DNA from: Idiomarina baltica OS145
GTDB taxonomy: Bacteria; Pseudomonadota; Gammaproteobacteria; Enterobacterales; Alteromonadaceae
Length of the DNA: 64,000 bases
Assembly (NCBI RefSeq): GCF_000152885.1
Contig: NZ_CH672405.1
Location: 286,658-350,657, forward strand
Direction of reading: 5' to 3'
Shown here: positions 1-64,000 of the stretch, piece by piece
Numbering within the stretch: position 1 is the stretch's first letter
Layout: each line of letters opens with the position of its first letter
Translations under genes and position numbers: made by a program
Notes under the pieces: model-generated
Told to the model about the DNA's origin: nothing
What the model saw: only the letters and a program-made list of their open reading frames with translations
Databases searched by the model: none

Positions 1-1
1 C

Positions 2-706
2 GTCTATTATCAAGTTCAATTTCGAAGTGACTCACTTGAACTGGTTGCCTTTGAAGCATTAGCCCGATTAATTCACGACGATAAGCCCATTCCACTCAAC
101 GAAGTGTTCGACGTGATTCATGAACGTGGGCTTTGGACGCATTTAACCCGCTCAACCTTAAGCAACTCATTACAAAATCATCATGCGCTTTTTGCTCGTT
201 ACTCCGAGGCTAACCTCGCAGTCAACTTGTCAGCAAAGGAGCTTAGCGAAGCCAGTTTTTCTGAGCAATTTAAGGCATTCATGAACGACGCCCCTATCGC
301 TCATCCAAGGCTGATGTTTGAACTTACCGAAAATGAGCTCTATTCGACTCGCTCGAGTGTTTCAAGAAACCTACTACTCATTAAGGGTAAAGGTGCGCGA
401 CTTTCGATAGACGATTATGGAACAGGACTCTCTAATGCTGCGAGGCTCACCACTGCGCCTTTTGATGAGGTAAAACTCGACAAATCATTTATTCAGAATA
501 TTCACGATATCAGCGAACATTCATTTGCTAAGTCGACCGCTGAAATAGCCCGTACTTTACACATGAAAACGGTTGCTGAAGGTGTTGAAGATCAACGCAC
601 ACTCGACTGTATTCGTGAGTTAGGTATCGATCAAGTTCAAGGCTTTTTGTTACACAAACCACAGAGCTTTGAACAGCTTATGGAGACCGATATACGCCTT
701 GCCTAA
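2..706 (+). CDS. EAL-domain protein (c-di-GMP phosphodiesterase-like), 5' truncated by the window edge
   Basis: The reading frame is open from base 2 and already contains the signature FEALARL, so the true start lies outside the window. In order one sees the EAL motif, the NLSAKEL strand, ELTENEL, the metal-binding IDDYGTG loop, VKLDKSF, VAEGVED and a terminal QGFLLHKP. This is nearly a complete EAL phosphodiesterase domain. The residues expected for metal and c-di-GMP binding (E of EAL, N, E, DD, K, E) all appear present, so hydrolysis of c-di-GMP to pGpG is plausible. Whatever lies N-terminal (sensor, GGDEF or membrane segment) cannot be seen. The loop after DDYGTG reads LSNAARL rather than the more usual YSSLSYL, a modest divergence. 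Confidence 0.9.
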   Translation, partial: VYYQVQFRSDSLELVAFEALARLIHDDKPIPLNEVFDVIHERGLWTHLTRSTLSNSLQNHHALFARYSEANLAVNLSAKELSEASFSEQFKAFMNDAPIAHPRLMFELTENELYSTRSSVSRNLLLIKGKGARLSIDDYGTGLSNAARLTTAPFDEVKLDKSFIQNIHDISEHSFAKSTAEIARTLHMKTVAEGVEDQRTLDCIRELGIDQVQGFLLHKPQSFEQLMETDIRLA

Positions 707-783
707 TGATTAAGCAAGACCTGTTCGAAACCTTTTGATAGGCTAGTCCCATAATTTAAAGCACGCAGCGGTAACTCTTTCGT

Positions 784-1701
784 ATGCAAACAATTTTGGG
801 CGCCAGCGGTCAAATCGGTATCGAGTTGGCACGAGCACTTCATCGTGATTACACCACTGATATTCGTATCGTCAGTCGCAATCCAAGTAAAGTAAATCCA
901 ACCGATAGCACTATGAGCGCAAATCTGTTGAATGCAGAGCAGACTGCCCATGCCGTCAAGGGCTCAGATATCGTCTATCTCACAGTCGGTTTGCCAATGG
1001 ACACCGAACGTTGGGAGCAAGAGTGGCCGGTAATCATGCGCAACGTCATCGATGCCTGTAAGACGCACAATGCGAAACTGGTGTTTTTTGACAATACTTA
1101 TATGTATCCGCAAACGGCCGAGCCCCAAACTGAGGACATCCTCTTTGAGCCTCACGGTAGAAAGGGTCAAGTACGCGCAGACATCGCCCAAGAGTTGATC
1201 TGTGCGCAAACAGAGAAAGATATTGTCGCACTGATTGCGCGCGCTCCAGAGTTTTACGGGCCCGAGAGAACTCAAAGTATCACTCAGTCGACCCTAATTG
1301 AGCCGCTCAAACGCGGTAAAAAAGCACGGGTCTTTTTAAGGGATGACACACAACGCACTCTTATCTACACGCCAGACGCTAGCCGCGCCTTGGCACTACT
1401 GGGCAATACGCCCGATGCCTTTGACCAAACCTGGCACTTACCTTGTGACGATAACCGTTTAACCTATCGCGGCATGGTTGAAACGATTGAAACAATCACA
1501 CAAAAGCCCTACCGCTACTCAATAGTGAAACCTTGGCAACTAAAATTGGCGAGCGTTTTTAGCAAAACGCTGCGCGACGCACAAGAATTAATGCCGCGCT
1601 ATCAAGTCGATAACGTTTTTATATCCGATAAATTCAAGGCGCGATTTCCGGAGTTTTCAGTCACCTCTTATCAGGAGGGTCTTAAAGCTTGTTTCGACTA
1701 A
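784..1701 (+). CDS. NAD(P)-dependent epimerase/dehydratase-like (atypical SDR) protein
   Basis: This 305-residue protein starts with MQTILGASGQIG, a Rossmann glycine motif (GASGQIG) at the extreme N terminus. An acidic turn and DIVYLTVGLP follow, in the pattern of NmrA/epimerase-type extended SDRs. NTYMYP (around residues 104-109) sits where SDRs carry the catalytic Tyr region, but no clean YxxxK is visible. It may therefore be a redox-sensing or non-canonical member. Substrate is unknown. It lies 77 nt after the EAL gene on the same strand, too far to call an operon. The ATG at 784 is chosen because the glycine motif follows at once. Confidence 0.75.
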   Translation: MQTILGASGQIGIELARALHRDYTTDIRIVSRNPSKVNPTDSTMSANLLNAEQTAHAVKGSDIVYLTVGLPMDTERWEQEWPVIMRNVIDACKTHNAKLVFFDNTYMYPQTAEPQTEDILFEPHGRKGQVRADIAQELICAQTEKDIVALIARAPEFYGPERTQSITQSTLIEPLKRGKKARVFLRDDTQRTLIYTPDASRALALLGNTPDAFDQTWHLPCDDNRLTYRGMVETIETITQKPYRYSIVKPWQLKLASVFSKTLRDAQELMPRYQVDNVFISDKFKARFPEFSVTSYQEGLKACFD

Positions 1702-1784
1702 CTCGCCACTAAAATGGCAAAGGTAGTTTTGCCGTTCGCCCTCCATCCACACGATGCGTCAAATGACTCAGGAAGAGAAAAATT

Positions 1785-1803
1785 CCCCAGCACTTGGCTG
1801 GGG
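1785..1803 (-). terminator. Stem-loop, possible second terminator downstream of the csp gene
   Basis: A perfect 7-bp stem (CCCCAGC/GCTGGGG) with a 5-nt loop is followed, on the minus strand, by AATTTTT. It could back up the stronger terminator nearer the cold-shock gene. Confidence 0.4.
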
Positions 1804-1886
1804 AGAACATTAGCCAGGGAGAGAGTTTAGGCCAATGCCGCCATGTTAATGCAAATGATTTTTATTTGCAAATTTAATTTGGACAC

Positions 1887-1912
1887 AAAAAAAGGAGCTC
1901 GAAAGCTCCCTT
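1887..1912 (-). terminator. Rho-independent terminator of the csp gene
   Basis: GGAGCT and AGCTCC pair around a CGAA loop (1894-1909). On the minus strand the hairpin is followed by a run of T (A-run at 1887-1893 on the plus strand). It lies about 30 nt past the cold-shock stop codon. Confidence 0.8.
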
Positions 1913-1940
1913 TTGGATAATAGGTACTACTCAGCAGTCG

Positions 1941-2150
1941 TTACAGTGCAACGATGTTTTCTGCTTGAGGACCTTTAGGGCCTTGAGTGATCGCGAACGA
2001 TACACGTTGACCTTCGTTAAGCGTTTTGAAGCCATCGCCAGTGATTGCACTGAAATGAGCAAATACGTCAGCGCCGCCTTGCTGCTCGATGAAACCAAAA
2101 CCTTTTGCTTCGTTAAACCATTTAACTGTGCCGTTTACTGTATTAGACAT
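1941..2150 (-). CDS. Cold-shock protein, CspA family
   Basis: This 69-residue single OB-fold protein begins [13 protein letters not shown] and shows both RNA-binding signatures: KGFGFI (RNP1) and VFAHF (RNP2). The C-terminal [10 protein letters not shown] is typical of the family. Such proteins bind single-stranded RNA and DNA and act as RNA chaperones. The gene is monocistronic: a sigma70-like promoter lies about 160 nt upstream and a terminator directly downstream. The long untranslated leader is characteristic of cspA-type mRNAs regulated through RNA structure. A weak ribosome site (AGGA) lies 8 nt before the ATG. Which paralogue (A, C, D or E) cannot be decided. Confidence 0.95.
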
Positions 2151-2310
2151 AATCGTAATCCTGATAAAAATAATATATTAAGCCGCCACGACCAATGCCA
2201 TGAGCGGATGGTGCGGGTAAAAACGGAAATTTAAAACTACAGGACGAAGATTGACTACAAGTAATGCGACGTAGAGGAGGTTTAACTAACTTTCTTATCC
2301 AACGCCGCCT

Positions 2311-2338
2311 ACAATACGCGAGTTTAAATATTAGTCAA
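2311..2338 (-). promoter_or_regulatory. Likely promoter of the csp gene with a long 5' leader
   Basis: On the minus strand TTGACT (2333-2338) is followed after 16 nt by TATTGT (2311-2316). Transcription from here would give a leader of about 155 nt before the csp start at 2150, the length typical of cspA mRNAs. Confidence 0.55.
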
Positions 2339-2351
2339 CGATTATTTTTAA

Positions 2352-2383
2352 TGAGCAAGAACGGCAATGTCCGTCCTTGCTCA
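2352..2383 (-). other. Strong stem-loop downstream of copB
   Basis: A 13-bp stem with a single wobble-type mismatch (TGAGCAAGAACGG pairing CCGTCCTTGCTCA) and a 6-nt loop lies 9 nt past the copB stop. No T-run follows on the minus strand, so it may protect or process the copper mRNA rather than be a classic intrinsic terminator. Confidence 0.5.
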
Positions 2384-2391
2384 CTAGCGTA

Positions 2392-3132
2392 TTAAAACCA
2401 AACTCTAGCACCTACAACGATGCCCGTTTCATGGGTTTGCCGCCCTTCTCGCTGTAATCGATCTGCGGTGTTACCGAGCGCTTGATTCCAATAGACGCCG
2501 ATATACGGCGCAAATTCTCGACTGATTTCTTGTCGATAGCGCAACCCCACTCTTAAGTTACTTAGCCCCGATTCACGCCGGTATTTTTCCGAGTCGGTGA
2601 CATTGGCGGTGATTTCTACTCGTGGTTGCAAATAGGCGGTTTGACTTAATCTCCACTCATACTCCGTTTCCGAGCGCAACTGTATATCACCTTCCTCATT
2701 CACCATGAGTGAGTTATCCATTTCAAACCAGTAAGGTGCCAAGCCCGAAAAACTTAACACGGCATAATGCTCAAACGAGCTATCGGATGAAAGCTCGCCA
2801 CGGGCACCAACTCCCGCCTGAATGGACCAAAATGGAGACACTAAATAGCCATAGAGTAGTTCTGCTTTTTCGATATCGGTCGGTGCGCCATCATTTTGTA
2901 CATTTTCACCCTCGGTTTTAAACACAAGTCGATGATAGTCTCCACCATACCAAGCCATCATATCCCAAACAGCTGATTGTTCATGCTGATTGGTTCGCGC
3001 GATTTCCAATCGGTCAAAAAGAACGCGTCCAGTATAGTGATCGCTTACAGGCTCTGGCCAATCATCCTTGGCATGTCCTGCTGACGCAATAAGAGGAAAA
3101 AGACCGCCTAATAATAATAGAAAGTTTTTCAT
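2392..3132 (-). CDS. copB: Copper resistance protein B (outer-membrane copper-binding protein)
   Basis: The sequence matches the CopB/PcoB family: a signal peptide (MKNFLLLLGGLFPLIASAGHA), then DHYTGRVLFDRLE, AELLYGYLVSPFWSIQAGVGAR and a C-terminal VGARVWF. This is a beta-barrel-like outer-membrane protein acting with CopA in periplasmic copper resistance. The start is set at 3132 because AAGGAG lies 6 nt before that ATG; the adjacent ATG at 3135 is only 3 nt from it, and the ATG at 3153 lies within 12 nt of the copA stop and lacks a site. Only about 10 nt separate it from copA, so the two are cotranscribed. At about 246 residues it is shorter than CopB versions with Met/His-rich repeats; those repeats are absent here. 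Confidence 0.88.
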   Translation of the reverse strand: MKNFLLLLGGLFPLIASAGHAKDDWPEPVSDHYTGRVLFDRLEIARTNQHEQSAVWDMMAWYGGDYHRLVFKTEGENVQNDGAPTDIEKAELLYGYLVSPFWSIQAGVGARGELSSDSSFEHYAVLSFSGLAPYWFEMDNSLMVNEEGDIQLRSETEYEWRLSQTAYLQPRVEITANVTDSEKYRRESGLSNLRVGLRYRQEISREFAPYIGVYWNQALGNTADRLQREGRQTHETGIVVGARVWF

Positions 3133-3142
3133 CATCCGCTCC

Positions 3143-4876
3143 TTAAGAAACATTTACTACGCGAAACATACCCGCCTTCATGTGATAAAGAAGGTGACAA
3201 TGAAAGGCCCAACTGCCGTGAGCATCCGCTGAGATGAGCAGTGATACCTTTTCGCTTGGCTTTACGCTGATGGTGTGCTTACGCGGGCGAGGATAATGAC
3301 CATTTTCTAACTCCATCCACATACCATGCAGATGAATCGGGTGGTCCATCATCGTGTCATTAACCAACACGAGACGAAGCCTTTCCCCCTCATTAAACTG
3401 AATGGGTCCGTCTACTTCAGTAAACTTTTTCCCATCAAAAGACCACATGTAACGTTCCATGTTACCGGTCAAATGCAACTGTATGGTGCGCTCAGGTTCA
3501 CGCGTGTCAGGCCATTCGTGAGCTCCTTTTAAGTCCGAATAAACGAGAACACGATGATCGACATTCTCAAGCCCGAGCCCCGGTTCGTCCAAGCGACTTA
3601 CTGGATTTTTAGCAATCATAGCAGCACCGGGTCCGTGGCCACCATTAGCGTGGTCAATTTGTATATTGTCGACAGGTAATGGTTGCTTAGTGGACATATC
3701 AGATTTCATGGAAGACATAGACCCTTCCGTCATGCCTTCCATCTTCATGTTAGCCATTCCCATAGCCGCCATACCACGTTCAGGTACGGGCCGTAACTCC
3801 GGTATGGGCGCTTCAAGTCCTAATTCGGGCGTTAATGTACCGCGCACAAACCCACTTCTATCGAAGCTCTCAGCAAACAGCGTGTACGCTTTACTTTCCC
3901 TGGGTTGTACAATGACATCGTACGCTTCGGCGACACCAATGCGGAACTCATCTATTGTGACAGGCTGAACAGGTTGGCCATCGGCGGCAACCACCGTCAT
4001 TTCCAAGCCAGGAATTCGGACATCGAAAAAGCTCATCGCTGAACCGTTTATAATACGAAGGCGCACTTTTTCTCCGGGCTTAAAAAGCCCAGACCAGTTC
4101 ATCCGCGAATCGCGGCCATTCATCAAATACGTGTAAGTACTACCAGTAACATCGGCTATGTCGCGAGGACTCATGCGCATCCGCCCCCACATTTCACGCT
4201 CTTGCCAGGTTTTTTCCAACCCTTGCTGACGAATATCATCAAAGGTGTCAAAGAGTGTGCGCTTATGGTAATTATAATAGCCTTCAGCGACTTTCAGCTT
4301 GCGAAAAACATCATTAGGATCAGAAAAGGTCCAGTCGGTTAGAATCACCGTATGCTCTCGATCGGCACCGATATCACCATCTTTGGAGTCAATAATAAGC
4401 GGACCTAGGTGACCGAGCTGCTCTTGCAACCCCGAGTGACTGTGATACCAATAGGTACCGCTTTGCTGCACATCATAGCGATATTTAAATGTTCGACCTG
4501 GTTTTATGCCCTCATATGATACGCCAGGAACGCCATCCATATTTTCAGGCAAAATGATTCCATGCCAATGAACAGACGTATCCTCCATCAGTTTATTGGT
4601 GACATTTAGCTTTGCGGGTTGGCCCTCTCGTAGACGGATCAAGGGTCCGGGCATTTGTCCATTTATGGTAATCGGACGACCCACCTTCTGACCGATGAGT
4701 AGCGGTTTTCGTGCAATCGTTAAGTTCACCTCGTCGGTGGCTAAAACGGAATCTTTAAAATGTCTACCCTGCGGGGACGCCCAGACGGGTGCCACTTTGG
4801 CAAGCGCAAGAGCGGAAGCCGCTGTCAGTGCTGATTTAACAAACTGTCGACGCGACGGATCAATAGAATTATTCAT
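3143..4876 (-). CDS. copA: Multicopper oxidase, copper resistance protein A
   Basis: This 577-residue periplasmic cuprous oxidase of the CopA/PcoA family carries a Tat signal (SRRQFVKSALTAASA). The four copper-ligand motifs are visible in order: HWHG, WYHSHSG, HPIHLHG, and HCHLLYHMKAGM near the C terminus. A Met-rich segment around residues 370-395 (MGMANMKMEGM, then MSSMKSDM) probably binds extra Cu(I). The start at 4876 is chosen because GTGGAG lies 6-7 nt upstream; the alternative GTG start at 4888 is that same ribosome site. It is cotranscribed with copB and probably with the upstream Cys-rich gene. Gene order (small secreted protein, copA, copB) matches classical chromosomal copAB operons. 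Confidence 0.93.
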   Translation of the reverse strand: MNNSIDPSRRQFVKSALTAASALALAKVAPVWASPQGRHFKDSVLATDEVNLTIARKPLLIGQKVGRPITINGQMPGPLIRLREGQPAKLNVTNKLMEDTSVHWHGIILPENMDGVPGVSYEGIKPGRTFKYRYDVQQSGTYWYHSHSGLQEQLGHLGPLIIDSKDGDIGADREHTVILTDWTFSDPNDVFRKLKVAEGYYNYHKRTLFDTFDDIRQQGLEKTWQEREMWGRMRMSPRDIADVTGSTYTYLMNGRDSRMNWSGLFKPGEKVRLRIINGSAMSFFDVRIPGLEMTVVAADGQPVQPVTIDEFRIGVAEAYDVIVQPRESKAYTLFAESFDRSGFVRGTLTPELGLEAPIPELRPVPERGMAAMGMANMKMEGMTEGSMSSMKSDMSTKQPLPVDNIQIDHANGGHGPGAAMIAKNPVSRLDEPGLGLENVDHRVLVYSDLKGAHEWPDTREPERTIQLHLTGNMERYMWSFDGKKFTEVDGPIQFNEGERLRLVLVNDTMMDHPIHLHGMWMELENGHYPRPRKHTISVKPSEKVSLLISADAHGSWAFHCHLLYHMKAGMFRVVNVS

Positions 4877-4938
4877 ACAAAACTCCACAAAAATAAATTG
4901 TGTATTAATAACTGTGTGGCATAGCTGCCATGTAGAAA

Positions 4939-5262
4939 TTAGCAGTAGAGTTTTGTGTAAATCGGAGGGCGAAATAGCTCGCTACCATGCTTTGGTCGAG
5001 TTTCTGTAACCGCACGGCTTTTTGCGCTTTCGGCTAAAACCGTTGCCGGAGTTTCAATCGAAGCATCACACTCAACATAGGCAATAGAGAGCCCTGTACA
5101 GTGAACTCTTAGAAGGTCATCGCAACAGTCATGCATCACCGAGTTATCGTGTTCACACGCATGAGCATTTTCTTGCTGGCACACACGCTCTGCGCTTGCC
5201 CATTGAGGCAACAGTAAAGTCGATGAAAAAATAACTAAAACGAAAAATGCTCTAAGTGACAT
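4939..5262 (-). CDS. Small secreted Cys/His-containing protein at the head of the copper operon
   Basis: A signal peptide (MSLRAFFVLVIFSSTLLLPQWASA) is followed by a mature part of about 80 residues. Its first half holds CQQENAHACEHDNSVMHDCC, then a single C in VHCTGL and another in YVECD, giving six clustered cysteines plus histidines that could bind copper or form disulfides. I do not recognise the family. By position it resembles CopL-type proteins that precede copA in xanthomonads, but similarity is not established. The start at 5262 is preferred because GGA precedes it by 8 nt; an in-frame ATG at 5280 would add six residues before the signal peptide. About 60 nt separate it from copA. 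Confidence 0.65.
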   Translation of the reverse strand: MSLRAFFVLVIFSSTLLLPQWASAERVCQQENAHACEHDNSVMHDCCDDLLRVHCTGLSIAYVECDASIETPATVLAESAKSRAVTETRPKHGSELFRPPIYTKLYC

Positions 5263-5442
5263 TTGATATCCATACAGCATGTCGATTGCTACCTATCCAC
5301 ATTGGAATACCTCTAACTTTTTGTCAAATACCAACGAAAAGTGTCGAGAAACACAGTGTAAAGATAATATTGAAAATACATTCAACTTTTCGAATTTTAT
5401 GTTACTTTCCCTTCGAGCACTTCGTTCTTTAGGGGGAACACC

Positions 5443-6616
5443 ATGCTAGGATTCAACAACAAGCTAGAGCACTTGAACCAACAACAAGCCAATGAAATCA
5501 GTGCATATAAAGCGATGCGGCAAACAATGAAGGATGCCATGGTCTATTTTGCGCTCGATGCTCAAGGTCGCATTGTAGAGACTGATGAGTCATTCAAAGC
5601 ATGTTTAGGACTCGATAGTTCTAAATTATTGAATCAACCGTTATCAGCTTTTATTGCACCAACGGCTAAAAATAAGCCCCACATTCAGCAAATGACGCGT
5701 GCCATTAAAACGCAGTCACATTGGCACGGTGCTATTCAATTTATTCATGATCAAGGCCACGAGATCTGGATACGCGTGATTCTAGAGCCCGAAAAACTAG
5801 GAAACGACTCGCAATTAGCATTTGCGGCCTACGGTTGTGAGCTCACGCATACCATTACAAAGTCGCGCGAGACAGAGGATTTACTCAAAGCCCTCAACCG
5901 CTCATCGGCTGTCATCGAGTTTACGCTTGATGGTCATGTCATCACCGCAAATGAAAACTTTCTTGATGCTTTGAATTATCGGCTAGACGATATCGTTGAT
6001 CAGCACCACCGTGCATAACGAGGCAGGTGTCCTCTACAAAGTGGTTAAGTTCGCGTCGGTGATCACCGATCAAGTTAAGCGCGAACAAGCCATCGTCGAA
6101 ACATCCGATATTGCTCATGACGTCTCGACTCAAACAGATAAGCATGCGCAACAAGGTATGGCTGTTATTCGAGAAACCATTGACGCTATGCGCGTGTTAG
6201 CACAAAAAATTGAGCAAACCAGTCACCACATCGCTGAACTTAACACTCAATCAACGAAAGTCACTGAGTTAGTCGACAGTATCCAAGGCATTGCCGCCCA
6301 AACCAACCTCTTGGCACTCAACGCAGCCATTGAAGCAGCACGCGCCGGAGAGCAAGGACGCGGTTTCGCTGTAGTAGCCGACGAAGTACGTTCATTGGCA
6401 TCACGCACCAGCACGACCAGCGAAAAAATTATTGATGTGGTGGGTAAAAATAAAAATCTAACTGAAACGGCCGTCCGGCAAATACAACAAAGTCTGGATG
6501 AAGTCGAAAACTCGCTGAGCCTATCGACTCAAGCGAGTAAAGTGATGGAAGATATTCAATCAGGTGCCAAACACGTACTCGATGCCGTCAGTCAATTTAA
6601 GAGCAAAGTTACTTAG
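5443..6616 (+). pseudogene. BdlA-like PAS-PAS-MCP chemotaxis transducer, disrupted by internal deletion and frameshift
   Basis: The first frame (5443-6018, 191 residues) encodes one full PAS domain and the start of a second, up to DDIVDQHHR, then stops. Homology resumes in the next frame at [15 protein letters not shown], the end of a PAS domain. An intact methyl-accepting signalling hairpin follows ([24 protein letters not shown]), ending at 6616. In intact proteins of this type about 45-50 residues separate the QHHR motif from the NP/EAG...VKFA strand; here they are adjacent. A deletion of roughly 140-150 bp that also changed frame therefore fits better than a single-base error. No membrane segment or HAMP domain is seen, as in the cytoplasmic biofilm-dispersal transducer BdlA. 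A strong AGGGGG site precedes the ATG. The distal half could be made from the TTG at 5996, but probably is not functional. Confidence 0.8.
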
Positions 6617-7311
6617 CATGAGGTTGATGAACACGAAGCGGTGCTCGCGGCGGTGATGGCTGGCATAATCGCAGCCACCATGACCGCTGCCTCAATAGCA
6701 GCAACCGCTTGTTTTGCCGCGGTCGACACCATTTCACCCTTTTCTAGCTGCTCAATGCGCTTTTTGCGCTGTTTCAGTTCCTGCTTGGTGAACACTTGCG
6801 GCAACAGCTTAGCGCTGTTGGCTAAAGCGACTAAAATCGCCACACGCGGTTCAACCTCATCATCACTCATCACAGCACTGCGCATTGCTTCACGTATTTG
6901 CTGTTCGGGTTCTGGGTTAAGCTCGGGATAAACGCGTCGCTCAAACAGCCATAAAACCTTTTCCTTTTCTGCTGCAACGATATGAGCATCCACCAAACTC
7001 TGGGCAACTTTGTGTTTTAAATCTTTAAGTTGGCCTAGCTTTTGTACCCAATCCTGCAGCTTGCGTTGTCGCTTAGCTGCTTTAATTTGGTCCAGCGCTT
7101 CATCTAATAACGCATCATCGGTACTGGCGTCATCCACAACCGACACTTTATTTTTATTATCCGTTTCAATCGCAATACTCTCATGCATCAAAAGCTCTGA
7201 CAAAAGTGCGGCTGCGGTTGCATATTCGACATAAGCACCGTTCATGGTGCCGCGCTCTTCACTTAACGCGAGTAACATAACGGCTTGGTACAGACGAATT
7301 GTATTTGTCAT
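6613..7311 (-). CDS. GPP34 (GOLPH3/Vps74-like) family phosphoprotein
   Basis: The N terminus, [22 protein letters not shown]...[13 protein letters not shown], is the hallmark start of the GPP34 fold. The helical body with [29 protein letters not shown] and [19 protein letters not shown] is also typical. Eukaryotic members bind phosphatidylinositol-4-phosphate at the Golgi; the bacterial role is not established. The C terminus ends in a hydrophobic Ala-rich stretch and a Ser/Thr/Cys tail (SCSSTSC), a possible membrane-contact element. AAGG lies 6 nt before the ATG. Its stop codon overlaps by 4 nt the end of the convergent disrupted chemotaxis gene. Confidence 0.85.
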
Positions 7312-7385
7312 AAGCGACCTTAATAATTTTGGTTATTGATAATAGCCCCATAAATTCACATTGAGCCAATTTCCACTCGTGTCGA

Positions 7386-7796
7386 CTAAAACTCCTTCTT
7401 GCGTAGCGCCTTTTTTTGCCCCTGTTGTTTTTTACTTTTTAAACGCTTTTCTTTTGCTGATCGACTCGGTTTAGTTGCGATGCGCTTTTTCTGCACATAA
7501 GACACACTGCGGATTAGGCCGGTCAATTGCTCAAGCGCCAGCTCTCTGTTGCGCGCTTGGCTGCGCGTCTCTTGTGCTTTGATAATTACTTTGCCGCTTT
7601 GCGTAATCCGATGATCGGACAACTTTAGTAAACGCTGTTTATAAAAGTCGGGCAATGAAGATGACTGAATATCAAAGATCAACTGTGCCGCGGTAGCGAC
7701 TTTATTGACATTTTGTCCACCCGCCCCGCTTGAGCGAATAAATTGCCACTCGATTTCTTGGTCAGGGATTTCAACCCGTTGAGATATCTTTATCAT
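7386..7796 (-). CDS. arfB: Alternative ribosome-rescue factor ArfB (peptidyl-tRNA hydrolase)
   Basis: This 136-residue protein has the catalytic GGQ motif in RSSGAGGQNVNKVATAAQL, followed by a lysine/arginine-rich tail (KKRIATKPSRSAKEKRLKSKKQQGQKKALRKKEF) that enters the empty mRNA channel of stalled ribosomes. The length and the basic tail separate it from release factors RF1/RF2. It releases nascent chains from non-stop complexes, a backup for the trans-translation RNA encoded at 51.6-51.9 kb in this window. Confidence 0.95.
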   Translation of the reverse strand: MIKISQRVEIPDQEIEWQFIRSSGAGGQNVNKVATAAQLIFDIQSSSLPDFYKQRLLKLSDHRITQSGKVIIKAQETRSQARNRELALEQLTGLIRSVSYVQKKRIATKPSRSAKEKRLKSKKQQGQKKALRKKEF

Positions 7797-7856
7797 TAAC
7801 TTCTTTCGTATTTGGTTAGAAGTATAAGGTTAAGCGTCTTAAACAGTAGGCACAAG

Positions 7857-9749
7857 TTAAGCAGTAACAACACAGTTTTTACCCGCTCTTTTAGCCGCGT
7901 AGAGTTGTTTATCAGCACGTCGAATCGCACTGCGGCTATCGTCATCACGCTGGATAGGTGCAGCTCCCATGCTTAAACTTAAACATGAACGATCCGTGTT
8001 GGTATAATGATGCGGAATATTCAACTCAATCACCTTGTCACGCAACTCGTTAAGTTTGCTTTCAAGGTCATAGGCAGAAGGGACTATCATAGCGAGCTCT
8101 TCGCCGCCGTAGCGATACACTTTGAGCGGTGTATTACTGCGTAGGCACTCTGCTATCTCCTTGATTGCGCTATCGCCCGCCTCGTGCCCGTAGTTATCAT
8201 TATAGGCTTTAAACTCATCAATATCTGCAATCATCAAATGATACGGCTTACCCGACGAGATAGCCGCGTCCAAATCACGATCAAACGCCCGACGATTAAA
8301 TAGCCCCGTTAAACCATCCATATGAGCTAAGGCATCAAGCTTTCGATTCGCTTCAGCTAACTCGGCTGTACGGGACTCCACCTCTCGTTCTAGTTCATCT
8401 TGCGCTGTAATAAAGCGTGATGCCATGGTTTGGAACGCCTTCAGCGCTTGTTTAACTTCGCCGCGCGCCTTAATCTTGGTTGTCTTATGGGTTTGCGCCT
8501 CGCGATAATTGCGCTGGCCCATCAACGAAGCCACTTTAGCGACTTCTTGTAAGGGTCGACTGACTTCGCGTTGAATGAGCCAGTAGCTCATCAGTAGAAT
8601 TAAAATCACCAACCCCACGCCTGCACCAACAAGCTGTAACGGCAACACGATCGCCTGGTTACGCACCTCAGCAAGTGGATATGAGGTAATGTGCCACCAA
8701 CCTGGGCCCGGCAGCTTATTAACGAATAGCAACTGACCTTCCACTTCGCCACTCAAAATAGTGGGTGTCTCTGAAAAGCCTCTATCAACCACCAACTGAC
8801 TCAAGTGCTGATACAAAGGTTCATTGTAGGTTTCTGAGGTGAGTGTCGAACGCGCAATAATAGCGTCTTGTGTGACGTTAGATGCGGCAATCAAGTCACC
8901 ATTATTGTTTAACACGACATGCTCAGCGTTTGGGCGTTTCTTTTTAGTCAAATCGCTCACTAAACTACTGAGTACCACATCAAAACTCGCATTCGCGAGA
9001 TGTTTACCCGCCAGATCGACAGGCTTTTGATAAGTAATGGTTAAAATGTCGGCTGAAATATCGTAGTAAAGCCCGGTCCAATTAGGTTTTCGCTCGGGAT
9101 TATTGACCTGTAATGTCGACCGTACGACCGAATAATCCGTCATCACCAAATCCTTATCTGCGAGCAGCCCCCACGGTGATTCAGTTGAATACATTAATAA
9201 AATATTTTCGGGCATCGAAAAGTGTGAATTCGACACCTCATTTTGCCAAGCGGGACCAAGTTCATTGAGGGTGTATTGAGCCGCAATTACGCGTGACTTG
9301 AGTTCGTCATCCAGCGCAACGTCACGCTTACCTAAAAAAGCGCTCAAGTGTTGAAAATACTTACCGCCTGCGATGACGCCCCGATCAAAGCTCGGTTTAA
9401 GCCTTAAAACGCCGGGCGAGGTCGCCTCATACCAATCATTAAACTGCTCAATAGGGCGCGACTCATTACGCATCAGTTTGTAATTCGATAGAAACTGCTG
9501 TGCAAGAATGTCGCCGTTTTCTTCTACGTGATCAAAAAACGCTTCGTTACGCTCAAGCGCAGGGGCCAAATCTTGTTCCAACAACCCAATGACACGTTGT
9601 CTTGCATCATCATAAGCGACTTGAAATGTAATTGCCGACGCAATAACAACAATGGAAATTGCCCAAATACTGATTTTAAACAGCAAGGCATTGGTGAGTT
9701 TTTCGCGTTTTTTGATACGTCGGTGTTTTGTTCTTCTTTCCAAAATCAT
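7857..9749 (-). CDS. Membrane-bound diguanylate cyclase with periplasmic sensor (Cache-like) and GGDEF domain
   Basis: This 630-residue protein has an N-terminal membrane helix (about residues 25-45) and a periplasmic region of about 320 residues with the layout of a double Cache sensor. A second helix (about 370-392) is followed by a HAMP-like linker, a coiled coil (AQDELEREVESRTAELAEANRKL) and a C-terminal GGDEF domain. The active-site loop reads YGGEEL around residue 545, and DGLTGLFNRRAFD and NYGHEAGD are conserved, so cyclase activity is expected. The inhibitory RxxD site before the loop is replaced by NTPL, suggesting loss of product feedback. The ligand is unknown. Confidence 0.9.
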   Translation of the reverse strand: MILERRTKHRRIKKREKLTNALLFKISIWAISIVVIASAITFQVAYDDARQRVIGLLEQDLAPALERNEAFFDHVEENGDILAQQFLSNYKLMRNESRPIEQFNDWYEATSPGVLRLKPSFDRGVIAGGKYFQHLSAFLGKRDVALDDELKSRVIAAQYTLNELGPAWQNEVSNSHFSMPENILLMYSTESPWGLLADKDLVMTDYSVVRSTLQVNNPERKPNWTGLYYDISADILTITYQKPVDLAGKHLANASFDVVLSSLVSDLTKKKRPNAEHVVLNNNGDLIAASNVTQDAIIARSTLTSETYNEPLYQHLSQLVVDRGFSETPTILSGEVEGQLLFVNKLPGPGWWHITSYPLAEVRNQAIVLPLQLVGAGVGLVILILLMSYWLIQREVSRPLQEVAKVASLMGQRNYREAQTHKTTKIKARGEVKQALKAFQTMASRFITAQDELEREVESRTAELAEANRKLDALAHMDGLTGLFNRRAFDRDLDAAISSGKPYHLMIADIDEFKAYNDNYGHEAGDSAIKEIAECLRSNTPLKVYRYGGEELAMIVPSAYDLESKLNELRDKVIELNIPHHYTNTDRSCLSLSMGAAPIQRDDDSRSAIRRADKQLYAAKRAGKNCVVTA

Positions 9750-9940
9750 TCGCTTTTTTTATTATAATTGGACGTGCATGTTTAAACTTTATAATATTTT
9801 TTTAAAAGCGTTTACTACTGTATCCGTCTGTTTGTTTTTGTTCACCCATTCATTATTAAAGCATCAAATACAATGCGTTGTTGGTCTCAGTGATGTAGAA
9901 TATTGACTTCTTATCCTCCGTTTAGGTTGCCAATTTATAC

Positions 9941-11212
9941 ATGACTTTTTCTGAACTCGGACTTTGCCCTGAAATTCTTAATGCCCTTACACGCCAAGGT
10001 TACACCGAACCTACTCCTATACAAGCACAAGCAATCCCAGCCGTCATGGCCGGCAACGATGTGATGGCAGCGGCTCAAACGGGCACTGGCAAAACTGCAG
10101 GCTTTACCTTACCGATTTTAGAAATGCTCAAAGGCAATGAGCGTGCAAAAGCCAATACCGCGCGCGTTTTGATCCTTACGCCAACACGTGAACTTGCTGC
10201 TCAGGTCGGCGAAAGTGTAGCCAACTACGGTAAAGACTTACCGTTAAGTTACGCTGTTGTCTTTGGTGGTGTAAAAATCAATCCGCAGATGATGAAGCTA
10301 CGCAAAGGTGTGGATATTCTCGTCGCAACACCTGGACGTTTGCTCGACCTTTATCAGCAAAATGCGATTCGCTTTCCACAGCTCGAAACGTTGGTATTAG
10401 ATGAGGCCGACCGTATGCTCGATATGGGCTTCATCCATGACATCAAGAAAATCATCAAGTTGCTACCTGCGAAGCGCCAAAACTTGATGTTCTCTGCAAC
10501 ATTTTCGGATGAGATTCGTAAACTCGCCAAAAGCTTAGTGAACAACCCCGTAGAAATTTCGGTCGCAGCGCCGAATGCCACCGCTGAACGGATTGAACAA
10601 ACCCTATATGCTGCCGAGAAAACGCATAAACCGCGTATGCTGATGCAGATCTTACGCAATCTCAACTTGCCACAAGTGATTGTATTCTCGCGCACCAAAC
10701 ATGGCGCCAACCGGCTGGTTAAACAACTCGATAAAGACGGCTTTTTAGCTGCCGCGATACACGGCAACAAGAGCCAAGGCGCGCGTACCAAGGCATTAAG
10801 CGATTTTAAATCAGGTGCGGTGCAAGTATTGGTGGCAACCGATATCGCCGCGCGTGGTTTAGATATCGAAAAGCTACCCTATGTCATTAACTACGACTTG
10901 CCTCAAGTGGCAGAGGATTACGTTCATCGTATCGGTCGAACAGGCCGCGCGGGACAAGTCGGTCACGCCATTTCCTTGGTGATGGACGAAGAATTTAGAA
11001 CACTCAAAGCCATCGAAAAACTGATCGGTCAGCCCATTGAGCGTCGCACGCTTGACGGGTTTGATGAAGTCGAACTGACCGGCAAAACACCTCCACCGAA
11101 GCGCGAGCAACGTCCGCCGCGTAAATCTCGTGGTGCACCGAGTGACAAACAAAAAAGCCCTGGCCGTGCTAAGCACCGACGCCAGGGCTCGAACAAGTCG
11201 AGTCAACGCTAA
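9941..11212 (+). CDS. rhlE: DEAD-box ATP-dependent RNA helicase RhlE
   Basis: This 423-residue helicase begins [16 protein letters not shown] and has the Q motif ([10 protein letters not shown]), Walker A AQTGTGKT (about residue 45), [18 protein letters not shown] and [11 protein letters not shown] short basic C-terminal tail ([15 protein letters not shown]) follows. The domain order and the [19 protein letters not shown] linker fit RhlE, which acts in ribosome assembly and RNA decay. It abuts, with no gap, the convergent TonB receptor gene. Its last 20 codons also contain the intrinsic terminator used by that opposing gene. Confidence 0.93.
11150..11189 (-). terminator. Intrinsic terminator of the TonB receptor gene, embedded in the rhlE coding sequence
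   Basis: AGCCCTGGC (11156-11164) and GCCAGGGCT (11181-11189) form a perfect 9-bp stem with an inner hairpin (GTGCTTAGCAC). On the minus strand it is followed directly by TTTTTT (A-run ending at 11155). It starts 24 nt beyond the stop of the minus-strand receptor gene and lies wholly inside the 3' end of rhlE. Confidence 0.8.
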
Positions 11213-13369
11213 TTAGAACTGATAACTGACCGATGCCGAGTAGTTAGCCGGCGCGCCGTAGAAACCCTGCGCCCAGTACAAGCTATTTAAATACTTCTCA
11301 TCGGTCACGTTATAACCGTTGACGCGCACAGCAAGTTTATCCGTCACCTGCCAGCTTGCCATCAACCCAAGTAAGCCATAAGACGGCTGGTGCGTCACGA
11401 TAGTCTCACCTGCATTGTCATAGGCAGGACCGACAGTACCTTGCACACGCGATGTTGCATCTTTCCACTGATAGGTTGCGCCAACACGTACGTCTGGCAA
11501 GCTTTGGAATTGATAGGTCAATGAGGTTCTGAACATCTTCTCAGCCGTGTAATCTTCAACTAACTGATCACCATCGACATCAAATACAGTTGCCGACACT
11601 TGACCTTGCAGACCCGTAAATAGTTCGCCGGCGAGCTCAAGTTCTACACCCTCGCTGGTAATCCCCTCAGCTGCACGATAGACCGGCTCAAGCACACCCG
11701 TTGAAGGATTTTCAGCATCACCATCACCCACCGCTAGATTTTCCTGTTTTATATGGAAATAAGCGGCACTCAGCAGTGCTTTATCACCAAACAAGTCGGC
11801 TTTAATACCAATTTCTGAGTTTTTACCCGTTAGTGGCTCCAAACGCTCGAAGTTACGATCCACTTCAGACTGTGCGAGGAACGTTTCGGTGTAAGAGGCA
11901 TAGGTTGTAATGGAGTCACTCACTGCATACGTCACCCCGACATACGGAATAAACTGCGCGTCATCACGCGATTGGTCGACGCCATAGCCAACACCATCGG
12001 TCTGAAAGTCATTATAGCGACCGCCGAGCAGTACTTTTAAGTCGCTCGTCAACGCCAATCGTGCCTGCGCGTAAACGGCTTTTTGTGTGTTATCGATAAC
12101 ACTGCCATCGCGTCCATCAGTAAACTCTGGGAACGGCGTATTACCATCCCAATCGGCGAGCGAAGGCATCGCAGGGAAGCCACTACCTGTATGGAAATCG
12201 TACAAAGATACGTCAACATAATCTAAGCGCGAGTAGTTAGCGCCAACAACGACCTCATGTAATTGGCCCCAAGCCTCAAAAGTACCATTAGCGTAAACAT
12301 CAAAGGTATCTTGCTTGTCGTCTAGGTCATACTCACTGCCATAACCGACGAGACCAAGCCCCGTTTCAGGATCCAACCCGAGCTCAGCATCGCCGAGATA
12401 GGTGTAAAATAAAAGGCTATCTTCATCGGTACGAACGCGGTTATAAACCGCACGCAAGTTCCAGTTATCGGATAATGCCGTTTCAACATCAATAAAGCTG
12501 CGGCTCTCGCTTACTTCCCACTGCGACCAATCCGCCGCAACGTTAGTAGATTCATCATAATTCGTCGGCGTGCCATCACCATAGTAAAGCGTCAATGCGC
12601 CCCACATGTTGCCATCGGTATGGCTCTTATGCTCGCTGTGGCCCACGGTCAGCATGGTGTCGTCGGTTAAGGCAAAGTCAAAAACACCGTAAAACACTTT
12701 GGTGTCATTTTCGTAACGGTCAAGATACGACTCGCCATTGTCCGCCGCCGCAACCACACGACCACGCACACGATCCGACAACTTGCCAGACGCGTCGATT
12801 TCTAAACGTTTGCTACTCCAAGAACCCAGGCTACCCTCGACACTGATTTGTGTTTCCGAGGTTGGGCGCTTGCGCACCATGTTGACGGTGGCTGCGGGGC
12901 TACCGACACCGGTCATAATCCCGTTCGCGCCATGAATCACTTCGACGCGCTCGTATAAAGCCGTATCGATTCGTCCATGGGTATTACTGTTCACGAGCGG
13001 CAAGCCAAGACCATCAATCTGAAAGTTATTCAGTTCAAAACCACGCGAGGTGTAGTAAATACGATCAGTTTCAACATTCTCAACGTTAACCGCTGAAGCA
13101 CTGTTCAATACGGAGTTGATGTCATTCAGACCAAAATCTTTGATTTGCTGCTGGGTAATAACCGTAATCGACTGCGGTGTTTCTTTTATCGTCAAACCGA
13201 GCTTAGTCGCACCTTCCGCTGAAGAAGACTTATAGCCCTCCTGCTTTTCACCGGTGATCTTTAGACGCTCAATCACCTGTTCAGTCTGTTGCGGTTCTTC
13301 GGCTAAAGCATAGGTGCTTGTTAATGCACTCATCACGCACACAGCTAACAAAGATTTTTGCATTTTCAT
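11213..13369 (-). CDS. TonB-dependent siderophore receptor
   Basis: This outer-membrane receptor of about 718 residues has a signal peptide (MKMQKSLLAVCVMSALTSTYALA), a plug domain (ETPQSITVITQQQI, then GANGIMTGVGSPAATVNMVRKRPT) and a 22-strand barrel ending in the canonical aromatic YSASVSYQF. The plug sequence is that of the ferric-siderophore (FhuE/FpvA-like) class. The ligand cannot be told. The start at 13369 has GAGG about 6 nt upstream; the GTG/ATG codons further upstream lack a site. It is divergent from a related receptor, and a Fur-box-like site lies 46 nt upstream of its start. Iron-limited expression is therefore likely. Confidence 0.92.
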   Translation of the reverse strand: MKMQKSLLAVCVMSALTSTYALAEEPQQTEQVIERLKITGEKQEGYKSSSAEGATKLGLTIKETPQSITVITQQQIKDFGLNDINSVLNSASAVNVENVETDRIYYTSRGFELNNFQIDGLGLPLVNSNTHGRIDTALYERVEVIHGANGIMTGVGSPAATVNMVRKRPTSETQISVEGSLGSWSSKRLEIDASGKLSDRVRGRVVAAADNGESYLDRYENDTKVFYGVFDFALTDDTMLTVGHSEHKSHTDGNMWGALTLYYGDGTPTNYDESTNVAADWSQWEVSESRSFIDVETALSDNWNLRAVYNRVRTDEDSLLFYTYLGDAELGLDPETGLGLVGYGSEYDLDDKQDTFDVYANGTFEAWGQLHEVVVGANYSRLDYVDVSLYDFHTGSGFPAMPSLADWDGNTPFPEFTDGRDGSVIDNTQKAVYAQARLALTSDLKVLLGGRYNDFQTDGVGYGVDQSRDDAQFIPYVGVTYAVSDSITTYASYTETFLAQSEVDRNFERLEPLTGKNSEIGIKADLFGDKALLSAAYFHIKQENLAVGDGDAENPSTGVLEPVYRAAEGITSEGVELELAGELFTGLQGQVSATVFDVDGDQLVEDYTAEKMFRTSLTYQFQSLPDVRVGATYQWKDATSRVQGTVGPAYDNAGETIVTHQPSYGLLGLMASWQVTDKLAVRVNGYNVTDEKYLNSLYWAQGFYGAPANYSASVSYQF

Positions 13370-13414
13370 GGAGTCCCTCAAAATCAGTCTCGTTTAAGTG
13401 CGACGCATAATAAA

Positions 13415-13429
13415 TGAAAACGATTCGCG
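13415..13429 (-). promoter_or_regulatory. Candidate Fur box for the minus-strand receptor
   Basis: TGAAAACGATTCGCG resembles the 7-1-7 Fur consensus (about 10 of 15 positions). It lies 46 nt upstream of the minus-strand receptor start. Confidence 0.45.
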
Positions 13430-13510
13430 TTTAAAGTTTTAATTTATGTCTGAATCTCGCAGAGGTAACCTAAGCTGATTAACCATTAAATATTTCACTT
13501 CGCCTATTGA

Positions 13511-13559
13511 AAATAAGAATGATTATCAACTAAAATGAAAAACATAATCATTCTTATTT
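13511..13559 (+). promoter_or_regulatory. Inverted pair of Fur-box-like sites upstream of the plus-strand receptor
   Basis: A perfect 16-bp inverted repeat (AAATAAGAATGATTAT at 13511-13526, its complement at 13544-13559) is separated by 17 nt. Each arm contains a Fur-like 7-1-7 site; the left one (13514-13528) matches about 12 of 15 consensus positions, including a perfect ATTATCA half. The right arm ends 33 nt before the receptor ATG. Confidence 0.7.
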
Positions 13560-13592
13560 ACTGCTTATTTAACGAGTAGGGCAAAATATCTA

Positions 13593-15722
13593 ATGAACAT
13601 GTTTACTAAAAGCAGCATCGCATTAGCCGTTGCGAGCATCACTCTCTCCTCTACCGCGTTCGCGCAACAAGACACTGAAACCCAACAATCAGATTCATCA
13701 AACGATGTGTCTGAGCGCATTGAAATCACGGGCAGCCCGCTTGATCGCGCAACGACTGCAACCGGTTTACCACTCACATTGCGACAAACGCCACAGTCGA
13801 TCTCAATCATCGATCGCAGCTTCATCGATGGTTTTGCGTTGGACACCGTAGCCGATGTCATGCAGTTTGCACCGGGCATACAAGCACAACAGGCCGAGAC
13901 TGACCGCTTTTTCTTCCGCTCGCGTGGCCGTGATGTGACTAACTTCCAGTTTGATGGTGTACCTATCGCCTATAACAGTTTCTTTAGTGAAGCGCTCGCG
14001 GATTCGGTTATTTTCGAACGCGTTGAAATCGTTCGTGGCGCAACGGGTCTACTGACCGGTGCAGGCGAACCCTCCGCAGCCATCAACCTGATTCGTAAGC
14101 GTCCAAAAGCCGAAGATGGCGGCTACGCGAGCTTAGGTATTGGTTCATGGAGCAATTACCGCTTTGAAGCCGATCACTCGCAGACCCTGTCAGAGACGGG
14201 TAATGTCAAAGCACGTGTCGCAATGGCTTACGAGGAAGGCGACAGCTACGTTGACCTATCAGAAAAAGAAAACGCACAAATTTATGCGGTAGTAACCGCT
14301 GATCTAACCACTCAGACACGCTTAACCGCCGGTGCAGATTACAGTGAACGCAACCCGAAAGGCAGCATGTGGGGCGCGCTACCTTTATTTTATTCGGATG
14401 GCACCCAAGCAGACGATCTGCCAGTCAGCACCACCACAGCATCTCCTTGGAACCGTTGGGATCGTGAAAGCACAAACGCGTTCGTACAAGTCGAACACGC
14501 CTTTGATAACGGCTGGGATGTTCAGTTTGATGTTGAGCGTCGAGAAGGCAAAATGGATGGCTACCTGCTCTACTTCTCGGGTTTTCCTGACAAAGAAACC
14601 GGCACAGGGCTTGGCACCTCGCCTAACCACTATGTCGCCGACCGTGAGCAAACATCCGTGCGATTCTTAGCATCGGGGCCATTTGAGCTGTTTGGACGTG
14701 AGCACCAACTGACCGCAGGTGCCCTGCATTCAAAGCAAACCGTCGATTCGGTATCGTACGGTACGAATGACCCTATTGTGGTTCCGAGCATCTTTGACTG
14801 GGGCAACGGTGTTGAACCCGTCGATTTTAACCAAACACCGAATTACAGCACCTTCGAGTCATATAAGCAGCAAGGTGTCTACGCGGCTGCACAACTCAGC
14901 CTGACTGACGAACTCACCACCATCATTGGTAATCGCTTAACGACTTACGAAACAACCGTGGAGTCCCCCTTCTCACCAAGCGACTTCAAGCACTCGGGTG
15001 TGAACACCCCGTACTTCGGCATTGTTTACGATATATCGGATATTATCTCGACTTACGCGAGTTACACAGAGATCTTCAAACCTCAAAGCGCGATTGATGC
15101 AAACTTTGAGTTGGTCGGTCCCGTCGAGGGCTCCAACAGCGAAATCGGTATAAAGGGCGACTTCTTTAACGAAGCACTCACCGCTAGTTTTGCCGTTTAC
15201 AAAGTTAAAGAGGATAACTTAGCCATTACTGACCCGGATGCCGCAGAACCATTACCGGGCACCAACATTTATCCATCAATAGGTGTTGCTGGTGCAGAAA
15301 GCGAAGGTTATGAGCTTGAACTAAACGGTAAACCCAACGACGCGCTAAACATCTTTGTAAGCTACACGCACAATGAGTCAACTGATCGTGACGGCTCGGA
15401 TTATGCCCCGTTCTTGCCCGAAAACATGGTCAAAACGAGCGTACTATTCCAAGCGTCTGATGCGTTAAAAGTGGGTGTTAACGCGAATTGGCAAAGTGAT
15501 ATCTCAAACCCCGGCATTGGTCCTAATGGGGAGACATTTACCCAGGACAGCTATACCGTGGTTAATGCAATGGCAAGCTACCAACTGACACCTCAGTGGG
15601 ACTTAAGCCTCAACGTCAATAACCTCTTTGACGAAACATATTACTCAAGCATCGATTTTTATAATCAAGGCTTCTTCGGTGCGGAACGTAATTTTGAGCT
15701 GTCGGTGAAGTACGCTTGGTAA
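13593..15722 (+). CDS. TonB-dependent siderophore receptor
   Basis: This 709-residue protein has a signal peptide (MNMFTKSSIALAVASITLSSTAFA) and a plug with LRQTPQSISIIDRSFI and GATGLLTGAGEPSAAINLIRKRP. Its barrel ends in ERNFELSVKYAW, with the terminal aromatic needed for insertion. It is a paralogue of the divergent receptor: both share TETDR.(Y/F).(T/F).RGR/GF..NFQ and the C-terminal QGF(Y/F)GA element. The two probably arose by duplication and take up related ferric chelates under Fur control. A convergent terminator follows at 15738-15774. Confidence 0.92.
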   Translation: MNMFTKSSIALAVASITLSSTAFAQQDTETQQSDSSNDVSERIEITGSPLDRATTATGLPLTLRQTPQSISIIDRSFIDGFALDTVADVMQFAPGIQAQQAETDRFFFRSRGRDVTNFQFDGVPIAYNSFFSEALADSVIFERVEIVRGATGLLTGAGEPSAAINLIRKRPKAEDGGYASLGIGSWSNYRFEADHSQTLSETGNVKARVAMAYEEGDSYVDLSEKENAQIYAVVTADLTTQTRLTAGADYSERNPKGSMWGALPLFYSDGTQADDLPVSTTTASPWNRWDRESTNAFVQVEHAFDNGWDVQFDVERREGKMDGYLLYFSGFPDKETGTGLGTSPNHYVADREQTSVRFLASGPFELFGREHQLTAGALHSKQTVDSVSYGTNDPIVVPSIFDWGNGVEPVDFNQTPNYSTFESYKQQGVYAAAQLSLTDELTTIIGNRLTTYETTVESPFSPSDFKHSGVNTPYFGIVYDISDIISTYASYTEIFKPQSAIDANFELVGPVEGSNSEIGIKGDFFNEALTASFAVYKVKEDNLAITDPDAAEPLPGTNIYPSIGVAGAESEGYELELNGKPNDALNIFVSYTHNESTDRDGSDYAPFLPENMVKTSVLFQASDALKVGVNANWQSDISNPGIGPNGETFTQDSYTVVNAMASYQLTPQWDLSLNVNNLFDETYYSSIDFYNQGFFGAERNFELSVKYAW

Positions 15723-15737
15723 GTTATCGTTTTAGTT

Positions 15738-15774
15738 AAAACCGTGCAGTGCGAATTCACACTGCACGGCTTTC
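15738..15774. terminator. Bidirectional intrinsic terminator between convergent genes
   Basis: CCGTGCAGTG (15742-15751) pairs perfectly with CACTGCACGG (15760-15769). A-rich sequence on the left and CTTTC on the right give short U-tracts on both strands. Confidence 0.65.
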
Positions 15775-15791
15775 AACGAGTGAGTAAATAA

Positions 15792-16811
15792 TTAAAACGC
15801 TAAACAAATCTTGCCAAAGTGCTTGCCCGACTCTTCGTAACGGAATGCGTCAGCCAGTTCTTCGAGACCAAAGGTCTTATCGATAACAGGTTTCACGCCA
15901 TTGGCTTCGAGCGCGCGCACAAAGTCTTTTTGATCATCGCAACTGCCCACGATAAGTCCCTGCAAACGCGCTTGCTTTGCCATCAACTTAGCCGTTGGTA
16001 CTTCACCCGCACTGCCGGTTAACACGCCAATCAACGCGATATGGCCGGCGATCGCGACAGCATTGATAGACTGCGGTAACGTACCGGGGCCGCCCACCTC
16101 AATAACGTGGTCAACACCGCGTCCATCCGTCAGCTTGCGAACTGTTTTACCCCACTCCGGGTCTTCTTTGTAGTTAATAAGATGATCGGCACCTAATGCT
16201 TTATATTTCTCGAGCTTATCATTCGACGATGACGTCGCGAACACTGTCGCACCCAGGCTCTTCGCGAGCTGGCACGCAAATACCGAAACACCGCCACTAC
16301 CCAGTACCAACACCGAGTTGCCGGGTTTGATGCCGCCGTCGACGACCAACGCGCGCCAAGCCGTGAGACCCGCTGTTGTCAGTGTTGCCGATTCAGCATG
16401 GCTATAGCCTTTAGGTTGGTGAGTAAAGAAGTGCGCAGGGCGCACGACCACTTCACGGGCATACCCATCAATGCCATCCCCGGGCGTCTGCTTAAAGTCA
16501 CCCACGGGCGCTGGACCACTTTGCCAGTAGGGAAAGAACGTTGAAACCACAGGGTCGCCCACAGCAAACTCTTCAACACCCTCGCCCACGGCCTCGACAA
16601 CACCTGCACCATCTGACATCGGAATGCGCCCATCTTCGGTTGGAATAAAACCAGCGGCAACACCATAGTCATGAAAATTCAACGAACTGGCTTTTACCCG
16701 CACACGGATTTCTCCCGCCGCAGGCTGACCTGGGTCGTCCAGTTCAGTAACCTCGATATTATCTAAACCAAAAGGGTCTTTGAGTTTTAGCGCCTTAATC
16801 TTGTCTGTCAT
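15792..16811 (-). CDS. Zinc-independent MDR-family alcohol dehydrogenase / quinone oxidoreductase-like protein
   Basis: This 339-residue medium-chain dehydrogenase has a GroES-like N-terminal half (GEIRVRVKASSLNFHDYGVAAG, then MSDGAGVVEAVGEGV). The Rossmann half carries the nucleotide-binding loop VLVLGSGGVSVFACQLAKSLGATVFAT. The catalytic zinc ligands (the usual C..GHE) are not present: LNFHDY stands where Cys would be, which points to a quinone/enone-reductase type activity with NAD(P)H. The physiological substrate is unknown. AGGA lies 8 nt before the ATG. Confidence 0.85.
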   Translation of the reverse strand: MTDKIKALKLKDPFGLDNIEVTELDDPGQPAAGEIRVRVKASSLNFHDYGVAAGFIPTEDGRIPMSDGAGVVEAVGEGVEEFAVGDPVVSTFFPYWQSGPAPVGDFKQTPGDGIDGYAREVVVRPAHFFTHQPKGYSHAESATLTTAGLTAWRALVVDGGIKPGNSVLVLGSGGVSVFACQLAKSLGATVFATSSSNDKLEKYKALGADHLINYKEDPEWGKTVRKLTDGRGVDHVIEVGGPGTLPQSINAVAIAGHIALIGVLTGSAGEVPTAKLMAKQARLQGLIVGSCDDQKDFVRALEANGVKPVIDKTFGLEELADAFRYEESGKHFGKICLAF

Positions 16812-16913
16812 GTTCGTGATCCTTTAACTGGGAGTCGTTCTCCATTGTAGTTTTCATCAACTGTATTGGATCACGAAAATCGCTCAAGCGAGTGACAAAT
16901 ACGTTGTTCGGAT

Positions 16914-17453
16914 TTAGAAGCTCGAACCCGGCTGCTGAAGAAACGCCAACTCCTCAGCAGTTGAAGAACGTCCGAGCACCTCATTGCGATGCGGATACCG
17001 GCCAAACCTATCAATGATTTCTTTATGTTTTAACTCAAATTTGTAGTTGTTTTCTAATCCTGGCTGGTCAAACAACGCCACGGCTTGTTCGTGAATTAGA
17101 GGAGATTCGCTGTGCATATAGGGCATATACAAAAACGCTTTTTGATCATTAGTTAACAGATCATCAGCTTCTTGAGCGACCGCCTCTTGGGCTAAAACCA
17201 GCGCCATTGCATCTTGACTAAATGCCCGCGCCGAATCACGAAAAATATTACGTGAAAACTGATCCAACATAATAATCTCGGCGAGGCGCCCTTCTGCGCT
17301 CTCGCGCCAGCGCCAGCATTCTCCCTGTGCTGCGGCTTTTAGCGTATCGCCAAAGCGTTGCTTGATAGTATTGTCCAACGTATCACTTTTAGTGAACCAG
17401 TCTTTAGGCGTCAGTTCCGAAAACCAAAAGTCGATGACGGTCTGTGGGCTCAT
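16914..17453 (-). CDS. DUF924 family protein
   Basis: The sequence VIDFWFSELTPKDWFTKSDTLDNTIKQRF at the start and LAEIIMLDQFSRNIFRDSARAFSQD in the middle are the family signature. The C-terminal half has an alpha-helical, TPR-like look. Function is unknown. The start at 17453 is supported by AGGAG 7-8 nt upstream; the ATG at 17468 overlaps the stop of the upstream regulator and carries no site. It follows the AraC-type gene closely, so the two are probably cotranscribed. Confidence 0.85.
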   Translation of the reverse strand: MSPQTVIDFWFSELTPKDWFTKSDTLDNTIKQRFGDTLKAAAQGECWRWRESAEGRLAEIIMLDQFSRNIFRDSARAFSQDAMALVLAQEAVAQEADDLLTNDQKAFLYMPYMHSESPLIHEQAVALFDQPGLENNYKFELKHKEIIDRFGRYPHRNEVLGRSSTAEELAFLQQPGSSF

Positions 17454-17464
17454 GGTTAAGCTCC

Positions 17465-18340
17465 TCATTTAATGGGCAAATACACGTCGGTGATCATTTC
17501 ACTCTCTGGGACGTCAGGGAAAAAACTTATCCGTTCAAAGTAAATCGGAAAATCTCTGATTTCATAACCTGAATCCGCTAGCCATTGCGTGTACAAAAAA
17601 TTCACCACAATACCTATCGCGTCATCGCTACCCGTATGTCTCACTCGCGCACATTTGCCTGCAGGAATAACACTATCGACAACACCATAGTCATTGGGTT
17701 CAGCGGACTGCTCTGCGGAGCAACACAGATCAAATCGGTAGTCTTCCGGCGCCGTCGTATTAGGGTCATCATACACCAAGTTGAACGTTCGACTCTTACT
17801 CGGTGGAAGTCGATTCAGCTTGCGCCACTCAATAAACTTTTGAATCGTTTGTCCCAACCGATTCGGGGCGCCACGATGTGGCATCACAGCAATTGCAATT
17901 TCATCAACCTCAACCACATCGACATTAAAGTTATCGGTGTTACTCATTATGTTGTTCCTTAGCGTTAATATGGGGTCGTATTGAGCGTGCCAAGGAGCCC
18001 AGTGCGGTGTGTCCCGAAAATCGGATGGGCTTTTGTCAAAATACTTTTTAAACGCCCGCGAAAATGCCTCGTGACTCTCGTAGCCGTTCGCCAGTGCGAT
18101 ATCCAAAATACTGCCATTTTCTCTATAAGCGAGCTGATAAGCCGCCCGTTTAAGTCGCAGTAGCCGCACGAGCTTAATCACAGACATCCCCAAGAATGCC
18201 GAGCACTGGCGATGAAAATGGTATTTAGACAAATAGGCGTGCTGACATAACGCATTAACGTCAAGATCGGTATCAAGGTGTGTTTCTATGTAGTTGATCA
18301 CATCCAAAAACCGACGTTGATAGTTCGTCATACCGCACAT
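17465..18340 (-). CDS. AraC-family regulator with C-terminal GyrI-like ligand-binding domain
   Basis: Residues 1-110 form the AraC double helix-turn-helix (LCQHAYLSKYHFHRQCSAFLGMS, then ILDIALANGYESHEAFSRAFKKYFDKSPSDFR). Residues 135-291 match the GyrI-like/effector-binding fold (VVEVDEIAIAVMPHRGAPNRLGQTIQKFIEWR, DLCCSAEQ, IPAGKCARVRHTGS, FPIYFERISFF). The order is that of Rob/SoxS-linked and BmrR-like sensors of small hydrophobic compounds. Purine-rich GAGGGGGA lies just before the ATG at 18340. A downstream ATG at 18331 is possible. Confidence 0.9.
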   Translation of the reverse strand: MCGMTNYQRRFLDVINYIETHLDTDLDVNALCQHAYLSKYHFHRQCSAFLGMSVIKLVRLLRLKRAAYQLAYRENGSILDIALANGYESHEAFSRAFKKYFDKSPSDFRDTPHWAPWHAQYDPILTLRNNIMSNTDNFNVDVVEVDEIAIAVMPHRGAPNRLGQTIQKFIEWRKLNRLPPSKSRTFNLVYDDPNTTAPEDYRFDLCCSAEQSAEPNDYGVVDSVIPAGKCARVRHTGSDDAIGIVVNFLYTQWLADSGYEIRDFPIYFERISFFPDVPESEMITDVYLPIK

Positions 18341-18466
18341 TCCCCCTCAGCAGGTCATCATTAAAACCCAACTGAGGTTGTCAGGCTTGATTAAAATTGC
18401 TCAATTCACAACGTTCGGTTAACACGCTGTTGCCATAGCAGGTTGCCATCTAAATAAAGTGATTAA

Positions 18467-18832
18467 CTAAACCCAAACATCATTCGCCGCCGTTTTACTA
18501 TCCTCTTCGTCGCCAGTATTTACCACGCCACGAGGTTCAATTAGCAACACGTGAGCTTCATGCTCAGCATAGGGTTTGTGCTCGACGCCTTTGGGTACGA
18601 CGTACATTTCACCCTCGGATAACTCAACATGACCATCTCTAAAGTCAATACGCAGCTTACCCGCAAGCACAATAAAAGTCTCATCAGTATCTTTATGATC
18701 ATGCCAAACAAAGTCGCCCTGCAGCTTGACCACTTTAAATTGATAGTCGTTCATCTCTGCAATGACCTTAGGCGACCACTGTTCGTTAAACAGACCTAGT
18801 TTTTCTTTAAAGTTGATAGCGTTGTGTGGCAT
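18467..18832 (-). CDS. Small cupin-domain protein
   Basis: This 121-residue single cupin has motif 1 FVWHDHKDTDETFIVLAGKL (HxH...E metal ligands) and motif 2 GEMYVVPKGVEHKPYAE. It likely binds a divalent metal; the reaction is unknown. AAGGA lies 6 nt before the ATG. It follows csaA by 29 nt on the same strand, probably one transcript. Confidence 0.85.
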   Translation of the reverse strand: MPHNAINFKEKLGLFNEQWSPKVIAEMNDYQFKVVKLQGDFVWHDHKDTDETFIVLAGKLRIDFRDGHVELSEGEMYVVPKGVEHKPYAEHEAHVLLIEPRGVVNTGDEEDSKTAANDVWV

Positions 18833-18861
18833 TTGATTTCCTTATTAGTGTGCTTCATTGG

Positions 18862-19200
18862 CTATGCCAGCCGAGTCCCATTGGGTACATCTCTATCCAC
18901 TGTCGACAGAACGACAGAGCCATCTGCTCGATGCAGTCCGGTCACTAAACACTCCGACATAAACGGACCGATTTGCTTTGGTGGAAAGTTGACGACCACT
19001 AACACCTGCTTACCGAGTAGCTCATCCGGTGCGTATAAGTCAGTGATTTGCGCGCTCGACTTTTTAATGCCAATTTTGTCACCGAAGTCGACCTGTAACT
19101 TATAAGCAGGTCTACGCGCCTCCGGAAAAGGTTGAACATCGACAATCGTACCAACACGAATATCGACTTTTTCAAAATCAGCCCAATTAATAGATTCCAT
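18862..19200 (-). CDS. csaA: tRNA-binding protein CsaA (export chaperone-like)
   Basis: This 112-residue protein is a stand-alone tRNA-binding OB-fold domain: FEKVDIRVGTIVDVQPFPEARRPAYKLQVDFG, then KKSSAQIT and QVLVVVNFPPKQIGPFMSECLVTG. Length and sequence match CsaA, a dimeric protein linked to Sec-dependent export in Bacillus and shown to bind tRNA. GAGGG precedes the ATG. Confidence 0.92.
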   Translation of the reverse strand: MESINWADFEKVDIRVGTIVDVQPFPEARRPAYKLQVDFGDKIGIKKSSAQITDLYAPDELLGKQVLVVVNFPPKQIGPFMSECLVTGLHRADGSVVLSTVDRDVPNGTRLA

Positions 19201-19249
19201 AAGTCGCCCTCAGTGATTTTTCCAATTACGTACTAATGAGTAGCGTTAA

Positions 19250-19573
19250 TTACGCATCATTGTCTGCATTTACCCAATGTAGCTTTAAACCACCCGTATA
19301 TTTAACAACGTAGTTGTACAGCAAAAACACGACTGCAAATGACAGGTAGGCGAGAATAAACATCAGTATCGGGGATAACAACAGTAGGCCGATTTTCCAA
19401 ACTAAACCTTGCACGGAAATTGAAATAATGTAATCAAAGGAAACGGTCGTCTGAACACCGAACACGAGAGCAATAAAACCAAATACTGATATAAATAAAT
19501 TGATTATCAATGCGACAGCAGCAAGTACTTTTGCGCTTTGTTTAACGTCGATTTTTTTGAGCTCATACTCCAT
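19250..19573 (-). CDS. Small integral membrane protein of unknown function
   Basis: This 107-residue protein has an N-terminal cytoplasmic stretch (MEYELKKIDVKQSAKVLA), a first membrane helix (about 17-40) and a second (about 60-86), then a short charged tail. The start resembles small DUF3566-like membrane proteins found in many bacteria, but I do not recognise a defined family. AAAGG lies 9 nt upstream of the ATG. Confidence 0.6.
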   Translation of the reverse strand: MEYELKKIDVKQSAKVLAAVALIINLFISVFGFIALVFGVQTTVSFDYIISISVQGLVWKIGLLLLSPILMFILAYLSFAVVFLLYNYVVKYTGGLKLHWVNADNDA

Positions 19574-19662
19574 TATAATAAACCTTTACATTAATGACCT
19601 GCCTTCCAAACTATATGTTTATGCATACTTTGACCAGTTAAAAATCGATAACTCCTTCCTCG

Positions 19663-19688
19663 AGAGCCATCTTATTTACGATGGCTCT
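19663..19688. other. Perfect 9-bp stem-loop in an intergenic region
   Basis: AGAGCCATC (19663-19671) and GATGGCTCT (19680-19688) pair across an 8-nt loop. No T-run follows on either strand. It lies between two divergent genes, so its role is unclear. Confidence 0.4.
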
Positions 19689-19843
19689 ATTCGTTAGCCT
19701 GTTCATCATTGGTTTCCAAAAAAGCCAGGAATCATCCCAGCTTAAAACACCTGCCTTGTGAAGTTTTCTGAGACAACCCTGAGTACTATGTTACTTTATA
19801 GTCAATGCTGTAAGTGCAGCTGCACCCAAAAGGTCTCTCGTAC

Positions 19844-20314
19844 ATGCTAAAAATTATTTTACTCGTTATTGCTCTTTCACCGTTAACTGCGATGGGCTGC
19901 TCGTGTGTCAGCACAGCAAAAAGTATTAACGATGTCATTAACGAACATGATGCCATTTTCATGGGAGTTGCGCTTAAAACTGAAAAAACACCAGGTGACT
20001 GGTATACCTCATTTTACAAGACAAAAATAAAAGTAGAACAAATCTGGAAAGGTAACGGCATGCCTACATCTGTTTTCATCAAAACTAACATCGAGACGAA
20101 CTCGTGCGGCGGGTCTGCTCCTCAGGTTGGCAACCGATTTCTGATTTTTGCCCATAAAACTCAAGATAACTTGTATTTAACAGGTGGTTGCTCAACATTT
20201 ATGGATCTCAACCAAGTCGAAAAAGATCTCGATTCTCTCAGTTCAGAACAACTGGCTGAGTGGCAATCGATGTTCTCAGAAATGTTTAAAGCAATGGCGA
20301 GTGCAGAGAAATAA
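19844..20314 (+). CDS. Secreted protein with TIMP-like (CxC) mature N terminus
   Basis: A signal peptide (MLKIILLVIALSPLTAMG) is followed by a mature start CSCVSTAKSINDVINEHDAIFMGVALKTE. The CxC start, the IFMG strand and the later NSCGG and GGCSTF cysteines are the pattern of bacterial proteins related to the TIMP/NTR OB-fold. A lipoprotein cleavage before the first Cys is possible, though the lipobox is poor. The start at 19844 is chosen over a GTG at 19814 because the signal peptide begins there. Function is unknown. Confidence 0.7.
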   Translation: MLKIILLVIALSPLTAMGCSCVSTAKSINDVINEHDAIFMGVALKTEKTPGDWYTSFYKTKIKVEQIWKGNGMPTSVFIKTNIETNSCGGSAPQVGNRFLIFAHKTQDNLYLTGGCSTFMDLNQVEKDLDSLSSEQLAEWQSMFSEMFKAMASAEK

Positions 20315-20336
20315 ACAAGCGATGTCACGAACTACA

Positions 20337-20663
20337 TCACCCCAACTTTTTTTCCAGAAAATTAATCGTTTCATTAACCGCTGAACTGGCATATTGACGG
20401 CTCGCAAATAGTAAACTGACCGGCGTAGGCGGCGGCATATAAGCACTTAAGATTTGTTTGAGTTCGCCACTCATAATTAAATCAGTCACTGAGTACTGAG
20501 GTAAAAAGCCAATACCCAGCCCCTTTTGCGCAGCCTGTCGCGTAGCGCGATTCTCATCACTAAAAAAGCGCCCTTTTACCGTTATCGGGATCTCTTTTCC
20601 AGAGCGATAAAAGCGCCAGCGACAGTTATCTTGGCCGCTCGCGCGGTTTACCCGATGCTTACG
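20337..20663 (-). pseudogene. 3' remnant of a LysR-family regulator gene
   Basis: The minus strand encodes about 108 residues that end in NFLEKKLG. They contain RFYRSGKEIPITVKGRFFSDENRATRQAAQ and GLGIGFLPQYSVTD, the end of a LysR substrate-binding domain. Upstream the frame meets a stop at once (TAA just before the ATT codon at about 20663). The DNA-binding domain and about 200 residues are missing and there is no start. The break lies about 90 nt from the end of the defence cluster, so it probably marks the left junction of inserted DNA. Confidence 0.75.
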
Positions 20664-20751
20664 AATTTAGCGCCACGAGCCGATCCAAGTATTCGACAAG
20701 CCGTTTTAGTGTTTATACTGCCAATACTAATAGGCATCCTTTCTCCGTCTA

Positions 20752-23700
20752 CTAGCTCGATAGAACCTCATTGAATGTAATAATTGTAGGCCAATTGCCC
20801 GAGTGTCGCATTTCTAAGTGTTCATTTAGTTTCATAGAGGTATCTACTTGGATTATAGAGTCACCTTCGAAAGGGAACTGACGCGCTTCATAACTTTTGC
20901 TGAAAGCTTTCCAATAACCAAAACCTTGATCAAATATCACTTCAATGATTCGGCCGGAGGTCCATTTCAATTCAAGCTTGCGAGAATGTTGCAGTTCCTG
21001 CGCATTATCTTTCAGTGTAATGGTTGTGCCATTTACACTAGGGCAAGCTCTGCTGATTAGTTGTTCCATAAATTCTCGCTGCTCATAATCGAAGCTCCAG
21101 TCATGAAATACTAAACGACCTTCTATGTTCGCTTCAGATTTTAATGCTGTAATATCAATTGACTTCGGCTCACACCTACTAAACAACTTAATAAAACTCA
21201 TAAGCATCATCACTGCCCATGGGCTTTTCAAATAGCGATCGGAATAGCTTATTGAGAGCAGTGTATCGTTTTTTATTAACTCCAATAATAACGGGAACTC
21301 GCGTTGAAGTAAGCCAACCATGCGAAGTGGCAACTGCAATAAGGCACCATCAAGCTCCTGCTTAACATATACGATTTTGGTAGTAACAGCGCCTTCATAA
21401 TTACCCCAATCAGATGTATTACAAGGCGTTAGCTGTAATTTGGGGAACTCGATTGAACTAACCCAAACTGCATGCTCATCGGTTAACCAATCGTCGTTAA
21501 TTTCAGTCGTACGTTCCGAGTTACTTAACAAGCTGAATGTTTTGTCGCCTGCTATTAATTGAAATCCTAGGGTGACGTCTTTGAGCAGACCAGCCGTCTC
21601 TCCGTAACTTATTTCTACACCTAAATACTCAAGGTTTTTTAAAGTGCGTTTCAAATCATTAACCAATACCTGCCTGCTATTCAAAGCTAAAGTTACACTA
21701 ACCTTATCGATGGTAATTAGATTTAAAATAAAGGAACGAAACGCATCTGCACTGAGATCCCAACGCTCAGTATCGCCATTCATTGGTAAAACGACGCGAA
21801 TGGATTCGTTCGTGTGTTTGGCGCGATTTTTCAACATATGGAACGCACGTAAAACACCAGATGAGCAAAACGCCGCATCAGGAATTTGCGTAAACTCTTG
21901 TGGTAACTCAAGGTGTTCAAGAATTTGACTCTCGTCAAGCCAAGCAATAGCAGCCCGACGGTCTAGTTCAAAACGCTCGACACTTGAATCATTGCCGGCT
22001 AAACAATGAGAACAGACCGTGTCACACTGGCTCGGACATTCAAGCTGTTTGCGAGTTGCGCGTAATAGACCGACCAAGTCATCTATGGCAGTAATAACGA
22101 AACCAGCCCCACCGCTTGCTTCATCAAACAATTGAATTACCATTCGGGGCGCACCATTCTCTAAATCCAGTTCTTCGCGCGTAGAAAAGCCAATTTCACT
22201 TGGCGAAATACCTAATTGCTCAGCCAGCACCTCGCGCATGGCAACCGCCAACGTATCGGCCACCATATGGTGCTCATCACTGGTTGTTAACCACTGTTGT
22301 TGCAGCGGATTACGCAAGCATATTTCAAGCACGTCCGTGCGTACTTGATACCCCAGCGCAATATTCGATTTAACATGTCCTCCCGAGCAAGATTCCTTTA
22401 AATCACCGGCAACGGCCCCACCTAATGGACGGTGGTCTCTCAGCACGTCCAGTTCACTAGGAATTGTATCTGTCGCGGTCATTGAGGCTGCGCGGCCACA
22501 TGCTAAACATACAGCAAAGCCGTAGCCATACTCTCCTTTGGTGTGATGGAAAATTTGCCCGTTGTGGCCAAACCGCACAAAGCCGCAGTCTTTGTTAGGC
22601 AGCGTAACTTGTTCGCCTATTAGGCTCACCCGAGGTTCAGCCACCGGAATAAACTTCTGAGTAAGAATATCGTTGCTTGTCGGCTTCCAGAAGTCGGTTA
22701 AAAAACCTGTGGGGCGCAGGGTGCTCACCTTTTCACGCTCGGGAATTAACGCGCGACATTGCATATTCGAACAGCACAGATCGCGGCTATTGGCATAAGC
22801 ATTTTCACGAACTCCTGTTGTACCGCACTTATCACAACGCCAAGCTACCGCAAAATGAATGTCATCATTATTGCCTGGATTTGTGAAATCTTTTATCACA
22901 ATTCCCTCAGAACGATAAGCACGCCCATCAATAACTAACGTTGCGCCAGGAGCATATTCACGTAACGCAATGTTGAGACTGCGCGAAGGTTTTTCTTTGT
23001 TTACAAATACATTGTCTTCGCGCTCTTTGAATTCTTTTTGTCGTTTGCTTTCTTTAAAGTCTTCAATGTTTTTATGATCTAGTTCGACCACATTGGTTGG
23101 GAAGCCATGTCCAGGTAAAAACGTGCTGCTAATCAATTCCTTCAATAAAAACTGACTGTTATGTGCACTTAATTCAAACGCAAGTGCACGCTTGTACGGC
23201 TCATCCGTCGAGGTATCATACAACGCTTGAATGCGTTGACGCTCCTCCAACCAGTCGGTTTTAATATCAGTTAATTTATCTTTCGCGGCTAGAATTAATT
23301 GACTTAATGACTCACCTGCTAGGCTAGTTTGATTAATCACTGACTTAACGGCATCGGCAAACTCGTCGCGTGAATAATCCATCCATGCCAACATTGTTTC
23401 GCATTCTGATGGTTCGCCCCCAAAAAATGACTCTGCCGATAACCGCGTACGATCACCCTCATCAGGTAACGTTCTTAAGAACGCGGCTAACAGCACCGCA
23501 TTCACGTGGCGCTGAACAATTGAACGCGAACTCAGAATCACTTTTGGGGCTGGAATAGCTGTCACAAAAGGCCACATTGGGTTAAGAAAAGCACGCTGGT
23601 TATGCGGGTCGGCCTTACACAAAGTATAAGCGATTGCCCGTGACTCTTTGCGTCGACCAGCACGACCAGCTCGCTGCAAATAATTGGCTGGGTGCGGCGG

Positions 23701-26700
23701 CAAATTATTCATCACAACAGCTGATATGCCACCAATATCGACGCCCATTTCCATGGTTGTTGAACAGTTTAAAACGTTGACATCACCTAACTTGAACAAA
23801 TTTTCATAGTTTGACAATGTTTTTGTCGACTGCTGAGCCGAATGTTCAGCTGTACGATAGTAAAAGCCCCCTTCGACAATACGATCACTTAGATTATTCC
23901 ACACCCCTTTACTGCGCAATTCGCGCACTGTCGGATGACTATTTAACTTCTCGCGTATTTCCCTAATTTGCGCAATACCAGACTCAAGAGAAGATAACTC
24001 GGTAAAATCGGGCATCTTAACCAGTTCACAGCGGTAATCAGCATCCGTAAGCTTGCGCGGTAGGTAGGGTGTTAATCCTCTAAACGTGGTGTCAATTAGC
24101 CGATATGTATTCGGACACAACCAAGCCTTACGTGGCAACGAAAAATTCAACGATGATAATTCTAACTGGAACCCGTTACTGCCAGATTGCTTGAGTATTT
24201 GATGCTGAGTTAGATCCGTCCACGCCCGCATCAGCCATAAGTTAATTTTGTCCTTGTCTTCAGCGTGAGCGGTTGAAAGGCCAGTTGCCAATTCAAGTAG
24301 TTTCACCAATCGGTTTTTATTCGCTGTTCGCACCTGCGGCCATTTTCTTATACGCGGGTTTTCTTGAATATCAGCGTTAGGCGAAAACAGAAACTTTTGC
24401 GTCGACAAGCTGCCCATCCAGTTCTGTAGGTCATCGTCCATACGCATCATGCGGTTTTCTCGCACATAGAAATCCAATGCAACTTTTAGAAAGTTCTTCC
24501 AATCATCGAGCGTAAGCTTGGAGCGCTCTCTCAAATTACCGGTTGCATTATGCGCAAAGGTTTCTTCCCAGAATTGGGGGCAGCTGCGAACCTGCTCAAG
24601 ACCCTCATAACCAACAGCAACTAACCCTAAGGTTTCGGTACTGATTTGCTTTTTTGGACGACGAGAAAATTCACGCATCATCAGCAACTGAGTAAGACGA
24701 CGTGGTCCACCTTCATCCCCAAATAATCGCGGGTTTGCATACCTATTGTATTTTAACATGGCACTTTTAATGTCATGCTGCTCTATAAAGCGATTCTCCA
24801 AATCGGTATATAAAACATTTACCGTCTGAGGCTCTTGCTGTTCGTTAAGTAGTCGCTCGAGCTCTTGCTCTTTTTTACTTGCTTTGTCATGCTGCTTTGA
24901 TTGCTTTGCGTACGCAATAACCATGCGAAGATCTTCAATTTTTTCGTTCACTTCAGCAGCTTTTTGTCCACCTATTAACTCTAGGTTCTTTTGTTGAAGT
25001 AATTGAAATACTAGACCACGAATACGCGAGCGTTCAGCCTCATGCTGCATGCGCACAGCCATTCGTGCTGTCCCTTGACGACTGTCAGTAAATGTAATGA
25101 GCTTCCTACCACGGCCTGGCAGCTCTTCTGGGCTGCGCTTGTTTGAATCTTTTTTGTCCGCATCAGGGCAAAACTCAAGAACGGTCGGCACCGCATTGGT
25201 TATGTAAAACGGTGCACCTAAATGTGCGCCACGATAAAAGTCACCTTTTGAATCCGTCTCACTAGCGCAAGCCGAACAGTTATCTATCTCGCCTACCCCT
25301 ATTTTTATAGAAATGTACTCATCGTCAATAACAGCGAACTCGCTTGTTTGTCTATTAAGGCTTTGCAAACAATAATGTTCGTTTTCAGAGGTCACAGCAC
25401 CAATCACAACATTGGAGCTTACGCCGCGTAAAATGCTTTCTTTTTCATCGTCGGCAGGAGTGTCATCACCATCATCTTGCTCAATGTTCAATGAAAACTC
25501 ATCAACACCCCGAGAAACTCGATGAGTTAATTTTCCGCGTTGATCTGCTGCTAATAAATGCGGTTCACTGCACTCGTTACAAAATACGACTTCAAAAACT
25601 GGCGCTCCACAATCACAATGTGAGCGCTCTGTTACGTAAACGGTTCCAAACGGAAAACTATTGAGCTCGGCTGGCTTGACATTGCAGCTATGGTCAACGC
25701 AAGCCCATAAGCCATGCAGCATCCGTTGAAAAAAGTGTGCTCGAACCTTCAAAAACGGATCGCCTTGCTTATCGCCCTTCGTGCCTGTCATCACGTCTAA
25801 CCAACTCAGAACTTCGACTTGTTGCTGTTGCAACGTTTTTCCTTCCAATAAAGGCGCTACACTCGCCACTAAGTCATCTAGTCGCTGAGGCTTGTCAGTA
25901 TCAAGAATTGTCGCACGTAATTTACTCGCGATAGCGCTCGACGATAGAGCTTTGAAACGCGACGCAGATACCTCCTCAGCGCTGTCAATTGCATTTACGT
26001 CATCAAGTGTATACGGGGTTGACTGCTCTAGCCACCCACCGCTTAATTGAGGGGTAATTCGACGACCCGTAATGACCGAAACCTGCTCAATAGGAACACC
26101 GGCCAAGTCGGCCAAATAATGCTGAAGCTTTTCCTCTGCATTAGCATCAGCAATAGTTGCCGACGTCGCCACAAAGCGAATATCTTTCGACTGACGCCCA
26201 AACGCATTCACCACCCGCTTCAATAGCAGTGATAGCTCCGCTGCTTGCGAACCAACATAGGTGTGAGCTTCGTCCAATACAATCCAGCGTAGCGACTGCT
26301 GCTGCTTTGAAATTTCCAAAATAGGACTATCAACTTGACGTACCAGCATGTACTCAAGCATGGTAGAGTTAGTCATTAGAATCGGAGCAGGCTCTTTTCG
26401 TAGTAATTCACGCGATAGTATTTGGTTCTTCAATATCGCTTGGCGTTTACGCACTTCAGATTTGCTGGCTTTGTGCTCAGTTTTACCATTATATAAGCAA
26501 AAGCGAATATCGCCTTCAAACTGGCGTGTCCACGCATCGAGTCGCTCTTGCTGTGAGTTAATCAGCGCATTTAACGGATAAAGAAACAGTGCTCGAACAC
26601 CAATTAATGCGCTCTGTGTTGCTTTTTGTTCGCGAATCAAGTCATCGAGAATGGGTACCATAAAGCATTCGGTTTTACCTGAGCCTGTCCCCGTAGTAAT

Positions 26701-27051
26701 TACCGCTGAACGCGGTTTTTTATCGGTTAACACCTGCCAAGCTTCAACTTGGTGTTTATATGGTTTGATTGATTTATCGAACTCGTATTTAGGTGCTTCG
26801 TGCAACGTTTTAATTAATTGCGGATGCAATAATTCGGGGCTCAATTCGGCAAAACTCTTCTTTCCAGGCGTCCAGCCAAATGTATGTTCAAATACAGGAT
26901 TGGCCAAAAAACTACCTTCTGCACCTAAACAATCGCTAAATTGCTTTTCAATATGCCGGCGAAGGCCTTCATTACGTATACCTAATACGCCCAACGTCGC
27001 TTCTTTAATCCGATTTTGAGATTGTTCAATTAATGCCTGGAAAAAATTCAT
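20752..27051 (-). CDS. druE: Druantia type III helicase DruE (DEAD/DEAH helicase with DUF1998)
   Basis: This 2099-residue superfamily 2 helicase has Walker A GTGSGKTE at residues 121-128, DEAH at 260-263, ATSAT near 297, and helicase motif VI QRAGRAGRR near 1120. A zinc-ribbon-like segment (CDKCGTTG, then CCSNMQC) and other Cys pairs (CDCGAP, CNECSE) are present. Around 1640-1690 lies a DUF1998-type region with ASGGAGF and the cluster CPSQCDTVCSHC. Size, architecture and the upstream partner fit DruE of Druantia type III anti-phage systems rather than DISARM DrmA (shorter, with drmB/methylase neighbours). It follows druH by 9 nt with AAGAG before the ATG, so the two are cotranscribed. The C-terminal 350 residues have no recognised domain. 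Confidence 0.85.
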   Translation of the reverse strand: MNFFQALIEQSQNRIKEATLGVLGIRNEGLRRHIEKQFSDCLGAEGSFLANPVFEHTFGWTPGKKSFAELSPELLHPQLIKTLHEAPKYEFDKSIKPYKHQVEAWQVLTDKKPRSAVITTGTGSGKTECFMVPILDDLIREQKATQSALIGVRALFLYPLNALINSQQERLDAWTRQFEGDIRFCLYNGKTEHKASKSEVRKRQAILKNQILSRELLRKEPAPILMTNSTMLEYMLVRQVDSPILEISKQQQSLRWIVLDEAHTYVGSQAAELSLLLKRVVNAFGRQSKDIRFVATSATIADANAEEKLQHYLADLAGVPIEQVSVITGRRITPQLSGGWLEQSTPYTLDDVNAIDSAEEVSASRFKALSSSAIASKLRATILDTDKPQRLDDLVASVAPLLEGKTLQQQQVEVLSWLDVMTGTKGDKQGDPFLKVRAHFFQRMLHGLWACVDHSCNVKPAELNSFPFGTVYVTERSHCDCGAPVFEVVFCNECSEPHLLAADQRGKLTHRVSRGVDEFSLNIEQDDGDDTPADDEKESILRGVSSNVVIGAVTSENEHYCLQSLNRQTSEFAVIDDEYISIKIGVGEIDNCSACASETDSKGDFYRGAHLGAPFYITNAVPTVLEFCPDADKKDSNKRSPEELPGRGRKLITFTDSRQGTARMAVRMQHEAERSRIRGLVFQLLQQKNLELIGGQKAAEVNEKIEDLRMVIAYAKQSKQHDKASKKEQELERLLNEQQEPQTVNVLYTDLENRFIEQHDIKSAMLKYNRYANPRLFGDEGGPRRLTQLLMMREFSRRPKKQISTETLGLVAVGYEGLEQVRSCPQFWEETFAHNATGNLRERSKLTLDDWKNFLKVALDFYVRENRMMRMDDDLQNWMGSLSTQKFLFSPNADIQENPRIRKWPQVRTANKNRLVKLLELATGLSTAHAEDKDKINLWLMRAWTDLTQHQILKQSGSNGFQLELSSLNFSLPRKAWLCPNTYRLIDTTFRGLTPYLPRKLTDADYRCELVKMPDFTELSSLESGIAQIREIREKLNSHPTVRELRSKGVWNNLSDRIVEGGFYYRTAEHSAQQSTKTLSNYENLFKLGDVNVLNCSTTMEMGVDIGGISAVVMNNLPPHPANYLQRAGRAGRRKESRAIAYTLCKADPHNQRAFLNPMWPFVTAIPAPKVILSSRSIVQRHVNAVLLAAFLRTLPDEGDRTRLSAESFFGGEPSECETMLAWMDYSRDEFADAVKSVINQTSLAGESLSQLILAAKDKLTDIKTDWLEERQRIQALYDTSTDEPYKRALAFELSAHNSQFLLKELISSTFLPGHGFPTNVVELDHKNIEDFKESKRQKEFKEREDNVFVNKEKPSRSLNIALREYAPGATLVIDGRAYRSEGIVIKDFTNPGNNDDIHFAVAWRCDKCGTTGVRENAYANSRDLCCSNMQCRALIPEREKVSTLRPTGFLTDFWKPTSNDILTQKFIPVAEPRVSLIGEQVTLPNKDCGFVRFGHNGQIFHHTKGEYGYGFAVCLACGRAASMTATDTIPSELDVLRDHRPLGGAVAGDLKESCSGGHVKSNIALGYQVRTDVLEICLRNPLQQQWLTTSDEHHMVADTLAVAMREVLAEQLGISPSEIGFSTREELDLENGAPRMVIQLFDEASGGAGFVITAIDDLVGLLRATRKQLECPSQCDTVCSHCLAGNDSSVERFELDRRAAIAWLDESQILEHLELPQEFTQIPDAAFCSSGVLRAFHMLKNRAKHTNESIRVVLPMNGDTERWDLSADAFRSFILNLITIDKVSVTLALNSRQVLVNDLKRTLKNLEYLGVEISYGETAGLLKDVTLGFQLIAGDKTFSLLSNSERTTEINDDWLTDEHAVWVSSIEFPKLQLTPCNTSDWGNYEGAVTTKIVYVKQELDGALLQLPLRMVGLLQREFPLLLELIKNDTLLSISYSDRYLKSPWAVMMLMSFIKLFSRCEPKSIDITALKSEANIEGRLVFHDWSFDYEQREFMEQLISRACPSVNGTTITLKDNAQELQHSRKLELKWTSGRIIEVIFDQGFGYWKAFSKSYEARQFPFEGDSIIQVDTSMKLNEHLEMRHSGNWPTIITFNEVLSS

Positions 27052-27060
27052 GATTTACTC

Positions 27061-30000
27061 TTAATTTGGGTTATTATTATTAGCGATTAAATAAGCGGTG
27101 GTAGCTGCATGTACTGGCCTAAACCACATTTCACGACCAAAATCAGACAGATTTGTCACTGCAAATTTCAATTGCGATGTTGGCACACCTAAACTTTTCG
27201 GACTAGCTAGACCGGCTGTAATACAGGCAACAAACATCGGCAAATAAACCACCGCATCGGTGTAACCAATACTAGATACTTGCTTGAAGCCATCACCTAA
27301 ACTCGACGCCATCACAAATGCTTTTAACTCATGTGACAAATCAATCGGCCAATTATCGTTTTCAGCAAAAAAACGCCGCAGTTCTTGATACCAGCATGGA
27401 ATAATCCTCTCGTACGGATATTGACGAACGGCTTGTACATCACCGGTCTGTATATAGTCAGTCAAGTACTCAAACGCCGAGACGATATCTTTAAGTGCAA
27501 CTTCGCGCTCTCGGACCGTAATGTCCGCGTAACTTTCAGGAACGCCTAACTTCATTATCGCATTAGCAAATAACGTTCGCGCTGATCGCCAAGTATCCAC
27601 AGGAATAAACTCCCAGACAACCGCCAGCTCATCGCTAATGCGTTCACAAAACATTGAATCAAGTTCAAGCCGGAATACAGCTAAAGCAAGCGCATCACTA
27701 TTGCACCCTAACGCGCGCCAGGCTTCGAAACTTGAGAGCGGAAGATGGCCGTATTTCCGCTTTAAAATACTTAAATAGTTCCAACCTGAGTGATTATAAT
27801 CCACTGCCATTTTTTCGATCTGTTCGCGAATAAGGTTCGGGCGCTCTATTGGGTGAAAGAAATTACAAGCTGAGTGTAATGATGTTAAAGCGCCTAAATC
27901 AGCCGATTCCACCAAGGTTTCCACCTCGTCGCCCGGCTGAACATAGGGCCGAACTTTCAATTCAGCATCGGCATCTGAATGAACGATCCATGTTGTATTC
28001 GAACTGATCAGTTTATCGATTGCATAACGTCCAGTGGGTGTTTCAGCCGATAAAATTGGCTCAATAATTAGCGGATGCTGTTCAGGGTTAATTATATTAA
28101 TTGCTCGTAAATTAATGGGAGCACGAATGTCATTACATTCATAGTCTTTAATAACAAGGTCATAGCCATCACGTTCCAAATACGCGTTATAACGCTGTAT
28201 GATTACCCGCTTTAAAACCGTTTGACCTAGCTGAATAACTAACTGCACAGCCGCATCTTGATCGCTTAAATTACCAAGCAACTTGGTAATTTCTCGATGC
28301 ATGCCAAACAAACTAATTTCAATCGGCAAATGATCAACAAATACGACATCATCTTTGACGTACTTAACCTGCCCTCTCGACATAACGTTTAAGGCAATAT
28401 TAAAACGCTGTCTTTTGTCACTACTATTGGTTAATTGAATCCGATGCCCTAACAAGCCATCAAGCAGCAGTGATGTACCCTCAAACGCGTCACCCATGGG
28501 GGTAATAATTCGTGCTCCAGCGACCGGAAATGGCACACGAAGTGTTACTGGTTTAGAACATTTGTCACTGCAAACATCCACGTTAAAAGAAACTGGAGCT
28601 TTGTTATCGCACGTGGTCAAACTGAATTTGCCGGCATCCAATTCATCAATGACAACATAGTTGGCTGCGCCATTGGCAACATTAGGCGTTACTTGGCAAC
28701 GAGCCGAGGTCATAAACTGAATAAATGCTGGGGTTGCTGATCGAGCTGGCCGTGTACGAATCTTTAAATCGTGAGGAACGACACCGAAGGTCCGTCGAAA
28801 TAGTGTTTTATCGAAATTGTCTTTTATAACCAACTGAACACGACCATAAATATTAGACAAATGGTTCAGGTTCAAAACACGCCTGTCATTGACGAATATG
28901 CGCAAATCTTCAAGTGCAAAGTTTGCGTCATCACTTAAGTTCAATTTAGGAAATTCAAAATAGGTGGTAATCGGTAAAGTCGACCAATTGGTTTCATGCC
29001 CTATCACTCGAATAAATGAACGTGGTTGCGCTTTACAAAGTTGGATCTCAAATTCATCATTATCGGCGTTTGTAATCAATGCATTCGACGACAATTCATA
29101 CAATGTGCCGAAATCATAGACCTTAATCAAATTCGCAGCCGATTCACCTTTACCAAATTGGCACTGCTTCGGTAACCATAAACGGGCACTCGTTTCGGCG
29201 ATAGAACAGGACTCAGAACCAGCGATGTACCAGCGATCAGCCTGCTCAGTAAGAACCAAAGGCGAAGCATCCAAATCAAGCAAACTATTTTCAATTGTGC
29301 GATTAAAAACAACACTACCATGTGAAACTAATTTAAAAGTAAGTGGCTCGGCACTGGCACTGCGCTTAACCTCAACTCGTGTTCGTTTGAAAGTTAACTG
29401 AATGCAGTCTTGCTTCTGATCGAGGCTAGCATATATCGGTGAGCCACGAAAAATAAGTCGGTTGCCTTCATAAATTAACGGCTCAAATCGAGTAGATATT
29501 ATCTCTTGCTCACTGCGCTTAATTTTTAACTCCCGCGGGATAACCACTTCGGAAGTCACATCGACACCACGGTTTGATAATTGAAAATAATTGTCTGATG
29601 TGAATTCAGATAACAGCTCAGCTTGGCGCTTCTTCTCAAGTGCACTTTGATGACGGCTCTTCTCTGCTTGTATTAACCAATCGTTAATCAAGCGTCGCCC
29701 ATTTTCAATATCTAACGGTATAGGAAAATCTTTATTCCACCCCTTAGCATGCTCATCCAAATATTCAGCTGGGTTTTTCACCTCTCGCAGCGGGTAAGCC
29801 TCAGTAAGCTTAGTTAAGCGTTCGACAATACCTGAGAGTAACTTAGCAGTATGAATAGTACGGAATACTTGCGGTAATTCTTCCTGATTATCTAACATCA
29901 ATGACGTTAGCGACTTATCCATTGCGGCAATTTTATAATAAGCACCAATACCACGACGAATTGCCCGACCAAAACCATGAGTATCACTATTTAAGAGAGG

Positions 30001-30402
30001 CCATGGCAACCCTCCTTCAGCAAACAATGAACCTAAATACGATATCCGGTTCTCGGTTTTTATGGGCTCACGACGCCAAAAAGCTAATCCACCTAGCGTG
30101 AGCTGAGCACGATTCTGTTGAGATATTTTCTGTGAAATCAAGTCTTCAATAGGCTTGGTTGAATATTCACCGGTGTACTGTCGACGATAATACTCCGCAA
30201 CCAAAAGACAAAATGCTGCGCCCGTATAGTGTGGCAGTCCTTTCGGAGGGTGTTTAATGAGATTTGCATGAGTTAAAAGAGAGATAAGCTTCTGAAATTC
30301 GTCAGCTGTAACTTGGTAAGAATATAACGGTTCGCCTTGCGGACCTTGAAATAGCTCTCGAGTAAAAAGAAACTCGTTGATCCATGCTTTGCAGTTATCC
30401 AT
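27061..30402 (-). CDS. druH: Druantia type III protein DruH (STY4851/ECs_5259 family)
   Basis: This 1113-residue protein has no motif I can assign to an enzyme. The N-terminal third is helical (GLPHYTGAAFCLLVAEYYRRQYTGEY, then GGLPWPLLNSDTHGFGRAIRRGIGAYY). The middle is beta-rich, and the C-terminal part is helical again. The recognisable N-terminal block, the size and the position directly upstream of a 2.1-kb-residue DUF1998 helicase fit DruH, the only partner of DruE in type III Druantia. It is transcribed first. Its molecular role is unknown in the literature I know. Assignment rests on recalled family similarity and gene order. Confidence 0.82.
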   Translation of the reverse strand: MDNCKAWINEFLFTRELFQGPQGEPLYSYQVTADEFQKLISLLTHANLIKHPPKGLPHYTGAAFCLLVAEYYRRQYTGEYSTKPIEDLISQKISQQNRAQLTLGGLAFWRREPIKTENRISYLGSLFAEGGLPWPLLNSDTHGFGRAIRRGIGAYYKIAAMDKSLTSLMLDNQEELPQVFRTIHTAKLLSGIVERLTKLTEAYPLREVKNPAEYLDEHAKGWNKDFPIPLDIENGRRLINDWLIQAEKSRHQSALEKKRQAELLSEFTSDNYFQLSNRGVDVTSEVVIPRELKIKRSEQEIISTRFEPLIYEGNRLIFRGSPIYASLDQKQDCIQLTFKRTRVEVKRSASAEPLTFKLVSHGSVVFNRTIENSLLDLDASPLVLTEQADRWYIAGSESCSIAETSARLWLPKQCQFGKGESAANLIKVYDFGTLYELSSNALITNADNDEFEIQLCKAQPRSFIRVIGHETNWSTLPITTYFEFPKLNLSDDANFALEDLRIFVNDRRVLNLNHLSNIYGRVQLVIKDNFDKTLFRRTFGVVPHDLKIRTRPARSATPAFIQFMTSARCQVTPNVANGAANYVVIDELDAGKFSLTTCDNKAPVSFNVDVCSDKCSKPVTLRVPFPVAGARIITPMGDAFEGTSLLLDGLLGHRIQLTNSSDKRQRFNIALNVMSRGQVKYVKDDVVFVDHLPIEISLFGMHREITKLLGNLSDQDAAVQLVIQLGQTVLKRVIIQRYNAYLERDGYDLVIKDYECNDIRAPINLRAINIINPEQHPLIIEPILSAETPTGRYAIDKLISSNTTWIVHSDADAELKVRPYVQPGDEVETLVESADLGALTSLHSACNFFHPIERPNLIREQIEKMAVDYNHSGWNYLSILKRKYGHLPLSSFEAWRALGCNSDALALAVFRLELDSMFCERISDELAVVWEFIPVDTWRSARTLFANAIMKLGVPESYADITVREREVALKDIVSAFEYLTDYIQTGDVQAVRQYPYERIIPCWYQELRRFFAENDNWPIDLSHELKAFVMASSLGDGFKQVSSIGYTDAVVYLPMFVACITAGLASPKSLGVPTSQLKFAVTNLSDFGREMWFRPVHAATTAYLIANNNNPN

Positions 30403-30758
30403 GTTCTGATTATTATATTTTTTTAATTATGAAATAAATTTAAATTGAATCTTCTAGATGATCAACCCAAATTTCCCACACAAATTTTGTTTAGGTTATT
30501 ATTTGAATCTAGGGATTTTAATAAAGCTACTTCAAGAGTTAGCTACTACAAAGGCCCGTAAACAACTAATCTGATTAAAAACAAACTTGCACGTCAATGC
30601 ATTACGCTCTCAATAAAGCACTCCCTTCCACGAAGCTGGAGTTCGGATCTTAAGTGCATACTGCTGGCAGTGACATCAGATTTTTCCATGGCATAATGAC
30701 TGCAAATAATGGATGACAATAACGCTTAGAACTAGGTTGTACGGGGACGTTAATAACA
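30403..30758. promoter_or_regulatory. Divergent intergenic region between druH and hsdM
   Basis: This AT-rich 356-nt region must hold the promoters of both defence operons, which are read away from each other. On the minus strand TATAAT (30412-30417) stands close to the druH start, but I see no matching -35 element. No ORF, tRNA, or strong inverted repeat was found. A regulator gene is not encoded here. Confidence 0.5.
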
Positions 30759-32294
30759 ATGACAACGATTAGCCAGGACAGCATCAATAAAGCACTTTGG
30801 AACGCTTGTGACACCTTTCGCGGTACGATAAATGCCGGAACCTATCAAGACTTTCTTCTGACCATGCTTTTCCTTAAATACATCTCGGATGTATGGCAGG
30901 ACCATTACGATCAATACGTAGCCCAGCATGGTGATGAGCCTGAGCTCATCGAAGAGATGATGAAGAGCGAACGCTTTGTGTTACCGCGTGATGCTAGCTT
31001 TTATGCACTCTATGACCGTCGCTATGAGCCGGGTAATGGTGAGCGTATAGACCAGGCTCTGCATGCCATTGAAGAAGCCAACGGCACCAAGCTAAAAGAC
31101 GCTGGTAAAAGTGTGTTCCAGGACATCAGCTTTAATACCGATAAGCTCGGTGAAGAAAAGCAGAAAAACGACATTCTCCGACACTTGCTCGAAGACTTCG
31201 CCAAGCCAGAGCTTAACTTAAAACCCAGTCGCGTAGGTTCACTGGATGTTATCGGTAACGCGTACGAGTATCTGATTAAACACTTTGCAGCCAGCGGCGG
31301 CCAAAAAGCCGGTGAGTTTTATACCCCACCTGAAATATCCGACTTGATAGCAGAGCTACTCGACCCTCAACCCGGTGACAGCATTTGTGACCCGGCCTGT
31401 GGCTCCGGTTCTTTATTGATGAAGTGTGGCCGCAAAGTTATCGCAAACCATGACAGCAAAGAATATGCCCTGTTCGGTCAGGAAGCTATTGGCTCCACCT
31501 GGTCATTAGCCAAAATGAACATGTTCCTGCATGGTGAGGATAATCATAAAATTGAATGGGGCGATACCATTCGTAATCCTAAGCTGTTGGATAAAAACGG
31601 CGACCTGATGCTGTTTGATATCGTCACCGCTAACCCACCTTTTAGTCTGGATAAATGGGGTCATGATGACGCAGAGAACGACAAGTTCAGTCGCTTCCGT
31701 CGTGGCGTACCGCCCAAAACCAAAGGCGACTATGCGTTTATCCTGCACATGATAGAAACACTGAAGCCCGCGTCTTCGTCGAAACGCGGGGGCCGCATGG
31801 GCGTGGTTGTACCACACGGCGTATTATTCCGAGGCTCGAAAGAAGGCAAAATTCGCCAGCAACTGATTGACGAAAACCTATTAGACGCCGTTATCGGCCT
31901 ACCCGAGAAGCTTTTCTACGGCACCGGCATTCCAGCCGCTATTTTGGTGTTCAAAAAATCGAAGTCCGATGACAAAGTACTGTTCATCGACGCCTCGCGT
32001 GAATTTAAATCCGGTAAAAACCAAAACCAGCTAAGCGACGACAATATTCAGAAAATCGTCGATACCTACCACAGCCGCGAAACCGTCGAAAAATACTCGT
32101 ACCTGGCAACACTCGGGGAAATTCAAGAAAACGATTACAACCTGAACATCCCCCGCTACGTCGACACCTTCGAGGAAGAGGAAGAAATCGATTTGATGGC
32201 AGTTCGAGTAGAGCGCCAAAAGCTAAAAGTAGAACTGGAGGAATTGGAAAGCCAGATGGAAAAATATCTGGAGGAGTTGGGTTATGGCTCGTAA
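30759..32294 (+). CDS. hsdM: Type I restriction-modification system, adenine methyltransferase subunit HsdM
   Basis: This 511-residue protein has an N-terminal helical HsdM domain (INKALWNACDTFRGTINAGTYQDFLLTMLFLKYISD), an AdoMet-binding motif I DPACGSGSLLM (about residue 211) and the catalytic NPPF (about 292). A C-terminal coiled coil (RVERQKLKVELEELESQMEKYLEELG) contacts HsdS. It forms the M2S1 methylase and R2M2S1 nuclease complexes, methylating N6 of adenine in a bipartite site. It overlaps hsdS by 11 nt. Confidence 0.96.
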   Translation: MTTISQDSINKALWNACDTFRGTINAGTYQDFLLTMLFLKYISDVWQDHYDQYVAQHGDEPELIEEMMKSERFVLPRDASFYALYDRRYEPGNGERIDQALHAIEEANGTKLKDAGKSVFQDISFNTDKLGEEKQKNDILRHLLEDFAKPELNLKPSRVGSLDVIGNAYEYLIKHFAASGGQKAGEFYTPPEISDLIAELLDPQPGDSICDPACGSGSLLMKCGRKVIANHDSKEYALFGQEAIGSTWSLAKMNMFLHGEDNHKIEWGDTIRNPKLLDKNGDLMLFDIVTANPPFSLDKWGHDDAENDKFSRFRRGVPPKTKGDYAFILHMIETLKPASSSKRGGRMGVVVPHGVLFRGSKEGKIRQQLIDENLLDAVIGLPEKLFYGTGIPAAILVFKKSKSDDKVLFIDASREFKSGKNQNQLSDDNIQKIVDTYHSRETVEKYSYLATLGEIQENDYNLNIPRYVDTFEEEEEIDLMAVRVERQKLKVELEELESQMEKYLEELGYGS

Positions 32295-33543
32295 ATTGGA
32301 TGAGTCATCAGTTCCGAAACGTTGGAGGTATGAGTTATTAGACAAAATGGCTACGAGATGCAGTGGCCATACACCTAGCAAGTCATACCCTGAATACTGG
32401 AACGGAGGTATTAAGTGGGTCTCCCTGACAGATAGTTACCGGTTGGATCAAGGGTATATATACGAAACGGATAAAGAGATTTCCGCTGAGGGCATCAAGA
32501 ATAGCTCAGCTCAGTTGCATCCAGCTGAAACGGTTATATTGTCTCGAGATGCAGGCATTGGTAAAAGTGCGGTTCTTGCTGAGCCAATGGCTGTCAGCCA
32601 GCACTTTATAGCTTGGATATGCGATAATAAAGAAACGTTACATAGTTGGTTTTTATATAATTGGCTTCAGCTGAATAAACCAGAATTTGAACGCCAAGCT
32701 GTTGGATCCACGATAAAAACTATCGGGTTACCATATTTTAAAAAGCTTAAAGTTCTCGCCCCACCATTTTCCGAGCAACAGAAAATAGCCCAAATCCTCT
32801 CAACCTGGGATAAGGCCATCACCACCACCGAGCAACTGCTCGCCAATAGCCAGCAGCAGAAAAAAGCCCTCATGCAACAACTGCTCACCGGCAAAAAGCG
32901 CCTGCTGGATGAGAATGGTGTGCGGTTTGGTGGGGAGTGGGAATGCTTTACATTAAATGACTTGTTCACTTTTAAGCGAGGTAAAGGCCTATCAAAAAGC
33001 GATATTAGCACGACAGGCAAGAATCGGTGCGTGCTATACGGTGAGTTGTATACTCGCTACGCAGAGGTCATTGATAACGTAAACAGTAGAACTGATAAGA
33101 ATGAAGCAGAACTCTCGGAATCAGGAGACATATTGATACCAAGCTCTACTACTACCAGTGGTATCGATTTAGCAAACGCGACAGCCATCCTGGAGAATGG
33201 TGTATTGCTTGGTGGTGATATAAATATCTTACGACCACGTTCGAAGTTATCGTCCCAATTTATGGCTCATGTTCTTACTCATATCAAACGTTACGAAATA
33301 GCCTCTTTAGCTCAAGGTATAACAATCATCCATCTTTATGGGTCAGATTTGAAAAAATTGAAGGTTTGGATACCCCGAAAGCTGGACGAGCAAATTAAAA
33401 TTTCGCAGGTACTATCCGCGATAGACAAAGCGTCTCTGAAACTTCAAATTAAGCTTGATATTCTAAAACAGGAAAAAAAATCCCTAATGCAACAACTGCT
33501 CACCGGCAAACGTCGCGTGAAAGTTGATGAGGAGGCAGCATGA
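32284..33543 (+). CDS. hsdS: Type I restriction-modification system, specificity subunit HsdS
   Basis: This 419-residue protein has two target-recognition domains, each followed by a conserved helix. The first (about residues 10-165) ends in FSEQQKIAQILSTWDKAITTTEQLL and LMQQLLTGKKR. The second (about 215-375) ends in LDEQIKISQVLSAIDKASLKLQ and LMQQLLTGKRR. The two TRDs differ, so the recognised site is a bipartite asymmetric sequence that cannot be predicted here. The two conserved helices share an identical 24-nt DNA repeat. The 3' end overlaps the GIY-YIG gene by 4 nt (ATGA). Confidence 0.95.
   Translation: MARKLDESSVPKRWRYELLDKMATRCSGHTPSKSYPEYWNGGIKWVSLTDSYRLDQGYIYETDKEISAEGIKNSSAQLHPAETVILSRDAGIGKSAVLAEPMAVSQHFIAWICDNKETLHSWFLYNWLQLNKPEFERQAVGSTIKTIGLPYFKKLKVLAPPFSEQQKIAQILSTWDKAITTTEQLLANSQQQKKALMQQLLTGKKRLLDENGVRFGGEWECFTLNDLFTFKRGKGLSKSDISTTGKNRCVLYGELYTRYAEVIDNVNSRTDKNEAELSESGDILIPSSTTTSGIDLANATAILENGVLLGGDINILRPRSKLSSQFMAHVLTHIKRYEIASLAQGITIIHLYGSDLKKLKVWIPRKLDEQIKISQVLSAIDKASLKLQIKLDILKQEKKSLMQQLLTGKRRVKVDEEAA
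32872..32895 (+). repeat. hsdS internal direct repeat, copy 1
   Basis: A 24-nt stretch encoding MQQLLTGK is identical to 33487-33510. It lies after the first target-recognition domain and can serve as a recombination point for exchanging TRDs. Confidence 0.85.
33487..33510 (+). repeat. hsdS internal direct repeat, copy 2
   Basis: This copy is identical to 32872-32895 and lies after the second target-recognition domain, near the gene's end. Confidence 0.85.
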
Positions 33544-34421
33544 CGGATAAGCAACCAAGAACCATCCAAATCTTCTTACCTAACGGGGATCCATCGGGGA
33601 TTCGCGTTGCTGAAGTCACCACCTCAATTGTTCGGTTAATTGAAGTACCGCGTAATCAAATTGGTGAGTTTCTTAAAATGCAGGAAGCGCATCAGGTTGG
33701 ACTTTACTTTCTTGTTGGCAGAGAGAACCAGGACGAAGTTTATATCGGTCAGTCCGGCGATGTCGGGCATCGCTTGGGTCAGCACTTAAAAGATGACTCG
33801 AAGGACTGGGAACGAGCGTTAGTGTTAATCTCACTCACCAATAACCTGACACAAACCCACGTGCTTTACCTTGAGTCGTTAAGTATTGAAAAAGCACGCC
33901 AGTGCGGTCGCTACGAATTGGTCAACGGTAATCGAGGGCAGAAGCCTCATACCCCAATTCCATTAAAAGCTGACTGCGATGAAATACATCGTGTCGGCTC
34001 ATTGTTACTGGCCACACTGGGCTATCCTATTTTTGAAGCGTTGGTCGATGCCGAAGAAGCCGCCACAGAAGAAGTCTTTTACTGTCAGCGCGGTGGCGTC
34101 GATGCCAAAGCCTTTTACACCAATGAAGGGATGGTTATTTTAAAAGGCTCATCAGCGCCTTATGTCCCCAAACGCAAAACAACACAACCACGCTTAATAG
34201 CCCAGCGTGATTCGCTGCTAGAGAAAGGCGTGTTGGCTAAGGATGGTGACAACGTCGTTTTCCAAAAAGACTACCTATTCAAAACGCCCAGTGGGGCATC
34301 CTGCCTTTTAGTCCTTGGTGCTACAAATGGCTGGAAGGAATGGAAAACCAAACACGGTCAAACACTGGATGATTACGTTGGACGCGATAACGATATCAGC
34401 GAATCTCAAAACCAGGAATGA
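33540..34421 (+). CDS. GIY-YIG nuclease-like protein with C-terminal DUF4357
   Basis: Residues about 53-125 form a GIY-YIG-like module: GLYFLVGRENQDEVYIGQSGDVGHRLGQH, with the Arg (HRL) and a downstream Glu (YLESLSIEKARQCGRY). The C-terminal segment (GMVILKGSSA, then TPSGASCLLVLGATNGWKEWKTKHG) is a DUF4357-type module. The start overlaps the hsdS stop (ATGA), so translation is coupled and the gene is a true member of the hsd operon. Similar genes occur inside other type I operons; what they do there is not established. Cleavage of foreign or modified DNA is an inference. Confidence 0.85.
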   Translation: MTDKQPRTIQIFLPNGDPSGIRVAEVTTSIVRLIEVPRNQIGEFLKMQEAHQVGLYFLVGRENQDEVYIGQSGDVGHRLGQHLKDDSKDWERALVLISLTNNLTQTHVLYLESLSIEKARQCGRYELVNGNRGQKPHTPIPLKADCDEIHRVGSLLLATLGYPIFEALVDAEEAATEEVFYCQRGGVDAKAFYTNEGMVILKGSSAPYVPKRKTTQPRLIAQRDSLLEKGVLAKDGDNVVFQKDYLFKTPSGASCLLVLGATNGWKEWKTKHGQTLDDYVGRDNDISESQNQE

Positions 34422-34473
34422 CAATAGCTGAACAGGCAGTAGTCAACTTTGTGTTTACTACTGAGTAGAGCTG

Positions 34474-34498
34474 AGTTGTTCGGTTTCGCCGAACAACT
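34474..34498 (+). other. Perfect 10-bp stem-loop between the GIY-YIG gene and hsdR
   Basis: AGTTGTTCGG pairs with CCGAACAACT across TTTCG. A T-rich stretch follows only about 15 nt later, so it may attenuate or process the operon mRNA before hsdR rather than end it. Confidence 0.5.
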
Positions 34499-34577
34499 TA
34501 ATCTGGTAGCTTATTTTTTGATTTAAAAATAATAAAAAGCGTCTGTTGCCATCAGGTGACGTTACGCGGAGAAGACA

Positions 34578-37500
34578 ATGGAACAGTTTGCCCCCAAATT
34601 TCAGGAAGAATACGCCGCTAAAATACCGGCGATGACGCTATTAGCCGGTTTGGGGTGGACGTTTTTATCGCCGCAAGAAGCGCTGTCGCTGCGTGGTGGC
34701 AAGCAAGACCGTGTGGTACTCCGTGAGGTATTACGTGATTTACTGAGCAAGCGTACCTTTCATTATGCCGGTAGGAGCTATCCGCTATCCGAAAACTCCA
34801 TTGATAACATTGTCTCGCATCTGTGCAGTCCTGCCCTGAATGAGGGCCTCCAGCATGCCAACGAAGCGATTTATAACCATTTAATGTACGGCATCCCGGT
34901 GACTGAATTTATCGACGGCAAAAAGGTCACGCCGACTGTATCCATCATCGACTGGCAAAATCCAGGCAACAACCAATTTCACTTTACCGAAGAGTACACG
35001 GTGACACGTGCCGGTGGCTTTGACAGTCGCCGCCCTGACCTGGTTTGCTTTGTTAATGGCTTGCCACTGGTGGTCATTGAAGCCAAACGCCCTGACGGCA
35101 ACAGCCAGAAAGGCCCAACGATTAACGAAGGTATTTCACAGAGTCTACGTAACCAACGCCCTGACGAAGTCCCTCACCTGTTTGCCTATTCGCAGCTGTT
35201 ATTATCGGTTAACGGTATTGATGGGCGTTATGGCACTGTCGAGACCCCGGAAAAGTTCTGGGCCGCCTGGAAAGAAGAAGATATCAGCGATGCTGAAATG
35301 CTGGCGCTAAAAAATAAAACGCTGGATGATGCCACCCTACAACATTTGTTCGACCACCGGGACAATCGCGACCTGAGCTGGTATCAAAACCTGCTTGCTG
35401 GTGGTGAGCTGATGGTAACCGGGCAGGATAAACTGTTGATAAGCCTGCTCTCTAAAGATCGTCTGTTCGACATGATCCGCTACTTCACCATTTTCGATAA
35501 AAAAATTGGCAAGATTGTGGGTCGTTACCAACAAGTCTTTGGCATCAAGCGTTTGCTTGAGCGTATTCAAAAGCGTAACAGTAAAGGTGGTCGCGAAGGT
35601 GGTGTTATCTGGCATACCACCGGCTCGGGTAAGTCCTTCACCATGGTGTTTTTATCTAAAGCGCTGATTTTGCACGAAGAGCTGAAGCAATGCCGGGTCA
35701 TTGTTGTCACCGACCGTGTTGATTTAGAAAACCAGCTCTCGAAGACCTTTGCCTCTGGCGGCGAGTTATCCAGTAAGAAAGACAAAGAGGCGGCCATGGC
35801 TACCTCGGGTAAACGCCTGGCTCAGCAAATTGGTAAGGGCAACGAGCGCATTATCTTTACGCTGATTCAGAAGTTTAACTCAGCCACCAAACTGCCTGAG
35901 TGTTATAACAACAGCCCGAATATTATTGTGCTGATTGATGAGGGCCACCGCAGCCAGGGCGGCGAAAACAACATTCGCATGAACCAGGCACTGCCGAATG
36001 CGTCATTTGTCGCCTTTACCGGTACACCGCTGTTAAAAGACGATAAAACGACCAACAAGTTCGGTCCTATCGTTCACGCGTACACCATGCAACGTGCGGT
36101 GGAAGATAAAACCGTCACGCCCCTACTCTACGAAGAGCGCATACCCGACCTGGATGTTAACGAGCGCGCCATCGACGCCTGGTTCGAGCGTATGACGGAT
36201 GGTTTAAGTGACGAGCAAAAAGGCGATTTAAAGAAAAAGTTCAGTCGCCGGGGTCAGGTGTATGGCACAGACGAGCGCATAAAGCTGATTGCGTACGACA
36301 TCGCCCATCACTTCGACAAAAACATCGATGAAGGCTTAAAGGGCCAGCTGTGCTGCGATAGCAAAGCCTCCGCCATCAAGTACAAAAAATACCTGGACGA
36401 AGTCGGGCTGTTTGAATCCGCTGTAGTCATGAGCTCGCCCGATACCCGCGAAGGCAATACCTCGGTTGACGAGAAAGCCATGCCAGAAGTCAGTAAGTGG
36501 TGGAAAGAGCACGTCGGCTCATCTGATGAACAGAATTACACCAAAGAGCTGGTCGAGCGATTTGATAAAGACCCGAAGCTGAAGCTGTTGATTGTGGTTG
36601 ATAAGCTATTAACCGGTTTTGATGAGCCGAAAAACGCCGTGCTCTATATCGACAAACCGCTTAAAGGCCATAACCTCATTCAGGCGATTGCCCGGGTTAA
36701 CCGCCTACACCCCGACAAGAAGTTTGGACTACTGATTGATTATCGCGGCATTCTGTCCGAACTGGATACCACCATAAAGGAATATCAGGATCTGGCTTCA
36801 CGTACACAAGGCGGGTACGACATCGACGACATTGATGGCCTGTACCAACAAATGAGTACCGAGTACAAACGCCTACCCCAACTTTATAAAGAGCTATGGG
36901 CGATATTTGACGGTGTTAAGAATAAATCAGACACCGAAGCCCTGCGTCATGCCCTGTTGCCTCGCATGGAAGAAATTAACGGTGAGATGGTGGATAAAAA
37001 CCAAAAACGCCGCGAAGACTTTTACGAAGCACTCACAGCCTTTGCCACTTGCCTTAAAGTTGCACTGCAGTCGGCTACCTTCTTTGACGATAAGAGCTTT
37101 ACCGAAAAGGACCGTCGACAATACAAAGAAACGGTTAAACAGTTATCCAGCCTTCGCCAAACTGTGCAACAGGATTCCGGCGAGCGTGTCAGTTACGACG
37201 AGTACGCGCACGAGGTGAAAAAATTGCTGAATAAACACGTCGTTGGTGTCGAAGTGCGTGACTCGGAAGGCGTCTACGAAGTCGGTAAAATGGGTCAGAA
37301 GCAAGAGCCAGAGGACTGGAGCGAGGACAAGACTCGTAACGAAACTGATATCATTAAAACCCGTGTCACTAAGATGATTGAACAAGAGCTCGGTGATGAC
37401 CCTTACGCTCAAGAAGCCTTTTCTAAGCTCCTGCGTGAAGCTATTGAAGAAGCGGAAAAACTGTTTGACCACCCGCTGAAACAGTACATGCTGTTCCGCG

Positions 37501-37859
37501 AATTTGAGGAGCAGGTACAAGAGCGTCGTCTGGATGATATCCCTGAACGGTTGACCGGCAACCATCATGCGCAAGCCTATTACGGCGTGTTCAAAAAGCA
37601 CCTACCCGAGGCGTTTACAGTAATGGATGAACAGGCACAGGATAAATGGGTGGAGATTGCGTTTGATGTCGATAACATCGTTAGCCAGTCCGTTGCGGAA
37701 AACTCGATTAACCCGAATAACATTGAAGCTGATATTCGCAAAAAGCTACTGCCGAAGATTTTTGCGGAATGCAAGGCCGTCGGCGGCGGTATCGAACAGG
37801 CGAAAAAGATTGTCGAAGCGATTGTGCAGGTTGTTCGTGTTGGGCAATTAGGTCATTAA
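34578..37859 (+). CDS. hsdR: Type I restriction-modification system, restriction (motor/nuclease) subunit HsdR
   Basis: This 1093-residue protein has the N-terminal PD-(D/E)xK nuclease (RRPDLV...VVIEAKR, key residues near D154, E168, K170) and a RecA-like motor with Walker A HTTGSGKSFTM (about 346-354). DEGH follows in LIDEGHRSQGG, then FTGTPL and QAIARVNRLHPDK. A C-terminal helical domain contacts HsdM. It translocates DNA and cuts at a distance from unmethylated sites. GGAGAAG precedes the ATG. It lies 156 nt after the GIY-YIG gene and only 3 nt before the next gene. Confidence 0.96.
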   Translation: MEQFAPKFQEEYAAKIPAMTLLAGLGWTFLSPQEALSLRGGKQDRVVLREVLRDLLSKRTFHYAGRSYPLSENSIDNIVSHLCSPALNEGLQHANEAIYNHLMYGIPVTEFIDGKKVTPTVSIIDWQNPGNNQFHFTEEYTVTRAGGFDSRRPDLVCFVNGLPLVVIEAKRPDGNSQKGPTINEGISQSLRNQRPDEVPHLFAYSQLLLSVNGIDGRYGTVETPEKFWAAWKEEDISDAEMLALKNKTLDDATLQHLFDHRDNRDLSWYQNLLAGGELMVTGQDKLLISLLSKDRLFDMIRYFTIFDKKIGKIVGRYQQVFGIKRLLERIQKRNSKGGREGGVIWHTTGSGKSFTMVFLSKALILHEELKQCRVIVVTDRVDLENQLSKTFASGGELSSKKDKEAAMATSGKRLAQQIGKGNERIIFTLIQKFNSATKLPECYNNSPNIIVLIDEGHRSQGGENNIRMNQALPNASFVAFTGTPLLKDDKTTNKFGPIVHAYTMQRAVEDKTVTPLLYEERIPDLDVNERAIDAWFERMTDGLSDEQKGDLKKKFSRRGQVYGTDERIKLIAYDIAHHFDKNIDEGLKGQLCCDSKASAIKYKKYLDEVGLFESAVVMSSPDTREGNTSVDEKAMPEVSKWWKEHVGSSDEQNYTKELVERFDKDPKLKLLIVVDKLLTGFDEPKNAVLYIDKPLKGHNLIQAIARVNRLHPDKKFGLLIDYRGILSELDTTIKEYQDLASRTQGGYDIDDIDGLYQQMSTEYKRLPQLYKELWAIFDGVKNKSDTEALRHALLPRMEEINGEMVDKNQKRREDFYEALTAFATCLKVALQSATFFDDKSFTEKDRRQYKETVKQLSSLRQTVQQDSGERVSYDEYAHEVKKLLNKHVVGVEVRDSEGVYEVGKMGQKQEPEDWSEDKTRNETDIIKTRVTKMIEQELGDDPYAQEAFSKLLREAIEEAEKLFDHPLKQYMLFREFEEQVQERRLDDIPERLTGNHHAQAYYGVFKKHLPEAFTVMDEQAQDKWVEIAFDVDNIVSQSVAENSINPNNIEADIRKKLLPKIFAECKAVGGGIEQAKKIVEAIVQVVRVGQLGH

Positions 37860-37862
37860 GCC

Positions 37863-38645
37863 ATGAACGTTGCTATACGTTTTGTTAATCAGGTTACTGA
37901 GAAGCATCAGCCATACGGGGATAAACTCAGCTTTTATTACGCCGACGAGCTGATTGAGTTTGATCGCGTTGCCGCCAAAAGCCCTGATCGTAAAATTAAA
38001 ATCAAAGTGTTGCCGGATTGCTCGGTAAAAGTAGCCGCACCGGTTGATAGCTCTGATGACGACGTATTGCGTGCCGCCAAAAAACGGGCGCGCTGGATTT
38101 ATCAGCAATTGCGAGAGTTTCGTAAACAACTAACGCACATTACGCCACGCCGTTATGTTAGCGGTGAAAGTCATTACTACCTGGGCAAGCAATACGTACT
38201 CAAAGTACTGATAAAACCCGACCAGGCAGCCGGTGTTAAACTGCTTCGAGGTCAACTTGAAGTCAACGTGCGTGAGTACACAGCTGAGCGCGTAAAGGCA
38301 GCATTAAAAGGCTGGTATAAGGTCAGAGCCAAAGACGTCTTCCACAAGCGCTTAGACGCCGTTTTAGAGCAAGCATTGTGGGTTGATAAACGCCCTCCTC
38401 TGCGAATACTCACCATGCAAACGCAATGGGGAAGCTGCTCTCCTAACGGACGCATCACCCTAAACCCACTGTTGGTAAAAGCCCCCCGCGAATGCATCGA
38501 CTACGTCATATTGCACGAGCTCTGCCACATAGCCGAACACAACCATAGTGAGCGTTTTTATCGGCTAATGGGACGGGTTATGCCGGATTGGGAACGTGTG
38601 AAGAACCAGCTAGATCAGATGGCTGGGCGGATTTTTAATGGGTAG
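37863..38645 (+). CDS. YgjP-like (DUF45) zinc metallopeptidase
   Basis: This 260-residue protein has the zinc-binding motif HELCHIAEHNHSERFY (HExxH with the downstream Glu/His) preceded by MQTQWGSCSPNGRITLNPLLVKAPRECIDYVILHEL. This is the signature of the YgjP/M48-like family. It starts 3 nt after hsdR, so it belongs to the hsd transcript. Members of this family frequently accompany type I R-M operons. The substrate is unknown; a role in controlling HsdR is possible but not shown. Confidence 0.9.
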   Translation: MNVAIRFVNQVTEKHQPYGDKLSFYYADELIEFDRVAAKSPDRKIKIKVLPDCSVKVAAPVDSSDDDVLRAAKKRARWIYQQLREFRKQLTHITPRRYVSGESHYYLGKQYVLKVLIKPDQAAGVKLLRGQLEVNVREYTAERVKAALKGWYKVRAKDVFHKRLDAVLEQALWVDKRPPLRILTMQTQWGSCSPNGRITLNPLLVKAPRECIDYVILHELCHIAEHNHSERFYRLMGRVMPDWERVKNQLDQMAGRIFNG

Positions 38646-38675
38646 GCAGAATAAATTTAAATAAGGTGTCGACTA

Positions 38676-39680
38676 ATGGCAAAGATCGGTCGCAATGAAC
38701 CCTGCCCTTGCGGTAGCGGCAAAAAATATAAGCGTTGTTGTATGAGTACTGTTGGTAAGCAGCATGCTGACTTTGTTGATAACATCGAGCAGATGTTAGC
38801 GATGAATCCTGATCTTTCAATGGACGAGCTGAATGTTATCGTCGAGCACCAATCCAATAAAATTAATAACACGCCTCACAAAGACTTCTGCGGTCTGACG
38901 CCCGGGCAAGTAAATAACTGGCTTTATGCTCCTTTTTCCGAGTTAGACGGCATCACGATAAATACGCCACCTGATTTAAGTACCAGCCCAGTCATGCGTT
39001 ATTTAGAACTGATGCTGGAGACCGCATTAGCTAACGGTGGGCAGATTAAGGCGACCGCCAAGGGGAACCTCCCGGCGGCGCTAGTCAAAGAAGCCAGCGC
39101 ATTTTTACCCGAATTTGCTGTTGTTCCATTCGAGCGGGCCATCAGCATTAGTGAATTTGCAGGTGCTAATGAAGACAAGTTTAACGCCCTGCATTACTGC
39201 CGCATTCTTGCTGAAATAACGGGTATTTTTAAGCTAAAAAGTAATAAGTTTCACGTCTCTGCCTGGGCTAAACGCCAATACCAGCAAACTGGCTTGGAAT
39301 CGTTTTTCCCAATGATGTTAGAAACAGCGGTCTATAAATACAACTGGGGTTACTTTGACCTTTGGGAAGATGAAATCCCGCTGCAGCAGTTCTGGTTATT
39401 CATGGTTTGGCGGCTTCAGCATCATGAGTCACAACAACGCCTCGTGGATGAGATGATTCAGGCATTCCCTGATTTGCTCAATGAACTCTACGAGGAAGAA
39501 TACATGTCGGATAGAGACAAGTTCGCAGTTTTGATTGAATCACGCTTTATTCATCGCTTTCTGCAATTCTTTGGATTTGTCATGGTTGACCCCAGACGGT
39601 TTATCGATGGTAAAAGAGTTTCTCCCCAAATCACCTGTCTGCCTTTGTTTCATGAAACGTTTGAGTTTTCCGTTGGTTAG
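38676..39680 (+). CDS. SEC-C zinc-motif protein, hsd-associated
   Basis: This 334-residue protein opens with a SEC-C zinc knuckle (NEPCPCGSGKKYKRCC). After a linker it has a helical region with VMRYLELMLETALANGGQIKATAKGNLPAALVKE, reminiscent of a module in pRiA4b ORF-3-like proteins. Further conserved-looking helices follow (YKYNWGYFDLW, then RFIHRFLQFFGFVMVDP). SEC-C knuckles mediate protein or ribosome contacts. Function here is unknown. AAGG precedes the ATG, and 30 nt separate it from the metallopeptidase gene, so it is likely on the same transcript. Confidence 0.8.
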   Translation: MAKIGRNEPCPCGSGKKYKRCCMSTVGKQHADFVDNIEQMLAMNPDLSMDELNVIVEHQSNKINNTPHKDFCGLTPGQVNNWLYAPFSELDGITINTPPDLSTSPVMRYLELMLETALANGGQIKATAKGNLPAALVKEASAFLPEFAVVPFERAISISEFAGANEDKFNALHYCRILAEITGIFKLKSNKFHVSAWAKRQYQQTGLESFFPMMLETAVYKYNWGYFDLWEDEIPLQQFWLFMVWRLQHHESQQRLVDEMIQAFPDLLNELYEEEYMSDRDKFAVLIESRFIHRFLQFFGFVMVDPRRFIDGKRVSPQITCLPLFHETFEFSVG

Positions 39681-39783
39681 AATAACGCCGAATTGAATTC
39701 CTAATGGTGAAGTGCGTTTGTGATTTTTTGATTTAGCCGATAATCTGAGAACCTTGGTGAGTTAAACGGATCAAAAGCCACCC

Positions 39784-40488
39784 ATGATTGAGATAAGAGA
39801 AATTATTAGGCCACTAGAGCAAGGCAGCACTCGGCCCTTTCTATGTGTCGCAGATGATGGCAAAAAATACGTTGTTAAAGGGCAAAGAACGACGAACAGG
39901 CAACTAATTTCTGAATTCGTATGTGCCCATCTGGCAAAACGTTTTAGCTTGCCGTTACCAAACTTCAAAATTGCATACATCGACTCATCAGTCATTAAAT
40001 ACAACGAAGAGGCACAAGACTCTTTAGGTGAAGGCGACGCGTTTGCCTCGGAGTTTATAGAGGGTCTTCAAGAGGTCAACTATCAACTAATGATGAACTT
40101 TGGTCAGGAACTCGCGGCAAATTTATTTCTCTTTGACCTGTGGGTTCGTAACGCCGATAGAACTTTGTCAATGAAAGGTGGCAATCCAAATGTATTCTAT
40201 CAGCCTGCTCAGCAGCACTTTTGGGCTTTAGATCATAACTTGGCATTTGATGATAGCTTCGAATTTAGCGACTTTACTAAAGATCACCTCGGTATGGACG
40301 CTTGGATACAACAGCGAGATTTATTATCTCGAGAACTTTATCAAGAGCGCGCGAGTAACTGTCTTCGCCATCTTGACGAAATATTCTCGCTCGTACCGGA
40401 TGAGTGGAATCTAACAGATGACTTTATGAAGCAGATTCGGTTAACATTAAGCCAAATAAACGAAGATAACTTCTGGGAGCGGATATAA
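39784..40488 (+). CDS. HipA-like kinase-fold protein (HipA_2 type)
   Basis: This 234-residue protein shows a compact HipA/PI3K-like kinase core: KKYVVKGQR (candidate ATP-lysine), FVCAHLAKRFSLPLPNF, NLFLFDLWVRNADRT (catalytic Asp/Asn) and FWALDHNLAF (metal-binding Asp). It is half the length of HipA toxins and lacks the N-terminal HipA couple domain and any HipB-type HTH partner. The next gene overlaps it by 1 nt (TAATG), pointing to translational coupling. Kinase activity is inferred, not shown. Confidence 0.82.
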   Translation: MIEIREIIRPLEQGSTRPFLCVADDGKKYVVKGQRTTNRQLISEFVCAHLAKRFSLPLPNFKIAYIDSSVIKYNEEAQDSLGEGDAFASEFIEGLQEVNYQLMMNFGQELAANLFLFDLWVRNADRTLSMKGGNPNVFYQPAQQHFWALDHNLAFDDSFEFSDFTKDHLGMDAWIQQRDLLSRELYQERASNCLRHLDEIFSLVPDEWNLTDDFMKQIRLTLSQINEDNFWERI

Positions 40489-41291
40489 TGAATACGTTAT
40501 GCATGTATGCCACTGTGCGCTTTATGCCGTTCGCTGAAACCCAAGAGTTTGCTAACGTTGGCGTAGTTGTCTGTGCTCCAGATACCGGAAAAATAAAGTT
40601 TAAACTAGCACGAAAGCGTTTTGGTCGTGTTAATCAGTTTTTTGAGGATCTTGATGGCAGGCTGTTTGGCAGCGCATTAGAACTTCTGGAGGCTGAGCTT
40701 AATCGGCTAAAAGAATTCGCAACGGACAAGCCCGGAAAAACTACTGCTACGTTATTTCAAGAGTTAACCCGGCACCGAGAAGGCGTAATCTCTTTTGGAG
40801 GGGTTAGCACTGCAGTAGTTAATAACATTGACGATAAGCTCATCGACTTGTACGAACACTATGTCGAAAGAAGCTTCTTGAACGAAAAGTATCGAGAAAA
40901 CATTATCGAGCAGAACATTCGTCAACTGTTGAAACGCGAAAACATAAGAGACTTTAAGGCTCAAATAGTCGAAACGAAGCTCGGCGAGTTCAAACTGCCT
41001 TTCGTTAAAAAATGCACTAGTGGTATTAAAGTAATACGCCCCCTTGCGTTTGAACGAAAAACGCCATTAGCGGCGTACGAACATGCAGCTCAGTGGATAG
41101 ACAGACTCACTCGCTTACAACATGAGCAGATAGTGTTGCCGCACAACATGATGCTGGCAGTAGAAAAACCAACAGACAAAGGGTTTGAAGAAGCGTACTT
41201 TGAAGCCGTTAACATCGCTTCTCAAAGAGAGATAATTGTCGCGAACGCCAATGATTCTCCAGAAATTTTGAGTTTTGCTAATAACGCATAA
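40488..41291 (+). CDS. DUF3037 domain protein, partner of the HipA-like kinase
   Basis: This 267-residue protein begins MNTLCMYATVRFMPFAETQEFANVGVVVCAP, the DUF3037 signature. ARKRFGRVNQFF, LFQELTRHREGVISFGGVSTAV and a helical C-terminal half follow. It is translationally coupled to the kinase-like gene. Pairs of HipA_2 and DUF3037 genes are recurrent in bacteria; I know of no described function. It ends the plus-strand operon that begins with hsdM. Confidence 0.85.
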   Translation: MNTLCMYATVRFMPFAETQEFANVGVVVCAPDTGKIKFKLARKRFGRVNQFFEDLDGRLFGSALELLEAELNRLKEFATDKPGKTTATLFQELTRHREGVISFGGVSTAVVNNIDDKLIDLYEHYVERSFLNEKYRENIIEQNIRQLLKRENIRDFKAQIVETKLGEFKLPFVKKCTSGIKVIRPLAFERKTPLAAYEHAAQWIDRLTRLQHEQIVLPHNMMLAVEKPTDKGFEEAYFEAVNIASQREIIVANANDSPEILSFANNA

Positions 41292-41306
41292 TTCAAAGCC
41301 CGGATC

Positions 41307-41331
41307 AAAAAATAGGGGCACTCAGCCCCTA
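41307..41331 (-). terminator. Intrinsic terminator overlapping the stop of the small recombinase gene
   Basis: TAGGGGC (41313-41319) pairs with GCCCCTA (41325-41331). On the minus strand a run of six T follows (41307-41312). The recombinase stop codon (41329-41331) is part of the stem. Confidence 0.7.
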
Positions 41332-41889
41332 TAGCTCTAATTCAGCAAAGTCACGGTCAACATCTTCCTGAGTAATGCCAATGTAACGCAGCGTCACAGC
41401 CTCAGAGCTATGACGCAGCATTTTCATTACCCTGGCGATGTCGTTCGTATTCTTGTAAAGGTGATAACCTCGGGTCTTCCGCATTGAGTGAGTTCCCAGT
41501 TTAATACCAACTTCCTCCCCTATCGCGGCGAACGCCCGCGAAACGTAACGGCGGCTAATCGGGGCCTCGTCCAAACCTTTGGACCATTGGTTGCGATAGG
41601 ACTGAAACAGGTAAATATGGTCAGGGTGTTCCTCTTTGATGCGACCAATAATCGACCGTGCTTTGTCGTTCAATTTAATGGTTGCTTGTTTCGACGTCTT
41701 CCCTTCAACTAGGGTCAGACGCTCGTCGTTAATGTTTTCAAATTTTATGGATAGTAAATCTGAGATCCGTAATGCCAGGTTCAAGCCCACATCCCAAACA
41801 TCAGCAATTTGCTGACCGTATGTTCGTTTGAGAAGGTAGCTAATCAGCTTTACGGTATCCAGATCTTTAACCGCTTGCACTTCGGCCAT
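41329..41889 (-). CDS. Small tyrosine recombinase (catalytic domain only)
   Basis: This 186-residue protein carries the catalytic set of tyrosine recombinases: ALRISDLL (first Arg), the beta-hairpin Lys region (EGKTSKQATIKL), HSMRKTRG (HxxR), LRHSSEAVTLRYIGI (H and the nucleophilic Tyr). There is no N-terminal arm- or core-binding domain, as in the short Fim-type recombinases. It closes the defence block. Whether it mobilises the block or is a leftover cannot be decided from sequence. Confidence 0.88.
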   Translation of the reverse strand: MAEVQAVKDLDTVKLISYLLKRTYGQQIADVWDVGLNLALRISDLLSIKFENINDERLTLVEGKTSKQATIKLNDKARSIIGRIKEEHPDHIYLFQSYRNQWSKGLDEAPISRRYVSRAFAAIGEEVGIKLGTHSMRKTRGYHLYKNTNDIARVMKMLRHSSEAVTLRYIGITQEDVDRDFAELEL

Positions 41890-42130
41890 GATCGAGTTCC
41901 TTTTTTGCTGTAAAACGTGATTTTGAGTACTTAAGAGGGTATAAAGGGGGAAATAGCCCGTTTTTAGTGGGTTTGCTTGTTCCCGTTATTGCAATTTGGG
42001 AACATTAGCAATTGAGGCTCACTCGGCATAATATATATTTAAGAATATTACACATCAGTATTACCTGAACGACACAACTCTAAGCACTGAGTCGCCAAAA
42101 ACTTCTTACCTTCCTCATCGATATAGCAAT

Positions 42131-42160
42131 AAAAAAGCACGCCCAAGTCGGGGCGTGCTT
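42131..42160 (-). terminator. Intrinsic terminator of the czcCBA operon
   Basis: GCACGCCC (42137-42144) pairs with GGGCGTGC (42151-42158). On the minus strand a T-run follows (A-run 42131-42136). It lies 22 nt past the czcA stop. Confidence 0.85.
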
Positions 42161-42182
42161 TGCAATTAGCTAAGGCCTCCAC

Positions 42183-45100
42183 TTAGGCTTTTGCAGTTCC
42201 ATTAAAGCGCTGCACTGTGTAGTACAACGCTGGCAGCACCACCAAAGTCAATAATGTCGACGAGACAATGCCGCCGATTACCACAGTAGCCAGTGGTCGC
42301 TGTACCTCAGCGCCGACACCGGTATTAAATGCCATAGGGACAAAGCCCAGGCTAGCTACGAGAGCAGTCATCAGTACAGGTCTTAACCGCTGTTGCGCGC
42401 CTTCAAACACCGCATCTTTCAATGGCAGTCCGTCGCGCAGCAGTTGCCGTATGAATGTCAGCATGACCACGCCGTTCAAAACCGCCACGCCCGACAGTGC
42501 AATGAAGCCGACTGCAGCGGAAATTGATAGCGGCATATCACGCAGCGCTAATGCGAATATCCCGCCGGTCAGCGCTAAGGGAACGCCTGTGAATATGACG
42601 AGTGCACTGCTCAGCGAATTAAACGCACTGTATAGCAGGCCAATAATTAATAGCAGCGCTAATGGCACAACCAAACTCAACCGTTGGGAAGCTGATTGCA
42701 GCTGTTCAAAGGTACCGTCGTAGTTAACCCAATAACCTGCTGGCAAATCAACGTCAGTCGTTAGCGCATCCTGAACATCTGCCACAAAAGAGCCCAAATC
42801 ACGATCTTCAACATTCGCACTCACAATAACATTGCGTTTGCTGCTTTCTCGGTTAATTTGGTTCGGTCCACTTTCCAAACTCAATTCGGCGACCTCTCCC
42901 AACGGCACATAGCGCAGCTCAGGGTTGCCGGCAGGCAGATCAATAGGCAGTGATTTAAGCTGTTCAATGCTCTTACGCCATTCTTTGTCGAGACGTACCA
43001 TTAGCTTGAAGCGTTTATCCCCCTCGTAAATAATCCCTGACTGAACTCCACCAACCGCAGCTTGAACTGCTCGCTGTACATCAGCGACTGTTAGGCCTAA
43101 TAACGCTAAATGATCACGCTTAGGTATCACTGAGAGTGTCGATAAACCCGTCATTTGTTCAACCCGAACATCAGCAGCGCCATTAACGGTGCGAATGACT
43201 GCGGCGGCTGAGTCGCCTAACCGTTTAAGCGTTTGCAAGTCATCGCCATAAATACGAACCCCCAAGTCAGCTCGAACGCCTGCAATAAGTTCGTTAAACC
43301 GCATTTCAATCGGTTGAGTGAACTCGTACTTATTACCGGGAAGCTCTTGCACAGCAGTTCGTATTTCAGCAACCAGTTGCTCTTTGGTTTTTTCTGGGTT
43401 TAGCCAGTCCTCACGCTCCTTTAAAATAATAATGGTATCAGCGACGCTCGGTGGCATAGGGTCGGTCGCAACATCCGGGGTACCAATTTTTGAGAATACC
43501 AGTTTAACTTCGTCAAAGCGTGACACCACAGACTCGACATCTTTTTGCATTGCTATAGATTGCTGCAAGCCAGTCCCCGGAATGCGCAAGGCTTGCATGG
43601 CAATATCGCCTTCATCAAGCTGTGGCAAAAACTCAGTTCCCATGCGACTCGCCTGAAACATTGATACCGCAAACAGCCCAAAGCCAAGCAAAATAATGAC
43701 AACTGGAAGCTTCAGTGTTTGCCGTAAAACCGGCTGATACACTTTGCGGGCGGCTCGCATTATTCGGTTTTCACCGTGCTTAATATTGCCACGGACAAAT
43801 ATTGCAATAGCAGCGGGTACAAAGGTAACGCTGAAAATCAGAGCCCCTAAAAGCGCGGCTACGACAGTAAACGCCATGGGATGAAACATTTTGCCTTCAA
43901 CACCACTTAACGCAAATATGGGCAAGTACACCAGCATAATGATAAGCACACCAAATACCGCAGGGTTAAATACCTCACGAGTACTATGGGTTACTTCAAT
44001 TAAGCGCTCTTTAGTGGTAAGTACCCGGCCTAAGCGTTGCTGTGCAATTCCAAGCCGTCGCAAAGCGTTTTCAACCACAATGACCGCACCATCGACGATA
44101 ATACCAAAATCAATTGCGCCCAGGCTCATTAAATTACCAGACACCTTGTTGGCGACCATGCCGCTTACCGCAAACAGCATACTCAAGGGAATAACGCACG
44201 CCGTAATCAGTGCTGCACGGACATTTCCAAGCAGAATGAAAAGCACCACAATAACCAGCACCGCACCTTCAAACAGGTTTTTCTCGACCGTTGCAATAGT
44301 TTTATCAACGAGAGAAGTACGGTTATACACCGTTTCAATCACCACCCCGTCTGGCAAGCTTCGTTGCACCTCCTCAATTTTATTGGCGACATTCTGTGCA
44401 ACGATGCGACTGTTTTCGCCAATAAGCATCATGGCCGTGCCCAATACCACCTCGCTCTCGCCCGAGGTTGAAGCGCCAGTGCGTAATTGTTCTCCCAGTT
44501 TGACCTCAGCCACGTCACTCACGCGCACCGGTGCATCATCACGTTTTGTCACGACCACACCACGAATATCATCAAGTGTCTTAAGCTGTCCAGGCGAACG
44601 CACCAACCATTGCTCACCATTTTTCTCGATATAACCGGCACCAGCGTTTCTATTGTTAAGATCCAATGCTGCCAAAAGGTCCTGCATGGTCACTTTATAG
44701 GCCAGCATACGACCGGGGATGGGAGCCACCTGGTATTGCTTTTCATAACCCCCCACACTATTAATCTCGGTAACACCGGGCACCTTGACCAGTTGCGGCT
44801 TAATGATCCAATCCTGGATGGTACGCAACTGCTCGGGCGTATACGCCTCGCCATCGGCATTGGTAGCCCCCTCTTTCGCGCGTACTACATAATTAACAAT
44901 TTCACCAAGGCCGGAGGCTATTGGCCCCATCGTCGGCTCGATACCGTCGGGTACTTCTCCCCTTACCTTTTGCAATCGCTCACTGATTTGCTGTCTAGCC
45001 CAGTAAATATCGGTGCCCTCTTCAAACACCACGGTAACTTGCGACAACCCATAGCGTGAGATCGAGCGGGTGTAGTCCAGCTTTGGTAAACCTGCCATCG

Positions 45101-45314
45101 CGGTTTCCACCGGATAAGAAATACGTTGTTCGGTTTCTAATGGCGAATAGCCTGGCGCTTCTGAATTTATCTGTACCTGAACATTGGTAATATCCGGCAC
45201 AGCATCGATGGGTAGCTTTAATGTGCTATAAACGCCCGCAGCTGCTACTAACAAAGTTGCGGCAAGCACCAGCCATCGACGCTCAACCGCAAAGCGAATG
45301 AGTGCATCTATCAT
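42183..45314 (-). CDS. czcA: Heavy-metal efflux RND transporter, inner-membrane pump (CzcA family)
   Basis: This 1043-residue HME-RND protein begins MIDALIRFAVERRWLVLAATLLVAAAG. It shows the proton-relay helix segment SLGAIDFGIIVDGAVIVVEN and the divalent-cation signature SKIGTPDVATDPMPPSVADTIIILK. The TPDVATDPMPP form is typical of CzcA/CnrA-type Zn/Cd/Co pumps rather than CusA Cu/Ag pumps. The full 12-helix layout with two periplasmic loops is present. It works with the adaptor and outer-membrane channel encoded just upstream. Confidence 0.93.
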   Translation of the reverse strand: MIDALIRFAVERRWLVLAATLLVAAAGVYSTLKLPIDAVPDITNVQVQINSEAPGYSPLETEQRISYPVETAMAGLPKLDYTRSISRYGLSQVTVVFEEGTDIYWARQQISERLQKVRGEVPDGIEPTMGPIASGLGEIVNYVVRAKEGATNADGEAYTPEQLRTIQDWIIKPQLVKVPGVTEINSVGGYEKQYQVAPIPGRMLAYKVTMQDLLAALDLNNRNAGAGYIEKNGEQWLVRSPGQLKTLDDIRGVVVTKRDDAPVRVSDVAEVKLGEQLRTGASTSGESEVVLGTAMMLIGENSRIVAQNVANKIEEVQRSLPDGVVIETVYNRTSLVDKTIATVEKNLFEGAVLVIVVLFILLGNVRAALITACVIPLSMLFAVSGMVANKVSGNLMSLGAIDFGIIVDGAVIVVENALRRLGIAQQRLGRVLTTKERLIEVTHSTREVFNPAVFGVLIIMLVYLPIFALSGVEGKMFHPMAFTVVAALLGALIFSVTFVPAAIAIFVRGNIKHGENRIMRAARKVYQPVLRQTLKLPVVIILLGFGLFAVSMFQASRMGTEFLPQLDEGDIAMQALRIPGTGLQQSIAMQKDVESVVSRFDEVKLVFSKIGTPDVATDPMPPSVADTIIILKEREDWLNPEKTKEQLVAEIRTAVQELPGNKYEFTQPIEMRFNELIAGVRADLGVRIYGDDLQTLKRLGDSAAAVIRTVNGAADVRVEQMTGLSTLSVIPKRDHLALLGLTVADVQRAVQAAVGGVQSGIIYEGDKRFKLMVRLDKEWRKSIEQLKSLPIDLPAGNPELRYVPLGEVAELSLESGPNQINRESSKRNVIVSANVEDRDLGSFVADVQDALTTDVDLPAGYWVNYDGTFEQLQSASQRLSLVVPLALLLIIGLLYSAFNSLSSALVIFTGVPLALTGGIFALALRDMPLSISAAVGFIALSGVAVLNGVVMLTFIRQLLRDGLPLKDAVFEGAQQRLRPVLMTALVASLGFVPMAFNTGVGAEVQRPLATVVIGGIVSSTLLTLVVLPALYYTVQRFNGTAKA

Positions 45315-45326
45315 TGTTTACTCTCC

Positions 45327-46229
45327 CTAATCGCTGTGGCCTGCGCCTTGTTTTAGAATGTCAGCCTTTATCAAGTAGCTGTTTTCAACGACATAACTTT
45401 CGCCATTTTCAATACCCGATAACACCTCGGTGTATTCACCGTCAGTTCGGCCTAACTCAACTTCCCTGGCTTCGAAACGATTACCCTCTTTAATAAAAAC
45501 AACGGGGTTATCTTCTAAACGTTGAACAGCATCATTGTTTATCGCCAAGCTCGCGTTAAAGCTGTCTGTAACGACATCCGCTTTTACGTGCATTCCCGGT
45601 CGCCAATGCCCCGACTGATTGGGCAACTCGATAAGTGCGCGTGCAATATGTCCGCCAGTCATTTGTGGCGAGATATAAGACACAGTTCCTTCGACGGTTT
45701 TATGATGATGCAAGTCGTACACATAGGTCGTTTGCTCTTCTTCTAACGACTCAATGTTCTCCGGGAACGCTGAAAGCTCTACCCAGACCGATGATGGATC
45801 CAGGACTTCAAATAATGGCTTTTGCTCAACCACTTCACCAACGTTGGTAAAACGTGCAGTTACCTCTCCGCTAATTGGGCTGATGACTTCAAATGCCGTG
45901 CCTGTCGTAACATTCTCAACAACAGCCAGAGTTTGCCCGGCTTTTATGGCATCGCCGATATTGGCCTTTAGTGACGTAACAATACCTTTGTACTTCGCTC
46001 CGATATGCACAATATTGTTATTATTGGGGGCTATTACACCGAAAATTGTTTGCTTTACTCGAATGCTTTGAGCGCTCGCTGTTGCCAACGTTAATTTCGC
46101 GTTTTCTATTGCTGCATCACTTAAATTGGTATGGGGTGCTTCATGCTCTTCGTGTTCTTTCTCATAAGCCAATGCGGGCAGTGAAAAACTGGCAATGCAG
46201 ATAATTGTAATCAATGTGTTGAGTTTCAT
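45327..46229 (-). CDS. czcB: RND efflux periplasmic adaptor (CzcB-like, short)
   Basis: After a signal peptide (MKLNTLITIICIASFSLPALA) comes a His/Glu-rich stretch (YEKEHEEHEAPH), then the barrel-sandwich hybrid (KYKGIVTSLKANIGDAIKAGQTLAVVENVTTG). The beta-barrel and membrane-proximal domains follow (GHIARALIELPNQSGHWRPGMHVKADV). At 300 residues it lacks the extra domains of long CzcB proteins. The N-terminal His/Glu stretch may bind the exported metal. The start overlaps the stop of the outer-membrane channel gene (4 nt), so translation is coupled. Confidence 0.9.
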   Translation of the reverse strand: MKLNTLITIICIASFSLPALAYEKEHEEHEAPHTNLSDAAIENAKLTLATASAQSIRVKQTIFGVIAPNNNNIVHIGAKYKGIVTSLKANIGDAIKAGQTLAVVENVTTGTAFEVISPISGEVTARFTNVGEVVEQKPLFEVLDPSSVWVELSAFPENIESLEEEQTTYVYDLHHHKTVEGTVSYISPQMTGGHIARALIELPNQSGHWRPGMHVKADVVTDSFNASLAINNDAVQRLEDNPVVFIKEGNRFEAREVELGRTDGEYTEVLSGIENGESYVVENSYLIKADILKQGAGHSD

Positions 46230-47473
46230 TGTTGTACTCCTAAAAACGGCTGTCCGGTCATGCGCTCTAATTCGATGATGTCGCTGTAAATCGCATGTTT
46301 CCGAGAAACTTTTTCGTACTCGAGTTTGGCTAACTCCGTTTGCGCGTCTAACACTTGCAACAAAGAATGCGTTCCGCGTGCGTAACCCTGTTGAGTCTGT
46401 TCAAGTAATTGCTCAGATAATGGCATCAGTCGCTGATTTATCTTTTGCAGATAACTTTGGTGAGTTTGCAAACTGTGCACTAGCGATAAAGCCAGTGATT
46501 TTAGTTGCTGCCGAACCTGTTTTTGCTGCGCCAGGTTAGACTGATGCAGTAATCGGCTTTGTTTTATGCGACCGACGTTAGGGTCAGTGAACTGCAATGG
46601 CATCGATGCCTGGACGATTAAACCTACATCATCGAACTCATTATTGTAGCGAGCCCCGACACCAACGGTAATATCCGACTTTGAGTCCGCTGCTAACGCT
46701 CTGGCTTGCGCTTGTAGAAGTTGCTCAGAGTCCAGTAAACGCAAATACTCCGGCGCCCGATTAACAGCCGATAACACGTTGGCTTTTTCCGGGAGGCTTA
46801 GCGGAAAAGTAAAGTCTCCAGAGACGCGCGTAAAATTGAGCTCGCCTGCCCACATTGAAGCCAGTTCAGCTTGTTGCTTTTTCAGTTTACCGTTCAACTC
46901 GTCAGAGAAAGCGTATTGGCGCTCTAACTGTAATTTAATGCGAATAACCTCGGATTTAGGCACCGCGCCAGCTTCTACACGCTCCTGTGCCACTTTTATC
47001 AGTCGCTCAGTTCGCTGAATTTGACGCTCGCTGGTATGCGCGACTTGCTGAAGTTTTAAAATGTCATAGAAACGCTGTGTGGTTTCTGCCAAAACCTCAA
47101 TTTGACGATACTCAAACTCTGCTCGCTGAGCTTTCTCTTTTTCGGTTGCAGCTTTAACTCGTAACTGCCGTTTGTCCCCTAACTCTATGAGCTGAGAAAA
47201 GGATACGGTCAATTCTGAGTTACTGATACCTTCTAGCCGTCCTGAGCCGGCAAAGTTTTCTATTTCCGCAGATACCCTTGGGTTCGCTGAAAACTCAGCC
47301 TGCTCTATCAGTGCTCCTGCAGCTCGTATTTTATAATCATACTCCAGTAACTCAGGGTTATTCTTGATCGTTTTTTGTAACGCTTCTTTCAGCTTTAAAT
47401 CTGTCGTCGCAGCCGTCGCCACAGGCACTAGCGCACCTAAGCAAAAGGCTGCCACGAAGTATAAATACTTCAT
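46226..47473 (-). CDS. czcC: TolC-family outer-membrane channel (CzcC-like)
   Basis: This 415-residue protein has a signal peptide (MKYLYFVAAFCLGALVPVATA) and two TolC-type helical repeats. These include LKEALQKTIKNNPELLEYDYKIRAAGALIEQA and the central SFSQLIELGDKRQLR, and end with GTHSLLQVLDAQTELAKLEYE. It forms the outer-membrane exit of the tripartite metal pump and is the first of the three cotranscribed czc genes. Confidence 0.9.
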   Translation of the reverse strand: MKYLYFVAAFCLGALVPVATAATTDLKLKEALQKTIKNNPELLEYDYKIRAAGALIEQAEFSANPRVSAEIENFAGSGRLEGISNSELTVSFSQLIELGDKRQLRVKAATEKEKAQRAEFEYRQIEVLAETTQRFYDILKLQQVAHTSERQIQRTERLIKVAQERVEAGAVPKSEVIRIKLQLERQYAFSDELNGKLKKQQAELASMWAGELNFTRVSGDFTFPLSLPEKANVLSAVNRAPEYLRLLDSEQLLQAQARALAADSKSDITVGVGARYNNEFDDVGLIVQASMPLQFTDPNVGRIKQSRLLHQSNLAQQKQVRQQLKSLALSLVHSLQTHQSYLQKINQRLMPLSEQLLEQTQQGYARGTHSLLQVLDAQTELAKLEYEKVSRKHAIYSDIIELERMTGQPFLGVQQ

Positions 47474-47520
47474 GTTGCTTCTCCATTAACTTATAGGTTT
47501 TAAAAAGTCTAAGTTAACGG

Positions 47521-47844
47521 TTACGCGTTTGGTGGAGGTACAGGGGGTTGGTGAGTCAGGCTTTGGTCAAAACCTACCGAGTTTGAGTTGGGTGCCAAAA
47601 TAACAGGCACGGCTGAAATTAAGAGGTTATAACCAGTAATGCAACTAATATGAGGTTGTGTTTGTTGTTTACTATCATATATTGATTTATTTAAGTCTTG
47701 ATTTTCACGCTCAATTTCTAAGACTAAGTCATACGCAACTCCTGCACTCTTTATTGAAGACTGACTGAAAGTACCAGCCACAGGAGCACAGGCAAAAGAG
47801 CTATGAATGAGCACAGTCAGTATTAAAAACCAAGATATTTTCAT
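47521..47844 (-). CDS. Small secreted protein of unknown function upstream of czcC
   Basis: A signal peptide (MKISWFLILTVLIHSSFACAP) is followed by about 85 residues: a charged helix (YDLVLEIERENQDLNKSIYDSKQQT), a hydrophobic patch (CITGYNLLISAVPVILA) and a Pro-rich tail (PPVPPPNA). No family recognised. It ends 48 nt before czcC on the same strand and may be the head of the efflux operon. Confidence 0.55.
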   Translation of the reverse strand: MKISWFLILTVLIHSSFACAPVAGTFSQSSIKSAGVAYDLVLEIERENQDLNKSIYDSKQQTQPHISCITGYNLLISAVPVILAPNSNSVGFDQSLTHQPPVPPPNA

Positions 47845-47919
47845 TCAATTACCCCACTCAATATAAATTCCTAATCCATCCAAAATAAGCTCGGCCATAT
47901 TAATTATTATACTTACTAT

Positions 47920-48423
47920 TTACTTAGAACCCGGTAGATTCGGTATCATTGAGACCTGCAAGTTGCTTAACAGTAATAGGATAACTCCTAGGGTAATTGC
48001 AATATCGGCAATATTAAAAACTGGCAATTGCCACGTTTGCCAACCTAGATGAAGGGAGTCGACAACATAGCCACGAAACAGTCGGTCAATGAGGTTCCCA
48101 ACCGCCCCCCCAAGAATCAGCCCGTAGCTAATGCCATCCCGTTTACTTACTTTATTAAAGATCAACCTCGTTAAAGCCACAGACATTAGCAGAGCAACCC
48201 CAATAAAAAAATAGCGCTGCCAACCTCCACCATTTGAAAGCAGGCCAAATGCCGCACCAGTGTTCCATAGGTGCACCCAGTTAAAGAACGGGGTCACCGA
48301 AACATACTCGCCATAGGCCATTGATTGCTGCACCAGCCACTTTACAGCCTGATCAGACGCTGCCAGCAGGCCCGATATGGACAATAGGGCATACGGCGAG
48401 AGCTTTTTGCCAATAATGAGCAT
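47920..48423 (-). CDS. lspA: Signal peptidase II (accessory copy)
   Basis: This 167-residue aspartic protease has four membrane helices and both catalytic blocks: GGAVGNLIDRLFRGYVVD and VFNIADIAIT. It cleaves prolipoprotein signal peptides at the lipid-modified Cys. It follows the CDF transporter gene by 3 nt, so it belongs to the metal-regulated transcript rather than to the usual ileS-lspA housekeeping operon. LspA copies beside CadR/PbrR-type transporters are a recurrent feature of lead/cadmium resistance modules. Confidence 0.93.
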   Translation of the reverse strand: MLIIGKKLSPYALLSISGLLAASDQAVKWLVQQSMAYGEYVSVTPFFNWVHLWNTGAAFGLLSNGGGWQRYFFIGVALLMSVALTRLIFNKVSKRDGISYGLILGGAVGNLIDRLFRGYVVDSLHLGWQTWQLPVFNIADIAITLGVILLLLSNLQVSMIPNLPGSK

Positions 48424-48426
48424 TAT

Positions 48427-49320
48427 TTAACCCTTCAACGCCAAAATGCGTCTGGCACCGTTAAGTACAATGCCCCCCGCGATGGTGCCGATAATCAGAT
48501 CCGGATAATTGGAACCGGTCCACGCGACCAGGGCGCCGGCGGTGATGACCCCCAGGTTGATCACCACGTCGTTGGCCGAGAATATCCAGCTTGCCTTCAT
48601 GTGCGCCCCGCCTTCCCGATGTTTGGATATGAGCAGCAGACAACTGGTATTGGCAATCAATGCGACGAATGCGATAGCCATCATCACCAGCGATTCAGGC
48701 TCACTACCGAATACAAAGCGTCTCACCACCTCTACGAGCACGCCCACAGCCAAGATCAGTTGCAGTACACCAGCAAGATGCGCGGCACGTACCTGCATTT
48801 TCACGCTATGTCCAACCGCATAAAGGGCAAGCCCGTACACCGCCGCATCGGCAAAATTGTCCAGGGATTCTCCAATCAGGCCGGTGGACTGGGCGATCAG
48901 ACCGGCAGTCATTTCCACCACGAACAGAAGTGCATTGATGCCGAGCAACAGCGCAGGTCCCGGATTCTTGCTTAGCAGAGCTGCCGAAAACTCGGCGGCC
49001 TTGATGGTCTCCGGATTTGCAGCGACGGTTTCCTGAAGCGAGGCGCCTAGCCCCAAGGTCTTCAGTTTCGAGGTGACGGGCTCGACCTCGCCGTCATGCA
49101 CGACCTTCAGCCGGCGGTTCGACAAGTCGAAGGACAGCGCCCGAATCTCCTCAAAGCCGTTCAGGGCTAGGCGAATCATTCGTTCTTCTGATGGACAGTC
49201 CATCTTCGGCACGGCATAAACACTGACCCATCTCCCTGGCGCCTCGGAGGAGGCCTGTATATCGGTATCCGCTGCGGACGTTGCATCACCGCCACAGGCG
49301 CCACCACAGGATTTGCTCAT
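48427..49320 (-). CDS. CDF-type cation efflux protein with N-terminal HMA-like region
   Basis: The N terminus is MSKSCGGACGGD, a possible metal-binding cysteine cluster. An HMA-like fold follows (VYAVPKMDCPSEERMIRLALNGFEEIRALSFDLSNRRLKVVHDG) with a CPSE in place of CxxC. About 190 residues of CDF-like membrane domain come next (SLDNFADAAVYGLALYAVG, then SANDVVINLGVITAGALVAWTGSNYPDLIIG). It likely exports Cd, Zn or Pb. The start at 49320 has GGAG 8 nt upstream; the ATG at 49341 is upstream of that site. Base composition is visibly more GC-rich than the neighbouring czc genes. Confidence 0.88.
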   Translation of the reverse strand: MSKSCGGACGGDATSAADTDIQASSEAPGRWVSVYAVPKMDCPSEERMIRLALNGFEEIRALSFDLSNRRLKVVHDGEVEPVTSKLKTLGLGASLQETVAANPETIKAAEFSAALLSKNPGPALLLGINALLFVVEMTAGLIAQSTGLIGESLDNFADAAVYGLALYAVGHSVKMQVRAAHLAGVLQLILAVGVLVEVVRRFVFGSEPESLVMMAIAFVALIANTSCLLLISKHREGGAHMKASWIFSANDVVINLGVITAGALVAWTGSNYPDLIIGTIAGGIVLNGARRILALKG

Positions 49321-49353
49321 GATACGACTCCACTTGAACAATGTTGTGGTACC

Positions 49354-49384
49354 ATTTTAAACTATAAAGCTACTATAAGGTCAA
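49354..49384 (-). promoter_or_regulatory. MerR-type promoter/operator for the cation transporter-lspA operon
   Basis: On the minus strand TTGACC (49379-49384) and TAAAAT (49354-49359) are separated by exactly 19 bp, the over-long spacer that MerR-family regulators twist to activate. Inside the spacer TTATAGT and TTTATAGT form the regulator's repeat-like site. It lies between the divergent transporter and cadR genes. Confidence 0.85.
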
Positions 49385-49415
49385 TAGAGTAAAGAATCCG
49401 TTGGGGAGGAGGCTG

Positions 49416-49823
49416 ATGCGCATTGGTCAGTTGGCGCAGTTGGTAGGGGTCGAAACACAGACGATCCGCTTCTATGAACAGCAGGGCTTGTTGCCGCCGC
49501 CTGATCGGCAGGACAACGGTTACCGTGTCTATACCGAGAAGCATGGTGAGGGGCTGGCCTTCATCCGTCGCTGCAGAATCCTGGGCCTGTCACTGGCTGA
49601 GATTCACGAACTACAGAGCTATCAGGACGACCCTCATCAGCCTTGTACCGCCGTCAACGCCTTGCTCGATGATCACATCTCTCATGTGCGGTCGCAGATA
49701 ACCGCTCTGCAAGCGCTTGAGAAACAACTCGTTTCACTGAGAGCGAGTTGCAACGATGACCGGGAAGTTGAGGCGTGTGGGGTTCTTGCTGGAATTAGCG
49801 AAGGAAACATGCACCAGCAGTAG
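49416..49823 (+). CDS. cadR: Cd(II)/Pb(II)-responsive MerR-family regulator (CadR/PbrR type)
   Basis: This 135-residue MerR protein has a winged HTH (MRIGQLAQLVGVETQTIRFYEQQGLLPPP), a dimerisation coiled coil and three cysteines at residues 77 (HQPCTAVN), 112 and 121 (SCNDDREVEACG). This is the ligand set of Cd/Pb sensors. The start at 49416 is supported by GGAGGAGG just upstream; the longer frame from a TTG has no site. It is divergent from the transporter gene and should activate it through the 19-bp-spacer promoter between them. Confidence 0.92.
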   Translation: MRIGQLAQLVGVETQTIRFYEQQGLLPPPDRQDNGYRVYTEKHGEGLAFIRRCRILGLSLAEIHELQSYQDDPHQPCTAVNALLDDHISHVRSQITALQALEKQLVSLRASCNDDREVEACGVLAGISEGNMHQQ

Positions 49824-50172
49824 GTGAAGCATCAACCAGATAATCCGATGAGATGCCGGTCTGTCTCACTCTCATGCAAAGGTAAGATCAACCATTTAAT
49901 CCGCTTACCCGAATTTATTTGCCACTACACGTTCACAAGTTGCAGACCACTATAGCTATGTTCAACGTGTTAAGCGAGTATTGGGCATAGCCAAAAAGTT
50001 AAAAGATTCATTTGTGAAAAAGCTTTCAATCAAAAAACTAAAGCTGAAGTTTTAGTAACAAGGTAAGTAACACGCTTGAATCTTAATATTTTTTATCCAC
50101 TATAAAACAATAAGTTATTAGATCTTATCGATTCCGCCTCCGGCAGCTAAAAAACAGCAGACACCTTCTAAG
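49824..50172. other. Gene-poor stretch between cadR and the integrase gene
   Basis: No full gene was found. A plus-strand open stretch ending in a stop near 50054 would encode about 45 residues (ATTRSQVADHYSYVQRVKRV, then a Lys-rich tail) but lacks a start and may be a gene fragment. Near 50125-50146 the sequence TTATCGATTCCGCCTCCGGC resembles a tRNA T-arm end. It does not match the ssrA 3' end on the other side of the integrase. Confidence 0.4.
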
Positions 50173-51396
50173 TTAAAAGCTGCCGGCATCTTTTCTAAAA
50201 GCCTCATCCAAATACCCCCCCCACCACTGCATCAATTCACGGCGACGCTCAAGGTAATCCGCACGGTTATAAGCACTTCGCACTTGGTTAGGATCACCAT
50301 GCGCCAGCGCTGATTCGATCAGGTCAGGATCTTTGCCCTCCTCGTTCATAATGGTGCTGGCTAAAGCCCTCAAACCATGGCTAACGAGTTTATCCTGGTA
50401 ACCAATACGTCTTAACGCCATATTGGCTGTTTGGCTGTTAATGGACGTTTGTGGCTTTCGCAGTGAGATAAATATATGTTCGTATTGATCGCTTACGCTC
50501 TTCATGTCCTCCAGCACCCTCAATGCCTGTTCACACAGTGGAACTGTGTGCTGGCGACGCTTTTTCATCCGTTCAGCCGGAATCAACCAATTAGCTTGGC
50601 CGTCATCAAGCCATTGGATCTCACTCCATTTAGCGCCAGCAGCCTCAGATGGCCTGGTCATTGTTAGTAACTGCCATTTAATAACCTGCCGAGTAATATA
50701 CGTAACGTTGGTTTCATGGAGCTTTCTTAGGAAGTCAGGGAGCTCTTTTGCGGTAATTGTCGGTAAATGCTGCTTCTTGGGCTTCTTGAAAGCAGATTTG
50801 ATGGCAGCGATTGGATTTCCAGTAATTAATTTTTTAATGACAGCGTAATTCATTATCTCGTTTAACCGCTGAATTACACGTTTAACGGTTTCCAACCGCC
50901 CTGTTTTCTCAACCGGTCGTAATACATCAATGACCGTTTGAGCACTTATCTGGCTAACCGGCGTTTCACCTAAACGGTTAAATACATGTAGCTCTAACGA
51001 TCGCCAAATATCATCAGCGTAGTCAGCAGTCACCTCACTTTTTTTGACCTCGAACCATTCTTCAGCAACTTTTCTCAAAGTCGCGTTCTCTGAGTAGCGT
51101 TGTGCCGCTCTTTCTTCCTCTCTGGCAAGCTTAGGGTCTACCCCTTCAGCAACTTGGCTTCTAGCAGCTTCTGTGAGCTCACGGGCTTTTTTAAGGCTCA
51201 TATCGGGGTAGCTACCCAGCCCCATATTCACGCGCTTCTTTGTCGTCGGGTGAATGTAATTGAAGTTCCAAAGCTTAGAACCATTCACTCTCACTCGCAG
51301 CTGTAAGCCTTTCCCATCGGACTTAACGTAGTCCTTGTCTTTAGGTTTGAGTTGTCTGACGGCTGTATCCGTGAGCCCAATAGTAGAGCGCGCCAT
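50173..51396 (-). CDS. P4-type tyrosine integrase (DUF4102 N-terminal domain)
   Basis: This integrase of about 407 residues has the N-terminal DUF4102 arm-binding domain (MARSTIGLTDTAVRQLKPKDKDYVKSDGKGLQLRVR...WNFNYIHPTTKKRVNMGLGSYPDMSLKKARE). A SAM-like core-binding domain and the catalytic domain with TRPSEAAGAKW, VSHGLRALASTIMNE and ALAHGDPNQVRSAYNRADY follow. The Arg, HxLR, H and Tyr active-site residues are all present, so it should be active. GGAG lies 9 nt before the chosen ATG; an ATG two codons upstream is only 3 nt from it. It adjoins the 3' end of ssrA, a well-known target of such integrases. Confidence 0.93.
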   Translation of the reverse strand: MARSTIGLTDTAVRQLKPKDKDYVKSDGKGLQLRVRVNGSKLWNFNYIHPTTKKRVNMGLGSYPDMSLKKARELTEAARSQVAEGVDPKLAREEERAAQRYSENATLRKVAEEWFEVKKSEVTADYADDIWRSLELHVFNRLGETPVSQISAQTVIDVLRPVEKTGRLETVKRVIQRLNEIMNYAVIKKLITGNPIAAIKSAFKKPKKQHLPTITAKELPDFLRKLHETNVTYITRQVIKWQLLTMTRPSEAAGAKWSEIQWLDDGQANWLIPAERMKKRRQHTVPLCEQALRVLEDMKSVSDQYEHIFISLRKPQTSINSQTANMALRRIGYQDKLVSHGLRALASTIMNEEGKDPDLIESALAHGDPNQVRSAYNRADYLERRRELMQWWGGYLDEAFRKDAGSF

Positions 51397-51415
51397 AAGC
51401 ATATCTCCCTTCGAT

Positions 51416-51464
51416 GTATTCCAAAGAGTTTACCCAAAATCGCTTGGAATACAAATTGGAATAC
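51416..51464. repeat. Three copies of TTGGAATAC upstream of the integrase gene
   Basis: TTGGAATAC occurs at 51444-51452 and 51456-51464 as direct repeats 12 bp apart, and inverted at 51416-51424. The group starts about 20 nt upstream of the integrase start, between it and ssrA. The layout suits integrase arm-type sites or an autoregulatory operator. Confidence 0.6.
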
Positions 51465-51550
51465 TAAAAACTCAGGCTGGGGCTGGTTTTCTTGGGATAA
51501 GCTGGGAAAGCAAACGCCTATGAAAACCTTATTTTACGTGACTTATAAAG

Positions 51551-51581
51551 AAAAAAGGGGATGTCGTGAGACATCCCCTTT
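51551..51581 (-). terminator. Intrinsic terminator downstream of ssrA
   Basis: AAGGGGATGTC (51555-51565) pairs perfectly with GACATCCCCTT (51570-51580). On the minus strand a T-run follows. It lies 9 nt past the tmRNA 3' end. Confidence 0.85.
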
Positions 51582-51589
51582 TATGGAAT

Positions 51590-51949
51590 TGGTGGAGCTG
51601 GCGGGAGTTGAACCCGCGTCCGCAATACCTACATCCTCGGTCCTACATGCTTATTCAGTCTTTTTATTAACCAGCATGACGCCGACTGACAGGCTTCAAC
51701 TACTGGCGAGTCCGATTAAGTTTAACGCTTCAGCTCCGGACAAAGCATCCACGCGAGTCTACCTTAGGTCGAGCCATCCTGATCCAGTCTCGTAGACAAA
51801 GCGCTGGGGGACGGGCTTAGCGGGTTATTAAGCCGCTAGAGCGTAGTTGTCGTCGTTTGCAACTATAACGTTGAGGCTTTTTACGAGGCCAGCCTCACCT
51901 CGGCATGCACCTTGGGTTTCGTGTATCCCGTCGAATCCAGATCAGCCCC
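51590..51949 (-). ncRNA. ssrA: Transfer-messenger RNA (tmRNA)
   Basis: On the minus strand the 5' end GGGGCTGATCTGGATTCGACG and the 3' end TTCAACTCCCGCCAGCTCCACCA (CCA encoded) form the tRNA-Ala-like domain. The internal tag frame reads GCA AAC GAC GAC AAC TAC GCT CTA GCG GCT TAA TAA, giving ANDDNYALAA. The RNA rescues ribosomes stalled on broken mRNAs and tags the product for degradation. Its 3' end borders the integrase of the accessory region. Confidence 0.97.
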
Positions 51950-51961
51950 AAAGCAAAGTAC

Positions 51962-51967
51962 ATTGTA
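51962..51967 (-). promoter_or_regulatory. Probable -10 element of the ssrA promoter
   Basis: TACAAT on the minus strand lies 12 nt upstream of the mature 5' end, leaving room for a short leader trimmed by RNase P. No convincing -35 hexamer is seen 17 nt further upstream, where the sequence is part of an inverted repeat (51982-52008) that probably ends the elbB transcript. Confidence 0.4.
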
Positions 51968-52053
51968 CCTGATTCGCGCGTGTTGCGCTATCTCTTAGAC
52001 AGCGCAACCGCCGAAATATTAAGCACTTAACAAATTTATTTTACAGTTCCGCG

Positions 52054-52707
52054 TTATGCGGCCATAAACAATACTTTTTCAACCAGATTTTTGATACCTT
52101 CATCGGCATCGAGCAGGCATTCTGCCAACATGTATGCCGGTGTGGTGACCACGCGGTGAGCGTCATCAACGACGATATCACGCACGCTGCAGTCCACATG
52201 TTCGCCACCCATCTGGTTATATGCGTTGGCGGTATCGGCATCGGTGCCAATGGTACCTTTTACGCCTTTACCGTAAACGTGTGGCAGCAATACCGGTGCA
52301 ATGCACATGTAGCCTGCGGGTTTCTTAGCGTCTTTAAAGGCTTTACCCACCGCAAGTACTTCGGCGTTAACGGTTGAGTCGGCGCCTTTCTCGGCAAAGT
52401 TACATAGGTTTTTCGCAACGCCAAACCCACCTGGCAGAATCAACGCGTCAAAGTTCGCCGCGTTTAGCTCTGAAAGTGGCTTAATGTCGCCGCGCGCAAT
52501 GCGAGCAGACTCGGTCAATACGTTGCGTTGCTCGCCACTGGCTTCACCTTTTAGGTGGTCGACAACATGCATTTGTTGCACATCGGGTGCAAATATTGAA
52601 TATTTAGCGCCCTGCTTCTCTAAGTGCAACAATGTCAGTACGGCTTCGTTGACTTCGGCGCCATCAAAGACACCGCAACCTGATAAGATAACCGCTACGT
52701 GTTTCAT
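52054..52707 (-). CDS. elbB: Isoprenoid biosynthesis glyoxalase ElbB (DJ-1/PfpI superfamily)
   Basis: This protein of 217 residues has the DJ-1/PfpI-like core: VILSGCGVFDGAEVNEAVLTLLHLEKQGA, LILPGGFGVAKNLCNFAEKG and AGYMCIAPVLLPHVYGKGVKGTIG, with the nucleophilic Cys in MCIAP. ElbB of E. coli has glyoxalase activity and has been linked to isoprenoid synthesis. The start at 52707 is used because AAGGAG is 5 nt upstream; the neighbouring ATG is too close to it. It follows the flavin oxidoreductase gene by 9 nt, so the two form an operon. Confidence 0.92.
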   Translation of the reverse strand: MKHVAVILSGCGVFDGAEVNEAVLTLLHLEKQGAKYSIFAPDVQQMHVVDHLKGEASGEQRNVLTESARIARGDIKPLSELNAANFDALILPGGFGVAKNLCNFAEKGADSTVNAEVLAVGKAFKDAKKPAGYMCIAPVLLPHVYGKGVKGTIGTDADTANAYNQMGGEHVDCSVRDIVVDDAHRVVTTPAYMLAECLLDADEGIKNLVEKVLFMAA

Positions 52708-52716
52708 CATTTCTCC

Positions 52717-53829
52717 TTACTTGACGTGCTTATCGTGCTCGTCGCGCCATTTCCATTCGTTTTCGAGTGTTGCAATGGGTTGCAACATGGCAAAGTCGAG
52801 ATCCTCGATGGTTTCCCCTTTCTTTAACCGATGCGGTAAATCGGGGTTGGCGAGCGCTTTTTTACCAATAGCGAGCAAACCGTTTTCGTAATGCGCTGCA
52901 ATGTGTTCGTAATTGCTTTCATCAATACCACCGTTGACGATAACCGGAATGTCGCTAAAGTCTTGCACGACTTCTGCAAGCGTATTGTTACTGCCGTCTT
53001 TAAACGGTTTACGGTCAACGCTGGTGTCTGTGGTATGTATATAGTCGACGCCGGCTTCTTTCAAGCCTTTCACGATACGGATCATACCGTCTTCGCCTTC
53101 TGGCCACTGGTAATCGGGATCGGTCACAGTAATTTGACCCACACGAATGCCCACGATGAAGTCGTCATCGACCGCTGATTTTGCGGCTTTGACGACCATC
53201 TCGACGAACTTCAGGCGTTTTGCCATGCCACCACCCCATTGATCCTCGCGCTGGTTAAAGTGGTCGCTTAAAAACTCGTTGAGTAGGTAGCCATTAGCCG
53301 CATGCAACTCGATACCATCGAAACCGGCTTCTTTAGCTCGGTTAACGGCACCGATGATACCTTGCATGGCAGCATCAAATTCGGTTTCACCCATCGCTTT
53401 GGGCTCTTTCCAGCCATCACTTTCACCGTAAAGACTGAGCGGTTCGCCTTTCGGCTTCACTGCGCTCGGTGCGATAGGTTCATCGGTGTATTCATTGTGC
53501 TGCATTTGCGCACCCGCGTGCATCAATTGAGCGATGAACAAACAGTCATGTTTGTGTACACGCTCTACAACCTCTTTCCATGCGTCGGTTTGAGGTGCAT
53601 CGGTCAGTCCAGGTTGGTTTTCATAGCCCTGACTGGCTTGCTGGTCGGTGTAGATACCTTCGGTGATGACCACGCCCCAGCCGCCTTTGGCAAAGCGCTC
53701 ATAATAATCACCCATCAGCTCGGTGGGCTTACCTTTTTTATCCGCACTGGTGCGGGTCATAGGTGCGACAACAAAACGATTTTCGAGTTTGTGTCCTTTC
53801 AGTTCAAAATCATCAAATGCAGAGCTCAT
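52717..53829 (-). CDS. Old Yellow Enzyme family NADH:flavin oxidoreductase
   Basis: This 370-residue TIM-barrel flavoenzyme has FVVAPMTRTSADKKG at the FMN-binding start, GGWGVVITEGIY, FIAQLMHAGAQM, and the active-site block IELHAANGYLLNEFLSDHFNQREDQWGG. The distal loop is VIVNGGIDE. It probably reduces activated alkenes or related electrophiles with NAD(P)H. AAGGAAGG precedes the ATG. Coexpression with elbB suggests a shared role in handling reactive carbonyls, an inference. Confidence 0.9.
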   Translation of the reverse strand: MSSAFDDFELKGHKLENRFVVAPMTRTSADKKGKPTELMGDYYERFAKGGWGVVITEGIYTDQQASQGYENQPGLTDAPQTDAWKEVVERVHKHDCLFIAQLMHAGAQMQHNEYTDEPIAPSAVKPKGEPLSLYGESDGWKEPKAMGETEFDAAMQGIIGAVNRAKEAGFDGIELHAANGYLLNEFLSDHFNQREDQWGGGMAKRLKFVEMVVKAAKSAVDDDFIVGIRVGQITVTDPDYQWPEGEDGMIRIVKGLKEAGVDYIHTTDTSVDRKPFKDGSNNTLAEVVQDFSDIPVIVNGGIDESNYEHIAAHYENGLLAIGKKALANPDLPHRLKKGETIEDLDFAMLQPIATLENEWKWRDEHDKHVK

Positions 53830-53929
53830 TAGACCTTCCTTATACCAGTGTTTGTTTCTTATCTAGTTAAGGGCTACGCATCTATAAAGTAAAACCGATC
53901 AGTTTGAACTTCAATTTAACCTTGTCTTA

Positions 53930-53960
53930 ACTGTTCGCCAAACTGTCATCAAAGCGTCGC
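53930..53960 (+). promoter_or_regulatory. Possible Pho-box-like direct repeats upstream of the lipoprotein gene
   Basis: AACTGTTCGCC, AACTGTCATC and AAGCGTCGCAC follow each other at 11-12 bp intervals, and CTGTCAT matches the PhoB half-site. Spacing is imperfect and it lies about 75-100 nt upstream of the ATG, so the assignment is tentative. Confidence 0.3.
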
Positions 53961-54032
53961 ACGAGTGCAGTTAAGAGGTCACATAACACGCTTAGCGTAA
54001 GAAAGCTTTTTAACCATTGCTAGGAACATTGT

Positions 54033-55853
54033 ATGAAGACAATTAAAACAAAATATACATTACTTGCCAGCTGTTTAGTCATCGCGCTTTCGGGATGTGC
54101 GCTCGAGGGTGACGACGGCGATACCGGTGCGACAGGCGCTCAAGGTCCTCAAGGACCTGCAGGCGAGGATGGTCAAAACGCAGCTAACGGAATCTCACTG
54201 AGTTTAGTTGCACGTACTGTATTAAATCCGGATGATCCCGCAGGTGCGGCTGAGATCGTGCAATATGATAACGCGCGCCAGCAGTTTCTTGCGATTAACA
54301 GCGCCGCCGCTACGCCGACGGTTGAAATCATGGATGCCGCAGAGCTTCCGACGACGGCAAGCGACACCCCACTTACACTAGATAATCTCACCAGCACCGC
54401 ATTAACGCTAGAAACCGACGTTAATGGTAAAACGTTGCAGGGTGCCAATAGTATCGCCGTCCATGGCGATTGGTTGGCGGTCGCGATGGAGGCGGATCAT
54501 GGCGTACGTGGCGAAATCTTGTTCTATGAGCTAGCACAAGGTACGGCTACGTACAGCGGCTCAATCGAGGCGGGCTTTTTACCCGATATGGTCACTTTTA
54601 CTCCGGATGGTACCCGCGTCCTCGTTGCTAATGAAGGTGAGCCTAATGGCGACTACTCAGTCGACCCAGAGGGTTCAATCACTGTGATCACACTTGCAGG
54701 CTCAGGAATCGAGAATGCCACCGTCGCGCAGTTAAATTTTCAGGGTTTTAATGGCCAGCAGGCGGATCTCGCAGCGCTGGGTATGCACTTCCCTAACCCG
54801 TCGGGTCGCACCATCAATGGTAACCTTATCGAAACCACGGTCGCGCAAGATTTAGAACCCGAATATATTACTGCGACCAATGACCGTGCCTATGTGACCT
54901 TACAAGAAAACAACGGTCTCGCGGTGGTTGATTTATCCGATAATTCAATTGAGATTGTCGGCTTGGGCTTTAAGGATTGGAGCTCGTATCAGATTGACAC
55001 CATGGAAGATGGCACCGTGAGTTTTGGGCAATACGATAACTTAAAAGGCATCTATATGCCGGACTCGATCGCTCATTATCAATGGAACAATGCCACGTTT
55101 TTAGTCACCGCTAACGAGGGCGATGCACGCGAGTACTTTTTTGAGGTCGAAGACGAAGCGGCCTGTATTGCAGCAGGTGGAGAAGACTATGACAGTGACG
55201 ATGGCTGTCTAGCCTACACTGATGAAGCCCAGGCGCGTGATTTAGATTATGCAGCCGGCAGCGAACTCGAAACGTTAGCCGGTGATGACCCTAAAGACGC
55301 AGACTTTACAGCCTTTCCTTTGGGTCGCCTTACAGTGACTAAAGCTCTTGGGGATACCGACAACGATGGCGAATATGAAACGCTATATGCCTATGGCTCA
55401 CGCTCGTTTACTATTTGGGATCAAAATGGTTTGCCGGTATTTGACAGCGGTGACGATTTTGAACGAATCACGGCTTCAGTGCATGGCAACGCATTTAACA
55501 ATAACGATGACGAGAACGAAGGTGACTCGCGTTCTTCAAACAAAGGGCCTGAACCAGAAGCGTTAACCTTAGGTCAAATCGGTTCTCGTACCTATGCGTT
55601 TATCGGCTTGGAGCGTATGGGCGGCATCATGGTTTATGATGTAACTAACCCTTACAACGCCCAGTTCGTTGATTATGTTATCAACCGTGACTTAACGGAA
55701 GGCTTATCAGTGGATGACGGTATCGGTGATCTCGCGCCTGAGGGTATGGTCTTTGTACCTGCCGCCGACAGCGCGACAGGCAAACCGCTGTTGGTGGTCG
55801 GTAACGAAGTCAGTGGCAGTGTGTCGGTTTGGCAAATTAGTAGCGTCGACTAA
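54033..55853 (+). CDS. Choice-of-anchor I family lipoprotein with short collagen-like segment
   Basis: This 606-residue lipoprotein has a signal ending in the lipobox LSGC, then a short collagen-like Gly-X-X run (GDTGATGAQGPQGPAGEDGQ, about residues 30-49). A large beta-propeller-like domain follows, with repeated elements (ITVITLAGSGIENATV, NDRAYVTLQENNGLAVVDLSD, FLVTANEGDAREY, GGIMVYDVTNPYNAQFVDYV). This is the choice-of-anchor I class, often found with extracellular phosphatases and nucleases. It probably sits at the outer membrane. Its stop overlaps that of the convergent gene by 4 nt inside an inverted repeat. Confidence 0.85.
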   Translation: MKTIKTKYTLLASCLVIALSGCALEGDDGDTGATGAQGPQGPAGEDGQNAANGISLSLVARTVLNPDDPAGAAEIVQYDNARQQFLAINSAAATPTVEIMDAAELPTTASDTPLTLDNLTSTALTLETDVNGKTLQGANSIAVHGDWLAVAMEADHGVRGEILFYELAQGTATYSGSIEAGFLPDMVTFTPDGTRVLVANEGEPNGDYSVDPEGSITVITLAGSGIENATVAQLNFQGFNGQQADLAALGMHFPNPSGRTINGNLIETTVAQDLEPEYITATNDRAYVTLQENNGLAVVDLSDNSIEIVGLGFKDWSSYQIDTMEDGTVSFGQYDNLKGIYMPDSIAHYQWNNATFLVTANEGDAREYFFEVEDEAACIAAGGEDYDSDDGCLAYTDEAQARDLDYAAGSELETLAGDDPKDADFTAFPLGRLTVTKALGDTDNDGEYETLYAYGSRSFTIWDQNGLPVFDSGDDFERITASVHGNAFNNNDDENEGDSRSSNKGPEPEALTLGQIGSRTYAFIGLERMGGIMVYDVTNPYNAQFVDYVINRDLTEGLSVDDGIGDLAPEGMVFVPAADSATGKPLLVVGNEVSGSVSVWQISSVD

Positions 55854-55860
55854 TCGACGC
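55843..55860. repeat. Inverted repeat centred on two overlapping stop codons
   Basis: GCGTCGA (55843-55849) and TCGACGC (55854-55860) flank CTAA, which is both the TAA stop of the plus-strand gene and the TAG stop of the minus-strand gene. Both proteins end in Val-Asp as a result. Confidence 0.8.
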
Positions 55861-56980
55861 GCCCCACAATCACGGCGGCCTTTTGTTTACGGCCGCCGAA
55901 TCCAAACGCCTTGTTAAAGGTCGCTATTGGAATCGGCAAATACTGACGTTCGGTCGGTGACTCCCAGGGTAAGGTGTCGTAGTCCGGATCATTGATATAA
56001 ATAAAGTCATCATCCGCGGCACAGATCAACACCCAATGGGGCGCACGTATACCATCAAAATGATAGGTTGAGATGAGCGCAAGTACGAGCCGCCCCTCGC
56101 CCAAATCAGCTTTCAGCTCAGCAACACCGTAGTCGCCCACATCAATAGCAACGCCGTGACGGTTCAGGTAATCGATATCGGCTTGTTGGATCCGTTGCAT
56201 GACTTCTTTCTTTTGCTCTTGCCGCACTGAGTCAATAAACAGTGCTTCGTCGGTATTCACCGCAACGCGTACTGACAACCCGCGCTTGAACGCTGCTCGC
56301 GCAAGTCCGTGCGGTCCGCAGCCACCATGACCCGAAGTCATATAAATGGTGGTCGCCTCGCGCCAAATTTCAAGTTCCTCTTGCGAGGCATCAGCGGTCG
56401 GACGTCCAAAGTAATCGAGCGCCATCAATAAACTTGCTGGCCCGCAAGTGAACTCGGTCGACTGTGTCATCATGGGCACGTAGCGCTCGGTTGCGCCGAC
56501 GCTGTTATCCTCACCCAGCTCATAGCGCGGCAATAGTTTTTGCAGTATCAGCGCATCCTGCGATTGACTGGCACTCGGTGGGAAGTAAGCCTCGCGTAGC
56601 TCAACTGCACGAAAGCCGGCATTAATAAATAACTGTTGTGCGAGTTGGTTAGAGGTCGCAACTTCGGTTCGCAAGAATAAGCTGTGTCGCAAATCTGCTC
56701 GATCTTCGGCATGTTGAAGTAACTGTTTTCCGAAACCGCTACCACGAAATTGTGGACTTAATACCAGCGCATACAGCCGCGCCAGATTGGTGTTATTACG
56801 GAACAACACCACGTAATAGCCCACCACGCGTTTATCGTTGAGCATGACAAAAAAGTCCGCCGTGTTCGACTCGATAAACCGGCGAAAACTACGCTTGCTG
56901 ATGGCATCGTCTGGAAAAGTTGCCTTTTCTAATTGCACAACACTATCAAGATGGGTGACATTTGCAGGGACAAGGTTCAT
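55850..56980 (-). CDS. GNAT N-acetyltransferase fused to a C39-like peptidase domain
   Basis: Residues 1-150 are a RimI-like GNAT domain (VVGYYVVLFRNNTNLARLYALVLSPQFRGSGFGKQLLQHAE, with the acetyl-CoA loop QFRGSGFG). Residues 165-376 are a C39-type peptidase-like domain: MMTQSTEFTCGPASLLMALDYFG (Cys nucleophile in TCGPAS), HWVLICAADDDFIYINDPD (His and Asp). This two-domain layout recurs in gammaproteobacteria; its function is not established. The second ATG of the ATG-ATG pair is used because AGG is at a more normal distance. It is convergent with the choice-of-anchor gene. Confidence 0.87.
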   Translation of the reverse strand: MNLVPANVTHLDSVVQLEKATFPDDAISKRSFRRFIESNTADFFVMLNDKRVVGYYVVLFRNNTNLARLYALVLSPQFRGSGFGKQLLQHAEDRADLRHSLFLRTEVATSNQLAQQLFINAGFRAVELREAYFPPSASQSQDALILQKLLPRYELGEDNSVGATERYVPMMTQSTEFTCGPASLLMALDYFGRPTADASQEELEIWREATTIYMTSGHGGCGPHGLARAAFKRGLSVRVAVNTDEALFIDSVRQEQKKEVMQRIQQADIDYLNRHGVAIDVGDYGVAELKADLGEGRLVLALISTYHFDGIRAPHWVLICAADDDFIYINDPDYDTLPWESPTERQYLPIPIATFNKAFGFGGRKQKAAVIVGRVD

Positions 56981-57129
56981 CATACCTGTCTGTGGGTATC
57001 CTTAACCGGTGTGGGCGTATGCCCAGAAGAATGCAACAGCGCATCGGCTCTTAGCTATTATCGTACGATTTTTGCCCGTTTGAAATGATTATTTGTGTAT
57101 TTTTTAGAGTCTCTACAAAGGGTTAACCA

Positions 57130-58581
57130 TTGAATATACATGCAACCTTGCGGCTATTGGCGTGGCCTTTTCTTTGGATAGGTAGTATTCAACTTGTTTT
57201 CGCATTGCTGTCGATGCTGGTCTTTAGGGATAAAACCTTTAGTCAGTTTTTAGATGGTTCCCTTATTTGTTTTGCACTGTCGTTGTTGGTTTACTTGCGT
57301 TATCGCAAGGGCAATATGGCGCGTTTGTATTATCGCGAGGCACTCGCCTTTGCCACCATGACGTGGTTTTTAATGGGCGTTTTAGGCGCCCTACCTATCA
57401 TGTTCATTACTGGCGTCAGCTTTACCGACTCGGTATTTGAGTCGGTCAGCGCGATGACCACCACAGGTGCTACGATCTTGACCGGGCTCGATCATATGCC
57501 CAAAAGCTTCCTACTGTATCGACAGTTTCTGCAATGGATGGGGGGCTTGGGTATCGTTATTTTCGTAGTCGCTATTTTGCCCATGCTCAACGTCGGTGGT
57601 ATGCGCTTGCTTAAGGCGGAAACCCCTGGGCCGATTAAAGACGATAAAATTGCCCCTCGTGTCGCCAAAACCAGTCGCTATTTATGGCTGGTTTATTTGT
57701 GTTTAACCCTCGCCTGTGCCTTTAGCTATTGGCTTGCCGGCATGAATGCGTTTGATGCTATTGCTCATTCGTTTTCTACTGTATCTACGGGTGGCTTCTC
57801 GCCTTATGACGCCAGTATGGGTCATTTCAATAGTCATACGATTTTGGGCGTTGCCGATGTGTTTATGGCGCTCGGTGCCATCAGTTTTGCACTGCATCAC
57901 AAAAACTTTACCGTACGCTCACTTAAAGGTTACTGGCAGGACGAGGAAACACGCTACTTTATCTTAGCGATCCTCACGATTTCCGTTATTTTGACGGCGA
58001 TGGCGGTTCTTAATCATACCCATCCTTCATTCTGGGTGTCGGTCTCGCAGGCGGTGTTTCACGTCATTTCGTTTATGACCAGTACCGGCTTTGGCGCCGA
58101 CGATCTATCCGCGTGGCCTGCCGCTACCGCGGGCTTTTTGATTATTGCGAGTTATTTAGGTGGCTGTGCCGGCTCGACCGCGGGCGGCAACAAATTCATC
58201 CGTAACATTATTACTTTCCGTGCGATAAAGCATCATATGTTGCAGGCAATTCACCCCAGTGCGGTGATTCATGTGCGCTATCAACATAAAGTGGTTCGTA
58301 CGCCGGTACTCGCCGCGGTCACCAGTTTCATGTTGTTAGTTGCCATTTGCACCATGGTGCTCACGGTTTTACTGATGATGACTGGACTCGACTTTTTTAG
58401 TGCCTTTAGTGCTGTCGCAGCATGCATTAACGTACTCGGTCCCGGCTTTGGCGAAGTGTCGAGCAACTTTATTCCCGTTACCGACACGGGGACCTGGCTA
58501 CTGACCTTTGCCATGATCTTGGGTCGTTTGGAGTACTTTACCGTACTGACCTTGCTATTACCTAAGTTCTGGCGAGACTAG
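57130..58581 (+). CDS. trkH: Trk-type potassium uptake membrane protein TrkH
   Basis: This 483-residue protein has four pore-loop repeats of the SKT family: SVSAMTTTGATIL, STVSTGGFSPYD, MTSTGFGADD and CINVLGPGFGEV. Multiple membrane helices surround them. It forms the K+ channel of the TrkAH system; TrkA is not encoded nearby. The start is a TTG at 57130, with AAAGG 8 nt upstream and the first membrane helix directly after. A terminator follows at 58592-58628. Confidence 0.94.
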   Translation: MNIHATLRLLAWPFLWIGSIQLVFALLSMLVFRDKTFSQFLDGSLICFALSLLVYLRYRKGNMARLYYREALAFATMTWFLMGVLGALPIMFITGVSFTDSVFESVSAMTTTGATILTGLDHMPKSFLLYRQFLQWMGGLGIVIFVVAILPMLNVGGMRLLKAETPGPIKDDKIAPRVAKTSRYLWLVYLCLTLACAFSYWLAGMNAFDAIAHSFSTVSTGGFSPYDASMGHFNSHTILGVADVFMALGAISFALHHKNFTVRSLKGYWQDEETRYFILAILTISVILTAMAVLNHTHPSFWVSVSQAVFHVISFMTSTGFGADDLSAWPAATAGFLIIASYLGGCAGSTAGGNKFIRNIITFRAIKHHMLQAIHPSAVIHVRYQHKVVRTPVLAAVTSFMLLVAICTMVLTVLLMMTGLDFFSAFSAVAACINVLGPGFGEVSSNFIPVTDTGTWLLTFAMILGRLEYFTVLTLLLPKFWRD

Positions 58582-58591
58582 TTTTCCGCGT

Positions 58592-58628
58592 AAAACCGCC
58601 GATTGGGAGTACCTATTCGGTGGTTTTT
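58592..58628 (+). terminator. Intrinsic terminator downstream of trkH
   Basis: AAACCGCCGA pairs with TCGGTGGTTT (one G-U pair) and a T-run ends at 58628. It lies in the 92-nt gap before purM. Confidence 0.75.
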
Positions 58629-58673
58629 CGTGCTAAACTTGCGCGCAAATTTTTTGCCGCTTAGGAACTGCTC

Positions 58674-59729
58674 GTGAGTAACAATAAACCCTCTTTAAGC
58701 TACAAAGACGCAGGCGTTGATATCGACGCTGGCAACGCGCTTGTTGATCGTATTAAAGGTGTCACCAAACGGACCAGCCGCCCCGAAGTGATGGGCAATA
58801 TTGGTGGTTTCGGTGCATTGTGCGAGATTCCTGAAGGCTACAAAAAGCCGGTATTAGTTTCAGGTACCGATGGCGTGGGCACTAAGCTGCGCTTAGCGAT
58901 TGATTTAAAACAACACCGCGGCGTAGGCATTGACCTGGTCGCGATGTGTGTCAACGACCTCATTGTACAGGGTGCTGAGCCGCTGTTCTTCCTCGACTAT
59001 TATGCAACTGGCAAACTCGACGTTGATGTGGCTGCGGATGTGGTGACCGGTATTGGCGATGGCTGCGAGCAGTCAGGTTGTGCATTGATTGGCGGCGAAA
59101 CTGCAGAAATGCCTGGCATGTATGAGCATGGTGATTTTGATTTAGCGGGTTTCTGTGTTGGTGTTGTCGAAAAGGATGACATCATCGATGGCACTAAAGT
59201 TGCCAAAGGTGACGCGCTGATTGCTCTGGCTTCAAGCGGCCCTCACTCCAATGGCTATTCGTTAATCCGCAAGATTATTGAAGTCAGCGAGGCGGATTTG
59301 GAGTCACACCTCGAGAACCGTACGCTCGCTGAACACTTACTTGAGCCGACACGCATTTACGTGAAGTCAGTGTTAGAGCTGATTAAGCAAGTGCCTGTAC
59401 ACGCGTTGTCGCATATCACCGGGGGTGGTTTCTGGGAAAACATTCCACGCGTACTGCCAAAAGGCGCTAAAGCCGTTATTGATGGTAACAGCTGGGAATG
59501 GCCGGTGATCTTTGACTGGTTAAAAGAAAACGGCAATGTCAGCATGCGCGAAATGTACCGCACCTTTAACTGTGGTGTGGGCATGGTCATCGCGGTACCA
59601 CACGCTGAAGCAGAGCGTGCTGTTGAACTACTTAAACAGCTCGGCGAAGATGCTTGGGTGATTGGTCGTATCGCAGATGCCGCCGAAAATGACGAGCAAG
59701 TTGAGATTTTAGCTGACGAAACCCGCTAG
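58674..59729 (+). CDS. purM: Phosphoribosylformylglycinamidine cyclo-ligase
   Basis: This 351-residue AIR synthetase begins with a GTG start ([24 protein letters not shown]) and shows [15 protein letters not shown], the ATP/substrate loop. [48 protein letters not shown] and [18 protein letters not shown] follow. It catalyses FGAM to AIR with ATP in purine synthesis. It precedes purN by 10 nt, forming the usual purMN operon. Confidence 0.97.
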
Positions 59730-59739
59730 TGGACGGCTC

Positions 59740-60381
59740 ATGAAACGTATTGTAGTGCTGATTTCGGGCACCGGCTCGAACATGCAAGCCATCGTAGATG
59801 CTTGCGAAAAACAACAAATTAACGGCGAAGTTGTCGCCGTTATCGCTAACAAAGACACCGCAAAAGGTCTCGAAAAAGCCGCTGAACGCGGTATCGCTAC
59901 TCATGCGTTATCGCATAAGGCGTTTGATAGCCGTGAAGCATACGATGCCGAGTTACAGTCGTTAATTGATACGTATCAACCCGACTTGGTGATTTTAGCG
60001 GGCTTTATGCGCATTCTAACGGCGGACTTCACTCGTCACTTTGCCGGTCGCATGTTGAATATTCATCCGTCTCTATTACCTAAGTACAAAGGCGTCAATA
60101 CTCATCAACGCGCATTAGATGCCGGCGATAAGGAACACGGTGTTAGTGTTCACTTTGTCACTGAAGAGCTTGATGGCGGCCCGGTGATACTCCAGGCAAA
60201 AGTACCGGTCTTTGACGGTGACACGGCCGATGACTTGCAGGCGCGGGTGCACGAGCAGGAGCATCGTATTTACCCGTTAGTGGTCAAATGGTTTTGTGAT
60301 GACCGCCTTGCACTCGGTGCACAAGGCGTTGAACTCGATAATCAGCCGCTCGGGCCGCACGGTTACGCGAGCGAGGATTAA
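59740..60381 (+). CDS. purN: Phosphoribosylglycinamide formyltransferase (folate-dependent)
   Basis: This 213-residue enzyme has MKRIVVLISGTGSNMQAIVDAC (phosphate loop), LAGFMRILTADF and the catalytic MLNIHPSLLPKYKG (Asn and His). A conserved Asp follows in TEELDGGPVILQAKV. It transfers formyl from 10-formyl-THF to GAR. It ends by overlapping the stop of a convergent gene by 4 nt at the centre of a 24-nt palindrome. Confidence 0.97.
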   Translation: MKRIVVLISGTGSNMQAIVDACEKQQINGEVVAVIANKDTAKGLEKAAERGIATHALSHKAFDSREAYDAELQSLIDTYQPDLVILAGFMRILTADFTRHFAGRMLNIHPSLLPKYKGVNTHQRALDAGDKEHGVSVHFVTEELDGGPVILQAKVPVFDGDTADDLQARVHEQEHRIYPLVVKWFCDDRLALGAQGVELDNQPLGPHGYASED

Positions 60382-60391
60382 TCCTCGCTCG
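60368..60391. repeat. 24-nt perfect palindrome over two overlapping stop codons
   Basis: CGAGCGAGGATT and its complement AATCCTCGCTCG form a perfect palindrome. Its central TTAA (60378-60381) is the TAA stop of purN and, read backwards, the TAA stop of the DUF3108 gene. Both proteins end in Ser-Glu-Asp. Confidence 0.85.
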
Positions 60392-61112
60392 ACTTCGGAT
60401 AAGTCACGCCGGTTAATGCCATCGTGGCTTGCTCGTCACCTTCTTTAAACTGCTGCAATTGCACCAACAAGTAGTTCATTTCAGGTGCGAACCAATAATA
60501 GGTCTCGCGCTTGTTATTATCCCGCACACGTTCAACTTTAATGGTGTCCAACTGGCCATAAGGCGTGCTAATAGTCTCTTCACCAATCCGTTGAAAGCGA
60601 TACGTTTTACTATGGCCCTCTTCATCAATCACTGCATAGCTAAGCGGTTCACGTTCAGCGGCAACATCTAAACGGAGCTTCTCGGCAACCGAGCCTTCAT
60701 CGTATAAAGCACCCTGCCAGTTAATGTCTATTGGCTTACCCGATTCCACATTCACTGCTTGATGGGTTTCGGCATCGAAGCTGGCATGAAACGCTCGATC
60801 CGACCCTGTGCCCTCGCGCTTATATTGGAAGTCGACGGGAATAAAGTCTTGTTCATCATTCACACGGAACACCGATTCCGTCGTGCGCTCATCGGATAGT
60901 ATAAACCACGAAATATCGGTATGACCGTACAGCTGCCACTCGCCCGCATTAGTTTGGGTTAAATAACGTTGCCCTTCACCATAGTCGCTTCCACCTCGAG
61001 TAATACTGTATTCTGCCTTATAAGGTGCAAGCTCGACGGGCTCTGCCCAAACTGCCATACTGGCAAACGATGCAGTGGCTAATACCATTGCGGTCACTAA
61101 TTTTTTCGCCAT
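60378..61112 (-). CDS. DUF3108 family secreted protein
   Basis: A signal peptide (MAKKLVTAMVLATASFASMAVWA) is followed by a beta-strand-rich body: LAPYKAEYSITRGGSDYGEGQRYLTQ, RFQRIGEETISTPYGQLDTIKVERVR and ETYYWFAPEMNYLLVQLQQF. This is the DUF3108 pattern. It is probably periplasmic with a calycin-like fold; function is unknown. AAGGAG lies 6 nt before the ATG. The arrangement with purN (convergent) is common in related marine genera. Confidence 0.9.
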   Translation of the reverse strand: MAKKLVTAMVLATASFASMAVWAEPVELAPYKAEYSITRGGSDYGEGQRYLTQTNAGEWQLYGHTDISWFILSDERTTESVFRVNDEQDFIPVDFQYKREGTGSDRAFHASFDAETHQAVNVESGKPIDINWQGALYDEGSVAEKLRLDVAAEREPLSYAVIDEEGHSKTYRFQRIGEETISTPYGQLDTIKVERVRDNNKRETYYWFAPEMNYLLVQLQQFKEGDEQATMALTGVTYPKSSED

Positions 61113-61253
61113 CGGAGACTCCTTTTAGCCGTTACTCCGTATCAATATAACCGCCCTACTGGCAGCTTGCCTGTACACTCTATGACAAAAGATTCAAACA
61201 GGTGTTCAAATTTTTCTTGAAAAACATAGCCGTCTGATCTAATTTGCACATAT

Positions 61254-61270
61254 TACTGGTCAGACCTCTA
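61254..61270 (+). promoter_or_regulatory. Candidate FadR operator upstream of fadE
   Basis: ACTGGTCAGACCTCT (61255-61269) closely resembles the FadR consensus (AACTGGTCNGACCAGTT), with a perfect CTGGTCAGACC core. It ends 17 nt before the fadE ATG, where binding would block transcription or initiation. Confidence 0.7.
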
Positions 61271-61286
61271 ACTTGGAGTGATTTAT

Positions 61287-63749
61287 ATGAGTGTCGCACT
61301 TTGGATCATCGCAACCCTCTTGGTTGCCGGTGTATTAACTTACAAACGCGCCAGCTTGGTTGCCTTTAGCGCAGGCCTTGTGGCGATGTTTGCGGTTGGC
61401 AGCATAGCCGGCATTGTTGGCCCTGTACTTTGGGTCATTCTTGCCGTTATTTTGGTGCCTTTGAATATTACATCAATCCGTCAGAGCTTACTTACTAAGC
61501 CTATTCTAACGGCATTTCGCAAAGTAATGCCAGAAATGTCAGACACTGAGCGTGATGCGCTTGAAGCGGGTACCGTTTGGTGGGAAGGCGAAGTATTCGG
61601 TGGTGACCCTGATTGGAGCAAGCTACACAACATTCCAAAGGCTGAGTTAAGCGCAGAAGAGAAGGCGTTTTTGGACGGCCCTTGTGAAGAAGTCTGCAAA
61701 ATGCTCGACGACTGGCAGGTCACGCATGAGCTGACTGACATGCCTGAGCATGTGTGGCAGTACCTGAAAGACAACAAGTTCTTTGCCATGATCATCAAGA
61801 AAGAATACGGTGGTCTTGAGTTTTCTGCGTATGCGCAGTCACGCGTTTTACAGAAGCTAGCCGGCGTCAGTACGGTATTGGCATCCACCGTAGGTGTACC
61901 TAACTCATTAGGTCCAGGCGAATTGTTGCAGCACTATGGTACCAAAGAACAGCAAGATCATTACTTGCCACGCCTTGCAAAAGGTGACGAGATCCCATGC
62001 TTTGGCTTGACCAGTCCTGAAGCGGGTTCTGATGCTGGTGCGATTCCTGACTCAGGTGTTATTTGTAAAGGTGAGTGGAACGGCGAAGAAATCGTCGGTA
62101 TTAAGCTCAACTTCAACAAACGCTATATCACCCTCGCCCCTGTTGCGACTGTGATCGGTCTTGCCTTTAAAATGTACGATCCAGACGGTTTACTGGGCGA
62201 CAAGAAAGAACTGGGTATTACCTGTGCGTTGATTCCACGTGATACCGACGGTGTTGAAATCGGTCGTCGTCACTTCCCGCTTAACGTACCGTTCCAAAAC
62301 GGTCCGATTCGCGGCACCGATGTATTCGTTCCGCTTGATTACATCATCGGTGGCGCGAAAAACGCAGGTAAAGGCTGGCGTATGCTGGTTGAGTGTTTAT
62401 CCGTGGGTCGTTGTATTACTCTACCTTCGAACAGTGCTGGTGGTATTAAACAAATGGCACTGGCAACCGGTGCATACTCTCGCATCCGTCGTCAGTTCAA
62501 ACTGCCTATCGGTAAAATGGAAGGTGTTGAAGAGCCGATGGCACGCATTGGTGGTAACGCCTACTTAATGGATTCGGTAACAACCTTAGCGACTGCGGGT
62601 ATCGATTTAGGTGAAAAACCGTCGGTTATCTCGGCTATCGCGAAATACCACATGACAGAGAAGCTACGCGCGTGTATGGATGACGCCATGGATATCCACG
62701 GCGGTAAAGGTATCTGCTTAGGTCCTAACAACTACTTAGGTCGTGGCTATCAAGGTGTACCTGTTGCGATTACCGTGGAAGGTGCCAACATTCTTACCCG
62801 TAGCATGATGATTTATGGTCAGGGCGCAATCCGTTGCCATCCTTATGTCCTTGAGGAAATGAACGCATCAGCTGAAAGCGGTCCAGAAGCGTTAAACAAA
62901 TTTGATAAAGCGCTGTTTGGTCACATTGGCTTTGCCGCAAGCAACTTTGTCCGTTCATTATTCTACGGCTTTGGCGGTCACCGCTTAAGCTCAGTGCCCG
63001 CGAGCGACTCAAGCAAGCAGTACTATCAACAAATGAACCGCTTCAGCGCTAACTTAGCCTTGTTGTCGGACGTTGCAATGGGTATGTACGGCGGTAACCT
63101 AAAACGTAAAGAGCGTATCTCTGCACGTTTAGGTGACATGCTGAGTTACTTGTTCATTGGCTCTGCAGTACTGAAACGCTTCCATGACCAAGGTCGCTTA
63201 AAAGAAGATTTACCACTTATGCATTGGGCGATGCAAGATACCTTGTATAAACTACAGGAAGCGCAAATCGAATTGTTGCGTAACATGGGTGGCGTGGGTA
63301 CTGCGATGCGCGTAGTCATGTTCCCATTCGGTCGTATTGCACATCGTCCAAGCGATAAGGCCGATCATAAAGTGGCACGCATCCTGATGGAGCCAAACGA
63401 TGTACGTACCCGTTTAGGTGAAGGTCAGTTCTTAAGCCCAGAAGGTCACTTTGGGTTCTTAGAAGAAACCTTAGTCAACATGATTAAGTGCGAGCCATTG
63501 CACGCGAAGATCTGTAAAGCAGCTGGCGAACGCTTTAGCTTTACCCAGCTCGACGCATTGGCAGAGCGCGGTCTTGAATTAGGCGTGATTAACGAGGAAG
63601 AAGCTGAGTTAATGAAGCGCACTGAAGAAGGTCGTTTACGCACCATTAACGTAGATGACTTTGACCCAGCAGACTTGTTGGCAGGTCAGGCAGCGTTTGA
63701 TTACGCATTGAAAAACCTGACGGATAAGAAACAAGGTGAAGCTGCTTAA
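61287..63749 (+). CDS. fadE: Acyl-CoA dehydrogenase FadE
   Basis: This protein of about 820 residues is the long gammaproteobacterial acyl-CoA dehydrogenase. Two N-terminal membrane helices (about residues 1-60) are followed by [40 protein letters not shown] (FAD/substrate loop), [12 protein letters not shown] and the catalytic base region [21 protein letters not shown] (Glu near residue 497). It does the first step of beta-oxidation. The start at 61287 has GGAG 8 nt upstream; the GTG at 61278 is just downstream of that site. A FadR-like operator precedes it and a strong terminator follows. Confidence 0.96.
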
Positions 63750-63776
63750 GCAGAGATTCACCGGTTCCTTGTTCGT

Positions 63777-63806
63777 AAAAAGGCGCTCAATTGAGCGCCT
63801 TTTTTT
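63777..63806 (+). terminator. Intrinsic terminator of fadE (probably bidirectional)
   Basis: AGGCGCTCAA pairs perfectly with TTGAGCGCCT (63781-63800). A T-run follows on the plus strand and an A-run precedes, so it can also end the convergent transporter gene. Confidence 0.9.
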
Positions 63807-63822
63807 ATGCCCTTAATCGCGA

Positions 63823-63999
63823 TTAGGCCGCTGACTCCGGCTCTTCGTAACGCATCAACCGGTACGTAACGACAGCAATAATGCCAGTAGAGCCAATTAC
63901 CCATGCCATCGCATAGTCGGTTAAGCCGCTGACTGAATTAACGCCCATAGAAACTAAGCCTGCAATTAAAAACTGTAAACTCCCCGTCACCGCTGAGGC
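63823..63999 (-). CDS. MFS transporter, C-terminal fragment at the window edge (Bcr/CflA-like)
   Basis: The minus-strand frame is open to the window end and gives 58 residues: ASAVTGSLQFLIAGLVSMGVNSVSG, a membrane helix (YAMAWVIGSTGIIAVVTYRLMR), and a charged tail ending YEEPESAA. The ASAVTGSLQF block matches helix 11 of Bcr/CflA drug exporters. The rest of the gene lies outside the window, so the family is only a likely call. Confidence 0.6.
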   Translation of the reverse strand, partial: ASAVTGSLQFLIAGLVSMGVNSVSGLTDYAMAWVIGSTGIIAVVTYRLMRYEEPESAA

Positions 64000-64000
64000 A

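Follow-up and report, generated by a model that had tools for sequence, protein, structure and literature searches.

The window, a stretch of 64,000 nt from Idiomarina baltica OS145, very probably contains a complete two-gene Druantia type III system that entered by horizontal transfer into a restriction island already there, as a cassette of druH and druE alone. The pair is a well-supported and ordinary member of its type; the copy is new, and the kind is known from the experiments of others. The initial annotation had identified the system correctly. It had also held that how DruH and DruE sense phage is not established, a view that is now outdated: the question has been studied in two 2026 papers (PMC13192584; PMC13316683) and is largely addressed in print.

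Among the profiles listed, those of type III are the best matches of both proteins, over their full length. The PADLOC profile DruH3 (PDLC00050) matches DruH at 1716.6 bits over residues 1-1111, and DruE3 (PDLC00037) matches DruE at 2395.1 bits over residues 1-2094 of 2099 (E = 0 for each). With such values over both full proteins, and with druH and druE adjacent in 15 of 16 loci, the matches are not due to chance. The placement of the 1113-residue protein with the STY4851/ECs_5259 (YjiT) kind is borne out by NCBIfam NF038336, which scores 673.6 bits against a cut-off of 150; Pfam matched no domain in DruH. On DruE, Pfam finds DEAD (residues 99-305), Helicase_C (1065-1134) and MZB (1602-1684) and also ResIII. 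The Cys motifs that had been singled out, CDKCGTTG and CCSNMQC, are present in DruE, and seven Cys residues (C1406, C1409, C1427, C1432, C1676, C1680, and C1683) do not vary among 12 DruE sequences.

The gene arrangement is likewise as first described (Table 1). Both ORFs were found at the positions, on the strand and with the sizes given for them, separated by a gap of 9 nt (27052-27060). The nearest outside ORFs of at least 100 aa, hsdM (30759-32294) and a 166-aa ORF (19814-20314), lie on the opposite strand; a lysR remnant 3' of druE is on the strand of the pair. The short gap and the conserved gene order suggest that druH and druE are on one transcript. A simple scan for sigma-70-like sites found none on the minus strand upstream of druH (in the region, 17 sites against 19.4 expected).

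Table 1. Features of the window discussed in the text, with coordinates in the window
Feature	Position	Strand	Remarks
lysR remnant, headless, 3' side of druE	20337-20624	minus	frame matches the L084 LysR C terminus up to the break
druE-druH cassette	20625-30667		not in the matching locus of congener G567, which has ~1 kb there with the greater part of an intact 298-aa lysR
druE	20752-27051	minus	2099 aa, ATG start; YprA-like SF2 helicase, MrfA Zn-binding region, C-terminal PLD-like region
PLDa position (C-terminal PLD-like domain)	20764-21387	minus	DruE residues ~1889-2096; placed by invariant residues and a low-confidence model
PLDi position (upstream, inactive PLD-like domain of E. coli DruE)	21520-21942	minus	DruE residues ~1704-1844, boundaries estimated; placed by alignment to E. 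coli DruE and the published architecture
druH	27061-30402	minus	1113 aa, ATG start; Druantia type III DruH (YjiT family)
DruH codon 82, ACC (Thr)	30157-30159	minus	Trp in the other 16 of 17 DruH sequences
Type I restriction-modification operon	30759-38645	plus	HsdM, HsdS, GIY-YIG/DUF4357, HsdR, YgjP-like; neighbour, not Druantia
GIY-YIG/DUF4357 protein, between hsdS and hsdR	33540-34421	plus	PADLOC candidate PDC-S14
tmRNA gene	51590-51949	minus	

The locus and its relatives

The limits of the cassette emerge from comparison with a congener (G567), in whose flank (L084) lysR is intact and a type I restriction operon comes next; most of the window operon is present in it. DNA identity between the two is ~90% over stretches of hsdM and hsdR; hsdS is mostly unalike, and the GIY-YIG/DUF4357 gene is missing in G567, where only ~110 nt lie between the two matching ORFs. 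Similarity breaks at 20624, inside lysR, and returns at ~30668, before hsdM, so that ~10.0 kb with druE and druH replaces ~1 kb. Since lysR is intact in the congener and a headless remnant in the window, the direction of change was probably gain rather than loss. The only long ORFs of the cassette are druE, druH and ORFs lying across them; thus the cassette brought in no gene of a mobile element. The restriction operon is independent of Druantia. The tmRNA gene is not supported as an integration site, given its distance of ~21 kb and given that lysR and hsdM are the boundaries of the replaced segment. Beyond the restriction operon, a HipA-like kinase gene (HipA_2) and a DUF3037 gene (39784-41291) match the PADLOC candidate pair PDC-M66A/B, and a 186-aa gene of the Phage_integrase family (41329-41889) lies beside an efflux operon. 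The integrase-like gene is part of the far flank: in one congener (G132) its alignment extends over the efflux genes as well, and in another (G566) it lies nearby.

The DruH3 profile matches 1 of 19 genomes of the genus, which is the present one. Counting this genome, 10 of 196 genomes sampled from the family match, with E 4.8e-156 or better in five of the ten, as do 11 of 369 sampled from the class. Besides this genome, 19 have a DruH3 match; stretches of 13 of them were examined, and those left out are G066, G099, G128, and G190 (E ~1e-4), G455 (1.7e-18) and G508 (9.5e-57). All 16 related loci, each chosen by its DruH match, have a DruE-like ORF, and druH directly precedes druE on one strand in 15. 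One locus (L035) has an 890-aa DruE-like ORF on the strand opposite its DruH and is included in the 17-sequence DruH alignment, not in the 16-sequence DruE alignment; another (L039) is in neither, and alignments A1 and A3 were made from 12 of the 16 DruE sequences. In each of 15 comparisons DruE is the better conserved of the two proteins, in line with what is reported for them in PMC13192584. In one of the 15 loci with the usual order (L026, genome G045) druH occupies two ORFs of 513 and 585 aa (4840-6381 and 6378-8135, overlapping by 4 nt), followed by an intact druE; the break falls at about residue 521 of the window DruH and is either a genuine split or a frameshift.

A single-protein query of genome contigs gave one named relative, Aliidiomarina celeris (L001). 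Its DruE is 90% and its DruH 88% identical to the window proteins, and its two genes are also 9 nt apart. The DNA is 86% alike over 20765-30473 and the similarity ends at these positions, so the common part is the two genes and ~70 bp upstream; there is no other DNA match of at least 150 bases in the 23 kb compared. Relative to A. celeris, the Nei-Gojobori estimate of dN/dS is 0.081 in druE (dS 0.63) and 0.099 in druH (dS 0.66), and both genes are under purifying selection.

At E 1e-5, DruH matched none of 50,697 phage records. Of 72,556 plasmid records it matched 15, all below 60% identity and five covering at least 80% of the query. Among viral contigs, 17 loci match the DruE alignment A1, with only L039 near full length, and none of these matches was confirmed with the CTD alignment. 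L039, an IMG/VR contig filed as viral, has at 434-9777 a druH-like ORF of 1086 aa and then an interrupted druE, whose two ORFs are 1340 and 614 aa long.

Conserved residues and the proposed working of the pair

The pair has been studied experimentally in two species. In E. coli, DruH is described as probably sensing late phage structural proteins and as a nuclease that depends on dimerisation. DruE, a dimeric helicase, is described as loading on 3' tails, assembling into higher-order forms and cutting long DNA; the system is reported to be sensitive to RecD loss (PMC13192584, a preprint). In Mycolicibacterium smegmatis, a minor tail protein activates the pair and circularisation of phage DNA is blocked (PMC13316683). 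On binding between DruH and DruE the two studies are at odds: contact is required in M. smegmatis (PMC13316683), whereas the preprint reports no stable complex (PMC13192584).

By homology, the window DruH is likely an infection sensor and an auxiliary nuclease. It would recognise a late phage structural protein of the tail or baseplate type, and would then change its assembly state and nick phage DNA. The helicase core of DruE would load on replicating phage DNA where it is single-stranded with a 3' end, after which DruE would multimerise and its C-terminal PLD-like domain would cut DNA. For activity in I. baltica, we infer all of these steps by carrying over the E. coli model. The host has RecB and RecD genes, both scoring over curated cut-offs.

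The helicase core retains much of what has been named in E. coli DruE: of the residues named, 8 of 10 in the ATP pocket and 11 of 19 that contact DNA are kept, among them K126, D260-E261, R1130, N161, R214, N228, Y234, R238, and R1357 (for two named residues, K97 and N1536, the E. coli reference used here differs from PMC13192584 itself). The 350-residue C terminus, which had been called unassigned, is no longer so, as it corresponds to the PLDi and PLDa domains of E. coli DruE (PMC13192584), both C-terminal in the domain architecture given in another preprint (PMC12458937). The window CTD aligns with the E. coli CTD through to its end, in one case by a profile that itself included an E. coli sequence; a profile made without that sequence reaches residue 2093 of E. 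coli DruE. Within the CTD, none of the four nucleotide-pocket residues of PMC13192584 (N1987, Q1990, Y1995, and R1258) is kept in the window, and 12 of the 13 interface residues are not kept, in stretches where the alignment is weaker. The position of R1258 holds Ala in the window DruE and Arg in 4 of 16 DruE sequences. With E values up to 10 admitted, Pfam gave nothing credible for 12 DruE CTDs, the best match having E 0.0065.

The last domain has a set of residues of its own. Y1936, D1938, W1985, H2022, R2024, D2041, G2043, Y2046, and W2047 are identical in 16 of 16 DruE sequences; in the viral-contig L039, a 17th, Y2046 is replaced and the other eight are kept. From this conservation, the invariant H, R, and D are a putative catalytic site. 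A structure model of residues 1688-2099 is poor (mean pLDDT 44.8). Among the matches listed (the best 50 in each search, against a structure library ending 2026-04-08), its last domain is closest to the PLD-like domain of MITD1 (Z 10.7, 144 residues, rmsd 4.2), followed, on the same poor model, by SauUSI (Z 7.2), TDP1 (6.9) and Nuc (6.4). The 50 matches listed in either search do not include PDB entry 9tu7, a DruE of the E. coli type. The MITD1 domain is a non-catalytic relative of PLD. For the upstream part, at the PLDi position, no fold is claimed, because Zucchini/PLD4 and thioredoxin-like chains matched about equally. We found no open-licence PMC paper that links Druantia with MITD1, or Druantia with Aliidiomarina.

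In DruH, most of the positions essential in E. coli are retained. F64, E70, R73, R74, W109, L123, L126, G130, and G131 are kept, with F108 in place of Tyr and S125 in place of Thr as substitutions. The E. coli positions H85, K87 and W88 correspond to E79, S81, and T82 in the window, the first two being variable across sequences. W88A abolishes E. coli defence (PMC13192584). As Trp is otherwise kept at position 82, the window DruH may be impaired or retuned. The codon is ACC in the window and TGG in A. celeris. Five residues have been named at the ATP/Mg site of DruH; the window keeps none of them, in a region of weak alignment, and a fold prediction of whole DruH was unusable (mean pLDDT 29.8).

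A more specific reading combines these observations: the nuclease of the family would be an unconventional PLD-like centre (H-x-R, D-[Q/M]-G, and Y-x-D, in a MITD1-like fold) rather than the poorly kept R1258 pocket, and the trigger surface of DruH would have been retuned in this lineage by the Trp to Thr change at 82. We propose this tentatively and consider it rather doubtful. The kept HxR...D motif and the T82 substitution are nevertheless two specific points for mutational test.

Alternative explanations

Related systems have a helicase of the same family, and one of another kind (DISARM, Dpd, ARMADA or Druantia of another type), also with a YprA-family helicase, could in principle be mistaken for type III. 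The SF2 core is common to all of them, and several of their profiles do score on the window DruE: DruE1 at 526.1 bits, DruE2 at 370, DruE4 at 332.4, DpdJ at 99 and DrmA at 50. These values are to be compared with the full-length DruE3 score given above; moreover, the partner gene is DruH, which is specific to type III, and the helicase and the Zn region are in one protein, unlike DrmA and DrmB of DISARM. A mistaken type is therefore extremely improbable. DISARM is rejected on the location of the MZB domain inside the helicase protein and on the DrmA score, Dpd on the DpdJ score, and Druantia types I, II, and IV on those of DruE1, DruE2 and DruE4. A Vsr match, indicative of the ARMADA-type nuclease, was absent among the Pfam matches of 12 DruE CTDs up to E 10. 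The profile search that the initial annotation had proposed thus placed the helicase neither with DrmA nor in another clade, and it matched DruH; neither of the results named in advance as contrary to the identification arose.

Given a true type III pair, one may ask whether it acts by its own means and whether it still acts. It could work mainly via neighbouring restriction or other nucleases instead of the PLD-like domain of DruE, as a type I restriction operon adjoins it, Druantia III cooperates with ZorE in E. coli (PMC13192584), and the published pocket residue R1258 is poorly kept. We consider this very unlikely: H2022, R2024, and D2041 are identical in all 16 DruE sequences, as a working site would predict, and G567 has most of the restriction operon without Druantia. 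Queries with E. coli ZorA and ZorB also gave no match in this genome, a weak negative whose sole positive control was the own plasmid of the ZorB query. That the locus is decaying or inactive, its genes intact and its DruH without an essential residue, is somewhat less improbable, and still unlikely. It is favored by the loss of a Trp present in 16 of 17 DruH sequences and essential in E. coli. The change from TGG to ACC takes three base changes and so is not a single miscall. Against decay, both frames are open over 1113 and 2099 codons, the remainder of the N-terminal patch is mostly kept, and dN/dS is ~0.1 in both genes; this value is an average for the entire period since the two lineages parted and is thus compatible with a recent loss of function. 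A complete system acquired as a cassette remains our preferred reading. Points that count against it are T82, the residues of the CTD pocket, the CTD interface and the DruH ATP/Mg site that the window lacks, the disagreement between the two studies on DruH-DruE binding, and the poor quality of the fold predictions.

Comparison with known systems

DISARM shares with the window pair a YprA-family helicase and DUF1998, and differs in having them in separate proteins, the helicase in DrmA and DUF1998 in DrmB (PMC12458937). ARMADA combines a C-terminal Vsr-type nuclease with DISARM-like partner genes; the partner of the window helicase is DruH. The M. smegmatis system has the same type III name and the same two components; its DruE is reported to be of 1667 aa, and neither of its proteins to have a canonical nuclease domain (PMC13316683).

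Solved structures exist for both proteins. PDB entries 9tu7-9tuc (DEAD/DEAH box helicase) are homologous to DruE over 5-685 and 786-2053, and 9tu7 aligns closely with the E. coli copies. The DruH entry, 9tud, matches the window DruH pairwise over residues 6-259 only; a profile search covered 5-1115 of it, with an E. coli sequence in the profile alignment. These codes differ from those that PMC13192584 lists for its own structures. Profiles rebuilt without the E. coli sequence match the DruH and DruE of the E. coli plasmid copy (L024) over 5-961 of 1119 residues (392.7 bits) and over 8-2093 (1926.5 bits), respectively, and with L036-L038 also removed they score 291.6 and 1747.7 bits. As a control, 200 shuffled sequences were scored in each of the four runs, and none exceeded 2.7 bits. 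The last 158 residues of E. coli DruH fall outside the match of the E. coli-free profile.

The E. coli Druantia III (PMC13192584; L024) is thus alike in having druH followed by druE, the same helicase core and Zn region, an alignable C-terminal PLD-like region, and the key ATP and ssDNA contacts. It differs in the CTD interface and pocket residues and in having Trp at DruH W88 where the window has Thr; DruE of L024 is 32.5% and DruH 16.7% identical to the window proteins. In L024, Zorya II genes adjoin Druantia, whereas the window genome gave no ZorA or ZorB match in the weak test above. A pair this distant, and intact, helps to tell features of the whole type III family from peculiarities of E. 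coli.
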